Below, piece by piece: positions 1-64,000 of a stretch of 64,000 nucleotides of DNA. The stretch is from assembly GCA_947034895.1 (NCBI GenBank), contig OX344761.1:69253839-69317838 (forward strand). Direction: 5' to 3'. A program made the translations under genes and the position numbers. This DNA is from Rhytidiadelphus loreus (taxonomy: Eukaryota > Streptophyta > Bryopsida > Hypnales > Hylocomiaceae). Each line of letters opens with the position of its first letter. The first letter of the stretch is position 1. The notes beneath the pieces are model-generated. The model was given only the letters and a program-made list of their open reading frames with translations, made no database searches and had not been told where the DNA came from.

Positions 1-2774
1 CAAAGACCCAAACTGCTTTGCTATCCCCATACGCAAAATAAACCATTGCCCTTGAATTAAAAAATCACTTAACTAGTATTTCATTTCAATACTCACCCCT
101 CCTAAGTCCTAGACTTTAGAGTTTAGAGTTTTAGGATCCCATTACACAAATTAAAGGGTGATGTCTAATGATTGAATATTTGAAATCATAAACAATTTGG
201 GTAATGCTTCATTTCATTCCCAAAGACCCAAACTGCTTTGCTATCCCTATATGCAAAATAAACCATTGCCCTTGAATTAAAAATTACTTAACTAGTATTT
301 CATTTCAATACCCACCCCTTTTATTTTTCCCATTACAAGAATTTGTTGTTAAAGTCTTCAAGACCTAAATCCTTGTAGCCTTTTTTTCCGGAAAAAAACC
401 TTCAAGCATATTTTAAAGCATTATAATTTGTATTTGATTTAAATTTGAAACCTTGTAGCTTCGTATTGAAAAAACAAAGACTTAAACCAAAACCTTGAGA
501 AGTATACGTTGGTAATGGTTTGATTTGTAAACTTCAAATCCAAAATCACAAATACCTTTTCTTTAGAAGAATAAAATATAAACCCTTGAACTCGAATTAA
601 ACAAAATATGTACCTTGACTTTCATTAGGACTCCAAACCCTTTGGGATTTTTTTCATACAAATTTTGTCCTTCTTGTTTGGAAGTTCAATTTCATTTTCT
701 AATTTTTTTTTGGTTTCCAACTTTACATGGGTCCTACTTCTCAAGTACTTGATGAAGGCAAGAAATTGAAGTCCGGCCTCAAGAAGGGAGTGACATGCTT
801 CAATACGTTGTCTTTGAACTCAAAAAGTGGTTGGACCTCTTAATGTAGCCATTGACTTGAAGATATTCCCCGTGCTCAAATTAAGGGTTGACTACATTAA
901 TTGGTTCTCCTTCCTTTATGGGAAGGAAGAATCCCATGACTAAATTCATACCAAAGTTTAGTGTGGGACCTCCGCGGCATTATAAACTTGTTTTTGAAGG
1001 GATTTCCAAATCCTTATAACCCGTACTTACAACTTGAAGCCCTTGAACTACAAGCACATAACATTTAACTTGTATTTGATTTGAATTTTAAATACTTGCA
1101 GCAACAATTTACCAACACCATAAAGCCTTCAAGTCTTCAACTATAACTAAACAAAACATAACTTCTATTTGATTTGAAATCCAAACCCTTGTAGCATCTA
1201 GTAACAAGACTAAAGCCTTGAACTTACTTCCAAACCACTTGCATTTTGTTTCCTTTCCAAATCCTTGTAGCCTCTATTTTCAAAAATAAACCCTTCAACT
1301 ACATTTGAATACATTGTAATACATTAATGATGTGAATTCCATACCCTTATAGCCCCTATTACCAAAAATAAACCCATCAAATTAGAAGTTTACAAAATAT
1401 AACTTGTGTTTGATTTGTTTTTTGAACTCCGAACCCTTTTAGTTTCTATTTAGAGAATTAAAAAATGCATCTTTCAACTTGAATTTTTTTAAATGTGTAC
1501 CTTGTCTTCTGTTAGAAATCCAAAAAGTTCTAGCATCCAATTCATTTTTTTTTGGGCAAGTGTGCAAGTTAATTTTCATTTTTTGAAATCTACTTTTTTA
1601 TAGGTGGGAACTAGTTCTCAAGTCCTTGGGGAAGCCAAGAAGGTCAAGTGAGGCACAAAAAAGGAGCCACATCCTTCCATGAATTGTCTTTGAACTCAAA
1701 AAGTAGTTGGACCTCTTCATGCAGCCATTGACTTGTTAATATTCCCCGAGCTCAAATTAAGGGCTGACTACATTAATGGTTTCTCCTTCTCCATGGGAAG
1801 GAGGAATCCCATGCCCATTTCAAATGTGAAGCTGAAGTTCAACCCCCCTTCGTTGTCCTCCTTTATGTCTGCGCCCTGACAATAAGTCCACGCCCTGACA
1901 ACAAGTCCCCACCTGTACGTCCGCGCCCTAACAAGAAGTCCGCGCCCTGACGTGGGGGTAGCATGTGACCTGAACTCCCTCCAAGCCAAATCTGAACACA
2001 CGAACTCACAAACTTGAATACAAAAATATCTTAACTAATAATTCATTTCAATCCCCAAACCTCAAGTAGCCCATTACAAAAAAAACCCGTTGAAGGTGAA
2101 TTCCAAAAAAAGCTTAAAAAGTATCTCATCTCAATTCCAAACCCTTCTACGATCCCATTACCCAAATACACCATTGAACTTGAATTCTAGAATAACGTAA
2201 CTAATATTTAATTTCACTGCCAAACCCTTTTAGTATCCCCGTTACAAGAATATACCGTTAAAGTCTTGAAGGCCGAAACACTTGTAGCCTCTTCTTCCAA
2301 AAACAAACCCTTCAAGTATATTTCAATGCATTATAATTTGTATTTGATTTCAATCCAAGCCCTTGTAGCTTCCTATTTCAAAATTAAACTCTTGAACCAA
2401 AAGCCAAAAAAGTATAAGTTGGTTATGATTTGATTTGTAAACTCCAAACTCCAAATCGCAAATAGGTTCTATTTAGAAGAATAAAAATGAACCCTTGAAC
2501 TTGAATTTAAACAAATATGTACCTTGTCTTTCATTAGGACTCCAAACCCTTTGGGATTCTATCCACACAAATTTTGTCCTTCTTGTTTGGAAGTTTAGTT
2601 TCATTTTCTAAATTATTATTTTTTGGGTGGGTCCTAGTTCTCAAGTGCTTGATGAAGGGATTGAAGGCAAGAAGGAGAAGTCCGGCCCAAGAAGGGAGCA
2701 ACATCCTTCTATACATTGTCTTTAAACTCAAAAAGTTGTTGGACCTCTTAATGTAGCCATTGACTTGAAGATAT
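1..2774. repeat. Divergent tandem repeat array
   Basis: Related blocks recur with partial similarity. The first 90 bases repeat at 221-310. The block with 'tttcattaggactccaaacc' occurs near 620 and 2530, with a diverged version near 1500, each followed about 300 bases later by 'attgacttgaagatatt' or a variant (about 850, 1728, 2760). The unit is therefore about 0.9-1 kb and appears three times. The third copy is broken at 2774 by an insertion and continues at 6617. Short pieces of the 'tccgcgccctgacaa' minisatellite lie at 1865-1960. I see no gene; the short open frames here are not supported by any domain or splice pattern. Confidence 0.7.
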
Positions 2775-5700
2775 TGTCGCGTACCAAAATGAAGAATGTA
2801 GGTTTGTTAGGAAGAAAGTAGGAACAATGTTGGAGTATTAGCAAAAAATTTCATGGATCATATGGATAAATTAGAACTATTCCCATATTTAACATTTCAT
2901 TACAATGACGGTAATAGTAAAAAGATAAAAAGGTTAAGAAAGGGAATTAAGTTTCCCAGTCATAACCAGGAAACCGGATGAGTTAGAACCGGATCCGAAT
3001 CCATCAGATAAGAAAAACAGATACTGGACTAACCGGATATCAATTTAAGACTACTACCGAATTCCTAGTTCATAGACTGGAGTCTATCGGCCCTACCGGA
3101 GGAGTAGTGAGACCGTTGGGACACGCCGGATCCTCCTTAATGATGAAACCAACTGTCTTCCAACGGCAGGAACTAGTTTCCGGAAATAAGTTTAGGGTTA
3201 ACTAAGTTTACTTAACTCAGAGTTTAGTGAACTAGTAATATCTTTACGAGCATTCAGAGTGGGTTTTCGCACTTGGAGGAGTGGTTAGCTGAGTTTCCGC
3301 ATCCGGAGGAGAGGAAAGGGATCCGGTAGACTACAGCGTATAGTAATTGACTATTGGAGCGGCGTGAGGGACCTGCATCCGTGAGCGATCCAGCAGCGAT
3401 GGTGAGAGCAGAAGGGAGCGGTTCTCTTTCTCTCAAGATCAAGACGATCTATCCGGCCATACCCAAGAACGAGGTAGAGCGGAAGGAGTTGGGGGAGGAT
3501 CTGAGCCAACTGGGATGTCTTGGATTTCTGCACCGACCTTGGAGTTTGAAGGACGAAGAGATGATCCTGGAGCTGATGGAGGCGCAATCTAACGAGTGGG
3601 CAAAGACCAACCGTGCTCTTCCGGCAAAGTGGACGATCGAAACTTGGAAGAAGATCTACGACTTTCCGCGCGCAGGAGAAGGGATGGCTTCCCGAACCGA
3701 CAAGTTCGCGGAGGGTAAGTTTGCAAATCCTCCAAACCCTAAGGATGGTTATGCAGTCGCAGACTGTAAGTCAGGGAGAAATAGGAGATTGCTGGAATTT
3801 ATAGTCCTAGTTCTGTATCCGGAACGGCCAAACCGGATCACAGTGACTTGGGCGAATACAATATTCGGAGCACTGAGTGGGGATAGGAAAGTCTTCTGGG
3901 GAGGAATAGTGAAGGACCTAGTCGGGAAAATGGTTAGTACCCTAGGCAATACGAAGGGTACTTTGATTGGGCCTTTCCTTTTCCATTTATATGATTATCT
4001 GGGGACGCTCAGAGGTCAGGAGAGGACCGTATACAAGGCAACAGCCACCTTAGTGAAACTGAACATTGCTCCACCCCGAGAGCGTGGAGAAGGGGGAAGG
4101 AAAGAATCGGATGAGGATTCCGAAAAGGCCTCGTCGGAGAAGAAGAGAGGGTCATCCGAGAGGAAAGGAAGGTCAGGAAAGGTCCCAGCATCCGCGAAGA
4201 AGAAAGGTCCCAAGAGTGAAAAGCGGAGGTCGGCAGAACTGGAAGTGCAAGGAGTCGACTCATTAGGGAGGATTATCTCGGATCTTGAGGTGATCAGAGA
4301 GGAGGTAGATACGGAAAGAGGAGCAGTAAGAAATGTTTGTAAATTGCTTGGTGGGATTTCCGTGTCTGAGTTAGCAAAAAAGGTCGAGGGTTTGATCCGG
4401 GATTCAGATACCCAAAAGTCGGAAACCCGGATCCAGGAACTGACCGATAGGAACAAGGATCTCCATTGGCAGTTAGAGAAGAGTTTGGAGAAGGAAAAGG
4501 AAGTGAGAGAACTTTCTTTGGAGTCTGAGGAAACCCTCAAGAGAGTTAGGAGCTTTGTTTCCAATTCTGGGGACGTGTTGAACAAGGCCAAGCTTTATGA
4601 TGAGGAAATCCACAAGGTTGGCGAGGAAGCAGCAGCGAAGGCAGTAATGGTGCTAGCAGAGTATTCCGAGCAAGTAGAGAAGTTCATATATGAGATCCGG
4701 GACAGCCTCCAGCAAGCTGGGTACTTAACGGGATCCGGTAAGGAGGAAGCAACACCAATACGGCCAAAACTCGATATGCCTCCTCCCTCGCCAGTTAATC
4801 CAAAGGAGCGTTTAGATGCAGAGAAGACGCCATCCAAGAGTTCCTCCTTGGGTAAGAAGGAGACGAGATCGGGGTCTGTACTCAGATCCGGTTCTAAGGA
4901 GCGAACCCGGAAGTTAGAGTCCGGATTAGGAACACCTCAAAGTAAAGGTTCCAAGCCTTCTTCCAGTACTCTCAGCACTATGAAGAAGAAGAGTACATCC
5001 AAGAGGGCTAGAGAGGAGTCACTCGAGAAGGTACAATTTGAGGAGGACGAATCTCCCGAGGTCTCAGAAAAGGAAGAGAGTGATACATGATCCGAATCCG
5101 GGTCTGATGAAGAAGAGGATACGGTGGCGATTTCACCAACGCACTTCAAGGAGAAGACTTTGACTTCATCAAAGGGTACGGGGGCCAAGGGAAAGCCACC
5201 CACCAGCAGGAAACAACCGCCAAGGAAAGGTGTTGTGAAAACCGAGGAACCTTCTCCAAAACGGGCAAAGAAGTAGTGGTTAACTTTAGTTAGTTTGAAG
5301 TAGTTAGGGTGAGTTTCTTAAGTAACTTCAGCTTGGCTAGAGAAAACTTAAGTTTTTGGTAGGCAGTAAACAGTTAGTTCAGTGTTTTTAGAAACATACA
5401 CTCGGAACTGCAATCTAACTGCAATCTTCCGGATTTTACGGATAGGAATCCACGTTGTGTGGATCGACTTGTAAATAGAACAGGTAGTTAAGTGGATCTT
5501 TGGGTGCCCTTTAGGGTGCCTTGGAGTGAGTATTTAGGGGCGGAAATTGTTTGAAGCTCCGGGCGTTCTTACCCTTGTTGTTTTCTTCATTTTTGTAAAG
5601 TTCAGAAATCCTTTTGCATTCGTTGGTCTGAACAAGTCTTAACTGTGTAGTTGGTATTCCTTGCGGCTAGATTGTCTTTGCATTGTGTGGATGAGAGGAA

Positions 5701-6616
5701 GAATCTCCTGGATCTTGTTTGGATCCGATTTCAGGAGTCTTAGAATTTGGTGGTTAAATCTTTGTGTATTGGGAGGGAGTTCTCGTTGTTGAAGTTTCTC
5801 AAGTGTCTTCTGAGCAAAATAGCCATTCTTAGATTGGATAAATCTTTCGGGAGTGAAGGATAAATGCTAGCCGACGTCTAGAGAGGTTCTGCTGAATCCG
5901 GGAGAGAGGAATGGGAAGATAGTTGGGATCCCCCAGTTATTAAGGTACCAGATTTGACTCTTGGGGTTTTGTCCGGATAAGTCCGTCGTTGTAGCAAGAG
6001 AGGATTGTAGGGGTTTCCTGAGTGACCTACCAGTCTGGATTAGTTTTCGGGTTGTCTGTGAGGAAGAATCCGCATCCCAATTTCTGTGTTTTTGTCTATG
6101 TGTTGTTTTTAGTGAAACTTCAATCACTTCAATCTATCGAAGGGTAGGGTATACGTTCCCTTCCTCAACCCCAAGAGTGGAATCCTCTGATATAGAGGTT
6201 AAACTATTTGTTACTTTGGTTACAAGGATCACCAGATCCGGATCCGGGAAAGGTACAGAATAACAACACTCCTCCCGAATCCGTGTTTGCATGATAGGAT
6301 AAAGAAGTTATAATTGTCTATGAGAAAGATACATACTTGTTAGACTTTAGGGTATGTGTTAGTTGCAATGTGGTGGTTGATTAACTCAAGAAGAGAAGGT
6401 AGTTTTAGGACGAGTAGGACAAAGAAGTGCAGTTCCTAGTTCGAAAATCCGGATTCCTTTGACTTGGGTTATTTTGTGTGTTTTCCATATATACACATCC
6501 GGAATTTTGAGAAACCTATGAGCGAGATCCTTTGGGAACGATACACGAGTCACTTTAGGTGTTTTACGTCAATTTAACGCCTAAAAGTGGGATTTGTGCT
6601 TTGCTGTTCTATGACA
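2775..6616. mobile_element. 3.84-kb insertion with 5-bp target duplication
   Basis: The insertion starts TGTCGCG and ends TATGACA, so the tips are TGTC/GACA, and it is flanked by GATAT at 2770-2774 and 6617-6621. Other copies of the surrounding repeat have the uninterrupted sequence 'gatattccccg' at this place, which gives an empty-site comparison. TG...CA ends and a 5-bp duplication are typical of LTR retrotransposons. However, I found no second copy of the terminal sequence inside, so it is either a long solo LTR or a large non-autonomous derivative. It is clearly GC-richer than its host repeat and carries one long plus-strand ORF at 3399. From 5277 to 6616 I see no further gene. Confidence 0.75.
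3399..5090 (+). CDS. Gag-like / coiled-coil retroelement protein (in-frame TGA, frame continues to 5276)
   Basis: This is a 563-residue frame from the ATG at 3399; 45 more nucleotides are open upstream without an ATG. The N-terminal ~215 residues form a compact folded segment with 'GALSGDRKVFWGGIVKDLV' and 'GPFLFHLYDYL', resembling the capsid-side or 'putative plant transposon' proteins of plant retroelements. I recognise the style but cannot name a family. A Lys/Ser/Glu-rich linker follows (about 220-280), then a long coiled coil (about 285-450), then a Ser/Lys-rich tail. The frame stops at TGA 5088-5090 but stays open and similar in composition (acidic SDEEED, then basic KRAKK) to TAG at 5274-5276. 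The TGA is therefore probably a mutation, or less likely a readthrough site. It is the only large ORF of the 2775-6616 insertion; no protease, RT or integrase is present. Confidence 0.6.
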   Translation: MVRAEGSGSLSLKIKTIYPAIPKNEVERKELGEDLSQLGCLGFLHRPWSLKDEEMILELMEAQSNEWAKTNRALPAKWTIETWKKIYDFPRAGEGMASRTDKFAEGKFANPPNPKDGYAVADCKSGRNRRLLEFIVLVLYPERPNRITVTWANTIFGALSGDRKVFWGGIVKDLVGKMVSTLGNTKGTLIGPFLFHLYDYLGTLRGQERTVYKATATLVKLNIAPPRERGEGGRKESDEDSEKASSEKKRGSSERKGRSGKVPASAKKKGPKSEKRRSAELEVQGVDSLGRIISDLEVIREEVDTERGAVRNVCKLLGGISVSELAKKVEGLIRDSDTQKSETRIQELTDRNKDLHWQLEKSLEKEKEVRELSLESEETLKRVRSFVSNSGDVLNKAKLYDEEIHKVGEEAAAKAVMVLAEYSEQVEKFIYEIRDSLQQAGYLTGSGKEEATPIRPKLDMPPPSPVNPKERLDAEKTPSKSSSLGKKETRSGSVLRSGSKERTRKLESGLGTPQSKGSKPSSSTLSTMKKKSTSKRAREESLEKVQFEEDESPEVSEKEESDT

Positions 6617-6621
6617 GATAT

Positions 6622-7250
6622 TCTCCAAACTCAAATGAAGGGTTGGCTGCATTAATGGTTTCCTCCTCTCCATGGGAAAGAAGAATCCCATAACGAAGTG
6701 TAAAGAAAGTTTGACTTCTTCCCCCCACAGTATAGCTAAGGAGTGGGACGTCCGCACCTCTACGTCCGCGCCCTGACAATAAGTCCCCGCCCCTACGTCC
6801 GCGCCCTAACAAGAAGTCCTCGCCCCTAAGTCCGCGCCCTGACAATAAGTCCACGCCCTGACAACAAGTCTCCGCCCCTACGTCCGCGCCTTAACAATAA
6901 GTCCCCGCCCCTACGTCCGCGCCCTGACAAGAAGTCCACGCCTTGACAACAAGTCCCCGCCCCTACGTCCGCGCCCTGACAAGAAGTTCACGCCCTGACA
7001 ACAAGTCCCTGCCTCTACATCCTTGCCCCTACGTCCACGCCCTGACGTCCGTGCTTGTCCGTCCGTGCCCTACACTGACGTCCCCGCCCTGGCTTTCACG
7101 TCCGCGTCTTGATTCCAACGTGGACAACCACGCTGGAAGCGATTTTTCACTTAGAAAATTTCCATGGCTTCAAAAATGAATGGTGTTCGGAGTGTTCGAA
7201 CCGTCCGTCCGTTCGGTCCGATCACTCCGACCCGTCCGGTATGACAACCC
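6622..7250. repeat. Repeat continuation and GC-rich minisatellite
   Basis: After the insertion the 1-2774 repeat resumes ('ctccaaactcaaatgaaggg'). From about 6745 to 7110 it becomes a minisatellite of roughly 15-30-bp variable units built on 'cccctacgtccgcgccctgacaacaagtc'-like sequence. The segment 7180-7247 ('gtccgtccgttcggtccg...gacaaccctg') resembles the right side of the TIR element at 26265-26561. Open frames across it are by-products of the repeat. Confidence 0.65.
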
Positions 7251-7446
7251 TGAGAGAAAGGGGTGTTTTAAGTAGAGATAAGATATTAAGTAATGACCTT
7301 TATGTAGATTTTTAGTAAAAATTTACTGAAAATACATGTACTTTCAGTAAATTTTGACTAAAAATCTACATAAAGGTCATTACTTAATATCTTATCTCCA
7401 GGACTATACTTAAAAACACATTTAAACACCCCTTTCTCTTGTTAGT
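7251..7446. mobile_element. CACTA-type foldback MITE, copy A (left end damaged)
   Basis: The two halves are near-perfect inverted repeats, for example 'agataagatattaagtaatg' near 7275 and its complement near 7380. The ends read GAGAAAGGGGTGTTTTAAGTA and, inverted, CACCCCTTTCTCTTG. The terminal CACTACA of the intact copies at 23848 and 24474 is missing on the left, where an unrelated sequence ending GACAACCCTG abuts. It is non-coding. Confidence 0.7.
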
Positions 7447-8191
7447 CTAGTGAATCTCTTGTTAGAACAATTGCACCATTGAGATTAGTGTGTTTCAATT
7501 CCATCTTAAACCTATTAATAGTTTTGTTTTCCGTTCAATCTTGAATCTACTTCTACATAACAATTTTTTAATGAGTAAAAATTAAGTCTTTTTTTCAAAT
7601 TCTTTTTCTTACACTCTCAACAATCAACACAATTCTTTAGTATAAAGAATTCAAAATTCAAAATTAATAGTACAAAAATTCTAAGCTAAGAAAATTCAAA
7701 GTCAAAAGATCTAATCAAGCAAGGTAGAAAAAAAAATTCTTCACTTTCAATCCAAATAACTTGGTTGCTATCTACATACTCAAAGCTGCTGAAAATTTCT
7801 TCTATACACTTTTACACTAATGTAGTGGAAGATCCTATGGTTAGATGTGCCAAAAAAAATTAAAAAGTTTCTTCTCTTTGCAATAGAAATGACAATTTCA
7901 ATGGTTTTTGATGGAAAGGTCTTTGGGTTTTAGGGGTTAAAATTCATTTTTCACCACCTATTTTTGTTAAATTCTCTTAAAAATCAAGATTCATGGATTC
8001 TTCACTTCAAGAGCTGTAAGATTTTGTTAAACTAGAATGAAATACAACACTTCTTATTCCATTAAAATGCATTATACATAATTAAAATCAAGCCTTATAA
8101 AAGTGGGAGTTGCATATCCAAACTTGTATTATCAATTTGCAACATGACACATAAATAGGGGAGCATGTTGAAGAGAAGGAGGTTGTATCTC
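7447..8191. other. AT-rich non-coding stretch
   Basis: I see no coding frame, splice structure or RNA gene. It contains 'ttttaggggttaaaa' at about 7929, a terminal-type motif shared with repeats ending at 11081 and 61845. Confidence 0.5.
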
Positions 8192-9164
8192 AAGTCTAGC
8201 CCTTAACCCCAAAGTGACAAAGAGGACAAAAAGTGTCCTTAGTCACACAATTTAAGGTCCAGTTCAAAGTGCTATAACTTTTGCATCCAAGGTCCAAATT
8301 CAATAAAAACTTGTTGGGAATGTTGCATTCTCCCTTCTAATTTGTATGGTAAAATTTTCAGATCAATCCAAGATTTATTGATTTTTTGGAAGCCAATCGA
8401 AGTTCACAACTTCAATTTGAGTTCACCAAACTGCATTTTAGGGCTGCAACTTCGGGGCCTTGTATCTCCTTCATCCATTGCTCATTTTCAATAAAATTTG
8501 TTGGATTTTGTTTCCCTTGAAGTATAGTTATTGTGGTAAAGTTTTTATGTCAATCTAAGTTGTTTTGAATGTTTGGGACCAATTCGAAGTTCAAAATCCT
8601 GCCATTTTTGGAGTATAGTGAACTTTGGTGGCTTGTTTCTTCTTCGTAGAAAGTTTATTTTCAATAATTCTTTTTGGAAAAGTTGCGTATACTAGTCTAG
8701 TTTGTGTGGCTAAATTTCATGTTAATCCAAGAATTAATGAGTGACTAAGAAGCATTCTAGTAGAAGGAGGTTCACCTTTAAATGTGTTTTTTGCAATTTT
8801 TCTTGTTGATTTTTGACATTTCAAAGCCATTTTTTTTCCACCAATGTGTTTGTATACTAGTTTTGAATAATTTTTTAGTGTAAAGTTTTTACATTTGAGT
8901 AGATTTAGAAATCAAATTTCACCTCCAAATGTGTTTTTGGGAAAATTTCAGCATCCATTTTCAACACTAAAACATTATGATCTTGCAATCTATGTGGCCA
9001 AATGACTTCAAATTTTCTACATGTCCTCTACAACATGTACACTACAAGTTTGTACGGTTGAGATTTGTATAACTTGAAGACATTTAGATCCATAAAGCTT
9101 CAAAAGCAATGATATTTTTGAACCCCAAAAATTGAATGTCACTTTGGGGTTAAAGGACAGACCT
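8192..9164. mobile_element. TIR-bounded non-autonomous element, about 0.97 kb
   Basis: The left end reads AAGTCTAGCCCTTAACCCC then AAAGTGAC. The right end, inverted, reads AGGTCTGTCCTTTAACCCC then AAAGTGAC. This makes an imperfect terminal inverted repeat of about 27 bp. No protein-coding potential is visible. A clear target duplication is not visible, so the exact ends are uncertain. Confidence 0.55.
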
Positions 9165-10124
9165 ATCACCATTGATTTCAAGCCTCAATGCTCATTACAT
9201 AGTTTGTTGCCATTTTGCAAGTAGATATGAATAAAGAATTTTACATATATTTTTTAGTGATGAAAATATATGTTTTAATTACTTCACTAATTTTTTTTAA
9301 TATTTTTTACAAAAAATTGATTTTTTTGAGAATTTTTGAAGATTAAGTGAAGAAAATTCATATCAAATAGAAAATTATTTCAAAAAATAGAAAAATTTAA
9401 CCATGTGTGTACATTATAATGATGAACATCAAGGTGTAAATTGAATTTTCGTATCATTCTATTATTAGAATTTAACAAACATTGAAAATACTTCCAAAGT
9501 TCAAATTGCAATAAAACATTCATTATTAGGAATTTTTTTAGAACTTAAATTGGAGTTGAAACTAAAGTAGGCAGTGACCTTTGTTTTTCTTGTTGGGCTC
9601 AAACTCCAAAAATATCATTTTTGTGAAGAAATTTCAAATTTAGAGCAAGGAGACACAACTTTCCAATTTACACTAAAAATAACATATTTTGTGATCCATT
9701 TTTTTACTAACCTCTCATTTATGTGAAGAGAAAAATCAACAAGTGTACAATCTCAACTCAATACTCTTCTTAATCCAAAAATGAAAGGTCAACAAGCAAA
9801 ATGGGGATGAAAAAACACTTGCAATACATTGTACTTTCAACAAACTGCCAACTAGGCTCCACAAAATGGCTCTTGTGGCATTCCTAGGCTAGACAACAAA
9901 AAAAGAACAATTCAGAAAGTACAACATCTTCCTTTTTTTTAAGCTTCACAGTTTTTCTACATAAATACAAAAGTTAGCCTATCTACAAGTTCTCCTTGTC
10001 CTTTGGTACGGGGGTTGATAGTGACATTCCAAGTCATATTTTATGAAGTGTTGAATTCATAAGAGATCATCATAAATCATTTATGAGCTTTGAGGCTTTA
10101 GACAATTACTGAACATATTGATTC
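9165..10124. other. AT-rich non-coding stretch
   Basis: Low-complexity AT-rich DNA without an ORF, splice pattern or recognisable repeat end. Confidence 0.5.
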
Positions 10125-11081
10125 TTAAACCGTAAAGGTTTTTCACTATGTTTTCACCAAAGATGCTACAAAACTGCTATTTGTAGTACAAGTACCAAAT
10201 TTTAGAAAAGAAAATAATTTTGAACGATTTAATTTTAGAAACTTGTAGTGCGTTGATTTAGAAAAAGTGGAAAAAGTTTCAGAAGTTTCCTTCATGTGGA
10301 TTGCAAGATATTAGCATTTGGAGTGACAAAAATCCTTTTGGAGGTCCTGCAAAAAACTTGGCAACTACACTTCACTAGGTCACCTTTTTATTGATAAATA
10401 TCCAAAATAGTTGTAATTCTTTGGATTTCATTCTTCAAAGCAAGTTGGCTACACGCTTGGAAAATTTCAAATCATTTGAAATTCTACAACATATAGGAAA
10501 AAAATAGTAAGTAGGAAGAAGTAGAGAATGATTCAAAATACTAATTTGTTAACAATTTATTTATGGAATTGAAAAATTCCAATCCCAATGGTTGTAATGT
10601 TGTAATAAAAAAATCTGCACCCAATGTTTTTATTTTTTTCCAAAAACATTGATAATTGAGTGAAAAGAAGGCCTTCAAAGTTTATCTTAGAGTAGAGATT
10701 CCATAACTACCTACAAACTACTCACAACTTAAACTCCTCATAACTTTCATCTCATTAATCAAAATGGAATAATTCAAAGCTTTCCATGTACATATAAATC
10801 TATAGAATCAATTTCAAATTTTTATTTCTTAAAGAAGTGATTTTAAGGAAGTTTTCTTTAGTTGCCGAGTCTAGTACCCGCAAAGCAAAGAAAACTACAT
10901 ATCATGCAATAACTTTTCAACCATGTAGTCAAAAGTTATGAAAATTGTTGGGCCTTAAAGCTACTCATGCATATGTTGTGTGAAAATTTCAAAAAATAAA
11001 ATAAATTTTTTGTTTGTAGTGAGCTACCCAAAATCACTATGTAAGTTGTCCAAAAATGTTGTTTGTTTTTTAGGGGTTAAA
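10125..11081. repeat. Dispersed ~0.95-kb repeat, copy 1
   Basis: It matches 60928-61845 over nearly its whole length in the same orientation, for example 'tagtacaagtacca' and 'agaagtagagaatgattcaaaata'. Ends resemble inverted TTTAACCCCTAAA motifs (right end TAGGGGTTAA), suggesting a non-autonomous TIR element. It ends about 60 bp before the Mutator-like element. Non-coding. Confidence 0.65.
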
Positions 11082-11134
11082 TGCTTAAATTGTATCTTGA
11101 ATTTCTACATATTCTACTTACATCTTTATGCATA

Positions 11135-11144
11135 TATTAATGTT
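11135..11144. repeat. Target site duplication (left) of the Mutator-like element
   Basis: TATTAATGTT is repeated without mismatch at 19203-19212, exactly outside the terminal inverted repeats. Mutator-like elements make 9-11-bp duplications. Confidence 0.85.
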
Positions 11145-11156
11145 CAACGACGCTAG

Positions 11157-11222
11157 CATGTGAGCATGGAGCGGTGAGCTTGTGAGCTATGAGCAATGAG
11201 CTTGTGAGCTGTGAGCGTTGGA
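11157..11222. repeat. Subterminal GAGC heptamer array, left
   Basis: Repeats of (G/A)TGAGCN form a short array that is mirrored at 19160-19193 at the other end of the element and resembles arrays at 59766-59812 and 62076-62135. Arrays of this kind are often transposase binding sites; that role is inferred. Confidence 0.6.
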
Positions 11223-11936
11223 GTTATGTTTTTTAGACTTTTATACCGAAAACACATATTTTTTGAAAAAAAAAATTAAAATTTGTGGATTTTGGTTATA
11301 TTTCAAACAAATTTAAGGACCTATGACTACTATCCCTATTACCGTGGATTCAAAGGATTTTTGTGCACAGTCTGCCAAGGTTCAATTAATGTGGAATTTC
11401 TTTCAGCCACCACTATTCCACTCCATACAACCTAATGGAGTGACCACTCATGGAATGTCATGCTTGTATAAAATACAAGAAACCTACTTTCAAAAAATGA
11501 AAAAAAAATGAACCAAAATTGAAGAGGAGAAATGAAAAAAAGAATATAAATGAATAAAGTAATTAAAAAAAAAATGATGAACATGGAAAAAGAAAAAAAA
11601 AAGAAAATGAGAAAAATGTGAAAAGAGAAAGGAAAAAGAAAAGAAAGAAAATGAAGATAATATGGTCAAGAGAAAGACCAAAATAGATTTGGGATATAAA
11701 ATTTAAGGTACGCAGTTCAGGGTAAGGATGTACACTTGTAGCTCTCAACCATTGATACATTCTTTTTGTAAAACATATGAATCATGACATATATAAGTTA
11801 ACTTTGTAAACACATAAGCAATGTCCTTTCTATAGCCACAAAATCCTTTCAATCGTAATAAGTAAATGAAAACATTATGACTGAAGTAAAAAGCAAAATG
11901 TAGATATGCCTATTCTAAAACTATGATGATCCCTAC
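11223..11936. other. Non-coding part of the Mutator-like element
   Basis: AT-rich and partly simple A/G sequence (11500-11680). The ORFs through the A/G tract are compositional. It lies 3' of the SWIM gene and may hold its 3' UTR. Confidence 0.4.
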
Positions 11937-13298
11937 TCAAATTAGAAGTAACTTCAACTCATTGAAGCTATAACTTGGTGCATGAATGAAAACATCGTCA
12001 TTGATGTCCATCTTGTAGAAGTATCTAAACAAATAGTACAAATGCTTGCAATTCACGTACTTTTGTCGACCTCCAATTGCAAAAACAACCATATTTGTAA
12101 AGTCTGGACACGTGCATGTAGGAAATATACCCACAGTAATTCGATACACGTTTTTGTTGGGGTCTGCCCCTGTCTCAAGTGACACTATTGCACCAAGGCC
12201 TGGAAATGGAAGCAAGGTCACTCCCACGATTTGCCCTCTTACATTGTCCGCGCTCTCCCACTTGTTCCGGTGTTCTGTAGTAGGTGCATTTCCAATTCAG
12301 TGTATGGTTTTGTTGTTCCGAATTGTTGGATACTGAGTCGAATTGGATGGTGATGGTTGATCATAGATCACACTCTTGAATACTTTTGATATATTGAAAA
12401 GCTGACGTGGTGATAATGTAGGTCGTTCTTGGAGGGGGAAGCCTGCATGCTGTAGTAACAAAGTCTCGTCCCTACTCAAATTAGTTCCAATCAACATAGG
12501 CCAAACCTCCGGCACCTCTGGCCAATCAATGACCCATTTGCGCTTTGAGCCTTTCACACATCGCTCGATATCATCCCAACAAAACCAAAAGTCTGCCACC
12601 ACCTCTCGCTTACTCCTGTAATCTTTCTTTCTACCGCAATAGGTGGGAGCTGGGGTTTCTAGACGTCCCTTTGTTATTTTCGCCATGCACTTGATGTTCG
12701 ATCCCTTCTGTTGAGCTTGACATTTTGCACCAGACTTGTGGTTGATTCTTGCAATATGCCACTTTGATGTGTCACAGTCACTTTCAAATGCAATTGTAAC
12801 ATGTTGAAAAGTGTTTATCGTGGCTTCTTTACTTTTCCCTTCTGACGACTCCACTGAAGCCACATTTGACCTTGTTCGAACACGCGGCTGAGAGAAATTA
12901 ACTTTGTCTGGTCGATGTGAATCTCTTGCATCATCAATGGGTATATCCAACTTCCTCTTTGTGCTCCCAAAAACTTTCTCTCCTTCCAAATGTGGTACTT
13001 GAGTTCCAATATCCTTTGCTCTAGGTAGTGTATTCAATGCTTCCGCTATTTTCTTTGGATCTCCACTTCGTCTTGCAGCTCTCAACCTCAATTCCCCCTT
13101 TGATGGACCAGATCTGCATATATGCCCTCTCAAATATGCACAGTAGTTTGTCATTTGCATCCACGCTCGAATACTGTCGTCGCAAGTGGCATCAAACAAA
13201 TTATTGCCTTGATTTCCGGACATTTGAAGCCACTTGTTATGAACTGTTTTTGACAAATTGCATGAAGGCATGTCGGCCATCTCTTCCAAACTCAAATC
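11937..13298 (-). pseudogene. SWIM zinc-finger protein, C-terminal part of a Mutator-type transposase-like gene
   Basis: One minus-strand frame runs from 13298 to 11937 (about 453 codons) with a single in-frame TGA at 12297-12299; both sides are in the same frame. The exon begins right after a TTTGTAG acceptor with 'DLSLEEMADMPSCNLSKTVHNKW', so upstream exons once existed but are absent. The C-terminal part has the SWIM pattern C-x-C...C-x-H in 'TCTCPDF...YVNCKHLYY' (about 12060-12130), a zinc-binding, DNA- or protein-binding module. Similar SWIM tails end many plant and algal Mutator-type transposases; this is recognition by pattern, not a search. The truncated 5' end, missing DDE core and internal stop argue for a non-functional copy, although the open frame is otherwise well preserved. 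Confidence 0.7.
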
Positions 13299-13795
13299 CT
13301 ACAAATCCAAGCAAACAGAAATATGGATTACTATATTAGATTCCACACATCAGACCTATTTATTTTTTCAAAAATGAATGCAAAGGTTTAGGTAAAATTT
13401 ACAAAAGATGTAGGATAATCACAATAAAATAAATATTAACATGAAAGACTCCTAATATACAAGACAAGACTTAATTTCCCAAAAACAAATAGACACCTTT
13501 TTATTACCAACACACTATCACTTCAATGGAAAAATCACCCAAATTTCATATTTTTTCTGTAACTATACCAAAAAGAGGAGTCCTGTCAAAGACCACTAAA
13601 ACCTTAGTTGGATCCAACTAAGGTCTTAGTGGTACCAGCTAGACCTCCGCTTTTGGGTACCCTTCACTTTCATTTCCTCAATATTTTGAATAATTCAATA
13701 AATTAGTTGGTTATCAGTTATCACAATCCACCCCACATGAACCAACAAATGCATGCATAGAAATATCCATTTCTATGAATGCGATTTTATTGTAG
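13299..13795. promoter_or_regulatory. Divergent intergenic region between the SWIM and methyltransferase-like genes
   Basis: About 500 bp between two head-to-head genes with no supported coding frame. It holds a perfect 24-bp palindrome (13601-13624) with extended arms. By position it could contain a bidirectional promoter, but no clear TATA pair can be assigned. Confidence 0.35.
13601..13624. repeat. Perfect 24-bp palindrome centred on GGATCC
   Basis: The arms ACCTTAGTTGGA / TCCAACTAAGGT are exactly complementary. The dyad extends outward imperfectly (ACCACTAAA left, CTTAGTGGT right) to about 13592-13634. Confidence 0.8.
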
Positions 13796-14512
13796 ATATC
13801 ACCAGGGAAGTCTCGATTTTTCGATGGTGTAGTTAATTGAAGGCCAGGGGTGGATCTCATCTTCTTTGATTGTTCGGAGAATCTACCTATTCCGGGGATT
13901 TTTAGTACAAAAAATGAGGTTCCGACATGGAACGAAGACATTGAGTACAAGGCTATGCAGTCAGTATTTGCTTTTGCAGAAAGGCATCTACAGGACCATG
14001 GATATTTGATAATTATCCACTCATTCTCTATGGCTTCCAAAAGCGCAATTAAAAGATTGTGTGAGATTTGCCCAATGTTAAAGAAGAAGGAGTGGTTGGG
14101 CATGAATCGCCTACACTTGACTTCGGCATTGGATAACACAACCACGGTAAGTATAATGCCATATTTTTAGCAAAATGATGTTTATCATTCATTTTGTAAT
14201 TCAATTCTTACATTTTTTTGGAGGGATGCTTGTAGACGTAGAAGCTCTCAATTACCCTTTTTGTGAAGGATTTGGGTGCAAAAGGGAAATCCAACTTTTC
14301 TTTCAAATACATACAAATGATGAAGAGTGCGGGTCTTGACATTGGACATGACAATATCTTGATGAACTTCACCAAAGAAAGCGACTTGGCGATGGATGGC
14401 CCTAAGCCATGGCGTGGGGCTCGCGAAAAAGACCCCCGGTTTTTTCAACTCCTCCTTGAAGCCACAACCGATGAAGGAGATGTAGTGCTAGATTGCACTA
14501 CAGCTATAGGTG

Positions 14513-17500
14513 TGTGGGCGCTTATTTACCCACCCTTGGTAAATCGGCGAACACAATCAGGTTCTAGTCCTATGGTAGTTTCCTACTCTAATGGGTGTCT
14601 AAGCGTCAATTCATTGTGCCTTCTAAGCAATGGATCTTTTTTGCTAAGTCCCTAATCGTGATTCTCTAATCGTGGTTCTAAATGACTCCTACGTTGGCTA
14701 TCTTTCTATGTTATGTTTTTGTGTTTCCTATTTCCAAATTCCACTCTAATGTCTTAAGGTAGGGGATTATCTCACGCCATTTCTAAAACCCTAGGACTCG
14801 CTCAATTTGGACTTTCTAATCAACCGCTATGGGCGGATGAAGTTTTGACCACCAGACTATCAACCTTCATCCATGGTTTTCCATAGGTTCCTACTTCCAA
14901 TTGAGGGCGAATTTTGACCTATGGACCTGACTCTATGGGTTCTAACTAAATCCTAAGTTCCAACTTGGTTGGATGAAATCTCCATGGGTTCATCCGTCAT
15001 GGGTTCCAAACTTCATCCGTCCGTATCGTGGTCGTTCTGACTCCAATTTGGGTGTTTTTTATGTTTTTGGAAACCCCTCACCGCCTACTCTAAGTTTTCC
15101 TACTCGGATCTGACCTGACTTGGACTCTAAGGGTACCTAACTCTCGGCCTAGTCTAGTTTTCCGCCCCTAGTGGGCAAATGACACGGGGGTAGTTTTTAG
15201 GCTCTTACCCTGGCATGGTGGTCCATAAGGAGAGCGGTCAATTCACCCTCTTCCACCATGGTAGGTTGCGGTTGTAGGTCACATCTTTGTTGGCACCGTA
15301 CGTGTTCGTGTAGCCAAAGACTAGCTCTTCCTTCCCTTCATGCCACGTCCCTCTTTCTCTTTTTCTTTTCCTAGCCCCGTGCGCCCAATTGGTGGAGAGG
15401 AGTGGGTTGGACACCTACCTACTTAGAAGGTCAAACTATGGCCTAACTACCACTTACGCCCGTCTCACCCTAATGGTGGAGAGGATCTCCTTTCTACCCT
15501 ATCGATGGTGCCCCACCCCTATCTAAGCTCCCTCCCCACTTCTCCTCATTACATTTGGAGGGGAGAGTTGGTGAGGTGAGATGGAAACGTCTCTTGTATT
15601 TTGACTGCTTCTTTCTTAGTGTGGGTGGCAAGTTTCTTCCCTTGTTTCCTATACTATCTATTTGCTAAGTTTCCCCCCCTAGTTTTCTACTCTATCTTCC
15701 AAAAATTTGGACCCCAACTTCCCCAATTTGGGCTAGTCCCCTCCCCGATGGACTGGATTCCCCTCCCCGATGGCTGGACTCCCCGACCTGATGGCTGAAC
15801 CCCCCACCCGATAGCTGGACTTCCTGCCCGATGGCTGGACTCCCTCCAGTGGCTGGACTCCCCCCTGACGGGACTGGACTCCCCGACCGACGGACTGGAC
15901 CCTCTGCCCGATGGCTGAACTCCCCGCCCGATGGTTGGACTCCCTCCAGTGGCTGGACTCCCCCCCCGACGGGACTGGACTCCCCGACCGACGGGACTGG
16001 ACCCCCACCCGATGGCTGAGCTCCTCGACCTGATTGGACTGGACTCCCCGACCTGACCGGACTGGACTCCCTCCCCGATGGTTGGACCCCCCTTTCCGAT
16101 GGGTTGGTTCCCCGCCCTTACTGGACTGGACTCCCTCCCCGATGGCCTGGACCCCCTTCCGATGGGCTGGTCCTCCCGACCTTACTAGGCTGGACTCCTA
16201 CCCCTTAACTGGACTGGGTTTCTTCCAATTCTAATTTCGGCCAATTCCTAACAAGAAAAAAAAACGAATGAACCATACAAGGAGTTTTGTTTCTAAGGAC
16301 ACGGACCTATTTTGGATACTAAACTTTGACCAGTTCCCAAAAGGTTTTGGGAACTAAACTTTGGAACGAACTTATGGGGAAGTGCAAAGCTTCGCCGTCA
16401 ATTTGGTTTTAACACCAAATTTAGGACTAATTGCTTCCCCACGGGTTCAAAGCTCCGCCGCCTGGTGACTCTTTTAACACACAATTTAGGACTAAGAATA
16501 GACTCAGAAAGGTGGAGTCTGGTTACCCTGAGGGCACTACTCCACTCTTTTCTCACAAAAGACACGGACTTGGTTAGTATGGAATGCAAGAGAGCCCTGG
16601 GTTAGTGAATGGTAAGTTAGTATCACCACTAAGTCATGAAACTAGAGGCCCCCCAAAGCGGCATCACCAAGGTACGGTGAAGGGTTGCTCTAGGGTTAGT
16701 ACAATAAAAAGAACAGTGATCAAAGACTTTTAAGGCAATGCTCCAAGAATTCCATACAAGTTGCAAGGATATGACAAGAGGAACTCTCACGGACTTGGAC
16801 CCCCAAAGAAATGTAACAACAAGAGGAGCAAGAGTGCTCAAAAAACACCGTAGGGAGTTTTGGCAAGTGTCAAAACATGAAAAGAGGTCGGACCCACGGA
16901 CCCAAGACAAGTATTGGGGGTGTTTTGGGAGAGAGAAGGGCCCCCTTTTATAGGTTTCCAAGGGCCCACTCCCCCCCTCGACGAGTAACCTCATCCATCC
17001 GGATTTTCATCCAAATTTGAGATTTTCACCTAATTTTGGGTTTTACGCTGGCCCTAACTTCTAACTTTTGGAGTTTAGCTCGGAATTGCAAACGGATTGC
17101 GCCAATGGCTTCAGAATGCCATTTTTAGTCTAATGGACCCCATACCCCTATTTCTATCACAAAACTCCATCGGAAACTAGGGCCAACTAGGGCCAATTAA
17201 AAGGGTAAAAACCTAACTTTTGGGTTTTACCTCTTTTGGCCTGGGTAACTAGCTGGGGTTGTTGGGGAGGCTCTAGGGAGTAAGAAAAGACTCCTTGATG
17301 TCTTTGTTCCGACTTCGTACGCTCCCGAGACGCCGGTCAACCCCGCAAAGATTTTGCTGTAATTATTAATTGGGGGAATGTTGTTGATTTCGGCTGCCTC
17401 CCGCTATCGGAACACTATGAAACTTGTCGGGGCGTGTTATGAACATAAAAGATGCTAGTCTAATTTTTAGTGAGATTTTACCGCAGCCTGGGTGTTTTCT

Positions 17501-18211
17501 ATGAATTTCCCGTCGTGGCCTTTGGCAGTTGACTGCTCGGAAAAAGATCTTTTGGAGATCAGAAAAAACCGAGACTTTTTGGAGAACCTCTCATGGAGTC
17601 CCCCAAGCCACGTGCCAAGTCTAGGACTAATCTGGCACACGATTGGGTGACGAGGTGAAAACTGACTTCGGTTGAATCACCGGCAATCAGGGAATCTTTC
17701 ACACATGAGGGAATCTTGGCGAATGGATTTCGCTGTAGATACCCCGACATGTTCCAGATCCAAGAACACTATCCGGCGGCTGTGGATTCCTCCATGCGGC
17801 TTGTCTGGGACAAGTAACACCTACAAGCTAACAATTGGGATTCCTAACATTTCGTCGATGAAATGGGGAAACTAGAAACTATCTTTGGAGATTTATGTGG
17901 GGATCTCCCTAACTCTTCTAAGACCAATTTAGCCTATCATGGTCACATGCACTGGATTTGGGCTATTTTGGGTAAGTCCCCGGTAGCCCTATTGTTTCCT
18001 ACTATTTACGGGTTCTAACCTATATACAAGTGGGTTTTGTAGGTAATCTATGGACAAAAGGCTATTTATGACCAAATGCTATACTGGTACGTGACATACT
18101 TATTTTGGTTCCACACTCTTTTTTGGGCTTTTTGTAGTATTTTATGCCTTAATTTGTACTAAACTAAGAAAAAAAAAAAATGAGTCCCAAGTGACGAATT
18201 TGGGCCTCACA
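14513..18211. mobile_element. 3.70-kb TG...CA insertion with 5-bp duplication AGGTG
   Basis: The element begins TGTGGGCG and ends CCTCACA and is flanked by AGGTG at 14508-14512 and 18212-18216. Without it, the methyltransferase-like exon reads '...gctataggtgcaaattg'. The interior is GC-richer than the surroundings. I find no long coding frame, no internal copy of the ends and no RT domain, so it is either a long solo LTR or a LARD-like element. It contains a minisatellite at 15740-16225. Open frames here are short and mostly follow that repeat. Confidence 0.75.
15740..16225. repeat. GGACTCCCC minisatellite
   Basis: Variable units of about 15-25 bp based on 'gatggctggactcccc' / 'gacgggactggactcccc' run for nearly 500 bp. 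The repeated peptide frames (P-D-G-W-T-P) are a consequence of the repeat, not a gene. Confidence 0.85.
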
Positions 18212-19159
18212 AGGTGCAAATTGAATACTCTAACCACAAATTCGATTTGTAATTTGTAAATGCATCATTCAACTTATTTATTTGGTGTTATTCAATCTAG
18301 ACAAGTGCATCTATTACCGCTTGTCGTGGTACAGGGCGTCACATTGTGGCGTTAGAAGAGGATGGGGACATTTTTAAAGCCATCCTTGACCCCATGAAGA
18401 AGTCTATCCCGGTTGTAGTGCCGACACAACTACTAGTGGCAGTTCAAGAATCTGAAGATCTGGACAGTATGCCCATTGTAGCCCGCAAGTTCGCCCGGAA
18501 GACACCATTGAGTAAATAAGTTTGCAACTTTTCTATATTTCCTTTTTTCCACATCATGTTTGATGTTTTGCGATCTAAGATTGTTTCACTTCTACTTGCA
18601 GTCTTCAACGATTGACACCAGTAGGTGGATTGATGAAGACACAAAGACTTCTCTTGAGTCCAGAGAAGCCTTTTCATCTTCCTGTCTATGCCGAGCAGAT
18701 GGCATTGGCATTTGCAGAGTTTGGTTGTTCTAAACCAAAACGCCGTAAAGATACATATGCTTTGAATGTTTTGGATTTTATAGATGGTAGTGCATGTGAG
18801 GGTAGAGAGACTTCAGAGTCATCATCATCTACGATTGACGGTTCTGCGACAACGTCCACTGCCACTTAGACTTTTGAGATTCACATCTCTTGAGTTGAAC
18901 TATTATGTGTGGATTTTTATTATGATTGGATTTGTGTGTTTTATGACCATATCTTGGATGCTTGTTATTTGAATTTGAATTTTTTACACCTAGATGACTA
19001 TTGACAATAATCACAATTTATTCTCTCCTAAAATATCATCCACATACATTTGCAAGTTCCTCAAATTCCATTATAATGACTCTATATTTACTGAAATTTA
19101 AATATTCTAAATCCACGTCATAGGTACCAAACTTGTTTTTTCTTTGCAAAAAATTCCCC

Positions 19160-19202
19160 GCTCACAGGCTCACGCTCACAAGCTCACATGCTAGCAACCC
19201 TG
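19160..19202. repeat. Right terminal inverted repeat and subterminal array of the Mutator-like element
   Basis: The inverted counterpart of 11145-11200: CTCACAGGCTCACGCTCAC then AAGCTCACATGCTAGC then AACCCTG. The 10-bp duplication follows at 19203-19212. Confidence 0.8.
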
Positions 19203-19212
19203 TATTAATGTT

Positions 19213-20565
19213 GCTTACCTCAATATCATCAAATTCATCATACATAAAGTGTGGTTTTAAAAAAAGTTAGGCATTGGTTGGAATGAGTTAGAAATTATGT
19301 GGTATAAAAAGCTTCTAAGATCTTTTTTATTTAATATTATCTAGAAATTGGATGACAAAGCACTATGAGCCATGACATGGCTCACAATTTAGAAGGTGGA
19401 AAATTTAAACAAAGTAGGTGAATTTGTGAGTTAGGAAGTGCTAGAAGAAGGGTTAATACCTAACTATGAATTAACAAGTTTCTTGTTACATAGCAATAGG
19501 GACTTTGGGAGATTGGTGCAAAAGTTAGGAAATACAATGTGAAGAGAATGATAAAAATGTTCTAGTGAAATAATGGGAGTTTAAAATGAAAAAACTTTAA
19601 TTAATATTTGAAAAATTAAACAAACTAGGCAAATGGTAAAATGAGGAGAAAGTGGGAATAAAATATTACAGGTAGGAAATGACATTAGACATAAATCACC
19701 GGACCCCCAAAATAGCAAGTACAAAAAAAAATCAAGAAACAAAAAATAAGCAAATAAAATTAAAAAAAAATTTAAAACAAAAAACAAAAAACAAATGCAC
19801 CCCCCCCCCCCCCCCAAATCTAGTTAGTAGAGTTAGAGCAAAGACTACGCCTCCAACCCAATGGTAGACACATTAAAATTGGGAAAAAATACAATAATTA
19901 GAGTTTTTATAGTAAGTTAGTAAGGTCTACTCTAATTGAACACTTTCAACAATTATTTAGCATATTTTACAGTAAATTAGCAAATTAACAAATAAAATAG
20001 TGTAGGATGAAATCACGGATGAAAATTAGACTATTAATAGGATTTAGTGTACAAAAATTAGGATTAACATCTCTTTTTTGTGTATTTTGGGTACATGATG
20101 CTTTGAGGATATTTTTTGATTTCTTGCATTTTCTTTACATAGATTGTTAGTGATGAAGTAAAAAAATAATGTTAAGATAATTTTCAAGACAATTAGGTTC
20201 ACCTTCTTGCTTGAGAAATGGGTGAAAAATGATGAGATTTTTAGTATTAGAGTGGATTGATTTGGAAGATTATGGAAGAATTTAAAGGTTTCTCATTGGA
20301 AAAATCAGGGAAGAAGAAGTATGGTTGTGAATTAAGAATTAAGTTGAATTAGGTGATCTAAGCTAGGTCAAGGAGAATGGGGTTTGAGCAAGCAACTGAG
20401 TAGGAATATTAGATGGCACTATGAAGAGGTCATGGAAGATCCACTAAGGTTCATTCTTCTTCAAATTTGAAACCATCAAGATGGGCAATTCAAATGGATG
20501 GCACGATAGGAATGTTTGGTGAGGAGAAGATTCAATTAAAGGAAGGATCAAGCACCATGAAGAAG
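19213..20565. other. AT-rich non-coding stretch with a C16 homopolymer
   Basis: No gene is seen. A run of 16 C at 19800-19815 follows an A-rich tract. The surrounding open frames are compositional. Confidence 0.5.
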
Positions 20566-20718
20566 CAATACAAGAAAATGAGGACATATACAACTTGTCC
20601 ACTATGACTTCACGAACAAAAACAACTGCAAAACGACTACAAAACAATCGTTTTGCAGTCATTTTTATAGGTGAAGTCCTAGTGAACAAGTTGTATATGC
20701 CCTCATTTTCTTGTAGTG
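20566..20718. mobile_element. Foldback MITE, CACTA-type ends
   Basis: The left end is (CAA)TACAAGAAAATGAGG and the right end CCTCATTTTCTTGTAGTG. The inverted repeat continues inward with ATACAACTTGT / ACAAGTTGTAT and GACTTCAC / GTGAAGTC, up to a central TGCAAAACGA / TCGTTTTGCA pair. It is non-coding and can fold over most of its 153 bp. It shares the CACTACAAGA tip with the 24474 family. Confidence 0.7.
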
Positions 20719-22477
20719 AATAAAAGAAAAGAGAGTATGAAGACATTGTCACAAGGAGGCGACATGAAGAATTGATCAATATAACAACTTTTCGCATCAT
20801 TGACAGCAAGAAGGAAAACACAAAGGCAAATCCCAAAACTACAACAAGATTATAGCTTCAACGCTCGGCCGTACTAAGATGAAGAGTATAGAGTTGTATC
20901 ACTAAATCCAAGAACATTTGGAGCATTTGATGAATGCTTGATGGCAAGAAAAGCCCCCCAAAACCATAACATAATGATAGAACAATCAAGACCAAAATTA
21001 GGTTGCAACAACAACTAGGGCATAGAAAAATAAAAAGAAGATGAAGTAAAAAAGAAGATGAAGTACAAAAGAAAGAAAAAGAATTACAACATGCAGTGAA
21101 TCACAACAATATGACCAAGGGGCCATAGCCAATCAACTACTAGCTATAGCAACTGGATAAGACAAGAAGCGAGGAACAAGTAGGTCCTAGCAGAATCGAC
21201 AAGGTCCCATAATGGCGACTTGAAAGAAATCTAGGAGACATGAATTGATCAATGAAGAAAATCCATGAACAAAGCAATTGCAAAGCAATTGCAAAGGATC
21301 CAAAAGTGGCGTGGGAGTCCAACCCTAAGTCCCTACATTCATAGCAACATGGCTAGGTACAAATTGCTTGGGAAGCCCTACCTACTTTTTTCTCTTTGTA
21401 TTTCCTAAACTTCCTTGTGAAAATAAAATATTCAAAAAATCATACTAGAAAATATGAAGGTAAGTAAAGTAGAGAAGAAAACAAAAGATACATAAAGGAA
21501 AGATAAAAGACAATTAAGTCCATAGAAACATAAAAAATTATTACTCAAAAATGACATCACTTAAGCTGTAATTGGCTTAAATTAAAGTCTTAATGATGCA
21601 AAAAAGATGAATAAATTTATTTGGAATTATCGTGTTAGTGGGACTTTGGTATGGTCACTCAACATTAAAAAGCAATTTAATTACTAAAAACTAATGAAAA
21701 GAGTTGTTAGTTAATTCCCAATCACTTAGAATAATGGATTTATGATATTGCATCATGAGTTGTATGATAAATAGTTGAAGTAGACTATGAATGAATTGTA
21801 TTGCATGATTGGGTGTGGAATTTGTAAGGGTTGTGTCTCACTTAAATTAGTGGAAAACACTTTATGAATGACATTGCATAAATTCATGGATGTGTGGAAT
21901 TGCCAAATTAGGAGTCAATTTAAACTACTTAATGAATTTGGTACACAAATTGCAAGTGTGCTAAAATAATTTGTTGGGGATCAAATTGGGCCCATTTTGG
22001 TACCCTAATGCAAGTTCTATGGATATTTTGGCAATGGAGGTTGTTTTAATCTCTTGGAGCATAAATTATTTTATAAAGAGAGTTAAGGCGTCTCATTCAT
22101 TTGGGTGATTTTAGGTGTACTGCCCCTATTTTGTCTTAGAATTTTTAGTAAATTTAGAGTATTGTGGGAAGGAGTTCATTGTTTGAAATTCCATAATTAG
22201 GTCACATACACTCCCAACCAACCCAACTCTAGGGGGGTATTTGCCCTAACCGATAGAAAACCCTCATACACCTCTACTAAATACCAAACATACATGTCAA
22301 ATAGTTTATAATTACTCCAAGGCACCCATTTATGTACATATAAAAAATTAACTCTTAGTGAATAACTTATGCTACAAACTAGGTGGATATTGGATACAAA
22401 CAATTGTTCTCTTACATGATGTTATGTTCAAAAAACATAAATATTTGTATATATTTGTAAATTTATGATGTATATAA
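20719..22477. other. AT-rich non-coding stretch
   Basis: No coding frame with support. A/G-rich segments near 21000-21100. Confidence 0.5.
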
Positions 22478-23222
22478 GAGTGGTTGCAAAAAAGACCGAA
22501 TGATTTTATCAAAAATTGAAATTTCTACACTAAGTATTATGAATTCCATGAAATAAAACAATCTCAATTGTTGATTTGAAAAATCGATGGCTAATAGTAC
22601 TTTTGACTACTTGCAAGTACTAAAAAAGTACTATTTGAAAAAAAGACAAATTGTCATAGAAAATAGATACAACTAGGTATAAAATATAAATTAATAATAA
22701 TTGAAAAATCATGAGAAAAATAAAAAATAAAAATGGACCACTTGTAAAGACTTGATAGTGATCACATTTCACCAAAAATGGAAGTAGAAACCATCTTCAA
22801 TGTTCAAAAGTGCAGGTGCAAGGGAGCCCTATTTGTATGAATATGGATGCTGTAAAATAATGTTTTTTTAGATTTCATTTGGTAGGCACATATGACATAT
22901 TCAACTATTGTAGAAATAGACCACAAAAATTTCAGCTCTTAATCATTAATTTGGGATATTCCCCAATACTAAAACCCTATAAACCTCAAAGTGTGACAAA
23001 TTAGAAAATTGACTTTTAAATATAAAACAATTTGTTTAAATTTAAAAAAATAAGGAATATGATAATAATCAAGTTAGCCATCTCCAATAAAAATTTCAAA
23101 TTCATTATGTTCTACTATCAATAGTTCAAGTAGAAAACAACTTTGTCACTCTAAATGTGATCTCGAGGATGTGATGCAAATTAAAATAGGATTGGTCTTT
23201 TTTGCAATTCTGAATTCCATAT
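22478..23222. mobile_element. ~0.74-kb TIR element, old copy of the family at 35897-36621
   Basis: It matches the inverted orientation of 35897-36621: 'gatagtgatcacatttcacc', 'ttagccatctccaataaaaatttcaa' and 'aaacctcaaagtgtgacaaatta' all recur there. The ends are degenerate but still inverted (TTGCAAAAAAGACC and its complement GGTCTTTTTTGCAA). Non-coding. Confidence 0.65.
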
Positions 23223-23847
23223 TGTTTGATATATTTCTAAATTGACTACTTTTTCAACACCCTCCATTGGTTATAATATATTTGTGGGTTCATTTTTGAG
23301 CCCGTATGTTAAATAAAAAATACAAATAATATATATAATATACTATAATAAATACTATATCAAGGTATTATACCATATATTGCACTAAATATCATATATT
23401 TTCATCCTAGATTTTATCCTAAATTCTTAGAGTAAATATATGTTTAACTCATGTATTTTATAATGCAAGGGCAAGTGTCCCTCTTGGATAAAGAATTAAA
23501 TATTCACAATACAACTAGAGCTTGCCCTCCATGTTTTATAATATACCTATATTTTTTCTATGCAAATTCTAATATCAAGTGTTAAATACGTCTTTGTATT
23601 AATTATTATACCACCTCAATGATATATCACTCTCTATATTATTTCTAATGTATTTAAAAAATCTAGCTCCTTGAAATAAATACTACCCTATTTTGGATTT
23701 ATGTGGTTTTTGAATGAATTACTAAGTAGATACCTTAAATTAGGATTATATGGTAGGTGCAAATTTAAACCCTAAAGCAATTTGATGTTTTTAGATCCAA
23801 AACAATTTCATAGGATCCCTTTTCTTTTGGGCAAAATGGAGCTAGAA

Positions 23848-24060
23848 CACTACATGTGTTTTAAGTATAGTCCTAGAGATAAGATATTAAATAATGACCT
23901 TTATGTTGACCTTTATGTAGATTTATAGTAAAAATTTACTGAAAATACATGTACTTTTAGTAAATTTTACCTAAAAATCTACATAAAGGTCATTACTTAA
24001 TATCTTATCTCTAGGACTGTACTTAAAAATACACTTACAACACCCCTTTTTCTTGTAGTG
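23848..24060. mobile_element. CACTA-type foldback MITE, copy B
   Basis: It starts CACTACATG and ends CTTGTAGTG, with the 3-bp duplication GAA on both sides (23845-23847 and 24061-24063). The halves are inverted repeats (AGATAAGATATTAA...TTAATATCTTATCT; ACCTTTATGTAGATT...AATCTACATAAAGGT). It is closely related to copy A at 7251-7446. Non-coding. Confidence 0.8.
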
Positions 24061-24473
24061 GAAAACACCATTTCATATTGAAATTATCTTTTTCACCAGA
24101 AAAGTTTCAATCTAATTTAAAATATAGATGAAATTGTCAAATTTGGATGAAAAAATGTATGAATTTGATTGAAAAGTGTTTTATGGTACAAAAGATGAAT
24201 GTACGAAGAAATAAAATGCTTCACCAAATTTTAAGTGATCACCATCCTGACACTTTTTCTAAAACCAAAAATAAAGGGTTGCTTCATAGTACTCAAATTC
24301 AAAAGCAAGGCTAAAATCTTCATCTATATTTATTCATTAATAAATATAGACGATAGGATCTTTTAGATTAGCGACTCAACTATTTGCCTTTCTTTTTTCA
24401 TGTCAATCAAAGGTTCTTCATAGTCATTCGGTTGTTGCCTAAGCTTAGTCTTCTAGTTTAGTAAAATAATATA
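24061..24473. other. Non-coding spacer between two MITEs
   Basis: AT-rich; a short inverted pair CTATATTTATT / AATAAATATAG lies at 24324-24349. No gene is seen. Confidence 0.45.
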
Positions 24474-24676
24474 CACTACAAGAGAAAGGGGTGTTTTAAG
24501 TAGTGTCCTAGACATCATGTCTTTTAAGTAACGTCTTTTAAGTAAGTTTTTAAGTAAAATTTTATTAAAAAGACAGTCTTTTTAGTAAAATTTTACTTAA
24601 AAACTTACTTAAAAGACGTTACTTAAAAGACATGATGTCTAGGACACTACTTAAAACACCCCTTTCTCTTGTAGTG
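24474..24676. mobile_element. CACTA-type foldback MITE, copy C (intact)
   Basis: It begins CACTACAAGAGAAAGGGG and ends with the exact complement, flanked by the 3-bp duplication ATA (24471-24473, 24677-24679). The two halves are almost perfectly complementary over about 95 bp, giving a long hairpin. CACTA tips and 3-bp duplications define the CACTA (En/Spm) superfamily. The near-perfect arms suggest recent movement. Confidence 0.85.
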
Positions 24677-25449
24677 ATAATATTTTTGGCATTCTAATCA
24701 TTTTCCTTAAGTCTACCAAAAACATCAGTTAAAAATCAACAAATAAGATTAGAACTTGGTTCAAATACTAAATTGAAGGCAATTCATCAATTCAAAGCAA
24801 TTTATACACTATTTTAACATTGATTACCATATTAGATATAGAATCATTTCAAATCATACTTTGAAAGCAACCACAACTATTAAAGTAAGAAAATATGAAA
24901 AGAAGCCTCAATAACACGAACATCAAGACAAACCATAATGAAATGCAATACCAAAAAATTGTGTGAATAAGAATATGATGGATGAAATTGTAACACATGT
25001 TGCATTTAATACATGAGAGAGTATATACATGTCCCAAGTTCACCTTAAGTCCTTAATGACCATGAGACAAAGATCACACATCTAGAATACTTATTTGGCA
25101 AATAAGTTAAATTGTTATAATACAAACCAATGTAACACATGCCAATCAATTACTACTAACTTCCTTAAACCCTGAGACATCTACATTCTAGCTCAAATAC
25201 TAATGAATGATACAATAATTAGATATTATACACACTCAACATTGTGATGATTTTCATGGCCATTGATTCTCTCAATGGATGCAAGTAAACAATGGAAAAA
25301 ATTCTAAAAGGAGGCCTAGGCCAGCTCATTAATGCCAACTAAATACAAAGAGCCCTGAAATTCCAATTGTAGTTCTATAGGCCTGCTGTCATTTTCTTCT
25401 TTCAATGTTTCCTTCATCTACATTACTAGAACTAGAATACTACAATCTC
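24677..25449. other. AT-rich non-coding stretch
   Basis: No gene or clear repeat boundary was recognised. Confidence 0.45.
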
Positions 25450-26008
25450 GGGGGGTGCACTTAGTTCTACTATAACAAACCACGTGCAAACAAGTGGTTT
25501 CTAATAAACTATAATTTCAACCTAAAATTTTGAACATTGTTTAATAATGACTATAGCTTTCTATTGCCAAAATTTCCAACTCAAATAAAATATGAAAGGA
25601 TTTCTAGAAGAGGTTGAAAATGAACTAAAATGGCATGTTTTTCAACTCAAATAATTATAGAGGACACATATAGATGTCCAATTGAGTCAATATTCAACTC
25701 AAAATGAGCTTTCAATAATGAATTATTTTTAGGAATTTTTTGTTCATTTTTTAGACAATTTTTTCTTATATAATATAGGGGTGTGAAAGTTATTTTTCAA
25801 TTCTATAGTGTATCTTTTTACTTCAAAAATTTGTAACTAATTATTATTAACAAATAAAAATATCAATAATTCCAAACATACACTTTCAAAGTAGGAAAAT
25901 CTATTCATATTTTTTTAATTTTGTTTTATTTAAAATTCAAAAAGTATATAGGGGGTCCAAAGTTTTGTTCGCACGTGATTTTTAATGGACATTCTAAATG
26001 ATCCCCCC
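25450..26008. mobile_element. G-run TIR element, copy 1 (~0.56 kb)
   Basis: The left end is CTCGGGGGGTGCACTTAG and the right end, inverted, is CTCGGGGGGATCATTTAG. The interior matches the outer parts of 35393-36673 in inverted orientation ('aactataatttcaacctaaaatttt', 'attcatattttttta'), but here the sequence is uninterrupted between 'ataaactataatttc' and 'gtggtttcta'. This copy is therefore the empty-site reference for the nested insertion at 35897. Confidence 0.7.
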
Positions 26009-26264
26009 GAGACTACAATGATTGCACTATTGTAATTGGCTATACTTTGGGTTACTCAATTAGAAACTGGTGAGAGCTTATATGAGGCAGTTAAAATCTA
26101 CTTGTTGTAGATGGAGAAAGGATGAAAAATTGTTGATTCTAAATGTACTTTGTACATACATGACGAGCATTTGCATAGTTAAGGTATGTACAATTATACA
26201 CCCTTAATCAAAATTGCCCAAAATATAACCTACCTACAATTGGACCTGAGATTGGACTCCAAAA

Positions 26265-26561
26265 CTAGGATTGTCTATCCGGACGTGACGTGGGCTTTTC
26301 ACGTCCGGATGTTATGACGCGTCCGTCTTGATCCGTCCAGACGCGTTGGTATTCCCGTCACTCCATCAGCCCAAAAAAAAAAAAAAAAGATTTTTTTTTT
26401 AATGGCCAGTTTGTCACCCTGGAGTAAACCAGTGAACAGCCAGGTCGTCAAAAAAAAAAAATTTTTTTTTTTGGTAATCCCGACGGACGCCAGGGTTGAA
26501 TCCTGACGGACGGACAGGACGTGACAGGGACAACCCTGCCCAAAACGCCATCTAATCCTAG
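26265..26561. mobile_element. Small TIR element with GC-rich ends
   Basis: CTAGGATT at 26265-26272 faces AATCCTAG at 26554-26561. Inside are GC-rich 'acgtccgga'/'gacggacg' blocks and two homopolymer pairs (A16 then T11; A12 then T12). A related end, GACAACCCTG, abuts the MITE at 7251. Non-coding. Confidence 0.5.
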
Positions 26562-28216
26562 ACATTGATTATATAAGGTGTACACAATCAAAATATGAGA
26601 GTCTATTAGAGTGTAGTACTAAGTTTTGGTACACACCTGGAGATGGTAATTTGATTATTCCACAATGGACTTGTTTGGAATTTCCTATGACTGATTTGGA
26701 GATTTTGTTGTTTGTCCCTTCTAGTTTTTGCTAGTTTCCATGTTTTTTTGGGATTTAATGTCATTGTGGGGGGATCTTCAAAGATTTCCTATATGTAAGA
26801 AAATCGAATGGCTTTCTTTGCAGAGATTTTTATAAATTCTCCCCAAATTCCAAGTGTGCAATCCAAATTCATAAACTTTACAACAAATTGACACATCTTA
26901 CATTTCAATGTTATTTCCACCTAATATTTGAGAGGTTTTACAAGATACAATTGTCTTATATTAATTGTCAAGAGTATCATAAGGTTGGACACATAAGACT
27001 TGTAAGTTGACAATTTTCATGTCAATGAATTCTATCCGCAGAAATCTAACATTTTATAATTTATATGTTTAAGCACCTAAGACATTTTATAATTTATGAA
27101 ATTGTAAGACAAACAAAATGTATATATTACTAACATTTTGAACTCTTGAAACCTAGAAAAGGATCTAGATCGAAATGTACAAATCAACGACATTGAAAAT
27201 TCAAAGTCCACATATTAGTCAGATACGAGCATCCCAAATCTACAAATTATTTTGATTATATGCACTTAAATCTACATTGAATTATAGATTGTAGATTTGT
27301 AGAGGCTTAGATCTAAATTCAAGAATATTGAATATCATGAATTGAGTTGATTTGAAGTTAGAGACATCTTTAAATAACACTGAAAAATGTACAAATCCCC
27401 CCCTCAATAGAATTCCCTGTCCCACATTTCCTTGTGATGGCCACATTCCTTGTGTATAGAAAAAAGAGGTAAAAAAAGGAATTGTCACTAGGGATTTCCA
27501 TTATAGTGCCTACAAGGGACTTTGAAAATGTTCAATGTGTTCATAACTAATTGATACAATGTCCAAATAATGTGTGTTGAAGTGTGTTGGAGTCCTCTTT
27601 CAGTTGCCAAAAAGATTCAAATAAAATGATGAATATTTGATAATAGTTACTATGCTCGGTTGTAATTAGTGACGATTATAGGTGCACATACCACATTCGG
27701 GAGCTCAGGAGTCAGGAATTGCAATTGTACCTGAAATTTCACAACGAAAGCTTTATTAGAAAAATTTCCGTGATTTATCCGGCCGAGCTCAATAGCTCAT
27801 TGTGATACTCGACGAGCTACGATGAGCAGTTTCATTTTGAGTTCACGCTGCTCCACAAAGAGCCATGCAAGTCTAGAATTGCACAGACGTATCATAGCTG
27901 CCATACGAACAAGGACTTGAACCAATTGGAAAGCCATTTCCCAATGCTGGCCGCAAAACAGTTATGAAATCAGGTGGGCTTCATCAATCAGCTGCAAAAT
28001 CAAGAACCAAAAATCATGCATTAGAAGATCTATTCCTCAGTCTGTTAATTACTCGTAAAGCTCTGAACCCTTGAAAGCTGAAACGCCACAACTTTGGCTC
28101 TCTGAAGTACTCCATTGTAGCAAATACTATCGATCACCAATGCTTTGCTGCTGAGCACTATCAGTATCGCTCTTACCTTATCCCCGCACCCCCGGCAAGT
28201 GGGAACCCAAAATACT
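26562..28216. other. Non-coding; composition shifts at about 27660
   Basis: AT-rich to about 27650, then GC-richer unique-looking DNA. I see no supported coding frame. Confidence 0.45.
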
Positions 28217-28370
28217 CACAAGGAGATTATTTCAGTTTACTACTATAATTATTGCAGTAAACTACACACCTTTACCACTTTCAAAGTGATAAACACACTA
28301 CCATCACCACTTGCAAAGTGGTAAACTCTGTTACATTTCCATGATGGTAAACTGAAATAATCTCCTTGTG
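28217..28370. mobile_element. 154-bp foldback MITE with 3-bp duplication
   Basis: The ends are CACAAGGAGATTATTTCAG + TTTAC and the exact complement, a 24-bp perfect TIR. ACT flanks it at 28214-28216 and 28371-28373. The interior has several CACTTTCAAAGTG / CACTTGCAAAGTG short palindromes. It lies 1.7 kb upstream of the SDR gene. Confidence 0.8.
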
Positions 28371-29722
28371 ACTGCGAACAAAAAGAACAGTCAAACTGGA
28401 GACCCTAAGACGGAATTTGACGGTGTGAACAACTTCGACAGAAAATATCTGCGATGATGAAAGGAAGAGGCTCCCAAAAACGTCTCAGTGGTGTAAAAGA
28501 GACCCTACTCGATATACATGACTGCTCCCTCTGACTGGACCAAGTCCACGTGCGGCTACACTCTAAGAGTCCACGCTAGCTTGTTTCATCTAAGCGCAGA
28601 GGAGTCTACGAGTTGCGCAGAAATCCCGAACGTTCGTAATAGTGCTGCGCGGATCAAAAGCAGGAATAAGAATAGAGGATAATTCTTCGCAAATTGACCG
28701 GTTTCCATGATTCTAGCAAAGGTGTGAGAACCTGTGCAAAACTAAAATCTACACCTGTTCTAGTCCCTTTCATTTGGCCTCTATACGAGCATTTGGAAAA
28801 TTGGTAATTCGATGAACATTCAGACGGCTTAAGAGCCGGTGAAGTAGGCACACGTACACTACTGAACAGCTTTGATAACAATCGACACATTTACATACCT
28901 ACACAGTATTGCACGAACCTGAAAAACTTGATAAAATTTGCACAATTTCTGTGGTACCGACAGTCCCCAGGGAATGTTCACTCAGATAGTGAGATTCTCT
29001 ACCATGATTCCATTACGAGTTTTCAAAGGGAATTCGAGCTCACCGAAAACGCAGCGCATGCAATTCTTGAGATAAGAGACATGGAAGTTAGTGCAAGCTA
29101 CCTCCTTCAGTTCGCTCCTTGTCGCAGTTGTAGTTGCCGTGACGGTTCAGTCAACTCATAACTTATAAATGATTGATTACAGTAAAAAACCCGGAACAGT
29201 CCAGATGTAAAACGTGGCCTTGGTGACCACGAGTCATTGACGTTCAGTTGACTCAACCATTTTCAACAAATTCACGCATTTCGCTGACAAATCCCCGCAC
29301 TTGAGTACTTGACCTGGGATAATATTGCTCTAAATCACAGCCATTGCTTGACTCAGAGCCTCAGGCTAGTCTGTCTGAATTCACACGCAAAAGTCTTCAT
29401 GCAATAATATATTCGTCATTGCAGCTTCCATGAATTTCCTTCTAAATTCAGAACCTCATAACCTGGCGGTATGTTGAGTCCTCATCAATTTGTGATACGC
29501 TAAGTCTCGTGCACAAAGCCCATTTTACGGCGCCAGCCTACTACAGGTAACAGTACCAATTAACGTAATGAATTTCCGACAATATTGAAACGAATCAAGT
29601 TGACATTTCGTCGTCGTTTTCAGATCTCTGACAGGCAGCACCTTTTACCAGCACGGTGGATTCACTCTATACACAGGACCACACATGTTCAATACCCTCT
29701 TCAGTGGCCTCCTCTACTGTCA
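28371..29722. other. GC-richer upstream flank of the SDR gene
   Basis: Unique-looking DNA without a supported coding frame. An open plus frame at 28928-29161 has no recognisable domain or splice sites and is not called. Confidence 0.4.
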
Positions 29723-29749
29723 ATTTCCCATGCCTTGGGCATGGGAAAT
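29723..29749. repeat. 12-bp-arm hairpin upstream of the SDR promoter
   Basis: ATTTCCCATGCC and its exact complement are separated by 3 bases. The dyad can be extended outward with a bulge (CTACT...AGTAG). It lies about 165 bp upstream of the TATA box. Confidence 0.6.
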
Positions 29750-29914
29750 AGTAGGTCCGAGACGCGCAATAGTCGTTATTTGCTAGCTATTCACACGAGC
29801 ACCCATTGTACCGACTTTCTTCACGACTGACAGTCTGCTAGCTCTCCGACTCAAGGGAAAAGTATGACAGTCAGCAAGGAAGACTTAGGGATCGACCTTC
29901 CAACAACGTTCACG

Positions 29915-29922
29915 TATAAATA
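29915..29922 (+). promoter_or_regulatory. TATA box of the SDR gene
   Basis: TATAAATA is 136 bp upstream of the ATG at 30058. A start near 29945-29955 would give a 5' leader of about 105 bases. The start codon context is ACCATGG, a strong eukaryotic context. Confidence 0.65.
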
Positions 29923-30057
29923 TTCATCCCCGTCGCACTCAGAATACCAAGAGTTTCTGAGTTTCTTAGTTGTTCGTCGTTCGGATCCACTACATTCGAG
30001 AGAATTTTCGATCCACCTTCTCCCCTTGTCCAAGCCACAGCTGCAAAGAGGAGCACC

Positions 30058-31095
30058 ATGGCCGAACGCATTACTACTCCCTTCTCCAGGGACTCCACCG
30101 CCGATGAGGTCATCGCAGGAGTGGATCTCACTGGCAAGCGTGCCATCGTCACGGGAGCGTCTTCCGGCCTCGGCGTCGAGACAGCACGCGTGCTCGCGTC
30201 CGCCGGCGCCGAAGTCACTCTCGCAGTCCGCGACGTGCAAGCCGGACAACGCGTCGCCACAGACATCACCTCCCAAACTGGCAACCCCAACGTGTTCGTC
30301 GCGCCGCTCGACCTCAACAGCCACGCCTCCATCACGGCGTTCACCCAAGCATGGAAACACCCTCTCCACATCCTGGTGAACAACGCCGGGATCATGGCGC
30401 TCCCCAAGCTCACGCTCAGCCCGGAAGGATGGGAGCAGCAATTCGTCACCAACTACTTGGGACACTTCCAGCTCACGCTCGGACTCCACGACGCCCTCGC
30501 CGCGGCAGGGCACGCGCGCGTCGTCTCCGTCAGCTCCCTCGGACACTGCACGTCACCAGTGGTGTTCGACGATATTCACTTTGCGAATCGGAGCTATGAG
30601 GGGTTCGCGGCGTACGGACAGAGCAAGACGGCCAACGTGCTGTTCGCCGTGGAAGCGAGTAAGCGGTGGGCGAAGGACGGAATCGTCGTGAACGCTTGCC
30701 ACCCTGGTGCCATTCAGAAAACGAACTTGGGACGACACATGAAGCTGACTCCGGAAGTGCAGAAATACATGCAAACCGTTTCGTACAAAACTTTGGAGGA
30801 GGGCGCTGCCACGCAGGTGTTGCTTGCGTCGTCGCCCCTGGTGGAAGGCAAAAGTGGGCGGTACTTGGAGAACAACAACGAAGCGGAAGTGGTGACGGGG
30901 TTGGGACCTCACTATGGTGGTGTGCAACGTCATGCGCTCGACGCTGTTGATGCCGCTCGTCTGTGGGATGTGTCCTTGGAATTGCTCCAGGAGCGAGCTG
31001 GTGCTTCATGGAGTCCCTTCGTGGAGTCCTGTGAATGCCGCAATCGAAATGAAATGAACCTCTCCAATGCTGTAAGCACCGGAGGAGCGTTTTGA
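30058..31095 (+). CDS. Short-chain dehydrogenase/reductase, bacterial-type, intronless
   Basis: 345 residues, classical SDR fold. The dinucleotide-binding motif TGASSGLG is at 32-39. Arg58 after beta-2 suggests NADPH preference. NNAG is at 108-111. The catalytic tetrad appears complete: Asn132, Ser159 (VSVSS), Tyr186 and Lys190 (YGQSK). After 'VVNACHPGAIQKTNLGRHM' the body ends around 'DAARLWDVSLELL', where bacterial relatives stop, and about 35 extra residues follow. The closest patterns I know are actinobacterial/proteobacterial oxidoreductases related to retinol-dehydrogenase-type SDRs; the natural substrate is unknown. The frame is GC-rich (close to 60% in its first half) inside AT-rich DNA, has no intron, and has a TATA box and Kozak-type start. 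Bacterial origin by horizontal transfer is an inference. The C-terminal extension is supported by the duplicate at 33170, which keeps the frame and stop. Confidence 0.9.
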   Translation: MAERITTPFSRDSTADEVIAGVDLTGKRAIVTGASSGLGVETARVLASAGAEVTLAVRDVQAGQRVATDITSQTGNPNVFVAPLDLNSHASITAFTQAWKHPLHILVNNAGIMALPKLTLSPEGWEQQFVTNYLGHFQLTLGLHDALAAAGHARVVSVSSLGHCTSPVVFDDIHFANRSYEGFAAYGQSKTANVLFAVEASKRWAKDGIVVNACHPGAIQKTNLGRHMKLTPEVQKYMQTVSYKTLEEGAATQVLLASSPLVEGKSGRYLENNNEAEVVTGLGPHYGGVQRHALDAVDAARLWDVSLELLQERAGASWSPFVESCECRNRNEMNLSNAVSTGGAF

Positions 31096-33169
31096 AAGCT
31101 TGGGTAGGTTCGATTTTGAGTGGCTGAAAGTTAAGTGAAATTTTCAGCGTAGCCCACTCCGGATCTCGATTTTTTTCTCCTGATAGGCTCAGAAGGAGTG
31201 GTCTATATGCAACCGATATGAATTCCAACTGCGCGCAGGTACCTGAATTTTTAGGCAGGTAGGAAGCAGACAGATGATTGAGTGGACGTTTTTACGATCA
31301 ACTATGGAGAGTTCTAGTACATGTAATTTGAGTGTAGTTTGTTGAAAGTTCTGTGACTGAGACGAAGAAGGCTGACATTCATGAAATTGTACGCAGCATT
31401 TGTCCATGAATGGAAAGAATTTTGCTGAGTTCAGCAGATTCCAATGCGCAGTAATAAAGAGACAGAATTCAAGAATCCGCTAAGTGCAGTTCGAGTCTTT
31501 GAGAAAATGAGCGCGGTGATTGTCAAAAATGAGTGGTACAATTGAGTTTTGTGGCTGCCAGGATTGCACTTGTCCACAGAGAATGATCAGCAACTATTTA
31601 ACTTCCACTTCCACTTCCACTGAGAAAATTTTGAATCAACCAAGTTTAGCTAGTTGCATCATTCACTTTTGGAGGACGTTCCAAATCTCTTTGAAATCCT
31701 TCAAATAGAGAATATTCAAATTTGAAAGTTGTGATACTACTGACACCAGCCCCTCTAGAATTTCCGCCATAGCACGACCGCTCGATCATGAGCAGAGGAT
31801 TCACCACTGTCTCGAACTGCAAGTGTGTTTAGTTTGCATGCAGGAGTTGATTCGGAGACTGGATAGAGCATTCTGCAATGGCTTTTGTTCCACGACTTCT
31901 ACGCTTTGATCGAGAAGAATCTGAAGTAGCTTGCGGCAATTCGTTGATGGCCAAATTTTCTTGAACTTCTCTAGAACAAACTGCAACAGATTCGGGCCAC
32001 ACACTCTCTTGAATTAAACGGTCGACTTCAGTATACATTGACTCCAGAACTTCATCGGGAATACTTGGATCAACGTCAACAGTTGGTATCACTGTTGAAC
32101 TTGGACTGCGATGATCAGTGACTAGCTAGGTCTGGAATTACAGAAGCCTCTTTTGGAAGCGTTATTATTGGTCCAGGAAAACTCCGACAGCCAAGATCGC
32201 AGTGACGCTGAAACCGGGGAGGAATTGGCCGCCACGACGCATTACCAACGTGAGAAGCAGGACAATCATGCAGCATGCATATTGATCCGGTCGTAAAGAT
32301 AGAACTCGACGATCCACCTACTCGTCGTGCATGGTGATATCGATATTGGCTTCTGGACAGTAGAAATGACGTGTGGACGTGTTGATTGGCCTCATGACAC
32401 TGAAATCAATGGTGGACTTGAAAATATTGGCCTCTGAATGCCAGTCGAAGTCGTTGCTGAACGAAAAGTCGAAAACTTGGATTTGCAGGTCCAGGTCGCG
32501 GTTGGTACCTCCCTGGAAGGATAACGTACCTAGCCTGCAACATATAATATGTAGACAGTCAGCTAGTGATCGATACGTACTCCATGCAAGAATCAGTGAT
32601 AATCATGACCATAACGTTCATAACATGACGACAAAAAAATTCTAAACCTGAGGATCGTTGCATGAGAACCATACACCAACTCGTTCCTGCGAAGGATCAA
32701 GTACTCGGCTTTGCGATAATTGGTGGAGGTAGTCGATCCATGTCCTTGAGCAATGATGAAGTCGTGTCGATCAGTCGATGCAAAGGTTGGATGAATATAT
32801 TATCTCCCAAACCACATACCAAGCTTTCGGATCAGTGTAACACTGAGGATGATCAATGGGTTTAAAGTACACCGATGGCAGGCTCTTCTTCAGATGCTTC
32901 AGCGCGCAGGGAGAATTGGCCCCCTCATTGCCCCGGTCAACTTTGGTTTGAAAAAAAAGCCCCCTATGTTGTGCCAAGTTTTTGGGAATTCTTGCATCTC
33001 CCGAGAGTAATTTGGGGCCTCTGATTGCAAATATGAATTCAGAATTTCAAAAAAAAATTAAGCCTTCCAAATAAAAAATTCCAGGGTTTACCCTGAGGGG
33101 CAATGAGGGGGTCAATTCACCCTGGCCTGCTTCAGCCGAATTAGGGAGCGTCGGTCTTATATTCTAGCA
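31096..33169. other. Downstream flank of the SDR gene, no supported gene
   Basis: Moderate GC content. A minus-strand open frame at 31829-32092 (87 codons, 'VDVDPSIPDEVLESMYTEVDRLIQ') has protein-like composition and could be an exon of an unknown gene, but splice partners are not evident. No RNA gene is seen. Confidence 0.4.
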
Positions 33170-33375
33170 GCGAGCTGGTGCTTCATGGAGTCCCTTCGTG
33201 GAGTCTTGTGGATGTTACAGTCGAAATGAAGTGAACCCCTCCAATGCTGTAAGCGCCGGAGGAGCGTTTTGAAAGCTTGTGTAGGTTCAATTTGGAGTGG
33301 CTGGAAGTGAAATTCTCAGCGTAGACCACCCCAGATCTCGACTTGTGCTACTGATTGGCTACGTACAACCGATAT
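33170..33375 (+). pseudogene. Duplicated 3' end of the SDR gene
   Basis: It matches 30992-31219 closely, starting 'agcgagctggtgcttcatgg' and ending 'caaccgatat'. It covers the last 34 codons and about 120 bases of 3' flank. Within the coding part there are substitutions but no indel, and the stop TGA is kept; indels occur only after the stop. The rest of the gene is absent, so this is a fragment of an unlinked or deleted second copy. Confidence 0.85.
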
Positions 33376-35310
33376 TCCGGGCCAGATGGATCCCGGAACG
33401 CTGAATCGTCATGTAAAATAGTGAAAATAGTACTGGAGTAAATTATTACGTGATTTTCGATCACGACATTGGCGAATCCTCTTACTGATCACTTCTAAAT
33501 TCTGAAAAGGATGCTGTAGATGCACATATTGCAATTGTAAATGGTTTAATTTCATTTGTTCCATGTTATTTGCATTAGCACTTTCAATTGTCTAAGTAAT
33601 TAACATTGCATGCGAAACTTAGGGGTCTTTGATGTGAGCTTCATTAATTGCTATCTATACTACTGAGTACTGTAGTTAGTTAGTACTTTGCCATGCATTT
33701 GAACTGCCGAAAGTTGTACTGTACTGCAATAAATATTTGCAATAAATATATACAATCCAATCCCCTGTGCAGCAGGAGTTTTCATGAAGAGCACTGGTCT
33801 AGATTCTTTGAGGATTGTTCATGGAGATGGATCAGTCGTTAATCGGTACGTAAGCAAACTGTATAGCTTCAACATTGTATGGACGTGCATGGTACGTGCG
33901 TAGGTAGCTTTCGTGATCTCATTTTGGTTTGCACAAGAGTGCGCGCCCATGAATGTAAGCTTTTAAAACTAAGCTTAACAATGATTTCTCAAATAGTACC
34001 ATTCAACTCTCTTTCGTGAGCTCTCTACTATCTCAGTCTGTTATATTACACACAAAAAACAATCTCTAATTTTGATTTTAGTACTAATTTTGTTTGTCTG
34101 TTAAATAATCTGGACTCTCGTATATATGTTCATCTTGGATATGAGATTTTTGAAGGTTTGGGAGTACACGCCAATCATGCGTAAGTTAGGGTGCACACAA
34201 GTGTGCACTTAAACATCAATTGAGTGCATGCATCTTAACTTGTGAAACTCCCAAAGCCATCAAAGAAATTTTCGCAAATTAATACTCTGCGTGTCCATGC
34301 AACATTGGCACGATACACTGATAATTATTTCTATACCAGCCAAACAAAAACTATTATAGGTTCAACTTGAATCAAAGACCCAATTAAGTTAGCATAAAGT
34401 CCATGCCACAACAGACAATGCATTATACCAGTAAGTCTGCACCATTTCACCATTTGCATGGAAGAGTGTCTACCTCGGATTAATGAGAATGGGTTCAGTA
34501 GACAGTCCACTGTATTTAATGTCCTTCACAGTTTACTGCTTGCCAAGGGTTTTCTAGTGGCAGCCCCTCTTTTTTGAGCTTCCCATTCTCAAATTTTGAG
34601 TTTAAAGAAAAATAAATAAATAAATAAATCTTCTATAAAATAGACTACATTATGAATCCAATGGCGGTGGTTTCATCAAATTTTGAGTTAAACTCTATCT
34701 TGTGGAATTTTTTTAAGGTGAGTGTAGTGTAGTTTATAGCTCATTGTTGGCAGTTCGGTTTGGACATGGGCTGAAAAGTCATCCAACCAATGCGATTGTT
34801 GCCCACCTCAAAAAAAGCAAGATCCACGTCAAAAAGGATAGTGTCCTACTCTTGTCTTTCTTACAAACACTACTCTCATTTCAATGACCACCGTGCATTA
34901 CAAGTTCCACCATGAATTGAAAAATGCTGGAAATGTTGTGGAATTTTAGATGAACATTTTCAACTCTCCTGCAGTCTTGCCTTTCACTGAGCACAAAAAG
35001 GTCATCATTTCAAAATATTCTCACTAAGATATGCTTCTTCAAATTGTGTTGCCCTATTTTTCCATTGACTCAAATATCTACTAAATTTGTAGTCAAATCA
35101 TCTGAATTTCTACTAAAATATCAAATCATCTGAATTTCAAACTTAAATATCTACTAAATTTGTAGTCAAATCATCTGAATTTTTTTTAGGTGCTTGCTTT
35201 AAATGTGAACTTTAAGATCCTACAATTACATTCTATTAGATCTCAAGAATAAAATTAGCAAACAAATTGCTCATGTTCTTGGCAATTTTGGTCTATTTTG
35301 AAAGTACCCC
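33376..35310. other. Non-coding stretch
   Basis: AT-rich, without supported coding frames. A short duplicated segment ('ctactaaatttgtagtcaaatcatctgaattt') lies at about 35078-35180. Confidence 0.45.
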
Positions 35311-35392
35311 CACTAGTAGAAAATCTAAAATTTTTGTTGTTTTGGTCACGTTGATTTGGGTCAGTTTCTTGTTGATTTTGACAAAAATCCTA

Positions 35393-36673
35393 GGGGGGGG
35401 CACTTAGAGTGTCCATTAGAACCCACGTACAAACAAAACTTTGGACCTCCTATATATTTTTTGAATTTTAAATATAAATAAATAAAATATGAATAGATTT
35501 TTCTACTTTGAAAGTTTATATTTTGAATTATTGATATTTTTATTTGTTAATAATAATTAGTTACAAATTTTTGAAGTAAAGAGATACACTTTAGAACTGA
35601 AAAATAACTTTCACACCCCTATATTATATAAGAAAAAATTGTTTAAAAAATCAACAAATTTTTTTGAAAAATAACTCTCTATTGAAAGCTCATTTTGAGT
35701 TGAATATTGATTCAATGGTCATCTAAATGTATTCTCTATAATTATTTGAGTTGAAAAATATGCCATTTTAGTTCATTTTTAACGTCTTCTAGAAATCATT
35801 TCGTATTTTATTTAAGTTGAAAATTTTGGCAATACAAACTTATAGTCATTATTAAACAATACTCAAAATTTTAGGTTGAAATTATAGTTTATTAAAGGGT
35901 GAATGCAAGAAACACCGGTACTATTTGGCGTCACAACTGGAATGACGGAGATGCAATTTGCCATATCTTTTGGGAAATGAAGTCCATGTACTTGAAATTT
36001 TTATTGGAGATGGCTAACTTGGAAGTCCTTAGATTCCTTACTTTTGAGAAATTTTGAAAAAAAATCCTTTGATTAAATTGTAATTTACCTAATTTGTCAC
36101 ACTTTGCGTTTTAGGGGTTTTTAGTACTGTGGAGCATCCAAAAATGATGATGTACGTCTAGGATTGTTGTGGGCTATTGCCACAATAGAAGGGCATGTGC
36201 CTACCAAAGGGCATTCAAAAAAACACAATTCATTGTCTTCAACATGCATGCAAATAGGGGTCCCTTGCCTATAGCGCTCCTAATTTTTATGATGGTTTCA
36301 ATTTTTAGTTTTTGGTGAAATGTAATCACTATCAAGTCTCTACAAATGGCCAATTTTTAGTTTTTTTTTATTCATGATTTTCTAATTATTATTAATTTAT
36401 ACTTAATTTTATCTACTTTTTGTGACAAACTGTCATTTTTTTTAAGTAGTACAATTTCAGTATTATAAAGTACTCAAAAGTACTACTGGCTGTTGATTTT
36501 TCGGATCAACGGCTGAGATTGCTCCGTTTTGCAGTACTAGCTGTACTTGTAGTACTGGGCAGAAAAAACACAGTTTTGGCAGAACGCTCCCTAAATCGTT
36601 CGGTGTTTCTTGCATCCACCCTAAAAACCACTTGTTCGCATGTGGTTTGTTGTAGTAGAACTAAGTGCACCCC
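35393..36673. mobile_element. G-run TIR element, copy 2, inserted in the outer MITE
   Basis: The ends are GGGGGGGGCACTTAG and, inverted, GGGGTGCACTTAG. The segment 35400-35893 plus 36626-36673 corresponds to the whole of copy 1 at 25450-26008 in inverted orientation. It is interrupted by a third element at 35897. Its target duplication is not clear. Confidence 0.7.
35897..36621. mobile_element. 725-bp TIR element, innermost of the nest
   Basis: The TIR is GGGTGAATGCAAGAAACACC+G at the left and GGGTGGATGCAAGAAACACC+G (inverted) at the right, with one mismatch in 21. TAAA flanks both sides (35893-35896, 36622-36625). Copy 1 of its host element reads 'tttattagaaaccac' uninterrupted at the same place, confirming the boundaries. 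It is non-coding. Relatives lie at 22478-23222 and 62175-62597. Confidence 0.85.
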
Positions 36674-36777
36674 TGAGCAAAATCTAACAGAAACAACAAA
36701 TTTCTATCAAAATCAACAAAAAATTGATCCAAATCAACGTGACCAAAACAACAGAAATTTCAGATTTTCTACTAGTG

Positions 36778-39700
36778 CCTCTACTTTGATCATTAGGGGT
36801 TAATTTGTATTTTGTCAAACAATTCCTAATATTGAAAATTTGTATTATGCCAAACAATTTCTAATATTGAAATTTTGTATTATGCCAAAGAATTAATTTC
36901 AATCTTGTCTATGTGGCAAATCCATGTCAGTGGATTTTGTAGCTTTAGTTAAGATGGGGCCCCTCTAAATGTACTACTAACCCAAAACTGCTATCATCAC
37001 TTTAGAGACATTTCCAAAATCAATATGTACCTATTTGAAAGAATTGATTTTAAAACTTCTACCAAAAAAAACTTTGACCCTTCATAACTTTTGCATATGG
37101 CATCCAACGCGACATTCTTTGGTGTGTTGGAATGTTCTTTCACTTGCCAATTAGAAAATATTAAAATTTAACTAGTCTAATGATAGTAATGACGCACAAT
37201 AGCAAAAAATCGTAGAATGGAGGTACCCACCTTAGGTCCCTTGTGCAAGTCTAATATTTGCATTGGAACCCGTTCAATGATTTCTAGGTTGACTAGAAGG
37301 AAAACTAGTTTTAAATTTGTACCCGGGTATATTTGAAATTCTAAAGCTCAAAATATTCAAGGTTCCTATAAAGTAGGAGGTGCTAATTATGTGCATGCTC
37401 CAAGAACTATCTCTATAATTAGACCATGAAGTATTACTATAGCAATGTGAAATAGTCCATGCAAGGATGTAAAATTGATGTTCAATGGTGTTGGACCTTT
37501 TAGAAGTTGAGGATGGTCCTTTTTTGGACCATTCAAAGACAAAATATGAGTATAATGGTAACAATAATGAAGTTCTTTTGATTCTTTCATTTGTAAGGAA
37601 AATGTTGTTAGAGCCTATTCAACAACAACATGAGTTCAGATTTTGAAATGTGAATTGCCCTCGGAATTGCCATTTTTAGTGCATATGAGGTCTACAATTA
37701 TGAATGAAGAGGCATCATTTACCAAAGCACCTGATATAATTTTTATTAGCTAGGTGGGCTCCTTAACCCTTCAACGACCGAAAACACACAATGTGTCTTC
37801 TTCAAATTTTCAATGGCAAATTCTCATTAGGGTGAAACAAATCTCAATATTTTGTAAACTAGGATTTTGTAGAGTAACAAGTTTATATATGTTTTGAAAT
37901 TTTTTATTTTCAAAATTTGAATATGAGAAGTATCTAAAATTTTATTTAGGAAATGAAGTCTAATAGAAAAAAGGAGCATATATAATTTTTCCAATGAAAG
38001 AAATAGTAGGGATAGAAAAAAACATTTTCTTGGACATTTCTAGTTTTTCAAACAAACTCGGTCTAGAGAATTTTTTTTCAAATTTGTATTTTTATCAATT
38101 TAAAAAATAAAAGGTTCAATCTAGTCATCTAGTCTGATTAAGAATACAAAATAATTAGAATGATCCCAATTTTTTTTGAACATGTTCCAAATAATATGCT
38201 AATAATATCAATTGTTAAATTTCAAAAATTCATGCATATGTAAATTTCTTTTAATTTTGTAGGATCCAATTTGGTTAGTTTTGACTATCTACTTTTTTTT
38301 TGAAAACGTGTACAACTTTGAGAGAGTTTTTTGTTTTTCAATTTTTTCAATTAAAAAGTACTACATTTACCTTTTATTCATGTACAATTTGTTTTGGAGG
38401 GTAAAAAATCATTATTCATCTTTTTATAATTTTTCTTGCCCAAAAGCTGTATTATTTTATTATAAAGTTGATCACCCAAAATTGTTATAATCTAAAAATC
38501 CAGCGGTCAAAATTTTCCACAATTAATCCCATGCATACTACTTAGACAAAGTAGTGTTTACTTTTGTAGAATTAAAATTAAAAATTTCAAGTACATCTAT
38601 GTGCAAAAAAAATCAAAGTGAGACAATTCATTGAAAATTTCCATTGTCAAAAAGTTGTTGGGCCTTGAGTCCTTGACAGGTTACTGTAACTATTGAACCC
38701 AAATCATGGCATTCTAATTGTGAAAATGAACCCATGCTTTGAACAATTTCATGAACGGCAAAATATTACTAACTAATCTTTCAATTTCTTCTTAGAGGGC
38801 TTGAGATTTGTCAAAGAGAGCAAATTTGCTATCAACAATGAGTGAAAGTTCAAATGGAAATTGTAAAAGTGATGATAGCCAAATGCAACCATAGAAGTGT
38901 CCTCGCAACTAAGGTAGTATGCTCTAAAAGTGACCATTTAAGGGCTGGTCCGCCTTTTTCATAGACTTTTGTAGAAGGAAGTATTTTTAGACCATTTTTC
39001 AGAGAAAGAAAAATAGAATGATGCGGAACCTAACACAAGTAGTTTTGTATTTTTCCAAGCATTTTTGAATTACTTATAAATTTTCAAAGATTTAGGACAT
39101 AGGCACCTATTTGTGACCATAGGTCTCCCAAAATTCGTCCACTTGCAACTTGTAACTCTATGTGCAGAAATCAAAGACAATGATTGGCTCTTGCAATAGA
39201 AAAAAAAAATTTCCTCGATGCATTCAATTGCTAAAGTGGTTCATTTAAGGATCACCCCATCTCCATTCTCCACCTAAAAATAGGTGTGCTTTGAAGAGGA
39301 TGGGCGCTTTTAAGCATACTACCTTAAGGCTCTAGCCAAGAGGATTACATTGCAAACAAAGATGAAGATAGTGAAGAAGATTACTTTAATTGGGCCATGA
39401 AGAAGGAAGATGAGGTAGTACAAAAGAGCGTACTGAAAGAGGAAATCATCAACAACAACAAACATTTAGAAGATAATGTAGTCTAAGAAGAGGCAAATTT
39501 TATTGAAGAGAATAGAAGAGTACTAGGAGGTACAAGACAACAATTGGAGGGGTTGTTGTGACCAATTCCATTTTGACTTCCACCTATAGAAAATGTGTCC
39601 ATTGAGTAAAGAGGGAGGGTTGCTATTATGTGAGACTAGGAGTATGACATATGAGCCTAAAAGACTATACACCTATATTATAGGTGTTTATATTATAGAA

Positions 39701-41039
39701 ACTTTCCATGATTATAGTGTAGCTATGATATAGGTATCTATATTATAGGTGTTTATATTATATGCACCTTCAATGGTTGTAATATATCTACTTATAATCT
39801 TATATATATGTTCAAAGTTCACATGCTTGCATTTTCATGCCCACATATTAGCACCATTGAGCAAGGAGGCGTCTTACAATTGTCAATTTCCAAGAGACAA
39901 ATTATGTGATGCAACTTCTCGAGGCATTGCACATTGTGCATTACTTAAATGACTTGCTGCTAAAACATCATACTTAGGGGTCTTTGTAAGAACCAATTGC
40001 CATTTTTGTCTCAAAATGTTCTATTTCAATGAGTATCGTGACTTTTGGAATAATTTTTTTCAATAATGAACTAAACTATGGATAATTTGTAAAGCATTCA
40101 AAATAATATATGTGAAAATAATATATGTCAAACCTAGAAAAATTTATCTCTAAAATTTATGCACAAAAAAAAGGTGATCAAAAATGCCAAAAAAATAGAT
40201 ACTTTGATGTTTGATTTTTAGAAAATAGTAAGAAAATTCAAAAAACAAACTAAAAATTGACCATTTTTTTTAATTTGAAGATTCTACTTGTCGACCATGT
40301 GCATCCGTAGGGGAAAAAATTGTCTTCTCTGCACTTATGCAAAGGTAGTTCATTTTGAGCATGTGTGGAAGGTGGACACTTTACTATTTTTAGAAAATCT
40401 CTTCATGAGCTTGTGTAATTTTTGTAGAAGTCCTTCTTTCTCAATTTTGACCTTCAAATTCACATTTTTGAGTCAAAAATAGTACTCCCCCCCCAATGAC
40501 AAAGGTAGAGATCCAATTGGGGGCTACTTAATATTAGTGAACTAATTGAAAAAATCGACAAAAATTACTAAATGTCTACAACTACCAACTATCATATGTA
40601 CTTTCATGTCAAATTTTATACAAAATTGACATATGGTGCAAAATTTATGAGCAAAAGACCACTTGTTTAAGGCCAAGGGGACAAAAAAGGACAAAATTTC
40701 GAATGGCAAAGTAAGATCAACAACCAAAAAAATTATTTGCATTTGGAGGTTAATGGAGCACTACAAGAGCAGGGCATACTACGCGAACAAAACGTTATAT
40801 TCAAAATTTTGGGAGTTTGGGACCCTCCCAAAATAATATTGTCAATTTTGATACCAATACAAATGATTTTCAGGAAATAATTTGTGTTCAGGACTAATAG
40901 AATTACTAGTTATTCAAGTGCAATTTCCATTAAAATGATAGTGAAGTGACATACAAAGTCCTTTATTAACATGACTTGGATTTGTGAGTGACTAATGTTT
41001 TTATTAAAATACATAAGATCATGCCATATAGAACACCAA
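36778..41039. other. AT-rich non-coding stretch with small tandem repeats
   Basis: 36801-36897 holds three ~41-bp units ('tttgtattatgccaaacaatt'). 39665-39770 holds 'tctatattataggtgtttatattata' units. An acidic open segment near 39335-39485 (about 48 codons) may be a coding relic but has no recognisable domain. No intact gene is seen. Confidence 0.45.
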
Positions 41040-41110
41040 GTCATGAGCTCTGAAGTTGGTTGTAAGGGGTTGTTTATCTCAATCAGGCGGTCCGGGTTCG
41101 ATTCTTGTTG
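41040..41110 (+). repeat. Possible tRNA-derived SINE head
   Basis: 'gctctgaagttggttgtaaggg' resembles a pol III A box, and 'ggtccgggttcgattctt' about 35 bases later matches a B box (GGTTCGANNC). The spacing is like tRNA-derived SINEs. There is no tRNA cloverleaf and the element's ends are unclear. Confidence 0.4.
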
Positions 41111-41599
41111 AACTCGTATGAGCGGCTGAGAGACATACATGACTTGGTACTGCTAGTGAATTATTCAGGCAAGAATGTTGTAACAACCAACTGCCCACCT
41201 ATCCGGAATGTGACAAGTGCTTAATACAGTTAACAAAAACAAAGTGGTTATACCCACTACCATTTTTTCAATTGTCTCACACTTTTAATTTAACTGGTCA
41301 TAGATATTTACAACATAAATGCTATTTAAAATTTTAAAAACCAATGGAAAAACATGTAAGATATTAAACTCAGAAGTACATAAAAAAATACATTAAAATT
41401 GAAATTGAATAGTCTTATTTATATAAATTAGACGTATATTCTAAAACATACAAGCAATACCAAACTATAAATCAAACCAAACAAAATTCAAACCTATGCA
41501 ATTTACTACAATAAACAAATTCCATCCATTATACACAATATAAGGATGTTCAATACAAAACAGAACATGCCACATGTACACATATGTGGATATCGCTTC

Positions 41600-44444
41600 T
41601 CAATTACAAGAAGTCAAACTTTCGTTGATGACTTCAATTTGTATAGCAGGGATCTTGATCATACACTCCACAGTGTCTTTCTGGATCCTCGACTTCCACG
41701 CTGTCATAAGAGCATCCGTGTGTTGCCAAACCGGAAGTTCAGTTTCATCAATCCTCCAACGTAAACCTCTTTCGCTGTCCCATCCGGTGTAGAAATCTTG
41801 AACATTCTGATTCCTTAATGTTGGACGAAAGTATTGAAGAAGGACACAATTTGGATACTCTGGATTGGAGTTTGGATCAGACAATGCCCTTGCAATCCAA
41901 ACTGGGTGCGAGTCACCATCAGCGGGCCGAACTGCAACAAAATAGCCTTCAAATAAATCTCGAGCCACTCGAAAAGATGGATTCGGGCGACCACTCAATG
42001 GCCCGACGTACGAGTCATCCTCCCCAAACTCTTCACGATCCTCACCATCATCGTCTAATTCATCTACTCGACTTGCTTGAACACGTGTAGTTGGCCAAAA
42101 ACCGTTCTTCAAAACATGAAAGGTAGGTAACGGTTCCATCAACGCTACCTTCACGCCACGCCAATAGTTCACCAAATGTTCGTAACGTCTTCGGTAATCC
42201 CCAGTGACGTCTGCATTGCATAAATTCTCCCAATACTTTACAAACCCCGACACACCTTTGACGATGTCTTCCAAGCCTTTCATAGGCTTCAGCGGAACAG
42301 GCAATGGTGAACCGCGTGGCCACAAACTTTGCCCTTCAGCATCTTCTTTCCACAACTTAATGCCTCCTCCTCCTTCGCCTAACCAATGAGCATCAGTGTA
42401 GAAAAGTTTGTACTTCATGACAGGGCACCCCGTTGAATCTAGGTAGAACTTCAATTGATGTGGCCTTGTATGCCCAACAAGAATGTCATCACCATCTACA
42501 AATGACCCTGCTATAAAACCTTTGAAATCGAGTACTTCTTCAATAAGGTGAGGGATAGTGGGGACGGAATCCACATCCATGAAGGCTTCATTAGCGCTGG
42601 TACTGTTGGGAAGTTCTCTTTCTTCAAATCCATGCTCCATCTTCCAAATAACGCATCAATGTCATCATGCGTATGACCCACAATGATGAAGTTCACAAAA
42701 ACTTCCCGGAAGATCTTGTTTGCTACAAGAAGAGACCAAAAACCAAAAACATATCTATTCTTATTGTCTCCTGTGGCATTGTCCATTTGCACATTTAAAA
42801 TGGGCGGTAGTTGCGTGGCTGGAGCTAAGGTATTTGGCAACGGCGGTAATGATGCATGGCACATGTCTGCACCCTCTAGCACAACCTTAAACAAATTAGA
42901 GGACTTTGCATTTGTGAACAACTCCCTAGAAGACGACTTCGGTGCTAACTCTAAATCTCGTAACAACTTTGCCATTGAACCAATGGTATAGTTGGAGTCA
43001 TGCAAGAAGACATCCAAGCCATAATGCGCATAGCGCACATCCGCATGACCATGCGCAATCATGACGGTCACAGATACAGATAGCTTCATGAGACCATCAA
43101 GTTCTTTATTCTTGTGAGAGAAGACCGGACAAGCGGTTTTTGCATGATCCATCTTGTCGTGTATGATGGTAAGACACTTATGCGGAGAGTTGAAGGACAA
43201 GTCTCGGTTGATGTAATACACATCCCTGTGTGCTCGAGCGACGGTGAGATGCTTATTCAACCTCCTTGACCACTTCATAGTTGTTTGGGAGCCATTGATA
43301 GCACCCTTGATGAGTTCATTATATTTGTCACAAGTAGCACACTGAGCAAAATTATCCCCTGGTTTCTTCACATCAAATTCAGAAAACTTTGTGGACCTTA
43401 TCTTGCTCAAGGTTGAAGTTGAAATCTCCTTCAAACCAAAAGCCGCATTGGTTTCATTGAGCTTTTGTAACTGGTCCTTCCATAGGAATGATGCCGGAAG
43501 AATCTTGGACACAACCTTCTCACCTGCCTTCAAAGTTCGGGTACGATGAGGCATGTGATCTGCCTCCTTGTCTAGGATGCACTTCAAGGAAGCCTTGGCT
43601 TGTTGAGTATGTTCTCTAGGCTTCAACAATCCAGTATTATCGTGATCCCTTGCTTCCCGATCATCCTTCATGTATTTCAAGTATCGATAGAATGTAGATT
43701 CAGCAACCCCTGCAATATGCATCCATGCGCGTAAACACACATTTATCTCTTCAATTGTCACCATCTTCCTTCGGCGTGAACCTTCATGAATCTATCTATG
43801 ATCCTATGCACATCAGTTTTCATGAAAGCTCTATGCTTGAAAGTTGAATTTCGGTACATGCGTTCTCGGAAAGCTCAAATTTTCTCCCTAGGAAACGGCT
43901 GGACACAATTCTTGTTGCAACACACTTTGCTAGACACCAAGTTAATTGACTCCTGCGATAGGAGCTCTTTAGCTTTTACACCAGTCTCCTGAGGCGGGTT
44001 TCTGACGGCACTAGCATATGGTCTTGCAGATGATGCAGATGGCGGGTTTAGAAGAGATGCTTGCAGACGATTGAAATTGTCCCTAGTTTCATGGTCGTGA
44101 AGACTTGCTCCACAATAATGAACCAGTTCAATTGGCCAAGCTACCAACGAGTAAAACAGTTCCTCAAGAAGGTCCACCTCAGAATGGGACTTTGAAATAT
44201 GCACTGATACATGAGTATCACCGAGAGGACCACTGGCACCAAGAACAAGATCAGAGCTCACGCTGTGGCAAGTACCTTCACCAACAAGTAAGCCTTCAGC
44301 ATTATACAGCTTAACACACTTCTTATTCCACATCAGACGCGGAATCCCTTCACACTCAGGAATGTCAACATTCATCTCTTAAATCATTTGTATCTCATCG
44401 TCCGACAAATCCATGTCAATATCCGGGTTCGCAAGAGGATCCAT
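41600..44444 (-). pseudogene. DUF7869-type transposon protein, nearly full length, frame broken
   Basis: The gene reads on the minus strand from the ATG at 44444, after a TTTTGTACAG acceptor, to the stop at 41600, about 930 residues. It contains a Cys motif 'CCNKNC' (about 43910), 'RAWMHIAGVAESTFYRYLKYM', and the core 'VQMDNATGDNKNRYVFGFWSLL...VNFIIVGHTHDDIDALFGRWS' typical of DUF7869 proteins, with D-N...H...DD residues that look like a DDE-type nuclease site. The family is encoded by eukaryotic mobile elements; a transposase role is inferred. Defects: TAA at 44379-44381, TGA at 43875-43877, a 1-nt shift near 43778-43785 and a 1-nt shift near 42580-42590. Element termini were not identified. 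The upstream leader carries the palindrome family at 44580-44894. Confidence 0.75.
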
Positions 44445-44579
44445 GGAACCTGTACAAAACAATCAACAATTGAAGTTTTTTGGCTAATGAATAACATAAT
44501 CCATGAAAGTCACATTAGTTACGCTAAATCTGTTCTTCAATACCACAATTGAATGAAGACAGAAGAGGTACAGATGCAT

Positions 44580-44894
44580 TTTAGCGCGAGTCGCGCTAAA
44601 GTGTAGTTTATTCTGGATGGACAAGTATAGCTAAGGTGCAAATGGGAGATACTCCACTGAAAATATCTGGGCATCCTTGTCACTAGCACTAAAGTGCATT
44701 CTACTGATTCCTTGGAAACCACATCTATACTATCACGACTACTGTCAAAGTGAAATTACACATAGAGGTCGCATATGCTCATTAGCGCGAACGATTTACA
44801 TGGAGAAGACATACACTTTAGCATCACTAGAGCTAAAGTGCAATCTAACGATTCACAAAGAGGAGACATGCACTTTAGCGCGACTAGCGCTAAA
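44580..44894. repeat. Palindrome family, cluster 1 (3 clear copies)
   Basis: Copies at 44580-44600 (perfect arms), 44817-44837 (diverged centre) and 44874-44894 (one change; arms extend to TGCACTTTAGCGC / GCGCTAAAGTGCA). Decayed halves lie at about 44676-44699 and 44781-44790. They lie 5' of the minus-strand DUF7869 gene, in its apparent leader or first intron. Confidence 0.85.
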
Positions 44895-45244
44895 GTGCAA
44901 TCAACAGGTTTTATATTAATTTGCTCAACAATCCCGTGTTTTGCGGAACTCATTCATTTTACAATAGTGAAATTACTATTTTTAGAAAGCCCGAAAATTA
45001 AGGCAATATTTCCAAACAGTATCATGAAATGGTCATTGGAATTTGTGTAACAACCTTACGTGATGAAAATCTACTATATTGGCAAAGACGCGACATGATA
45101 TGTAGACTTCATAAGTGATTACGGACGCTAACAATTGCCCCTGTGAAGCTACTGAAATTAATTGACTTGACTTCCTTCAAGTTCGCGCTCCATGTTTAAA
45201 AACTGATTCAGAACGTACATGTACAATAACATCAACGAGATGCG

Positions 45245-45556
45245 ATGAAGTACCTCCTGAAAGAGGAATGGGACACAAACTACTCGGTGGATCTGTGTTC
45301 CCCAAAAGAAACTCTTGAATTCTCCACAGAAACTAACAATGTAAGTACAAGACGCACACAACGAGAACAACGCGCACAAAAATTGACTCAGTTGAAGAGA
45401 AAGGTGGAAGGAGATGACTGCATCTTGGTTGACTACGCACACTTGAATTCTTGGCGGGAAGAAAATTGCGCCAATCCATTCTATGATTTTGAAAGCCCTC
45501 TGTCTAATTTCAGAAACCCCGGGATTCCTGATTCCTTGCGTAGGTTTACACTATAA
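45245..45556 (+). other. Open segment, possible exon of unknown gene
   Basis: A 103-codon frame with balanced composition. A canonical donor GTAAGT at 45340 follows 'SPKETLEFSTETNN', so only 45245-45339 may be exon. There is no domain I recognise and no partner exon found. It lies between two hairpin-bearing loci. Confidence 0.25.
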
Positions 45557-48500
45557 AGCACCAACTAATCCTAGAATAAACCACAGTCCCAACGGATTTT
45601 ATGCGGTGAGGTGCATCTTGAGGATTCCCTATATTAATGCTTGTTGACTTTCGTCCACTGACGTGTCTTCTTGTAATTCGAAAAGTGTCACGGACGCATG
45701 GCAGAATTTTAATTTTTAGTCGCACCCTATTTAGTCGCCTATTACGTGCTTCTTTTCTGAAGTACTTAAATAGCATACGTGAAATACTTTTGATTATATT
45801 AAGAGGATTCTCGCTTTGTTGAAATGACATTCCAATCCTCTGGAAGTCCAATTTTTTTTTCGATTTTATAGTGTCTACAATTTGGGAAATTCCTTTTCCT
45901 TTTATAGGGAAGGCATATTTTATGGTGCAAAATATGACTCTGGAAAATTATTTTTTATAGTACTGAAATTCCACTTTACTGTAGTCATATTTGAACTTTA
46001 GGTTTAGAAAAATTTAGGGTCAGGTTTAGGGTTTAGGGTTTGGAATACTAATAATGCATGGCATTACTAAAAATGAGGTCAAATTCATCACATTCTAACA
46101 AAAACTCGGAGTGATGGTTCATTGTACTTCCGAGCTTCACGTGTTGGAAATAAAATTGCGAGCACATGAAAGAGCAAATTTATGCATCCATTTCTAAAGT
46201 TTCTTGGGGGTGAAATCAATAAGATTATAATTTTTATTTTGTTGAGAAGTCAAGTATAATGAGTGTGAAAAAAATTGAGTGTCATTCTTCGTTGCACTTC
46301 AAAGGCACACGTGTAGAACTTCTTCTTCAACATGACGTGTGTTGTAGTTAAAAAATTTTAAAGCTCTAAACCTAAACCCTAAACTAATAAGATGAAAGTA
46401 AAAAGTATGTAGAAGTTGCAAATACACTAAACTTGTAAATTGAGGAGAAAAACTCATTCTTGTTACTTGTAGGCAACTTCCTACCCAAGAGAACTTGCAT
46501 TGAAAAAGCTATGTACTATAGTTTAAATTTTTTAAACAAGAAAAGAAACAATAAATTTAAAAGAATGTAAGGAAAACAATAGAAGTTTTAAACACCATGT
46601 AAATTTAGGATTCAAAAAAATACATAACTAATGGTCTCTTTGAATGACGTACTACGTGGAATTAAAAATTGGGGCACGAACCTTCCCCTGTACTTTAGTG
46701 TCCAAAAAAATTGAATCTCATGAAAATCACGTAGAAGTAAATAGGAACCATGTTGTGCAAGTTGCAATTCTTTACAAACTCAACGATTTAAAAAAATATA
46801 TAAATAATAGTAACTTTGAATGACGGAGGACGTGAAATCAAATGTTCGAAAAGGACCAAACCCTGTATTTTGATGTCCAAAAAAATATGAAGTCATGAAA
46901 TTCACGTAAAACAAAATGGGAAACATGTTGTGCAAGTTGCAATTGTTAAATATGGTACGTCATTTGATTTTAATTAGGGCTTCAAGTATAAACTATAACA
47001 CAAGGCTTTGCAAATGAAAAGTTCTTTTGCATACGAAAATGCATAAAAGTAACGTACATGTATGATTTATATGAATTGTAATTGTTCAACTTATTTAGAA
47101 CTTGTACATATTTTTTTCATTCCATTTACTTAATTTATTTCATGGATTTAGGGCTTTAGTATTTGTTAACTACAGCGCATGGCACATTTAACAAAAAGTT
47201 CTCTAGCGTATGGAAATGCATAAAAGTAACGTACATGTATGATTTCCATGAATTGTAATTGTTCAAGTTATTTAGAACTTGTACATATTTTTTTCATTCC
47301 ATTTACTTGATTCATCCCATGGCTTCTGGGCTAACATTTAGTTTTTGTTAACTACTGCACATCGCTCATTAAAAGAGAAGTTCTTGGCGTACAAAAATCC
47401 ATTGAATTACTTTTTTTGTTTTTTCTAAACTTTTTATACTTTACGTATAATTCTCCAAACTATAAAAAATCATTTATTTAAAGGTTTAGGGTTCTAAATG
47501 TTGAAGTTGTAAGTTTACTTACAATAGAAAATAATCATGGATATAATACATTGAGTGCAAGCTATTTTTTTTTATACATTATATATACCACATTTGATAC
47601 AGTCCATCGTATTTAGGGTTCATGAAATGTCAAATGTCATGAAGAAAGATTGAAAGAGCGCTTACATTTTAAATAATTATAGAAGTTTCAAAAACTTGGA
47701 GCATTGAAAGAGACAAGGAGAGCACTGTCAATTATGCCAATCATAAGTCACAAATCATTGAACCTAGTGGCACACTTTCAATATCTTGTAGAATCATGAA
47801 TGACAATTATGAGAATGAATGTCTATTTATGGTGACTAATTATTTTCAATGAGTGGTGAAAGGGAACAAGTAAATTTAACTTACGTATGATTTTAAATTT
47901 GAGTTATTTCTTACAATAATTAACTATATACTTTAAATTCAAAAATGAGAATTCTGTATTTTTTTTCCCTCTAACAGCTAATAATTTGTTTTATTCCAAC
48001 CTCACGTTCATGTTGTTTGAATTTTTGGTTAAAAAATAAAATCACTCTTACTTACAATTATTTGGGCTTTCATTTCAATTATAGTTTTCTTACATCCAAT
48101 GCAATTGTGAGAAGTTTGTGAACTTCATTCAGCACAAAAAGAATGTGCAATAAAACATTCATTTGTTGAAGTGGGCAAATACAGTAGTTTAGGGGTTCTT
48201 TGAGTTAAAATAAAAATGAAAGGTATTACAGTACAAAGGTATAATACAAGAAGAGTCAAAAGTGTTACTGTACAAAGGTATAACACAAAAAGAGTCAAAA
48301 TTTCGAAAAGGATATATGCGTTAAGGTATTAAATATTGTTGAAGAAGGCCTATGTATAAAGGAGGCTTCGATTCAAAGCAAACATATGGGCGGGTATGAG
48401 CATCGGGTAGGTACAAACATTGGGCGGATATGGACAACGACGGGTACGGGTATCGGGTACGTACGGGTATCGGGCAGGTATAAGCATTGGCGGATATGGA

Positions 48501-49316
48501 CCTCAGGCGGGTACGGGTATCGGGCAAGTACGTATCGCCCAGGTTCGCATCAAGTTTCACGTCACCCAAAACGAGTTAGGATTTGGTGCTCTTTTTTTTC
48601 CGCTCTCGATGTTTTGGGCTGATCGTTTGTGGTCTTGATCGTTTGTGTGGTCATTGAGGTCTTGATCGTTTGTGTGAGATCAGCGAGGTCTTCGGCGTGG
48701 TCGCAGGTTACAAAATTTGTTGCTGTGTGAGATCAGCGCGATCTTGGCGGTGCTTCGAGGAGGACCGCGACATCGTGGGTGGAGGAGGTTTATGGTTGAA
48801 TTGGAATTCGCGGTGGTTCACTCGGTGGTTGTCGCGGTGGTTGTCCGGTGGGTTGGCTGGGTAGTCTCCCCCCGCTTGCAGGCCGTCCATCGCCAGCTCC
48901 GCCAAGACATGTAAAGTCATTCTCACATTTGCGGTTTAGCTTCGTTTGGGTTTATGTTGTTACTCCCTTCATCGTATGTTTAGGGTTAGCACGCGTGCAG
49001 GTTCCGTTCCGCAGATTTTGCAGTAGGTTACGAATTTATTTTTTTTAGAAGTTCTAGCTTGCACGGATTCGATTTGCTAGTCTGCGTTCTGATTGAATTT
49101 GCTAGTCTGCGGATTCTCACATTCTTAGAATTCTGCTTCTTGCTTGGGCCGGTCGCTGCGTTGAATTCAACTTGATTTTTTGTGGCTATGCAGAACAACT
49201 CGAGCGCTCGCGAAGGAAGGTAGTTCGTGAAATTGGGAGGTCTCGGAGGAAGTTGCTGACTTGGAGGAGCTCGGCACACCAGCTTCGACCAGTCAGTGTA
49301 ACCTGATTTGTGAGGT
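45557..49316. repeat. Non-coding, with ~170-177-bp periodic repeats and GC-rich minisatellite
   Basis: Related blocks recur at about 46116 and 46283 (spacing 167), 46642 and 46818 (176), 47041 and 47218 (177). A TTTAGGG-type run lies at 46023-46040. Tandem 44-bp units sit at 48220-48300. A minisatellite of 'cgggtacgggtatcgggcaggta' type lies at 48388-48540. From about 48560 the sequence is GC-richer and may be the promoter and leader region of the gene starting at 50598. Confidence 0.55.
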
Positions 49317-49440
49317 ATTGCATTTAACCCGTTATTGCTGTACTTGAATTGCATTTTACTCGTGATTGCTGCACTTGAATTGCATTTTACTCGTGATTGT
49401 TGCACTTGAATTGCATTTTACCCGTTATTGCTGGACTTGA
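49317..49440. repeat. Four 31-bp tandem repeats
   Basis: Exactly four units of 31 bp, 'attgcattttactcgtgatt' + 'gctgcacttga', starting at 49317, 49348, 49379 and 49410, with few differences. They lie 1.2 kb upstream of the ParB-methyltransferase-like gene. Confidence 0.85.
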
Positions 49441-49944
49441 AGTAGGATTAGAGATTCGATTTAGGGTTTTGTTGTTTTTCTGAACATACGAGAGTTGCTG
49501 AGAGTTACTGAGAGTTGTAGTTGCTTAAACTAGGAGCCAGAATTGCAGAATCATACGACCGTTGCTGAGAGTCAAAAATGTCAAAACTAGGAGCAACCAA
49601 TGTCAGAAATATCACTAGTTTAACTAGGGTTCGAGATTCAGTGACATTTCTGATTCAAGCATGCAGTTTTGTTGTTCCCAATCTAGAGTCCAGTAATAGA
49701 CAAAAGTTGGAATACGTACTCAATTCCATAGCCGAATTGAACTTGCAAGATCGAAAATTTGTTTAGCGATTGCAATTGTATTGCTAGGAAAATTAGTTCC
49801 AATTGTCTACTTAGAAAGAAACCCTAAAATATGAGAATGAATTCCTGGCTCCGAACCGCTGTTCTAGAAATTTCAGAAGTTGCCCAAGTAAATTAGAAAC
49901 CCTAATATAAACCTAAAGCCTGAAACATGAACAGAACGAGTCAT

Positions 49945-50549
49945 TTTAGCGCGACTCGCGCTAAATGACAGTTCAAAAATTCTAAAATCATAAATCTGAC
50001 TGTTTAGCGCGAGTTGCGCTAAACTGCACATCCATTCCGGACCGTGATTGAAACAATTCAATCGCATACTCCATCATCGCATTTGCAGAACACCTCAACC
50101 CTGCATAAATGTCATCCCGAATTCCGTATACGACGATATGAATGCACGTAAAACTCTATGCACAAGAATTAATAGACTTCTTAACGCAGCCACAAATCCA
50201 AACACTTTAGCACGGTTCACGCTAAAGTACAAACCCCCACTCATCCACACAGTATGAACCTAGAAAGCCATAAAATACGTGACACCCGAACTACACAGCG
50301 ACACCAACAAAATAACTACCCATGCTCTTTAGCGCGGCTCGCGCTAAAAAGCAAGCACCCAATCATACAGACCTCAACAAACTAGATACTGGGAGCACAC
50401 CCAGAAAGCCAGACAACATAGAGACTCGAAGAGTGAATAATACACATGCTGTTTAGCGCGAGCCGCGCTAAACAGCAAACACCCGCTAAACAGTAAACAC
50501 AAACTCGCACACTGTGTACCCCGTGCACTTTAGCACGGTTCGCGCTAAA
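49945..50549. repeat. Palindrome family, cluster 2 (six copies in the leader)
   Basis: Copies at 49945-49965, 50003-50023, 50206-50226, 50328-50348, 50452-50472 and 50529-50549. The core is TTTAGCGCGA-N-TCGCGCTAAA with a few changes. The outer arms differ between copies yet still pair (TGCTG...CAGCA at 50447-50477; CACTTTAG...CTAAAGT at 50204; TCAT...ATGA at 49941). The last copy ends 48 bases before the ATG at 50598. Confidence 0.9.
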
Positions 50550-50905
50550 CAGCAAACATATCACAAATTATCTCACTCCTCTGTCATGTGATGTAGAATG
50601 GAAAACCAGATCAAGGCTCTGGAAATGTACTTCAAGAAGTGCGAAGTCCAGCTTCACGAGGACGATAAAAGTGCGGACGATAACCTCATCGAAGGAGAAT
50701 ATTGGGAGTTCAAAGAACCAGAGAGAGTAGAATCATGGAGCTTCTTCATGATTCCTTTCATAAACCAAATCTGCTTCTCTTACAAGTTCAGAAATGCACA
50801 GTGCCACCTACAGCTCTCCTTCCACAAGAAAATTAAGGATGTAGAAGCTAACATGCATCCCATGATCAAAGTCAAATGCATGACAATAATTCGTGGATCT
50901 TGCCG

Positions 50906-50965
50906 GTAGGATCAATACCATTTCGCTATTTGCATTAACTCCGTCCTGATTCCCTTCCATTTCAG
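50906..50965 (+). other. 60-bp intron 1
   Basis: CCG|GTAGGATC...CCATTTCAG|CCC. Splicing joins 'IIRGSC' to 'RPFLLSLEPTPYRDEI' in frame (phase 2). It is too short to hold a palindrome copy and has none. Confidence 0.7.
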
Positions 50966-52055
50966 CCCCTTCCTCTTGAGTCTCGAACCAACTCCCTACC
51001 GCGACGAGATCAAAGAGCTGGAAAAGAAGCTGGATAACAACGAGTGGAACAATGCCAATGGGACTCCTCTTTCGTGGAAGAAACTATGCAGTAAAATCCG
51101 TATGCTCTTCAACGATTTTTACACGCTCAAGGGAAAGATGGAGATGCAGCAAGAAAATAACAGACCTCAATCTGTATCAAAAGAGATCATGAATACCGAA
51201 GTCAGCCAGACATCAAAACTGAAGATTAAGCAAGAGCCTGGTGCCAGTCAAGGTCAAAGGAAGCTTGTGACGCCAGCGTCCAAGGCCCAACCGTGGAAGG
51301 GGAAAAAAGATGCTACCCCAACCCCCGAAAAGACAAAGCCACCAACGGAATCCGAAACATGAGAGGTGGCAGAAGGAAGTTACGTGGACGAAATGGAAAA
51401 TGTGCCACACTCCCGGGCAACAGAGAACAAACCTGACTACGAGCACGTCAACCAGGTGTACAAGAAATTTTGGAGCACCTGCGACGATGCTTACGTCTTC
51501 GCTCTCGATGAGAAGAAGGAGATCGACATTTCCCAGCTGATTGAGGCACCTCCGACATATAACATCCGTTCCAAAGAGAACCGCATTGTTGAAGACATGG
51601 TGAATTATCTACTCAACATACCTGACAAGAGTATCAAACAAACACTATGCGTTATGCCCGTCGGCTTCAGCCACAAGCCAACAAGGTGGGAGGACATTGA
51701 GGATGGAATATTTTACATCATCAACGGACAACATAGTGTTGAAGCAAGCAAATACATGTTCGATGACAACAACAACGTGGACGTGGATGAGAGGGAACAC
51801 TTCCGTAAATGGAACTGCTTCGTTGTGTGGTCACAGGACGCTGAGAAGTTGCGAGTCATCTCCGCATATTACAACCGAACAAATCATTTTGTGGCGGTCC
51901 AACCATCCTGGACGACCAATATCCTCGGAGCACGAAAAGTGTGGGAAGACATGGGAAGGCCCGAGAATCCAACGCAAACAAAGTCCGTTGGATCTCTAGC
52001 GGCCACAAGAAGGACCGTCGAGAACCGGCACAAGAGAGAAGCATTCCAGGTGCGT

Positions 52056-52076
52056 TTTAGCGCGAGGCGCGCTAAA
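52056..52076. repeat. Palindrome copy 6 bases after a 5' splice site (intron 2)
   Basis: TTTAGCGCGA-G-GCGCGCTAAA. The donor is CAG|GTGCGT at 52050, so the hairpin starts in the donor's immediate downstream sequence. The intron runs 52050-52181. Confidence 0.85.
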
Positions 52077-53538
52077 CTACAACATTGAAAATTCATTTCA
52101 TTAATTTCTCGGGATATATGAAGTTATGAACGTGTTTTCAACTCTGATGACATTTCCTTAAACATGTTTCAAATGTTTGAGAAGGCAATGTACGTCAGAT
52201 TCTCCATGATTGACGTTGTAAAGAATTTGAAAATCTCAAAAACAAAGTCGAAGGAGGAAAAGCTGAAGCTAACCAACGAACTGAGACTCATCACGGCTCC
52301 CGATGAGGTGTACAGACTCTGGAGCAAGGTGATCACCGCTGCCGCGCACGGAGAACTCTTCAACCCCAACACAGACATGATGTTCAATGAAAAACCAGGT
52401 TGGAATCACGAGAGTTGCATGTTGAATCGTGAATTCTTCAAGCACCTGGGTAATTTGAGCTATGATGAAATAGCAAAACTTGCTAAACATCTGTTCAATC
52501 AGTCGGGAGGAAAACGCAATCATGCTTACCCGAAGGTCACGGTCAAGAGTATCACCTCAGTCCTAGATGACTGCTTCAACACCAAGGAGTGGGTTGAACG
52601 TCGTAAGCGGAAGAACCTCGTGATCAAGGAGCTTCATGAAATCAAACCTCAACTTGGGCTCATGAATGCTCGTAACGAGATCATCAATGAGAACTGGAAG
52701 GCCTTCAAAAAGGAACGATTCTTCTCCAGCGCCACTATGGATGTACTCCTCGACAAACCAGGAGAAGCCTACTTTGGCAAAGCAAAGAACAAGTCTTCAA
52801 GAAACAAGACGATCACTGAGCTGTCCCAGGATGCCTATGATTTCTTCAAGATGTTTCTCCTGCACAAATCAAAATTCGAGAGACCGACAGCAAGTGGTCA
52901 CTACCGGCCCTATGAGTACCTCGGAAACAATACCAAGGAATGGCCAAAGAAGGTGTGGACTGCGGAGACTAGAAACTATCTTGCGTTGGGGGTAATTGAC
53001 TTCAGGTCCTTGCCAGGAATTGAGAAGAAGGAGAGCTCTACGGTGGACAAACCATACTTCGTCGAAGTACTCGCATCAATGGAGGCGAAAAGGAAACCTG
53101 CACTTGAAGATGTTCCATCATGGCTCTTCATTTGTGGTGACGAGAAGGAGCAAGCCCAGGTTCTCAAATTTATTGAATCTGACGAGGTTCTCGAATCGTA
53201 CACGATTTCGTACTCCGTGTACTCTGTAGGGAAAAACGACCGCCTTGGAGATCTTCCTGCAGCAAAGACGCCGAAGAAAGTGTTTTTGATTTTCCTGCAG
53301 GATTCCCAAAACGAGAACACGGTGGAAATTCTAGAGGAATTCGAGTGTCCGGAGACAGCACGATACCTGAAAGCACGCGCATACAGTGAGCTTGAGTATT
53401 GGATATACAACATCGAGTTGAAAATGGAATTTTACTTGTGGCTCGTGAAAGCCTTCTACAAGAGTGGCATGTCAATCTATTCTGCTTACATTGGGGGGAA
53501 ACTTACGTGCACGGCCGTGGTAAGTAATGTGGCTGCAC

Positions 53539-53655
53539 TTCAGCGCGAGTCGCGCTAAACAGACATGTCAATGTCAGTTGATTTGAATGATGTTATCACT
53601 CAATTTATGTTTTCACATTAGTACCAGCTGTCGATTTAGCGCGGGCCGCGCTAAA
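53539..53655. repeat. Two palindrome copies in intron 3
   Basis: 53539-53559 (TTCAGCGCGA-G-TCGCGCTAAA, 19 bases after the donor GTG|GTAAGT at 53520) and 53635-53655 (TTTAGCGCGG-G-CCGCGCTAAA, with outer GTCG...CGAC pairing). The latter has changed both arms together (CGCGG / CCGCG). The intron runs 53520-53707. Confidence 0.88.
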
Positions 53656-54779
53656 GCGACTGGTCTTTCTTGATAATCGAAATAATCATTTAATTTCTTC
53701 TTGGCAGATGAGTAATGTGAACGTCTTCGCCACTGGAATGGGTACTCAATCAGCATGGTGGGAAGACATTTGTAGAAAAGCAATGACGCTAGATATAGCA
53801 GACTTTCTTGACAATGGGTACCCGAGGGCTGCTGCTGCAGCTGGTCCAAGTACTACACCCCCCTCCGCAAAGAGAAAACTGAGGTCGTCTTAGACATCCG
53901 AAATGAGTGATCCTCTGCGGAGGGAGGTTGCGCGCTATGATGATGTTGCATCTGATTCGGAATCCGATGAGGAGGAGGAAGACATCGACGAAGATGGACC
54001 TCTGGGGATCGATGAGATGGCAACTTCTACAAGTCGACCATCGACAGATATACCTGGTTCTTCGGCGAGCTCTATGTTACCTCCATTGCCTGGGATGCCG
54101 AGGATTGCTACTCCGTCTAGGCGGCCACATAAAAAGAGGAAGCACAATTCAATGTCAAGTATCGGCTGTATCGCGCAACAATTGCCTGAGATTTCAGCGC
54201 AGAATGCAGTTTCCTTGGCTAATCTGCAGCAACAAACTCAGTTGACGCAGTAGCAAAACGAGCTTGCACTGGTGCAGTTGAGGGCGGAACAGATGAAGGA
54301 GAGGGCTGAAAACCTTGAACTACACAAGCGTAATCAAGAGTGGATGCGGTTGGAGTCTCAAACCAACCGAGAGCTAGCCCAACAGAATAGAGAAATGCTG
54401 CAGATCTTGATCAAGAAGGTCGGGGTTGAGCCGATCGCAGCGTTGCCACCTCCTGCCGAGACTCCAATGTTGGAGCTGCAAGGTCTGCCATCTGGCTCTA
54501 ACGTCAACAATGCCTCGAGTCCGTCGCTGCCTGTGCCGGTGTCTCCGCCACTTCCCAGTAGTGCACCGGAGTCTCCAGTTGCGTTGCCGATCGATGATGA
54601 TCATGTTGATAACCCCTCTTCCCCGAAGGCTGCACCGATTTTGCCGTCAGAGATGGACATTGGGCAGAACCTGTCCTATGATGCTTCCAAGGTGGAGCCT
54701 GGAAGTGATGCCCTGCCTACCGAAGATCAACCTACAGGTTCTGCCTAATAAACACTTAGTCAGCATTGCCTTGTGTAGA

Positions 54780-54800
54780 TTTAGCGCGGCTCGCGCTAAA
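54780..54800. repeat. Palindrome copy between the methyltransferase-like and phosphatase parts
   Basis: TTTAGCGCGG-C-TCGCGCTAAA. It lies within the possible intron 54737-54990 that would join the two coding parts, or in the intergenic region if they are separate genes. Confidence 0.85.
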
Positions 54801-54990
54801 CTGTTTGGTAGAGATTGATCTCAAATTTTGTAAATAGAAGCAGTAATCGATGCTTATCGGACGTTCATTGTAGAGGCATTAGTTTTGGTTTGGACGTTTC
54901 TGGACTCAGTTTTATATTGTAAGAGACAGTTATCTCTGAAAATGTAATATATATCTCACAGAGAAACTTTTTCCAAATCGTGAATTGCAG

Positions 54991-56138
54991 GCCATGTGGA
55001 TATGGAAAGTTGTCCTGAGGTTTGTGTCCTTCCTTCTACACAAAATCAACTAGTGACGACATCACATTTTGAAACTGAGGATGATAATCCAGTCACGACA
55101 ACTGAACTCCTAGAACTCGATGACGATACGTCACCTCTTGATCCTGTGAATACCGGTTGTGAAAATGATGATCAACCTTCAAGTTCGACAATGGAGAAGG
55201 TATAATCCTTTGTTCCCTTACGGCGTGATAAGACTTTTTTTTCTATTTTTTCCCTCTGGCTCTGACTTGATTTCGCATGACGGCCGAACAAAGCCAATTT
55301 CACGATCGTAACTGCTCCCCGTTCATACGTTTGTTAGCAGGGCTCCGATCCTACAGTAGTTCGTGAGGGCACTTCCGAGGGCATCCATCGTCCATTGAGG
55401 TCTGGGGTGGCAGAGAAGTGGATGAACGTCGTCCTAGACCTCAATGGCATTTTATGTCGCAGCAAGGACTAGAAGTCAAACAGTTCAAGCAAGCATTTTC
55501 AAAACGAGTCAGAGCCGCACTCTGCGACGGTCGGTGCAATTGTTGGACCAAAAGCAGTTTATGTCCATCCGAATTGCTTTGAGTTCTTGAAGAAAATAGG
55601 GAGGATAGCTAAAATCACTATATGGAGCTCCATGAAAAAAGCCACGACCGATGAGATCTGTGTGTACCTCTTTCGAGAAGGAAGGTGGCCCTTCCTCGTT
55701 CTGGGGCAAGACTCTTGCAAGACTATTAAGTGCAGGGATAGAGCCGGAAGGCTGACCTCTTACAAGGAACCAGAAACAAATAAAGATTTGTTCCTTAAGA
55801 ATCTAGATTTCCTCTTCTCAGGCTTCCACGGAAATTTCACTTCTCAGAATACAATGATTGTGGACGATAGTCCGCGCAAACACATCATGAACAAGCCTAA
55901 GAATGTGATATTAGCGGATTCTTGGAGCAACCGAGGAAACGGTGACAAAGACACGTTCCTTCTAACGGTCCTTCTTCTTTGGTTCCAACAATTGCACGTC
56001 AACCGCAGCAATGGTCTGAAGTCCTTCAGAGAGAATAAAAAATGGAGGATTGGGAGACGGATGCTATGCGAAGAACGGGGTCGTCGAGAGTATGAAAATC
56101 TTATGGAGGTCCTCCGTGGGTCAGCTAGTGTTAGTTAG
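54991..56138 (+). pseudogene. FCP1/NIF-like HAD phosphatase domain gene (one in-frame TAG)
   Basis: Exons 54991-55199 and 55341-56138 are joined by a GTATAA...TTAGCAG intron, phase 0. The first exon is acidic and Ser/Thr-rich; the second holds an FCP1-type HAD domain. Motif I is 'VVLDLNGILC' (Asp nucleophile kept, second Asp replaced by Asn), then 'ITIWSSMKK', a variable cap-free middle, and 'NTMIVDDSPRKHIMN' as the acidic motif IV, followed by a C-terminal 'DTFLLTVLLLWFQQL' helix as in TIM50/SCP-like proteins. DLN in motif I makes phosphatase activity doubtful. A TAG lies at 55470-55472 right after motif I. The first exon starts in phase 1 after TTGCAG, so an upstream exon is required; the donor ACAG|GTTCTG at 54737 of the preceding gene fits the phase and would make one long protein. 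Confidence 0.65.
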
Positions 56139-56235
56139 ACGTGTTTTTGGAGGTATGCAGCTAGTCATGTTTTTAGAGTCCAGAGAAATTGTATCGAATG
56201 TAATACGCTTATTTTGGCGCATTTCTCTATTGCAT

Positions 56236-56256
56236 TTTAGCGTTGTTTGCGCTAAA
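56236..56256. repeat. Palindrome copy 3' of the phosphatase exon
   Basis: TTTAGCGTTGTTTGCGCTAAA core with arms extending to TGCATTTTAGCG / CGCTAAAATGTA. It is the most diverged central part in the family, while the outer arms still pair. Confidence 0.8.
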
Positions 56257-56384
56257 ATGTAGTTGGGATAATGTTTTCCTTGAAATTTAATGGCTTATTG
56301 ATGTATCTGAAGTTCAAGCATAACCATCTGTACTTATGATGCGTTGACAATTCTACAGCTAATTCTGTTTTTGTTCTCTGTCAG

Positions 56385-56871
56385 ATGAGAAACGGGTCTA
56401 CCAGTTCCAGGATTATTGAGATTCTTCCGTGTCAGGCGTACGAGGACTCTATTCTCAACTATGGACAATACGTCATACTTAGTACGGGGAATTTCCTTTG
56501 CTCGGCCCCGACTGTTAATTCCACCATGGACTTCTCTGTCAAGCACGTCGAAGACGGTGTGGTAAACAACCCCCCTGACAAGAGGCCGCGCTTGCCAATT
56601 TTGTGCTTGCCATCTCCTCTGTACTCTAAAGCAGCCAGGGATTCATCAACGTTGCCAACTATTTCTGAGAAAGGGACGCAAAGGAAGCTTTACGGAGATG
56701 CTAATTGTTTGATGACGACACCAGAAGTGAAAGTCCATACGCCAAGTGACCCGCTCTCGTTTGAAAAAAAAAACTAAACCTGCTGTCGTTCGACCTCTAC
56801 TTCCACGTTGCCGTGCATTGTCTCAATCAGCAAGATTAAAGAGAAATGCGGAGAGGTCATGTAGTACTTAG
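56385..56871 (+). pseudogene. Basic-tailed unknown ORF, frameshift in an A10 run
   Basis: The frame opens at ATG 56385 immediately after a pyrimidine tract and CTGTCAG acceptor, so it is probably a downstream exon of the same locus. It reads 'RNGSTSSRIIEILPCQAYEDSILNYGQYV...' and ends at TAA 56775-56777 after ten A (56764-56773). One base of slippage there continues an open, strongly basic frame ('VVRPLLPRCRALSQSARLKRNAERS') to TAG at 56871. No domain is recognised. The shift may be a mutation or a sequencing error. Confidence 0.45.
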
Positions 56872-58619
56872 TCCTCCACTCCTACTTGGGACTCTTGGGA
56901 GAGAAGGTCACTACTAGCACAAAAAAGAGAGCATATGCGTCAAGAAGGTGCAAGTGTCCGGGGGGGGTACAATCGTGGGCCTGAAATTTTGAGGCCCTTG
57001 AAAAGATGAAGAGTACGTCGTGCAGGTGATAGTTGTGCTTCGTATATGTACATTTCTGTTACATGATGTTAAGGCTTGTCTCTGTGAGTTCTAATTCACT
57101 ATTGACTTAGGTGGGAACATAGGGTTGCTATTGGCATGCAATCATTACTTGGATACTACACTTGTAATTGCATAGACGAGTATGTATTGCACACATAGGA
57201 AAGCAAATATGTGTAAATGATATGAATTTCCTTACTAATAGAGATGCAATGCGCATAATTTTGAGTATATTTTTTCTAAATCTTCTATACGATGATAGTT
57301 TTCATTACCATTGATTGCTTTCTATGTGTTTGCTGACGTTTAATTTGCTTCGGGACATTCTAATGCCTTAGAATTAAACTCTCAATTCTCTGGAAAACTC
57401 CCAAAATAGTGAATATAGTGTTACAATGAGATGCAGTCACTTAATTAGTGATAGCTAAGTATAGACTTGAAAATTGAAGGTCGGAGAAGGTAAAGCATGA
57501 GTGATCAAAGTTGTGCAAAGATAGAGATGGAGTGACTTGGTCAGTGATGGCCAACAAGAAACCTGGAAATTATACCACAAAAAAAGCGTTATAAGAAGAT
57601 AGTAGACCATACAAAGAACAATAGCAAGTACCATGATCACTAACATGGAAGCAAAAACTCCAAATTTGAAGGTCAAACAGTGCACTATAGGAGCAGGGCA
57701 AGCTAGAGAGAGATGAATCATAACAATAGCACTAGAAAGGGGATGCACATATAGGAGATTGTGACACCAACATTCAGGAGCAAACCTTTGTAGAGTTTCC
57801 AAAGAGACTCTCCAATAGTAAAGGCAAGATTTCAAACTTTGCTTGGTGAAAATCTCATTTTGGGAAGCAATTTCATTCACATGAAGAACCTAGTGAAGAC
57901 ATTGGTAGTCTACAGTAAACATGAAAGGCATTATTGCAAACAAGAAGAGCTTTCAAGCAAATTTACAAGAAAAACGAATTTGCAACAAAGGAGCCAATAA
58001 ATGAAGGTTCAAGAAACAAAAAATGTAGTAGCCATGAGGGATTGCACCAATGATGATGCACATCACAAAACAACTCCCCAAAACTCTAGAAGGTAAAAAT
58101 CCATCTCAACTTTCTTCAAAAGAAGCAAAGGGAAAAAAAATAGAAATTGGTCTAATGCACAACTCTCAAGGGCCCTAGCAAATGTAGATGATGGGAAACC
58201 AATTAAGGCATTTACAAGGGATTATGGCATTCTTGCTTTAACATTGAGAAGTCATCTTTATAGGACAACATTGACAAGGAAAAGGGAGAAGAAGGGAATA
58301 TTCACATAATTTGAAGAAGAAGCTTTGGTGAAGTTCCTCATCAAAATGCAAAACTATAGCTTCCCATTTAACATGGGCCAACTTAAGGAGAAGGTAGGGC
58401 TCATCACACAAACTAAAGCCACTCCATACAAAGATAAAAGCCTTGAACAAGGCTTTAGTGGGTGCTTCAAATGAAGACAAGAAGATTTGGTTTTGAGAAA
58501 GTCTCATGCATTAAAGGCCAATAGAGTTAAGGGACCAAATCTAGAAAGTATTAGAAGTTTTTATGAGAACTTGCAAAAACTTTGTAACAATTGAGGCTAC
58601 GCCCTACGTACATCAAACT
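56872..58619. other. Non-coding stretch
   Basis: No supported gene. The hydrophobic minus-strand open frame at 57455-57880 lacks homology signals and sits in low-complexity DNA. Confidence 0.45.
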
Positions 58620-59453
58620 GCAATGAGGATGGAACTTGAACTGGCATAGACAAAAGAAATTGCAAAAAGGAGATAAAAAAATGTACACACTATCATTCTA
58701 GATCAAAGAGAATGGCTAATTGTTTTAGCTTGTATTAATGTAAATGGGGAAAGCATCCCAAACTTCTACATCTTCAAGGGCAAAAGAAGGCCTAGAATAT
58801 TTTTGCAAAAGACTAGAGAGAAAGGAGCCACAATGTTTGTACAACCAATGTCATGGATGACACACTTCCTATTTCTCCATTGGATCTACCATTTCTTCAA
58901 AAATGTGGCAATGAGGTACTCAATTTCTCCATCTACTAGACTTTTGCTTATATTAGATGGACATTCATCACATGTTACTCTTGAAGTGATTAATGTTTCT
59001 ATACTTAGTGGTATAGACATATTGACTTTTCCTCTCATATGCATTACAATCTCTTGATGTTACATATTTCAAACCTTTCAAGTTAGCATTTAGAAAATAT
59101 CAAGATAGTTGGTCACTTAAGGCCATGCTTCTACTAAAGAGGATTTAATAGATTGGATCTTACACTCTTTAAGACGAACATTCACATCAAGCAATATCAA
59201 GAAGAAATTTGAGAATATTGGAATTTTTCCTTAGAACTCTAATGCTATGAAGGGTTAGATGAAACCGGGGATGAAACCTAGTAGGGACTACCATAGAGTT
59301 GGAGAAAATGGAAGCAATGCACTAGACACTACTAAAGAAGACCATGAAGGAGAATTAGAAAAATGGGAAATAGAAGAAATATTGTATGAGGTCCCTTCTC
59401 ACTTATCTGATTGTCAAGACTACTTTGTTGATATTGATAGGGATTGCTTATAG
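58620..59453 (+). pseudogene. pogo/DDE_1-type transposase remnant
   Basis: From 58695 the frame reads 'ILDQREWLIVLACINVNGESIPNFYIFKG', then 'GATMFVQPMSWMTHFLF' and 'LLILDGHSSHVTLEVINVSILSGIDILTFP', matching the DDE_1 catalytic domain of pogo/Jerky-like transposases (the DGHxSH aspartate is the second catalytic acid). A frameshift near 59030 moves to the frame 'QSLDVTYFKPFKLAFRKYQDSW', and another near 59130 to 'STKEDLIDWILHSLRRTFTSSNIKKKF'. Several stops follow, one at 59234 in the 'GIFP-x-NSNAMK' segment. The tail can be followed to 59453. The protein is clearly dead. No terminal repeats of its own were found. Confidence 0.75.
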
Positions 59454-59765
59454 AACAATCTATAAGGTTCAATAAGTGACAATGACAACATTCTAGAAGC
59501 AAAAGAAGGAGATGAAAACATAGATCCTATACACATTAACCAATTCTTAGAGCCCCCCAGGATTCAATTACCTCCCATATCAAGGATAATACTTGAATCA
59601 GGCATTGACTATCACAAGTCCATTTTGGTCATAGAGGAACATTTTTAAGAGCTAAAAGAAGTAGAAAAGAGAAAGAAGAGGCATTGAAAGAGGCATCCAT
59701 TGAGAGAAAGAAAGAGACAAGAGAAGGAAGCTATCAAATGGCAAATGAGTCAACAATGCTAAAGT

Positions 59766-59812
59766 GTGAGTGGAGAGCAACGAGCAACGAGCAACGAGCA
59801 TTGAGTGACAAG
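59766..59812. repeat. GAGCAAC array, resembling a Mutator-like subterminal region
   Basis: 'gagagcaacgagcaacgagcaacgagcattgag' preceded by 'aatgctaaagtgtgag'. Its preface resembles the TIR at 19202 (GGTTGCTAGCATGTGAGC inverted). The inverted partner is at 62076-62144. No matching target duplication is seen, so this is only a possible element pair. Confidence 0.45.
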
Positions 59813-60927
59813 CGTTTCTAAGACTTGAATGCTCACTAAGACTATTTTTACTGAAAATAGACACGTCAGAGTCATAAATAGTGATGTTAAACCCAAAAAC
59901 AATAATGTCCAAATTACCAAAATAGAAATTACTAAAAAAAAAAAAAAATTTAAACAATTTATTGCTAATTTAAAAAAAAAATTAAGGTAGTTACTTACCA
60001 TATAAATGTTGTACCAAGAATGATAGTCTAACTTCTCCTACAACATGAAAGGTACTACCATAGAGGTGATGTACAAATGAATTTCATTCATGTCATCCAT
60101 TTATTTTTTGGAATAATTAAAAAATAATTTCTAACACTTTGAGAATGAATGAATAGAAATTTTTTTTTTTTTTATGTAGTAAATGGCTCATCAAAACTAA
60201 GAAGCCATTTTTTGTTGTCAAAGGAACCTTCTTAGCTATTAATTTTGGGGGTTCTTTGAATTGTAATTTAAAATGAAAAAATTTCAAAAAGAAAAAATTC
60301 AAATATTTTTTTTTTCAAATTTCTTAAAAAGTAAATGGTTCCTTGGATTTGAGGAGCAATTTCTTGTTTCCAAGACACACCCTCCCTCTATTAATTTGGG
60401 AAGTATTTGAACTACAATTTAATTTAGTTTTTTTTTTCAAAAAAAATTATTTTAAGAAAAATAAAATTATTCATCTCATGTCTCCTGAAAATCCGAGGAG
60501 CCTTCCATTGGCTCTAAGCTAGGGACCTTTACAAAGAACTTAAGACCTTTAAATACCCTCCAAAATAGAAGTAGGGTCCTTTGGCATCAAAAAATGGCTC
60601 CTCAAATTCAAATAGACTTTTCTTGTCATCAAAGAAAGGATCCTCACATTCAAATTAATTTTTTTCTTAAATAGCAATTCAAATTTTCTCCCAAAGAAGA
60701 TAGCAACAAGAAATTGCTCTTCTAGTTCAAAGAATTCTCTATTGATTTCTTTTTACAAAGGATTTTTCTTTTGAATTTTCTTTTACAGATTTACTTTTTG
60801 AATACAAATTTTCTTTTGAATAAAATAAATTTTAATCACAATTTAAATAACCTCCCAAATTAATAAAGGGAGGGTCCTTTGTCAACCTCTCTACCTTTGA
60901 TTTAAAGTACTTGGACATCAATCCTTA
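59813..60927. other. AT-rich non-coding stretch
   Basis: Long A/T tracts and no gene. Confidence 0.5.
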
Positions 60928-61845
60928 TTTTACCCCTTAAGTTCCTTGAGTAGGTTTTCACCAAAAATGCTCCCAAACTGTCATTTCTAGTACAAGTACC
61001 AACTTTTAGAAAAAAAACATTTTTGGACACAAGTAACCATAGGATCTTGTAGTAAGTTGGTTAGAAAAGATATAGAAAAAATTTCAGAAATTTCCACTGC
61101 ATGGAATGTAAGATATAAGCATTCAAATTCATTGAAATCTTTTTTTGGGCCCTGCAAAAAATTGGTCAGTTGTGCTTCACAAGCTCACTTTTCTATAAAA
61201 AAATGTCCAAAATGGTGGTGCTTCTTTGGATTCTTTTTCCTAAATAAGTTAGAAACATGCTTAAAATTTTCACATATCTAGAATTGCGAAACGTATAGGA
61301 AAAAAATAGTAAGTAGAAAGAAGTAGAGAATGATTCAAAATACAACATTGTTAAGAATTTAGTTATGGAATTGAAAAATGACAATCCCAGTGGTTGCAAC
61401 GTTGTGATCAACAATCTACACCCTATGATTTTATTTTTTTCAAAAAATATTGAAAATTGAGTAAGATAAAGAACTTCAAAGTTTATTTTCGAGTAGAGAT
61501 TCCATAACTGCCCACAAACTCATAACTTTTGACTCATTAATCAAAATGGACTAATTCAAATCTTTCTGCATATATATAACTCTTGAAAATCAATTTCAGA
61601 TTTTTGTTTCTAAAAGAAATTTTTTTAATCTGCTCGGATTGCCTAGTTGGGAAAAAGAACCATATTAGGCTATAACTTTTGACTCATATTTCCAAATGTC
61701 ATGAAATTTAGTGCACATAAAAGATATTCCTCACTCCTACCTTCTATTAAAATTTCAGCCTAAAACATCAAAATCTTTCTTCACAGTATCCTACCCAAAA
61801 ATTCTATACAACCAAAAATTGCAAGTTGGTCCTTTAGGGGTTAAA
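60928..61845. repeat. Dispersed ~0.92-kb repeat, copy 2
   Basis: It matches 10125-11081 in the same orientation. Ends TTTTACCCCTTAAG and (right, inverted) TTTAACCCCTAAAGG suggest a TIR element. Non-coding. Confidence 0.65.
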
Positions 61846-62075
61846 CAATTGAGTTTTAAATCCCATTCAATAGACATCCATCATCCAATGCAATGAACAA
61901 CAAATATATTTCATCCAACAAAGTCAACTATAGAAAATTCATCCAAATTCATTCATCTCCATTCATCTTCTTTAGACTTATATATAGGAATGAGTGTTTA
62001 TCCTAAACCACGGATATAGGCATCTTATAGTGAAAAGTTTTAAATTTTTTAGAAGATTTTCTAAAAATGGTCACT

Positions 62076-62144
62076 GTTCACCGCTCATCGCTCGTTGTTC
62101 AATGCTCAACGCTTGTCACTCCCTGCTCATACTTTAGCAACCTT
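62076..62144. repeat. Inverted GCTC array, partner of 59766
   Basis: 'caccgctcatcgctcgttgttcaatgctcaacgcttgtcactccctgctcatactttagcaaccttg'-type sequence; inverted, it begins CAAGGTTGCTAAAGTATGAGC, close to the 19202 end CAGGGTTGCTAGCATGTGAGC. It may be the right end of a second, related Mutator-like element. Confidence 0.5.
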
Positions 62145-62174
62145 GTTTCTACACTAGCAGAGCATATTCCTACC

Positions 62175-62597
62175 AAAAAAATCTAAAAATAATTTATTTT
62201 ATGTCCTCTACATTTGTACAAATAGTATTCCTTGGCGCATACACTTCTAAACATTGAAGATGGTTTCAACCTTAATCTTTTGGTGAAATTTGATCACCAC
62301 TAAATTTTCACAAATTGCCAATTTTTAGTTTTTTTCCACTATAGGAGATTTATTATAAATTAAAAACTTGACAAACTCTTTTTCTATGAAAAAATGGGAC
62401 TTGGTATTGGTGGATACAACTAAGACTACTCATACTCACAAAGGACACTTGGCAATAGTACAATAGATCTTTAATATGATCAATAGTCTATAATTGACTA
62501 GTGAACTTTCCCTTCTAGTATTCATAGTACTCAATGCCCAAACCATAGTTTTTGGCAAAACATTACAAAAAATGACTAGTCTTTCTTGCAACCACCC
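62175..62597. mobile_element. Partial third copy of the 725-bp TIR family
   Basis: It shares 'gatggtttcaa', 'ttttggtgaaat' and 'caatttttagttttttt' with 36286-36371 and ends TCTTTCTTGCAACCACCC, matching the right TIR at 36603-36621. The left end is missing. Confidence 0.6.
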
Positions 62598-64000
62598 ATC
62601 TTATGGTCTATGATTCATAGGCAAGTTTGAATTCAATATTTTCAAAAGAAAAAAAAGGAGCCTCAATTTAGAATTCTTTGATTTGAAGTTCAAGAGTGCC
62701 ATATACATTGCCACAACAAGCACCAAAATTAAGATATGCAACTATACAAAGCTTTAAAACAAAGTCAAAACTCAAGGTATAAATTTACACTTCAAGGTAT
62801 TTTCCTTTTACTTGCCAATCTAACAAATTGTTATGTTATAAGAGGCTCTATCCTTGTAGCATTGATTCGCTTTTTGAGTATAGTCCCTACTCAAACTTCT
62901 TCCCATGTGTAACTTCTTCCAAAGCAAAAGCCTCCTTTCCTTCGGTCCAAAGCCAATACAACATCAAAGAAAATACCATCTTGTGCTTGTTGGAGTAAGG
63001 TAAGAGGTCCATAAAGCTCTCAAGCTCTAAAATCACCTTCTAACATAGAGATTCATTTTTCTTTCTCATCAATGTACATTTCAGAAAGAGGACGCTTTTA
63101 GTGACCACTACATTTCAACTTCAAAAATTCATAACTAATTCCACGAAGCTTCAAAAAAGATGAAACGACTTGGGTTGGATGCCAATTCGATTTGTCTTTC
63201 AAGAAAAATTTACTGCAAAATACTTCAAGAAGTTTAACCTCCCCAAATCGATTTCCAGCTCTTCAATGGACCTCCCGCCTTCCATCAACAGTCTGTTCAC
63301 TTGAGGTCATACTCCCCAGCCGGTCAGGTGCGGCACCAGCCATGTGATCATTCCGAATCAATCCCGTTTCTAGCGCACTCAAAATGTGTGAGCCCTGGTG
63401 GAAAAGTCCGCCCTGATGAAATCAAGCAAAAAGTCTCGCAATAAACTCCCTCTTTTCATGTGTGTCCACAATCATTTTTAAAGAGAAGAGGCTTCAAAGA
63501 ATATTCATTGAAGTCTAAAGCAGCGCCAGGCATGGATTTCCATGCTCTCTCTTTTTTTCCTTATAAGTTTGAATTCTTTTCCACATGAATGGCGCAACCG
63601 ACGTTCATCTTCCAGACTTCCAGACTATGCACGAACGCCCATGTGCTCGTCTCTTACTTTCATGACGTGGGTACCCCCCAAACCGCCACTTTTTGCCGCT
63701 GTGCCTAGTTACGATTATTAGATTGGTCAAGTTTTCATTGATTTTCTTGTTGACAAGTGAAAGGAGGTTCCAATGCACCAAAGAATGCGACATTTGGATA
63801 TTGTATACAAAAGTTACCAAGGGTCAAAGTTTTTTTTGTGTAGATGTTCTGGAATTGTTTCTTCAACATAAGTACATATGGATTTTGGAGACGTACAGAG
63901 GGTGATGATGGCACCGGTTTTAGAAAAGGTGTGATTTTGGGTGCACCCACCTTGTATCCAACTTTAACTTTCCAAAAATGAAAGGATTGTGCTCATTGTT
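62598..64000. other. Non-coding stretch to window end
   Basis: Composition becomes GC-richer at 63230-63430 without a supported gene. Short open frames at 63600-63950 have no features. Confidence 0.45.

Follow-up and report, generated by a model that had tools for sequence, protein, structure and literature searches.

In maize En/Spm the element protein TNPA has many cognate subterminal repeats, and the VANDAL elements of Arabidopsis are MULE elements. For VANDAL, the excerpted publications describe that the element-encoded VANC binds short motifs in the introns and upstream regions of the element (PMC5735166; PMC10398659). According to similarly excerpted sources, an oligonucleotide of the KorB operator contains TTTTAGC-G-GCTAAAA (PMC11790492), DndB is assigned to the ParB superfamily (PMC10853773) and binds TACGN10CGTA palindromes in the promoter of its own gene (PMC4507180), and a nicking activity is described for Bce_0392, a bacterial fusion of a ParB-like domain with a DNA adenine methylase (PMC5512222). 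In the open-licence articles of PubMed Central, judged from title and start of the abstract, we found neither an element like the one described here nor a paper on DUF7869; on palindromes near the ends of CACTA elements a single soybean paper came up.

The window analysed here is a stretch of 64,000 nucleotides of Rhytidiadelphus loreus (contig OX344761.1, positions 69,253,839 to 69,317,838), in which a first-pass annotation had noticed at least 14 palindromes sharing the same arms (TTTAGCGCG/CGCGCTAAA). A 21-mer scan allowing three mismatches gave 12 matches, all within 44580–54800, and none in 100 shuffles, and a scan over the 18 arm bases allowing five mismatches found 14 dyads and, as had been claimed, none in the rest of the window. 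"Sharing" is slightly generous, as the arms are exact in seven, differ at one position in four and are degenerate in the other three. The placement in leaders, introns or spacers (0 of 14 within coding matches) and the simultaneous change of both arms at 53635 were confirmed. The palindromes had also been described as restricted to one 11.7-kb segment, which is true within the window but not peculiar to this locus, because the segment lies within a DNA transposon of 16.6 kb that is present in multiple copies, and all 14 are internal sites of it (Table 1). The first dyad lies 3.8 kb from its left and the last 1.2 kb from its right end.

Table 1. Coordinates of the transposon, its genes and its dyads (window positions).
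Feature	Positions	Strand	Remarks
Left target-site duplication	40788..40790		CAA
DNA transposon holding every palindrome	40791..57423		ends common to copies, flanks differing; terminal inverted repeats and 3-bp target-site duplication
Left terminal inverted repeat	40791..40818	+	AACGTTATATTC...TTTTGGGAGTTT
DUF7869 gene (putative DDE-type transposase)	41600..44378	-	several ORF pieces; PF25273, E 3.9e-35
Dyad, DUF7869 leader	44580..44600		exact arms
Dyad, DUF7869 leader	44817..44837		degenerate, five mismatches; within 57-bp unit
Dyad, DUF7869 leader	44874..44894		one mismatch; within 57-bp unit multiplied in other copies
Dyad, ParB/methyltransferase-like gene leader	49945..49965		exact arms
Dyad, same leader	50003..50023		one mismatch
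Dyad, same leader	50206..50226		two mismatches; core in the opposite orientation to that in copies B and C
Dyad, same leader	50328..50348		exact arms
Dyad, same leader	50452..50472		exact arms; symmetry over 31 bp (50447-50477)
Dyad, same leader	50529..50549		one mismatch; 381 bp before first matched coding stretch
ParB/Srx-fold and methyltransferase-fold gene (predicted folds)	50598..53892	+	four exons, about 50598-50906, 50967-52049, 52170-53519, 53709-53892 (splice sites by eye); frame interrupted by TGA at 51360
Dyad, intron between ParB-like and methyltransferase-like exons	52056..52076		+7; exact arms
Dyad, intron after methyltransferase-like exon	53539..53559		+20; one mismatch
Dyad, intron after methyltransferase-like exon	53635..53655		+116; exact arms; both-arm change CGCGG/CCGCG
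Acidic/coiled-coil-like ORF (nature by eye)	53894..54748	+	matches in related loci; broken by TAG at 54251
Dyad, spacer 3' of coiled-coil-like ORF	54780..54800		+35; exact arms
NIF/FCP1-like phosphatase gene	55473..56138	+	PF03031, E 7.6e-12
Dyad after phosphatase exon	56236..56256		+101; three mismatches
Downstream ORF, putative	56340..56777	+	matches in related loci
Right terminal inverted repeat	57395..57423	-	
Right target-site duplication	57424..57426		CAA

The left end of the transposon is common to four copies (window, A, B and E) and the right end to six (window, A, B, C, E and F), with differing flanks in each case. In all four copies for which both ends were covered, the 3-bp target duplications match (CAA, AAT, TTG, TTG). 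Among the first 50 of the 168 places with an exact dyad in the genome, all seven dyad clusters are copies of the element. CACTA elements are known by the termini CACTA...TAGTG and a Transposase_21-type protein. One candidate, a CACTA element beginning with the CACTACAAGA motif (40759), was rejected because the copies place the start at 40791 and leave the motif outside. The element begins with AACGTTATATTC, no Transposase_21-type Pfam match was found in nine ORF pieces and the target-site duplication alone agrees. Neither the palindrome search nor the protein alignment searches led to a confirmed viral contig.

The element encodes a DUF7869 protein, a protein with ParB/Srx and DNA-methyltransferase folds, both derived from predicted models only, and an FCP1/NIF-like phosphatase. 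From its conserved acidic residues the first is a putative DDE-type transposase, and one relative (P0005) is labelled transposase by its source. In the nine ORF pieces only DUF7869 and NIF passed the Pfam cut-offs and no ParA match was seen. For the ParB-like and methyltransferase-like parts no NCBIfam family matched with E up to 10, and no Foldseek row reached E ≤0.001 (TM-scores by query about 0.16–0.35). Three alignments compared with the sequences of the Protein Data Bank had no significant match. CTP-binding ParB proteins carry a GxRR motif; it is absent from the ParB-like domain, which has GQHS in its place and reads INGQHS, with N121 and Q123 invariant and G122, H124 and S125 nearly so in 38 rows. 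Beta-class DNA methyltransferases have a DPPY-type catalytic and an FxGxG cofactor motif, and these positions read D[FL]R-x-x-P and about [FY]xGxK in most alignment rows. A helix-turn-helix was not identified in this protein, whose residues after about 175 are poorly modelled and of whose second exon the first 240 residues are barely covered.

Across the whole transposon family the dyads occupy non-coding positions in a regular arrangement. Related elements carry them at matching places (leaders, introns, 3' spacers) with both arms altered together, namely as TTCAGCTCG/CGAGCTGAA or ATCAGCTCG/CGAGCTGAT, and in the most distant as TTATCCTCG/CGAGGATAA, so that element lineages own dyads whose two arms have changed together. 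Genome-wide, exact dyads of the three types number about 3,000, seven of them in the window: 168 of the GCGC type (counting TTTAGCGCG...CGCGCTAAA only and thus not strictly comparable with the next number), 620 of the GCTC type and 2,244 of the TATCCTC type. Mixed half-sites number 65 for GCTC/GCGC and 0 for TATCCTC/GCTC, and 8 of 85 states at orthologous sites are mixed. The related sites, including those of the mismatch comparison below, were selected by similarity and symmetry, which inflates pair counts. Three contigs deposited as part of a cyanobacterial MAG likewise carry dyads of the GCTC and TATCCTC types. The placement is held to within bases across lineages 60–66% and about 40% identical in protein, and one dyad type is common to scattered single sites with differing flanks. 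The association with ParB-like and FCP1-like genes that the first-pass annotation proposed to check was found in related loci. DUF7869 lies beside the dyads in L023 and in six copies of the window type, but it was not found in the 10 kb to the left of the single TATCCTC-type element examined, which carries 35 dyad-like sites. As loci L023–L029 had been picked via the methyltransferase-like protein, their dyads are no independent evidence for a connection with that protein.

Compared with VANC/VANDAL, as far as the excerpts describe it, the window element likewise repeats its motifs in its own non-coding regions while they are rare elsewhere (among the first 50 of the 168 exact-dyad places), expands them as tandem repeats and differs in motif type between subfamilies. 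VANDAL motifs, however, have nine bases, one orientation and an arrayed arrangement, whereas long dyads, many of them single at fixed places, are found here; binding to the motif is proven there and proposed here; and unlike VANC/VANDAL the window element has DUF7869 instead of a MULE transposase (nine ORF pieces) and a protein with predicted ParB/Srx and methyltransferase folds. With En/Spm it shares an element protein with many cognate repeats, which lie near the ends there and internally here. A predicted ParB/Srx fold together with palindromic sites recalls ParB, KorB and Noc with their parS-like operators, and the half-site letters of the published KorB oligonucleotide are even those of the window dyad, although spaced by 1 bp instead of 9. 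In contrast to these proteins we see GQHS for GxRR, other site letters in other lineages and no ParA match (nine ORF pieces), and since the other lineages use different letters, the likeness of the half-sites was set aside as a probable coincidence. DndB, in the sections cited, is a similar case of a ParB-superfamily protein with palindromic sites in its own regulatory region, but is bacterial and has two sites with different letters, and no methyltransferase domain is mentioned for it in those sections. Bce_0392, as excerpted, also joins a ParB-like to a methylase-type domain, but without the plant transposon setting, the altered catalytic motifs and the dyads.

Because both arms are rewritten together in relatives, an element-made protein suggests itself as the reader. 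We therefore favour, with a probability of roughly 0.6, that the dyads are DNA operators of an element-encoded dimer, most likely of the ParB/methyltransferase-like protein, whose gene adjoins and interleaves with them, serving self-regulation or anti-silencing. Binding in leaders and introns would regulate the element's own genes and, by analogy to VANC, would probably shield the non-coding regions from host silencing. Site and reader would drift together, resulting in a nearly private specificity for each lineage. An identical footprint could come from binding by the DUF7869 transposase or by a DNA-binding protein of the host, with the dyads serving transposition or host-driven transcription. 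Transposases commonly bind repeated sites and the leader of DUF7869, the likely transposase, also bears dyads, but these avoid the element termini and are abundant in the TATCCTC-type element with no DUF7869 found nearby, and a host reader fits poorly to several dyad types with few mixed sites in one genome; we regard this as unlikely. Self-marking, in which the methyltransferase-like domain modifies a dyad base and the mark matters, names the same protein as the favoured operator model. The predicted fold and the ParB–adenine methylase fusion known from the excerpted report (PMC5512222) speak for it, yet with the altered catalytic and cofactor positions we consider it very improbable.

The choice of a dyad or hairpin over a linear sequence in the first-pass annotation held for the dyad, which the co-diverging arms support as the feature kept across relatives, but not for an RNA hairpin. 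Hairpins steering splicing or feeding small RNAs would agree with the long stems and with the two intron dyads near the donor side (+7, +20). With the sense assigned by position and the ten nested sites of copy F counted as leader sites, however, mismatches on the sense strand are G-U in 67 and A-C in 69 cases. As G-U is no commoner than A-C, RNA hairpins are not favoured. Sites of the plus-strand genes (58 versus 48) and of the minus-strand leader (9 versus 21) lean oppositely, cores occur in both orientations among copies and Rfam gave no match above the gathering threshold in 40700–57500, leaving this explanation hardly credible. Palindromes can also be maintained by template-switch mutation, and such switching from arm to arm, multiplied by tandem duplication and transposition, would need no binding protein. 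Cores inverted inside unchanged flanks (GAACC/GGTTC at the -703 leader site, TAGTC/GACTA in the 57-bp units), the varying number of these units among copies and an all-base identity among close copies not clearly better in dyads (93.5–95.6%) than in other non-coding DNA (95.5–96.2%) point in this direction. Also against the operator model, the CpG advantage of dyads over flanks is absent or small in the distant copies A, D and F (50/56 versus 38/43, 40/44 versus 23/27 and 45/48 versus 37/41). Nevertheless, mutation would leave the near-exact placement across lineages, the common dyad type at scattered single sites and the absence from exons unexplained, and seems quite improbable.

A wider interpretation of the operator model, which we put forward only tentatively, would be a eukaryotic ParB–parS-like selfish system: a bacterial-type ParB/Srx–methyltransferase fusion, captured by plant DNA transposons and not a normal methylase any more, may load at the dispersed dyads, coat the element and sustain its expression against host silencing, with at least three largely separate reader–site "languages" (GCGC, GCTC, TATCCTC) in one genome. 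If the ParB/methyltransferase-like protein is indeed the reader, it would represent a second, unrelated plant solution to sequence-specific self-protection of transposons. Thousands of natural sites in one genome and several diverged reader–site pairs would then be at hand, lineage swaps would allow a direct test of how a DNA-binding protein and its site co-evolve, and a bacterial ParB–methylase architecture would be seen reused in eukaryotic mobile DNA.

The pattern TTTAGCGCGANTCGCGCTAAA has 12 matches in the window at up to three mismatches, with none expected by chance, and at up to five mismatches over 18 arm bases the search of the whole 64-kb window gave 14 palindromes (dyads), seven of them with exact arms. 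All 14 lie in a single segment (see the table) and the 64-kb window outside it holds no dyad at this threshold, confirming the first-pass annotation, which had described a palindrome family confined to this part of the window. The palindrome-bearing unit is a 16.6-kb DNA transposon. Exact TTTAGCGCGNNNCGCGCTAAA occurs at 168 places in the R. loreus genome (407 Mb, 489 contigs; control 0), and the first 50 places listed form seven clusters on one contig, each of which, the window included, is a whole or partial copy of one element with main aligned stretches about 82–98% identical to the window. The left end is common to four copies (window, A, B and E) and the right end to six (window, A, B, C, E and F); copy C is without the left 0.9 kb, copy F without the left part, and copy D matches the window only up to 53907, its left side being cut by the border of the fetched stretch. 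The termini read AACGTTATATTC and GAATATARYGTTW, and 3-bp target duplications (CAA, AAT, TTG and TTG) flank all four copies with both ends read. Named relatives of the element proteins come from the moss Physcomitrium patens.

Features of the window and of the TATCCTC-type locus on contig C1
Feature	Position	Observation
Transposon	40791 to near 57423	ends shared between copies
Dyad segment	44580-56256	all 14 dyads
Tandem repeat	44790-44902	57-bp unit, one dyad per unit, as in matching parts of other copies; unit number differs among copies
Short direct repeats	48385-48532	GC-rich, in spacer between divergent genes
Dyad with inverted core	50206	
Inverted pair	25502-26011 / 35390-35894	long, ~9.5 kb apart, 84-91% complementary; probably another element
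Long hairpins	24463-24687; 7275-7398	near-perfect, MITE-like
ORFs	11937-13298 (-)	by eye resemble MULE transposase with SWIM zinc finger
TATCCTC-type cluster	C1:1555000-1570000	dyads span some 12 kb
TATCCTC-type element	C1:1545000-1570000 (L033, L031, L032)	has a RING-finger-like ORF, below Pfam cut-offs, in the place of DUF7869

The methyltransferase-like exon has at least 95 matches in the R. loreus genome (scored: 94 of the 1,074 candidates), which form identity bands near 90%, 80% and 60–66%. Seven loci were read: one from the 80% band (L026), three from the 60–66% band (L023–L025) and three contigs deposited as part of a cyanobacterial MAG (L027–L029). Plant-type transposon genes with introns, at 32–40% identity, are present on all three of these contigs, probably as contamination of the MAG. 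Dyads were found in all seven loci; in L025, the sole one with a shuffle control, nine sites compare with 0 or 1 in 20 shuffles. The arms are mostly GCGC and less perfect in L026, mostly GCTC, position 3 being T or C, in L023 and L024 (the latter with some mixed sites), ATCAGCTCG/CGAGCTGAT in L025, TTCAGCTCG/CGAGCTGAA or ATCAGCTCG/CGAGCTGAT in L027 and L028, and TTATCCTCG/CGAGGATAA in L029. L023 has kept a divergent DUF7869 gene (putative transposase) with five dyads in its leader, and L028 the gene order ParB/methyltransferase, coiled-coil-like ORF and phosphatase, its middle ORF being likened by place and look only.

Starting from dyads instead of proteins, ParB- and methyltransferase-like matches were found in all six GCGC clusters chosen outside the window. 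From the TATCCTC list one cluster was taken because of the span of its dyads, and it matches the ParB-like (34%), methyltransferase-like (32% and 22%), phosphatase-like (31%) and ORF5-like (49%) proteins; its 35 dyad-like sites at up to three mismatches, counted without shuffle control, occupy the same kinds of leader, intron and spacer position as in the window. The 10 kb to the left of this element gave no DUF7869, and a RING-finger-like ORF is found in that stretch. The proposed gene association held for ParB-like genes in the six clusters and the C1 locus and for the phosphatase-like gene in the latter.

Just one of 195 sites at 14 loci, a weak look-alike, is inside a match to ten window protein pieces, a count blind to unmatched coding parts of L027–L029. 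A dyad follows the ParB-like exon at +7 in 7/7 window-type copies, the methyltransferase-like exon at +20 in ten of the 13 loci where this distance could be measured (+24, +25 and +76 in the others), the coiled-coil-like ORF at +32 to +35 in 9/10 (L025, +342) and the phosphatase exon at +89 to +103 in nine of the ten loci with any site there (L028, +588). On the upstream side, 11 of 12 loci have a dyad 371–394 bp ahead of the point where matched coding sequence begins; in L028 just 393 bp are available there and hold none.

The suspected joint change of both arms was borne out. Among 159 unique 31-mers, positions 7/15 read G/C in 80, T/A in 57 and otherwise in 22, so that 137 are complementary vs 76 if the arms were independent, a count biased upward because the 31-mers were partly picked by symmetry, and one in which related copies are not independent. 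Pairs 3/19, 1/21, 4/18 and 5/17 likewise show at least two complementary states. Free of this selection bias are the genome counts of pure dyads, 168 GCGC (TTT/AAA ends only), 620 GCTC and 2,244 TATCCTC, and of mixed half-sites, 65 GCTC/GCGC and 0 TATCCTC/GCTC (controls 0, 0, 1, 0 and 0). Orthologous sites, grouped by exon distance, gave 60 G/C, 17 T/A and 8 mixed (n=85), and both pair states occur in 6 of 11 groups, those with divergent lineages. Pairing at the RNA level left no sign, as sense-strand mismatches are G-U in 67 and A-C in 69 cases in total. Dyad cores at 50206 and in the 57-bp units are inverted between copies within unchanged flanks, which suggests hairpin or template-switch events; this is consistent with a symmetric DNA site and also with template switching.

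In three close copies dyad CpG bases are kept better than flank CpGs (Fisher p 0.0006, 0.0014 and 0.0046) and only weakly better than those in other non-coding DNA (p 0.026, 0.063 and 0.036). The p values treat the copies, and both bases of each CpG, as independent observations, which they are not. The distant copies A, D and F show little or no such advantage over flanks (50/56 vs 38/43, 40/44 vs 23/27 and 45/48 vs 37/41). All-base identity of dyads, flanks and other non-coding DNA is 93.5–95.6%, 92.8–93.6% and 95.5–96.2% in close copies, and 87.3–90.5%, 76.8–80.4% and 87.7–88.7% in distant ones, where 105–147 of 294 dyad bases are unaligned and the first figure covers alignable dyads. Base-by-base conservation by itself is therefore weak evidence, and the case for the dyads rests on placement and paired change.

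The ParB-superfamily proteins KorB (PMC11790492) and DndB (PMC4507180) are reported to bind palindromes, and bacteria have ParB-methylase fusions (PMC5512222). Among studied systems, VANC of the Arabidopsis VANDAL elements comes closest; the VANDAL motifs are located in introns and upstream regions, multiplied in tandem repeats and different between subfamilies (PMC5735166). The moss dyads share this location, tandem multiplication and variation by lineage, whereas protein, site and transposase are of other kinds. Judged from sequence, the dyads have the pattern of operator sites that a dimer of an element-encoded protein would bind.
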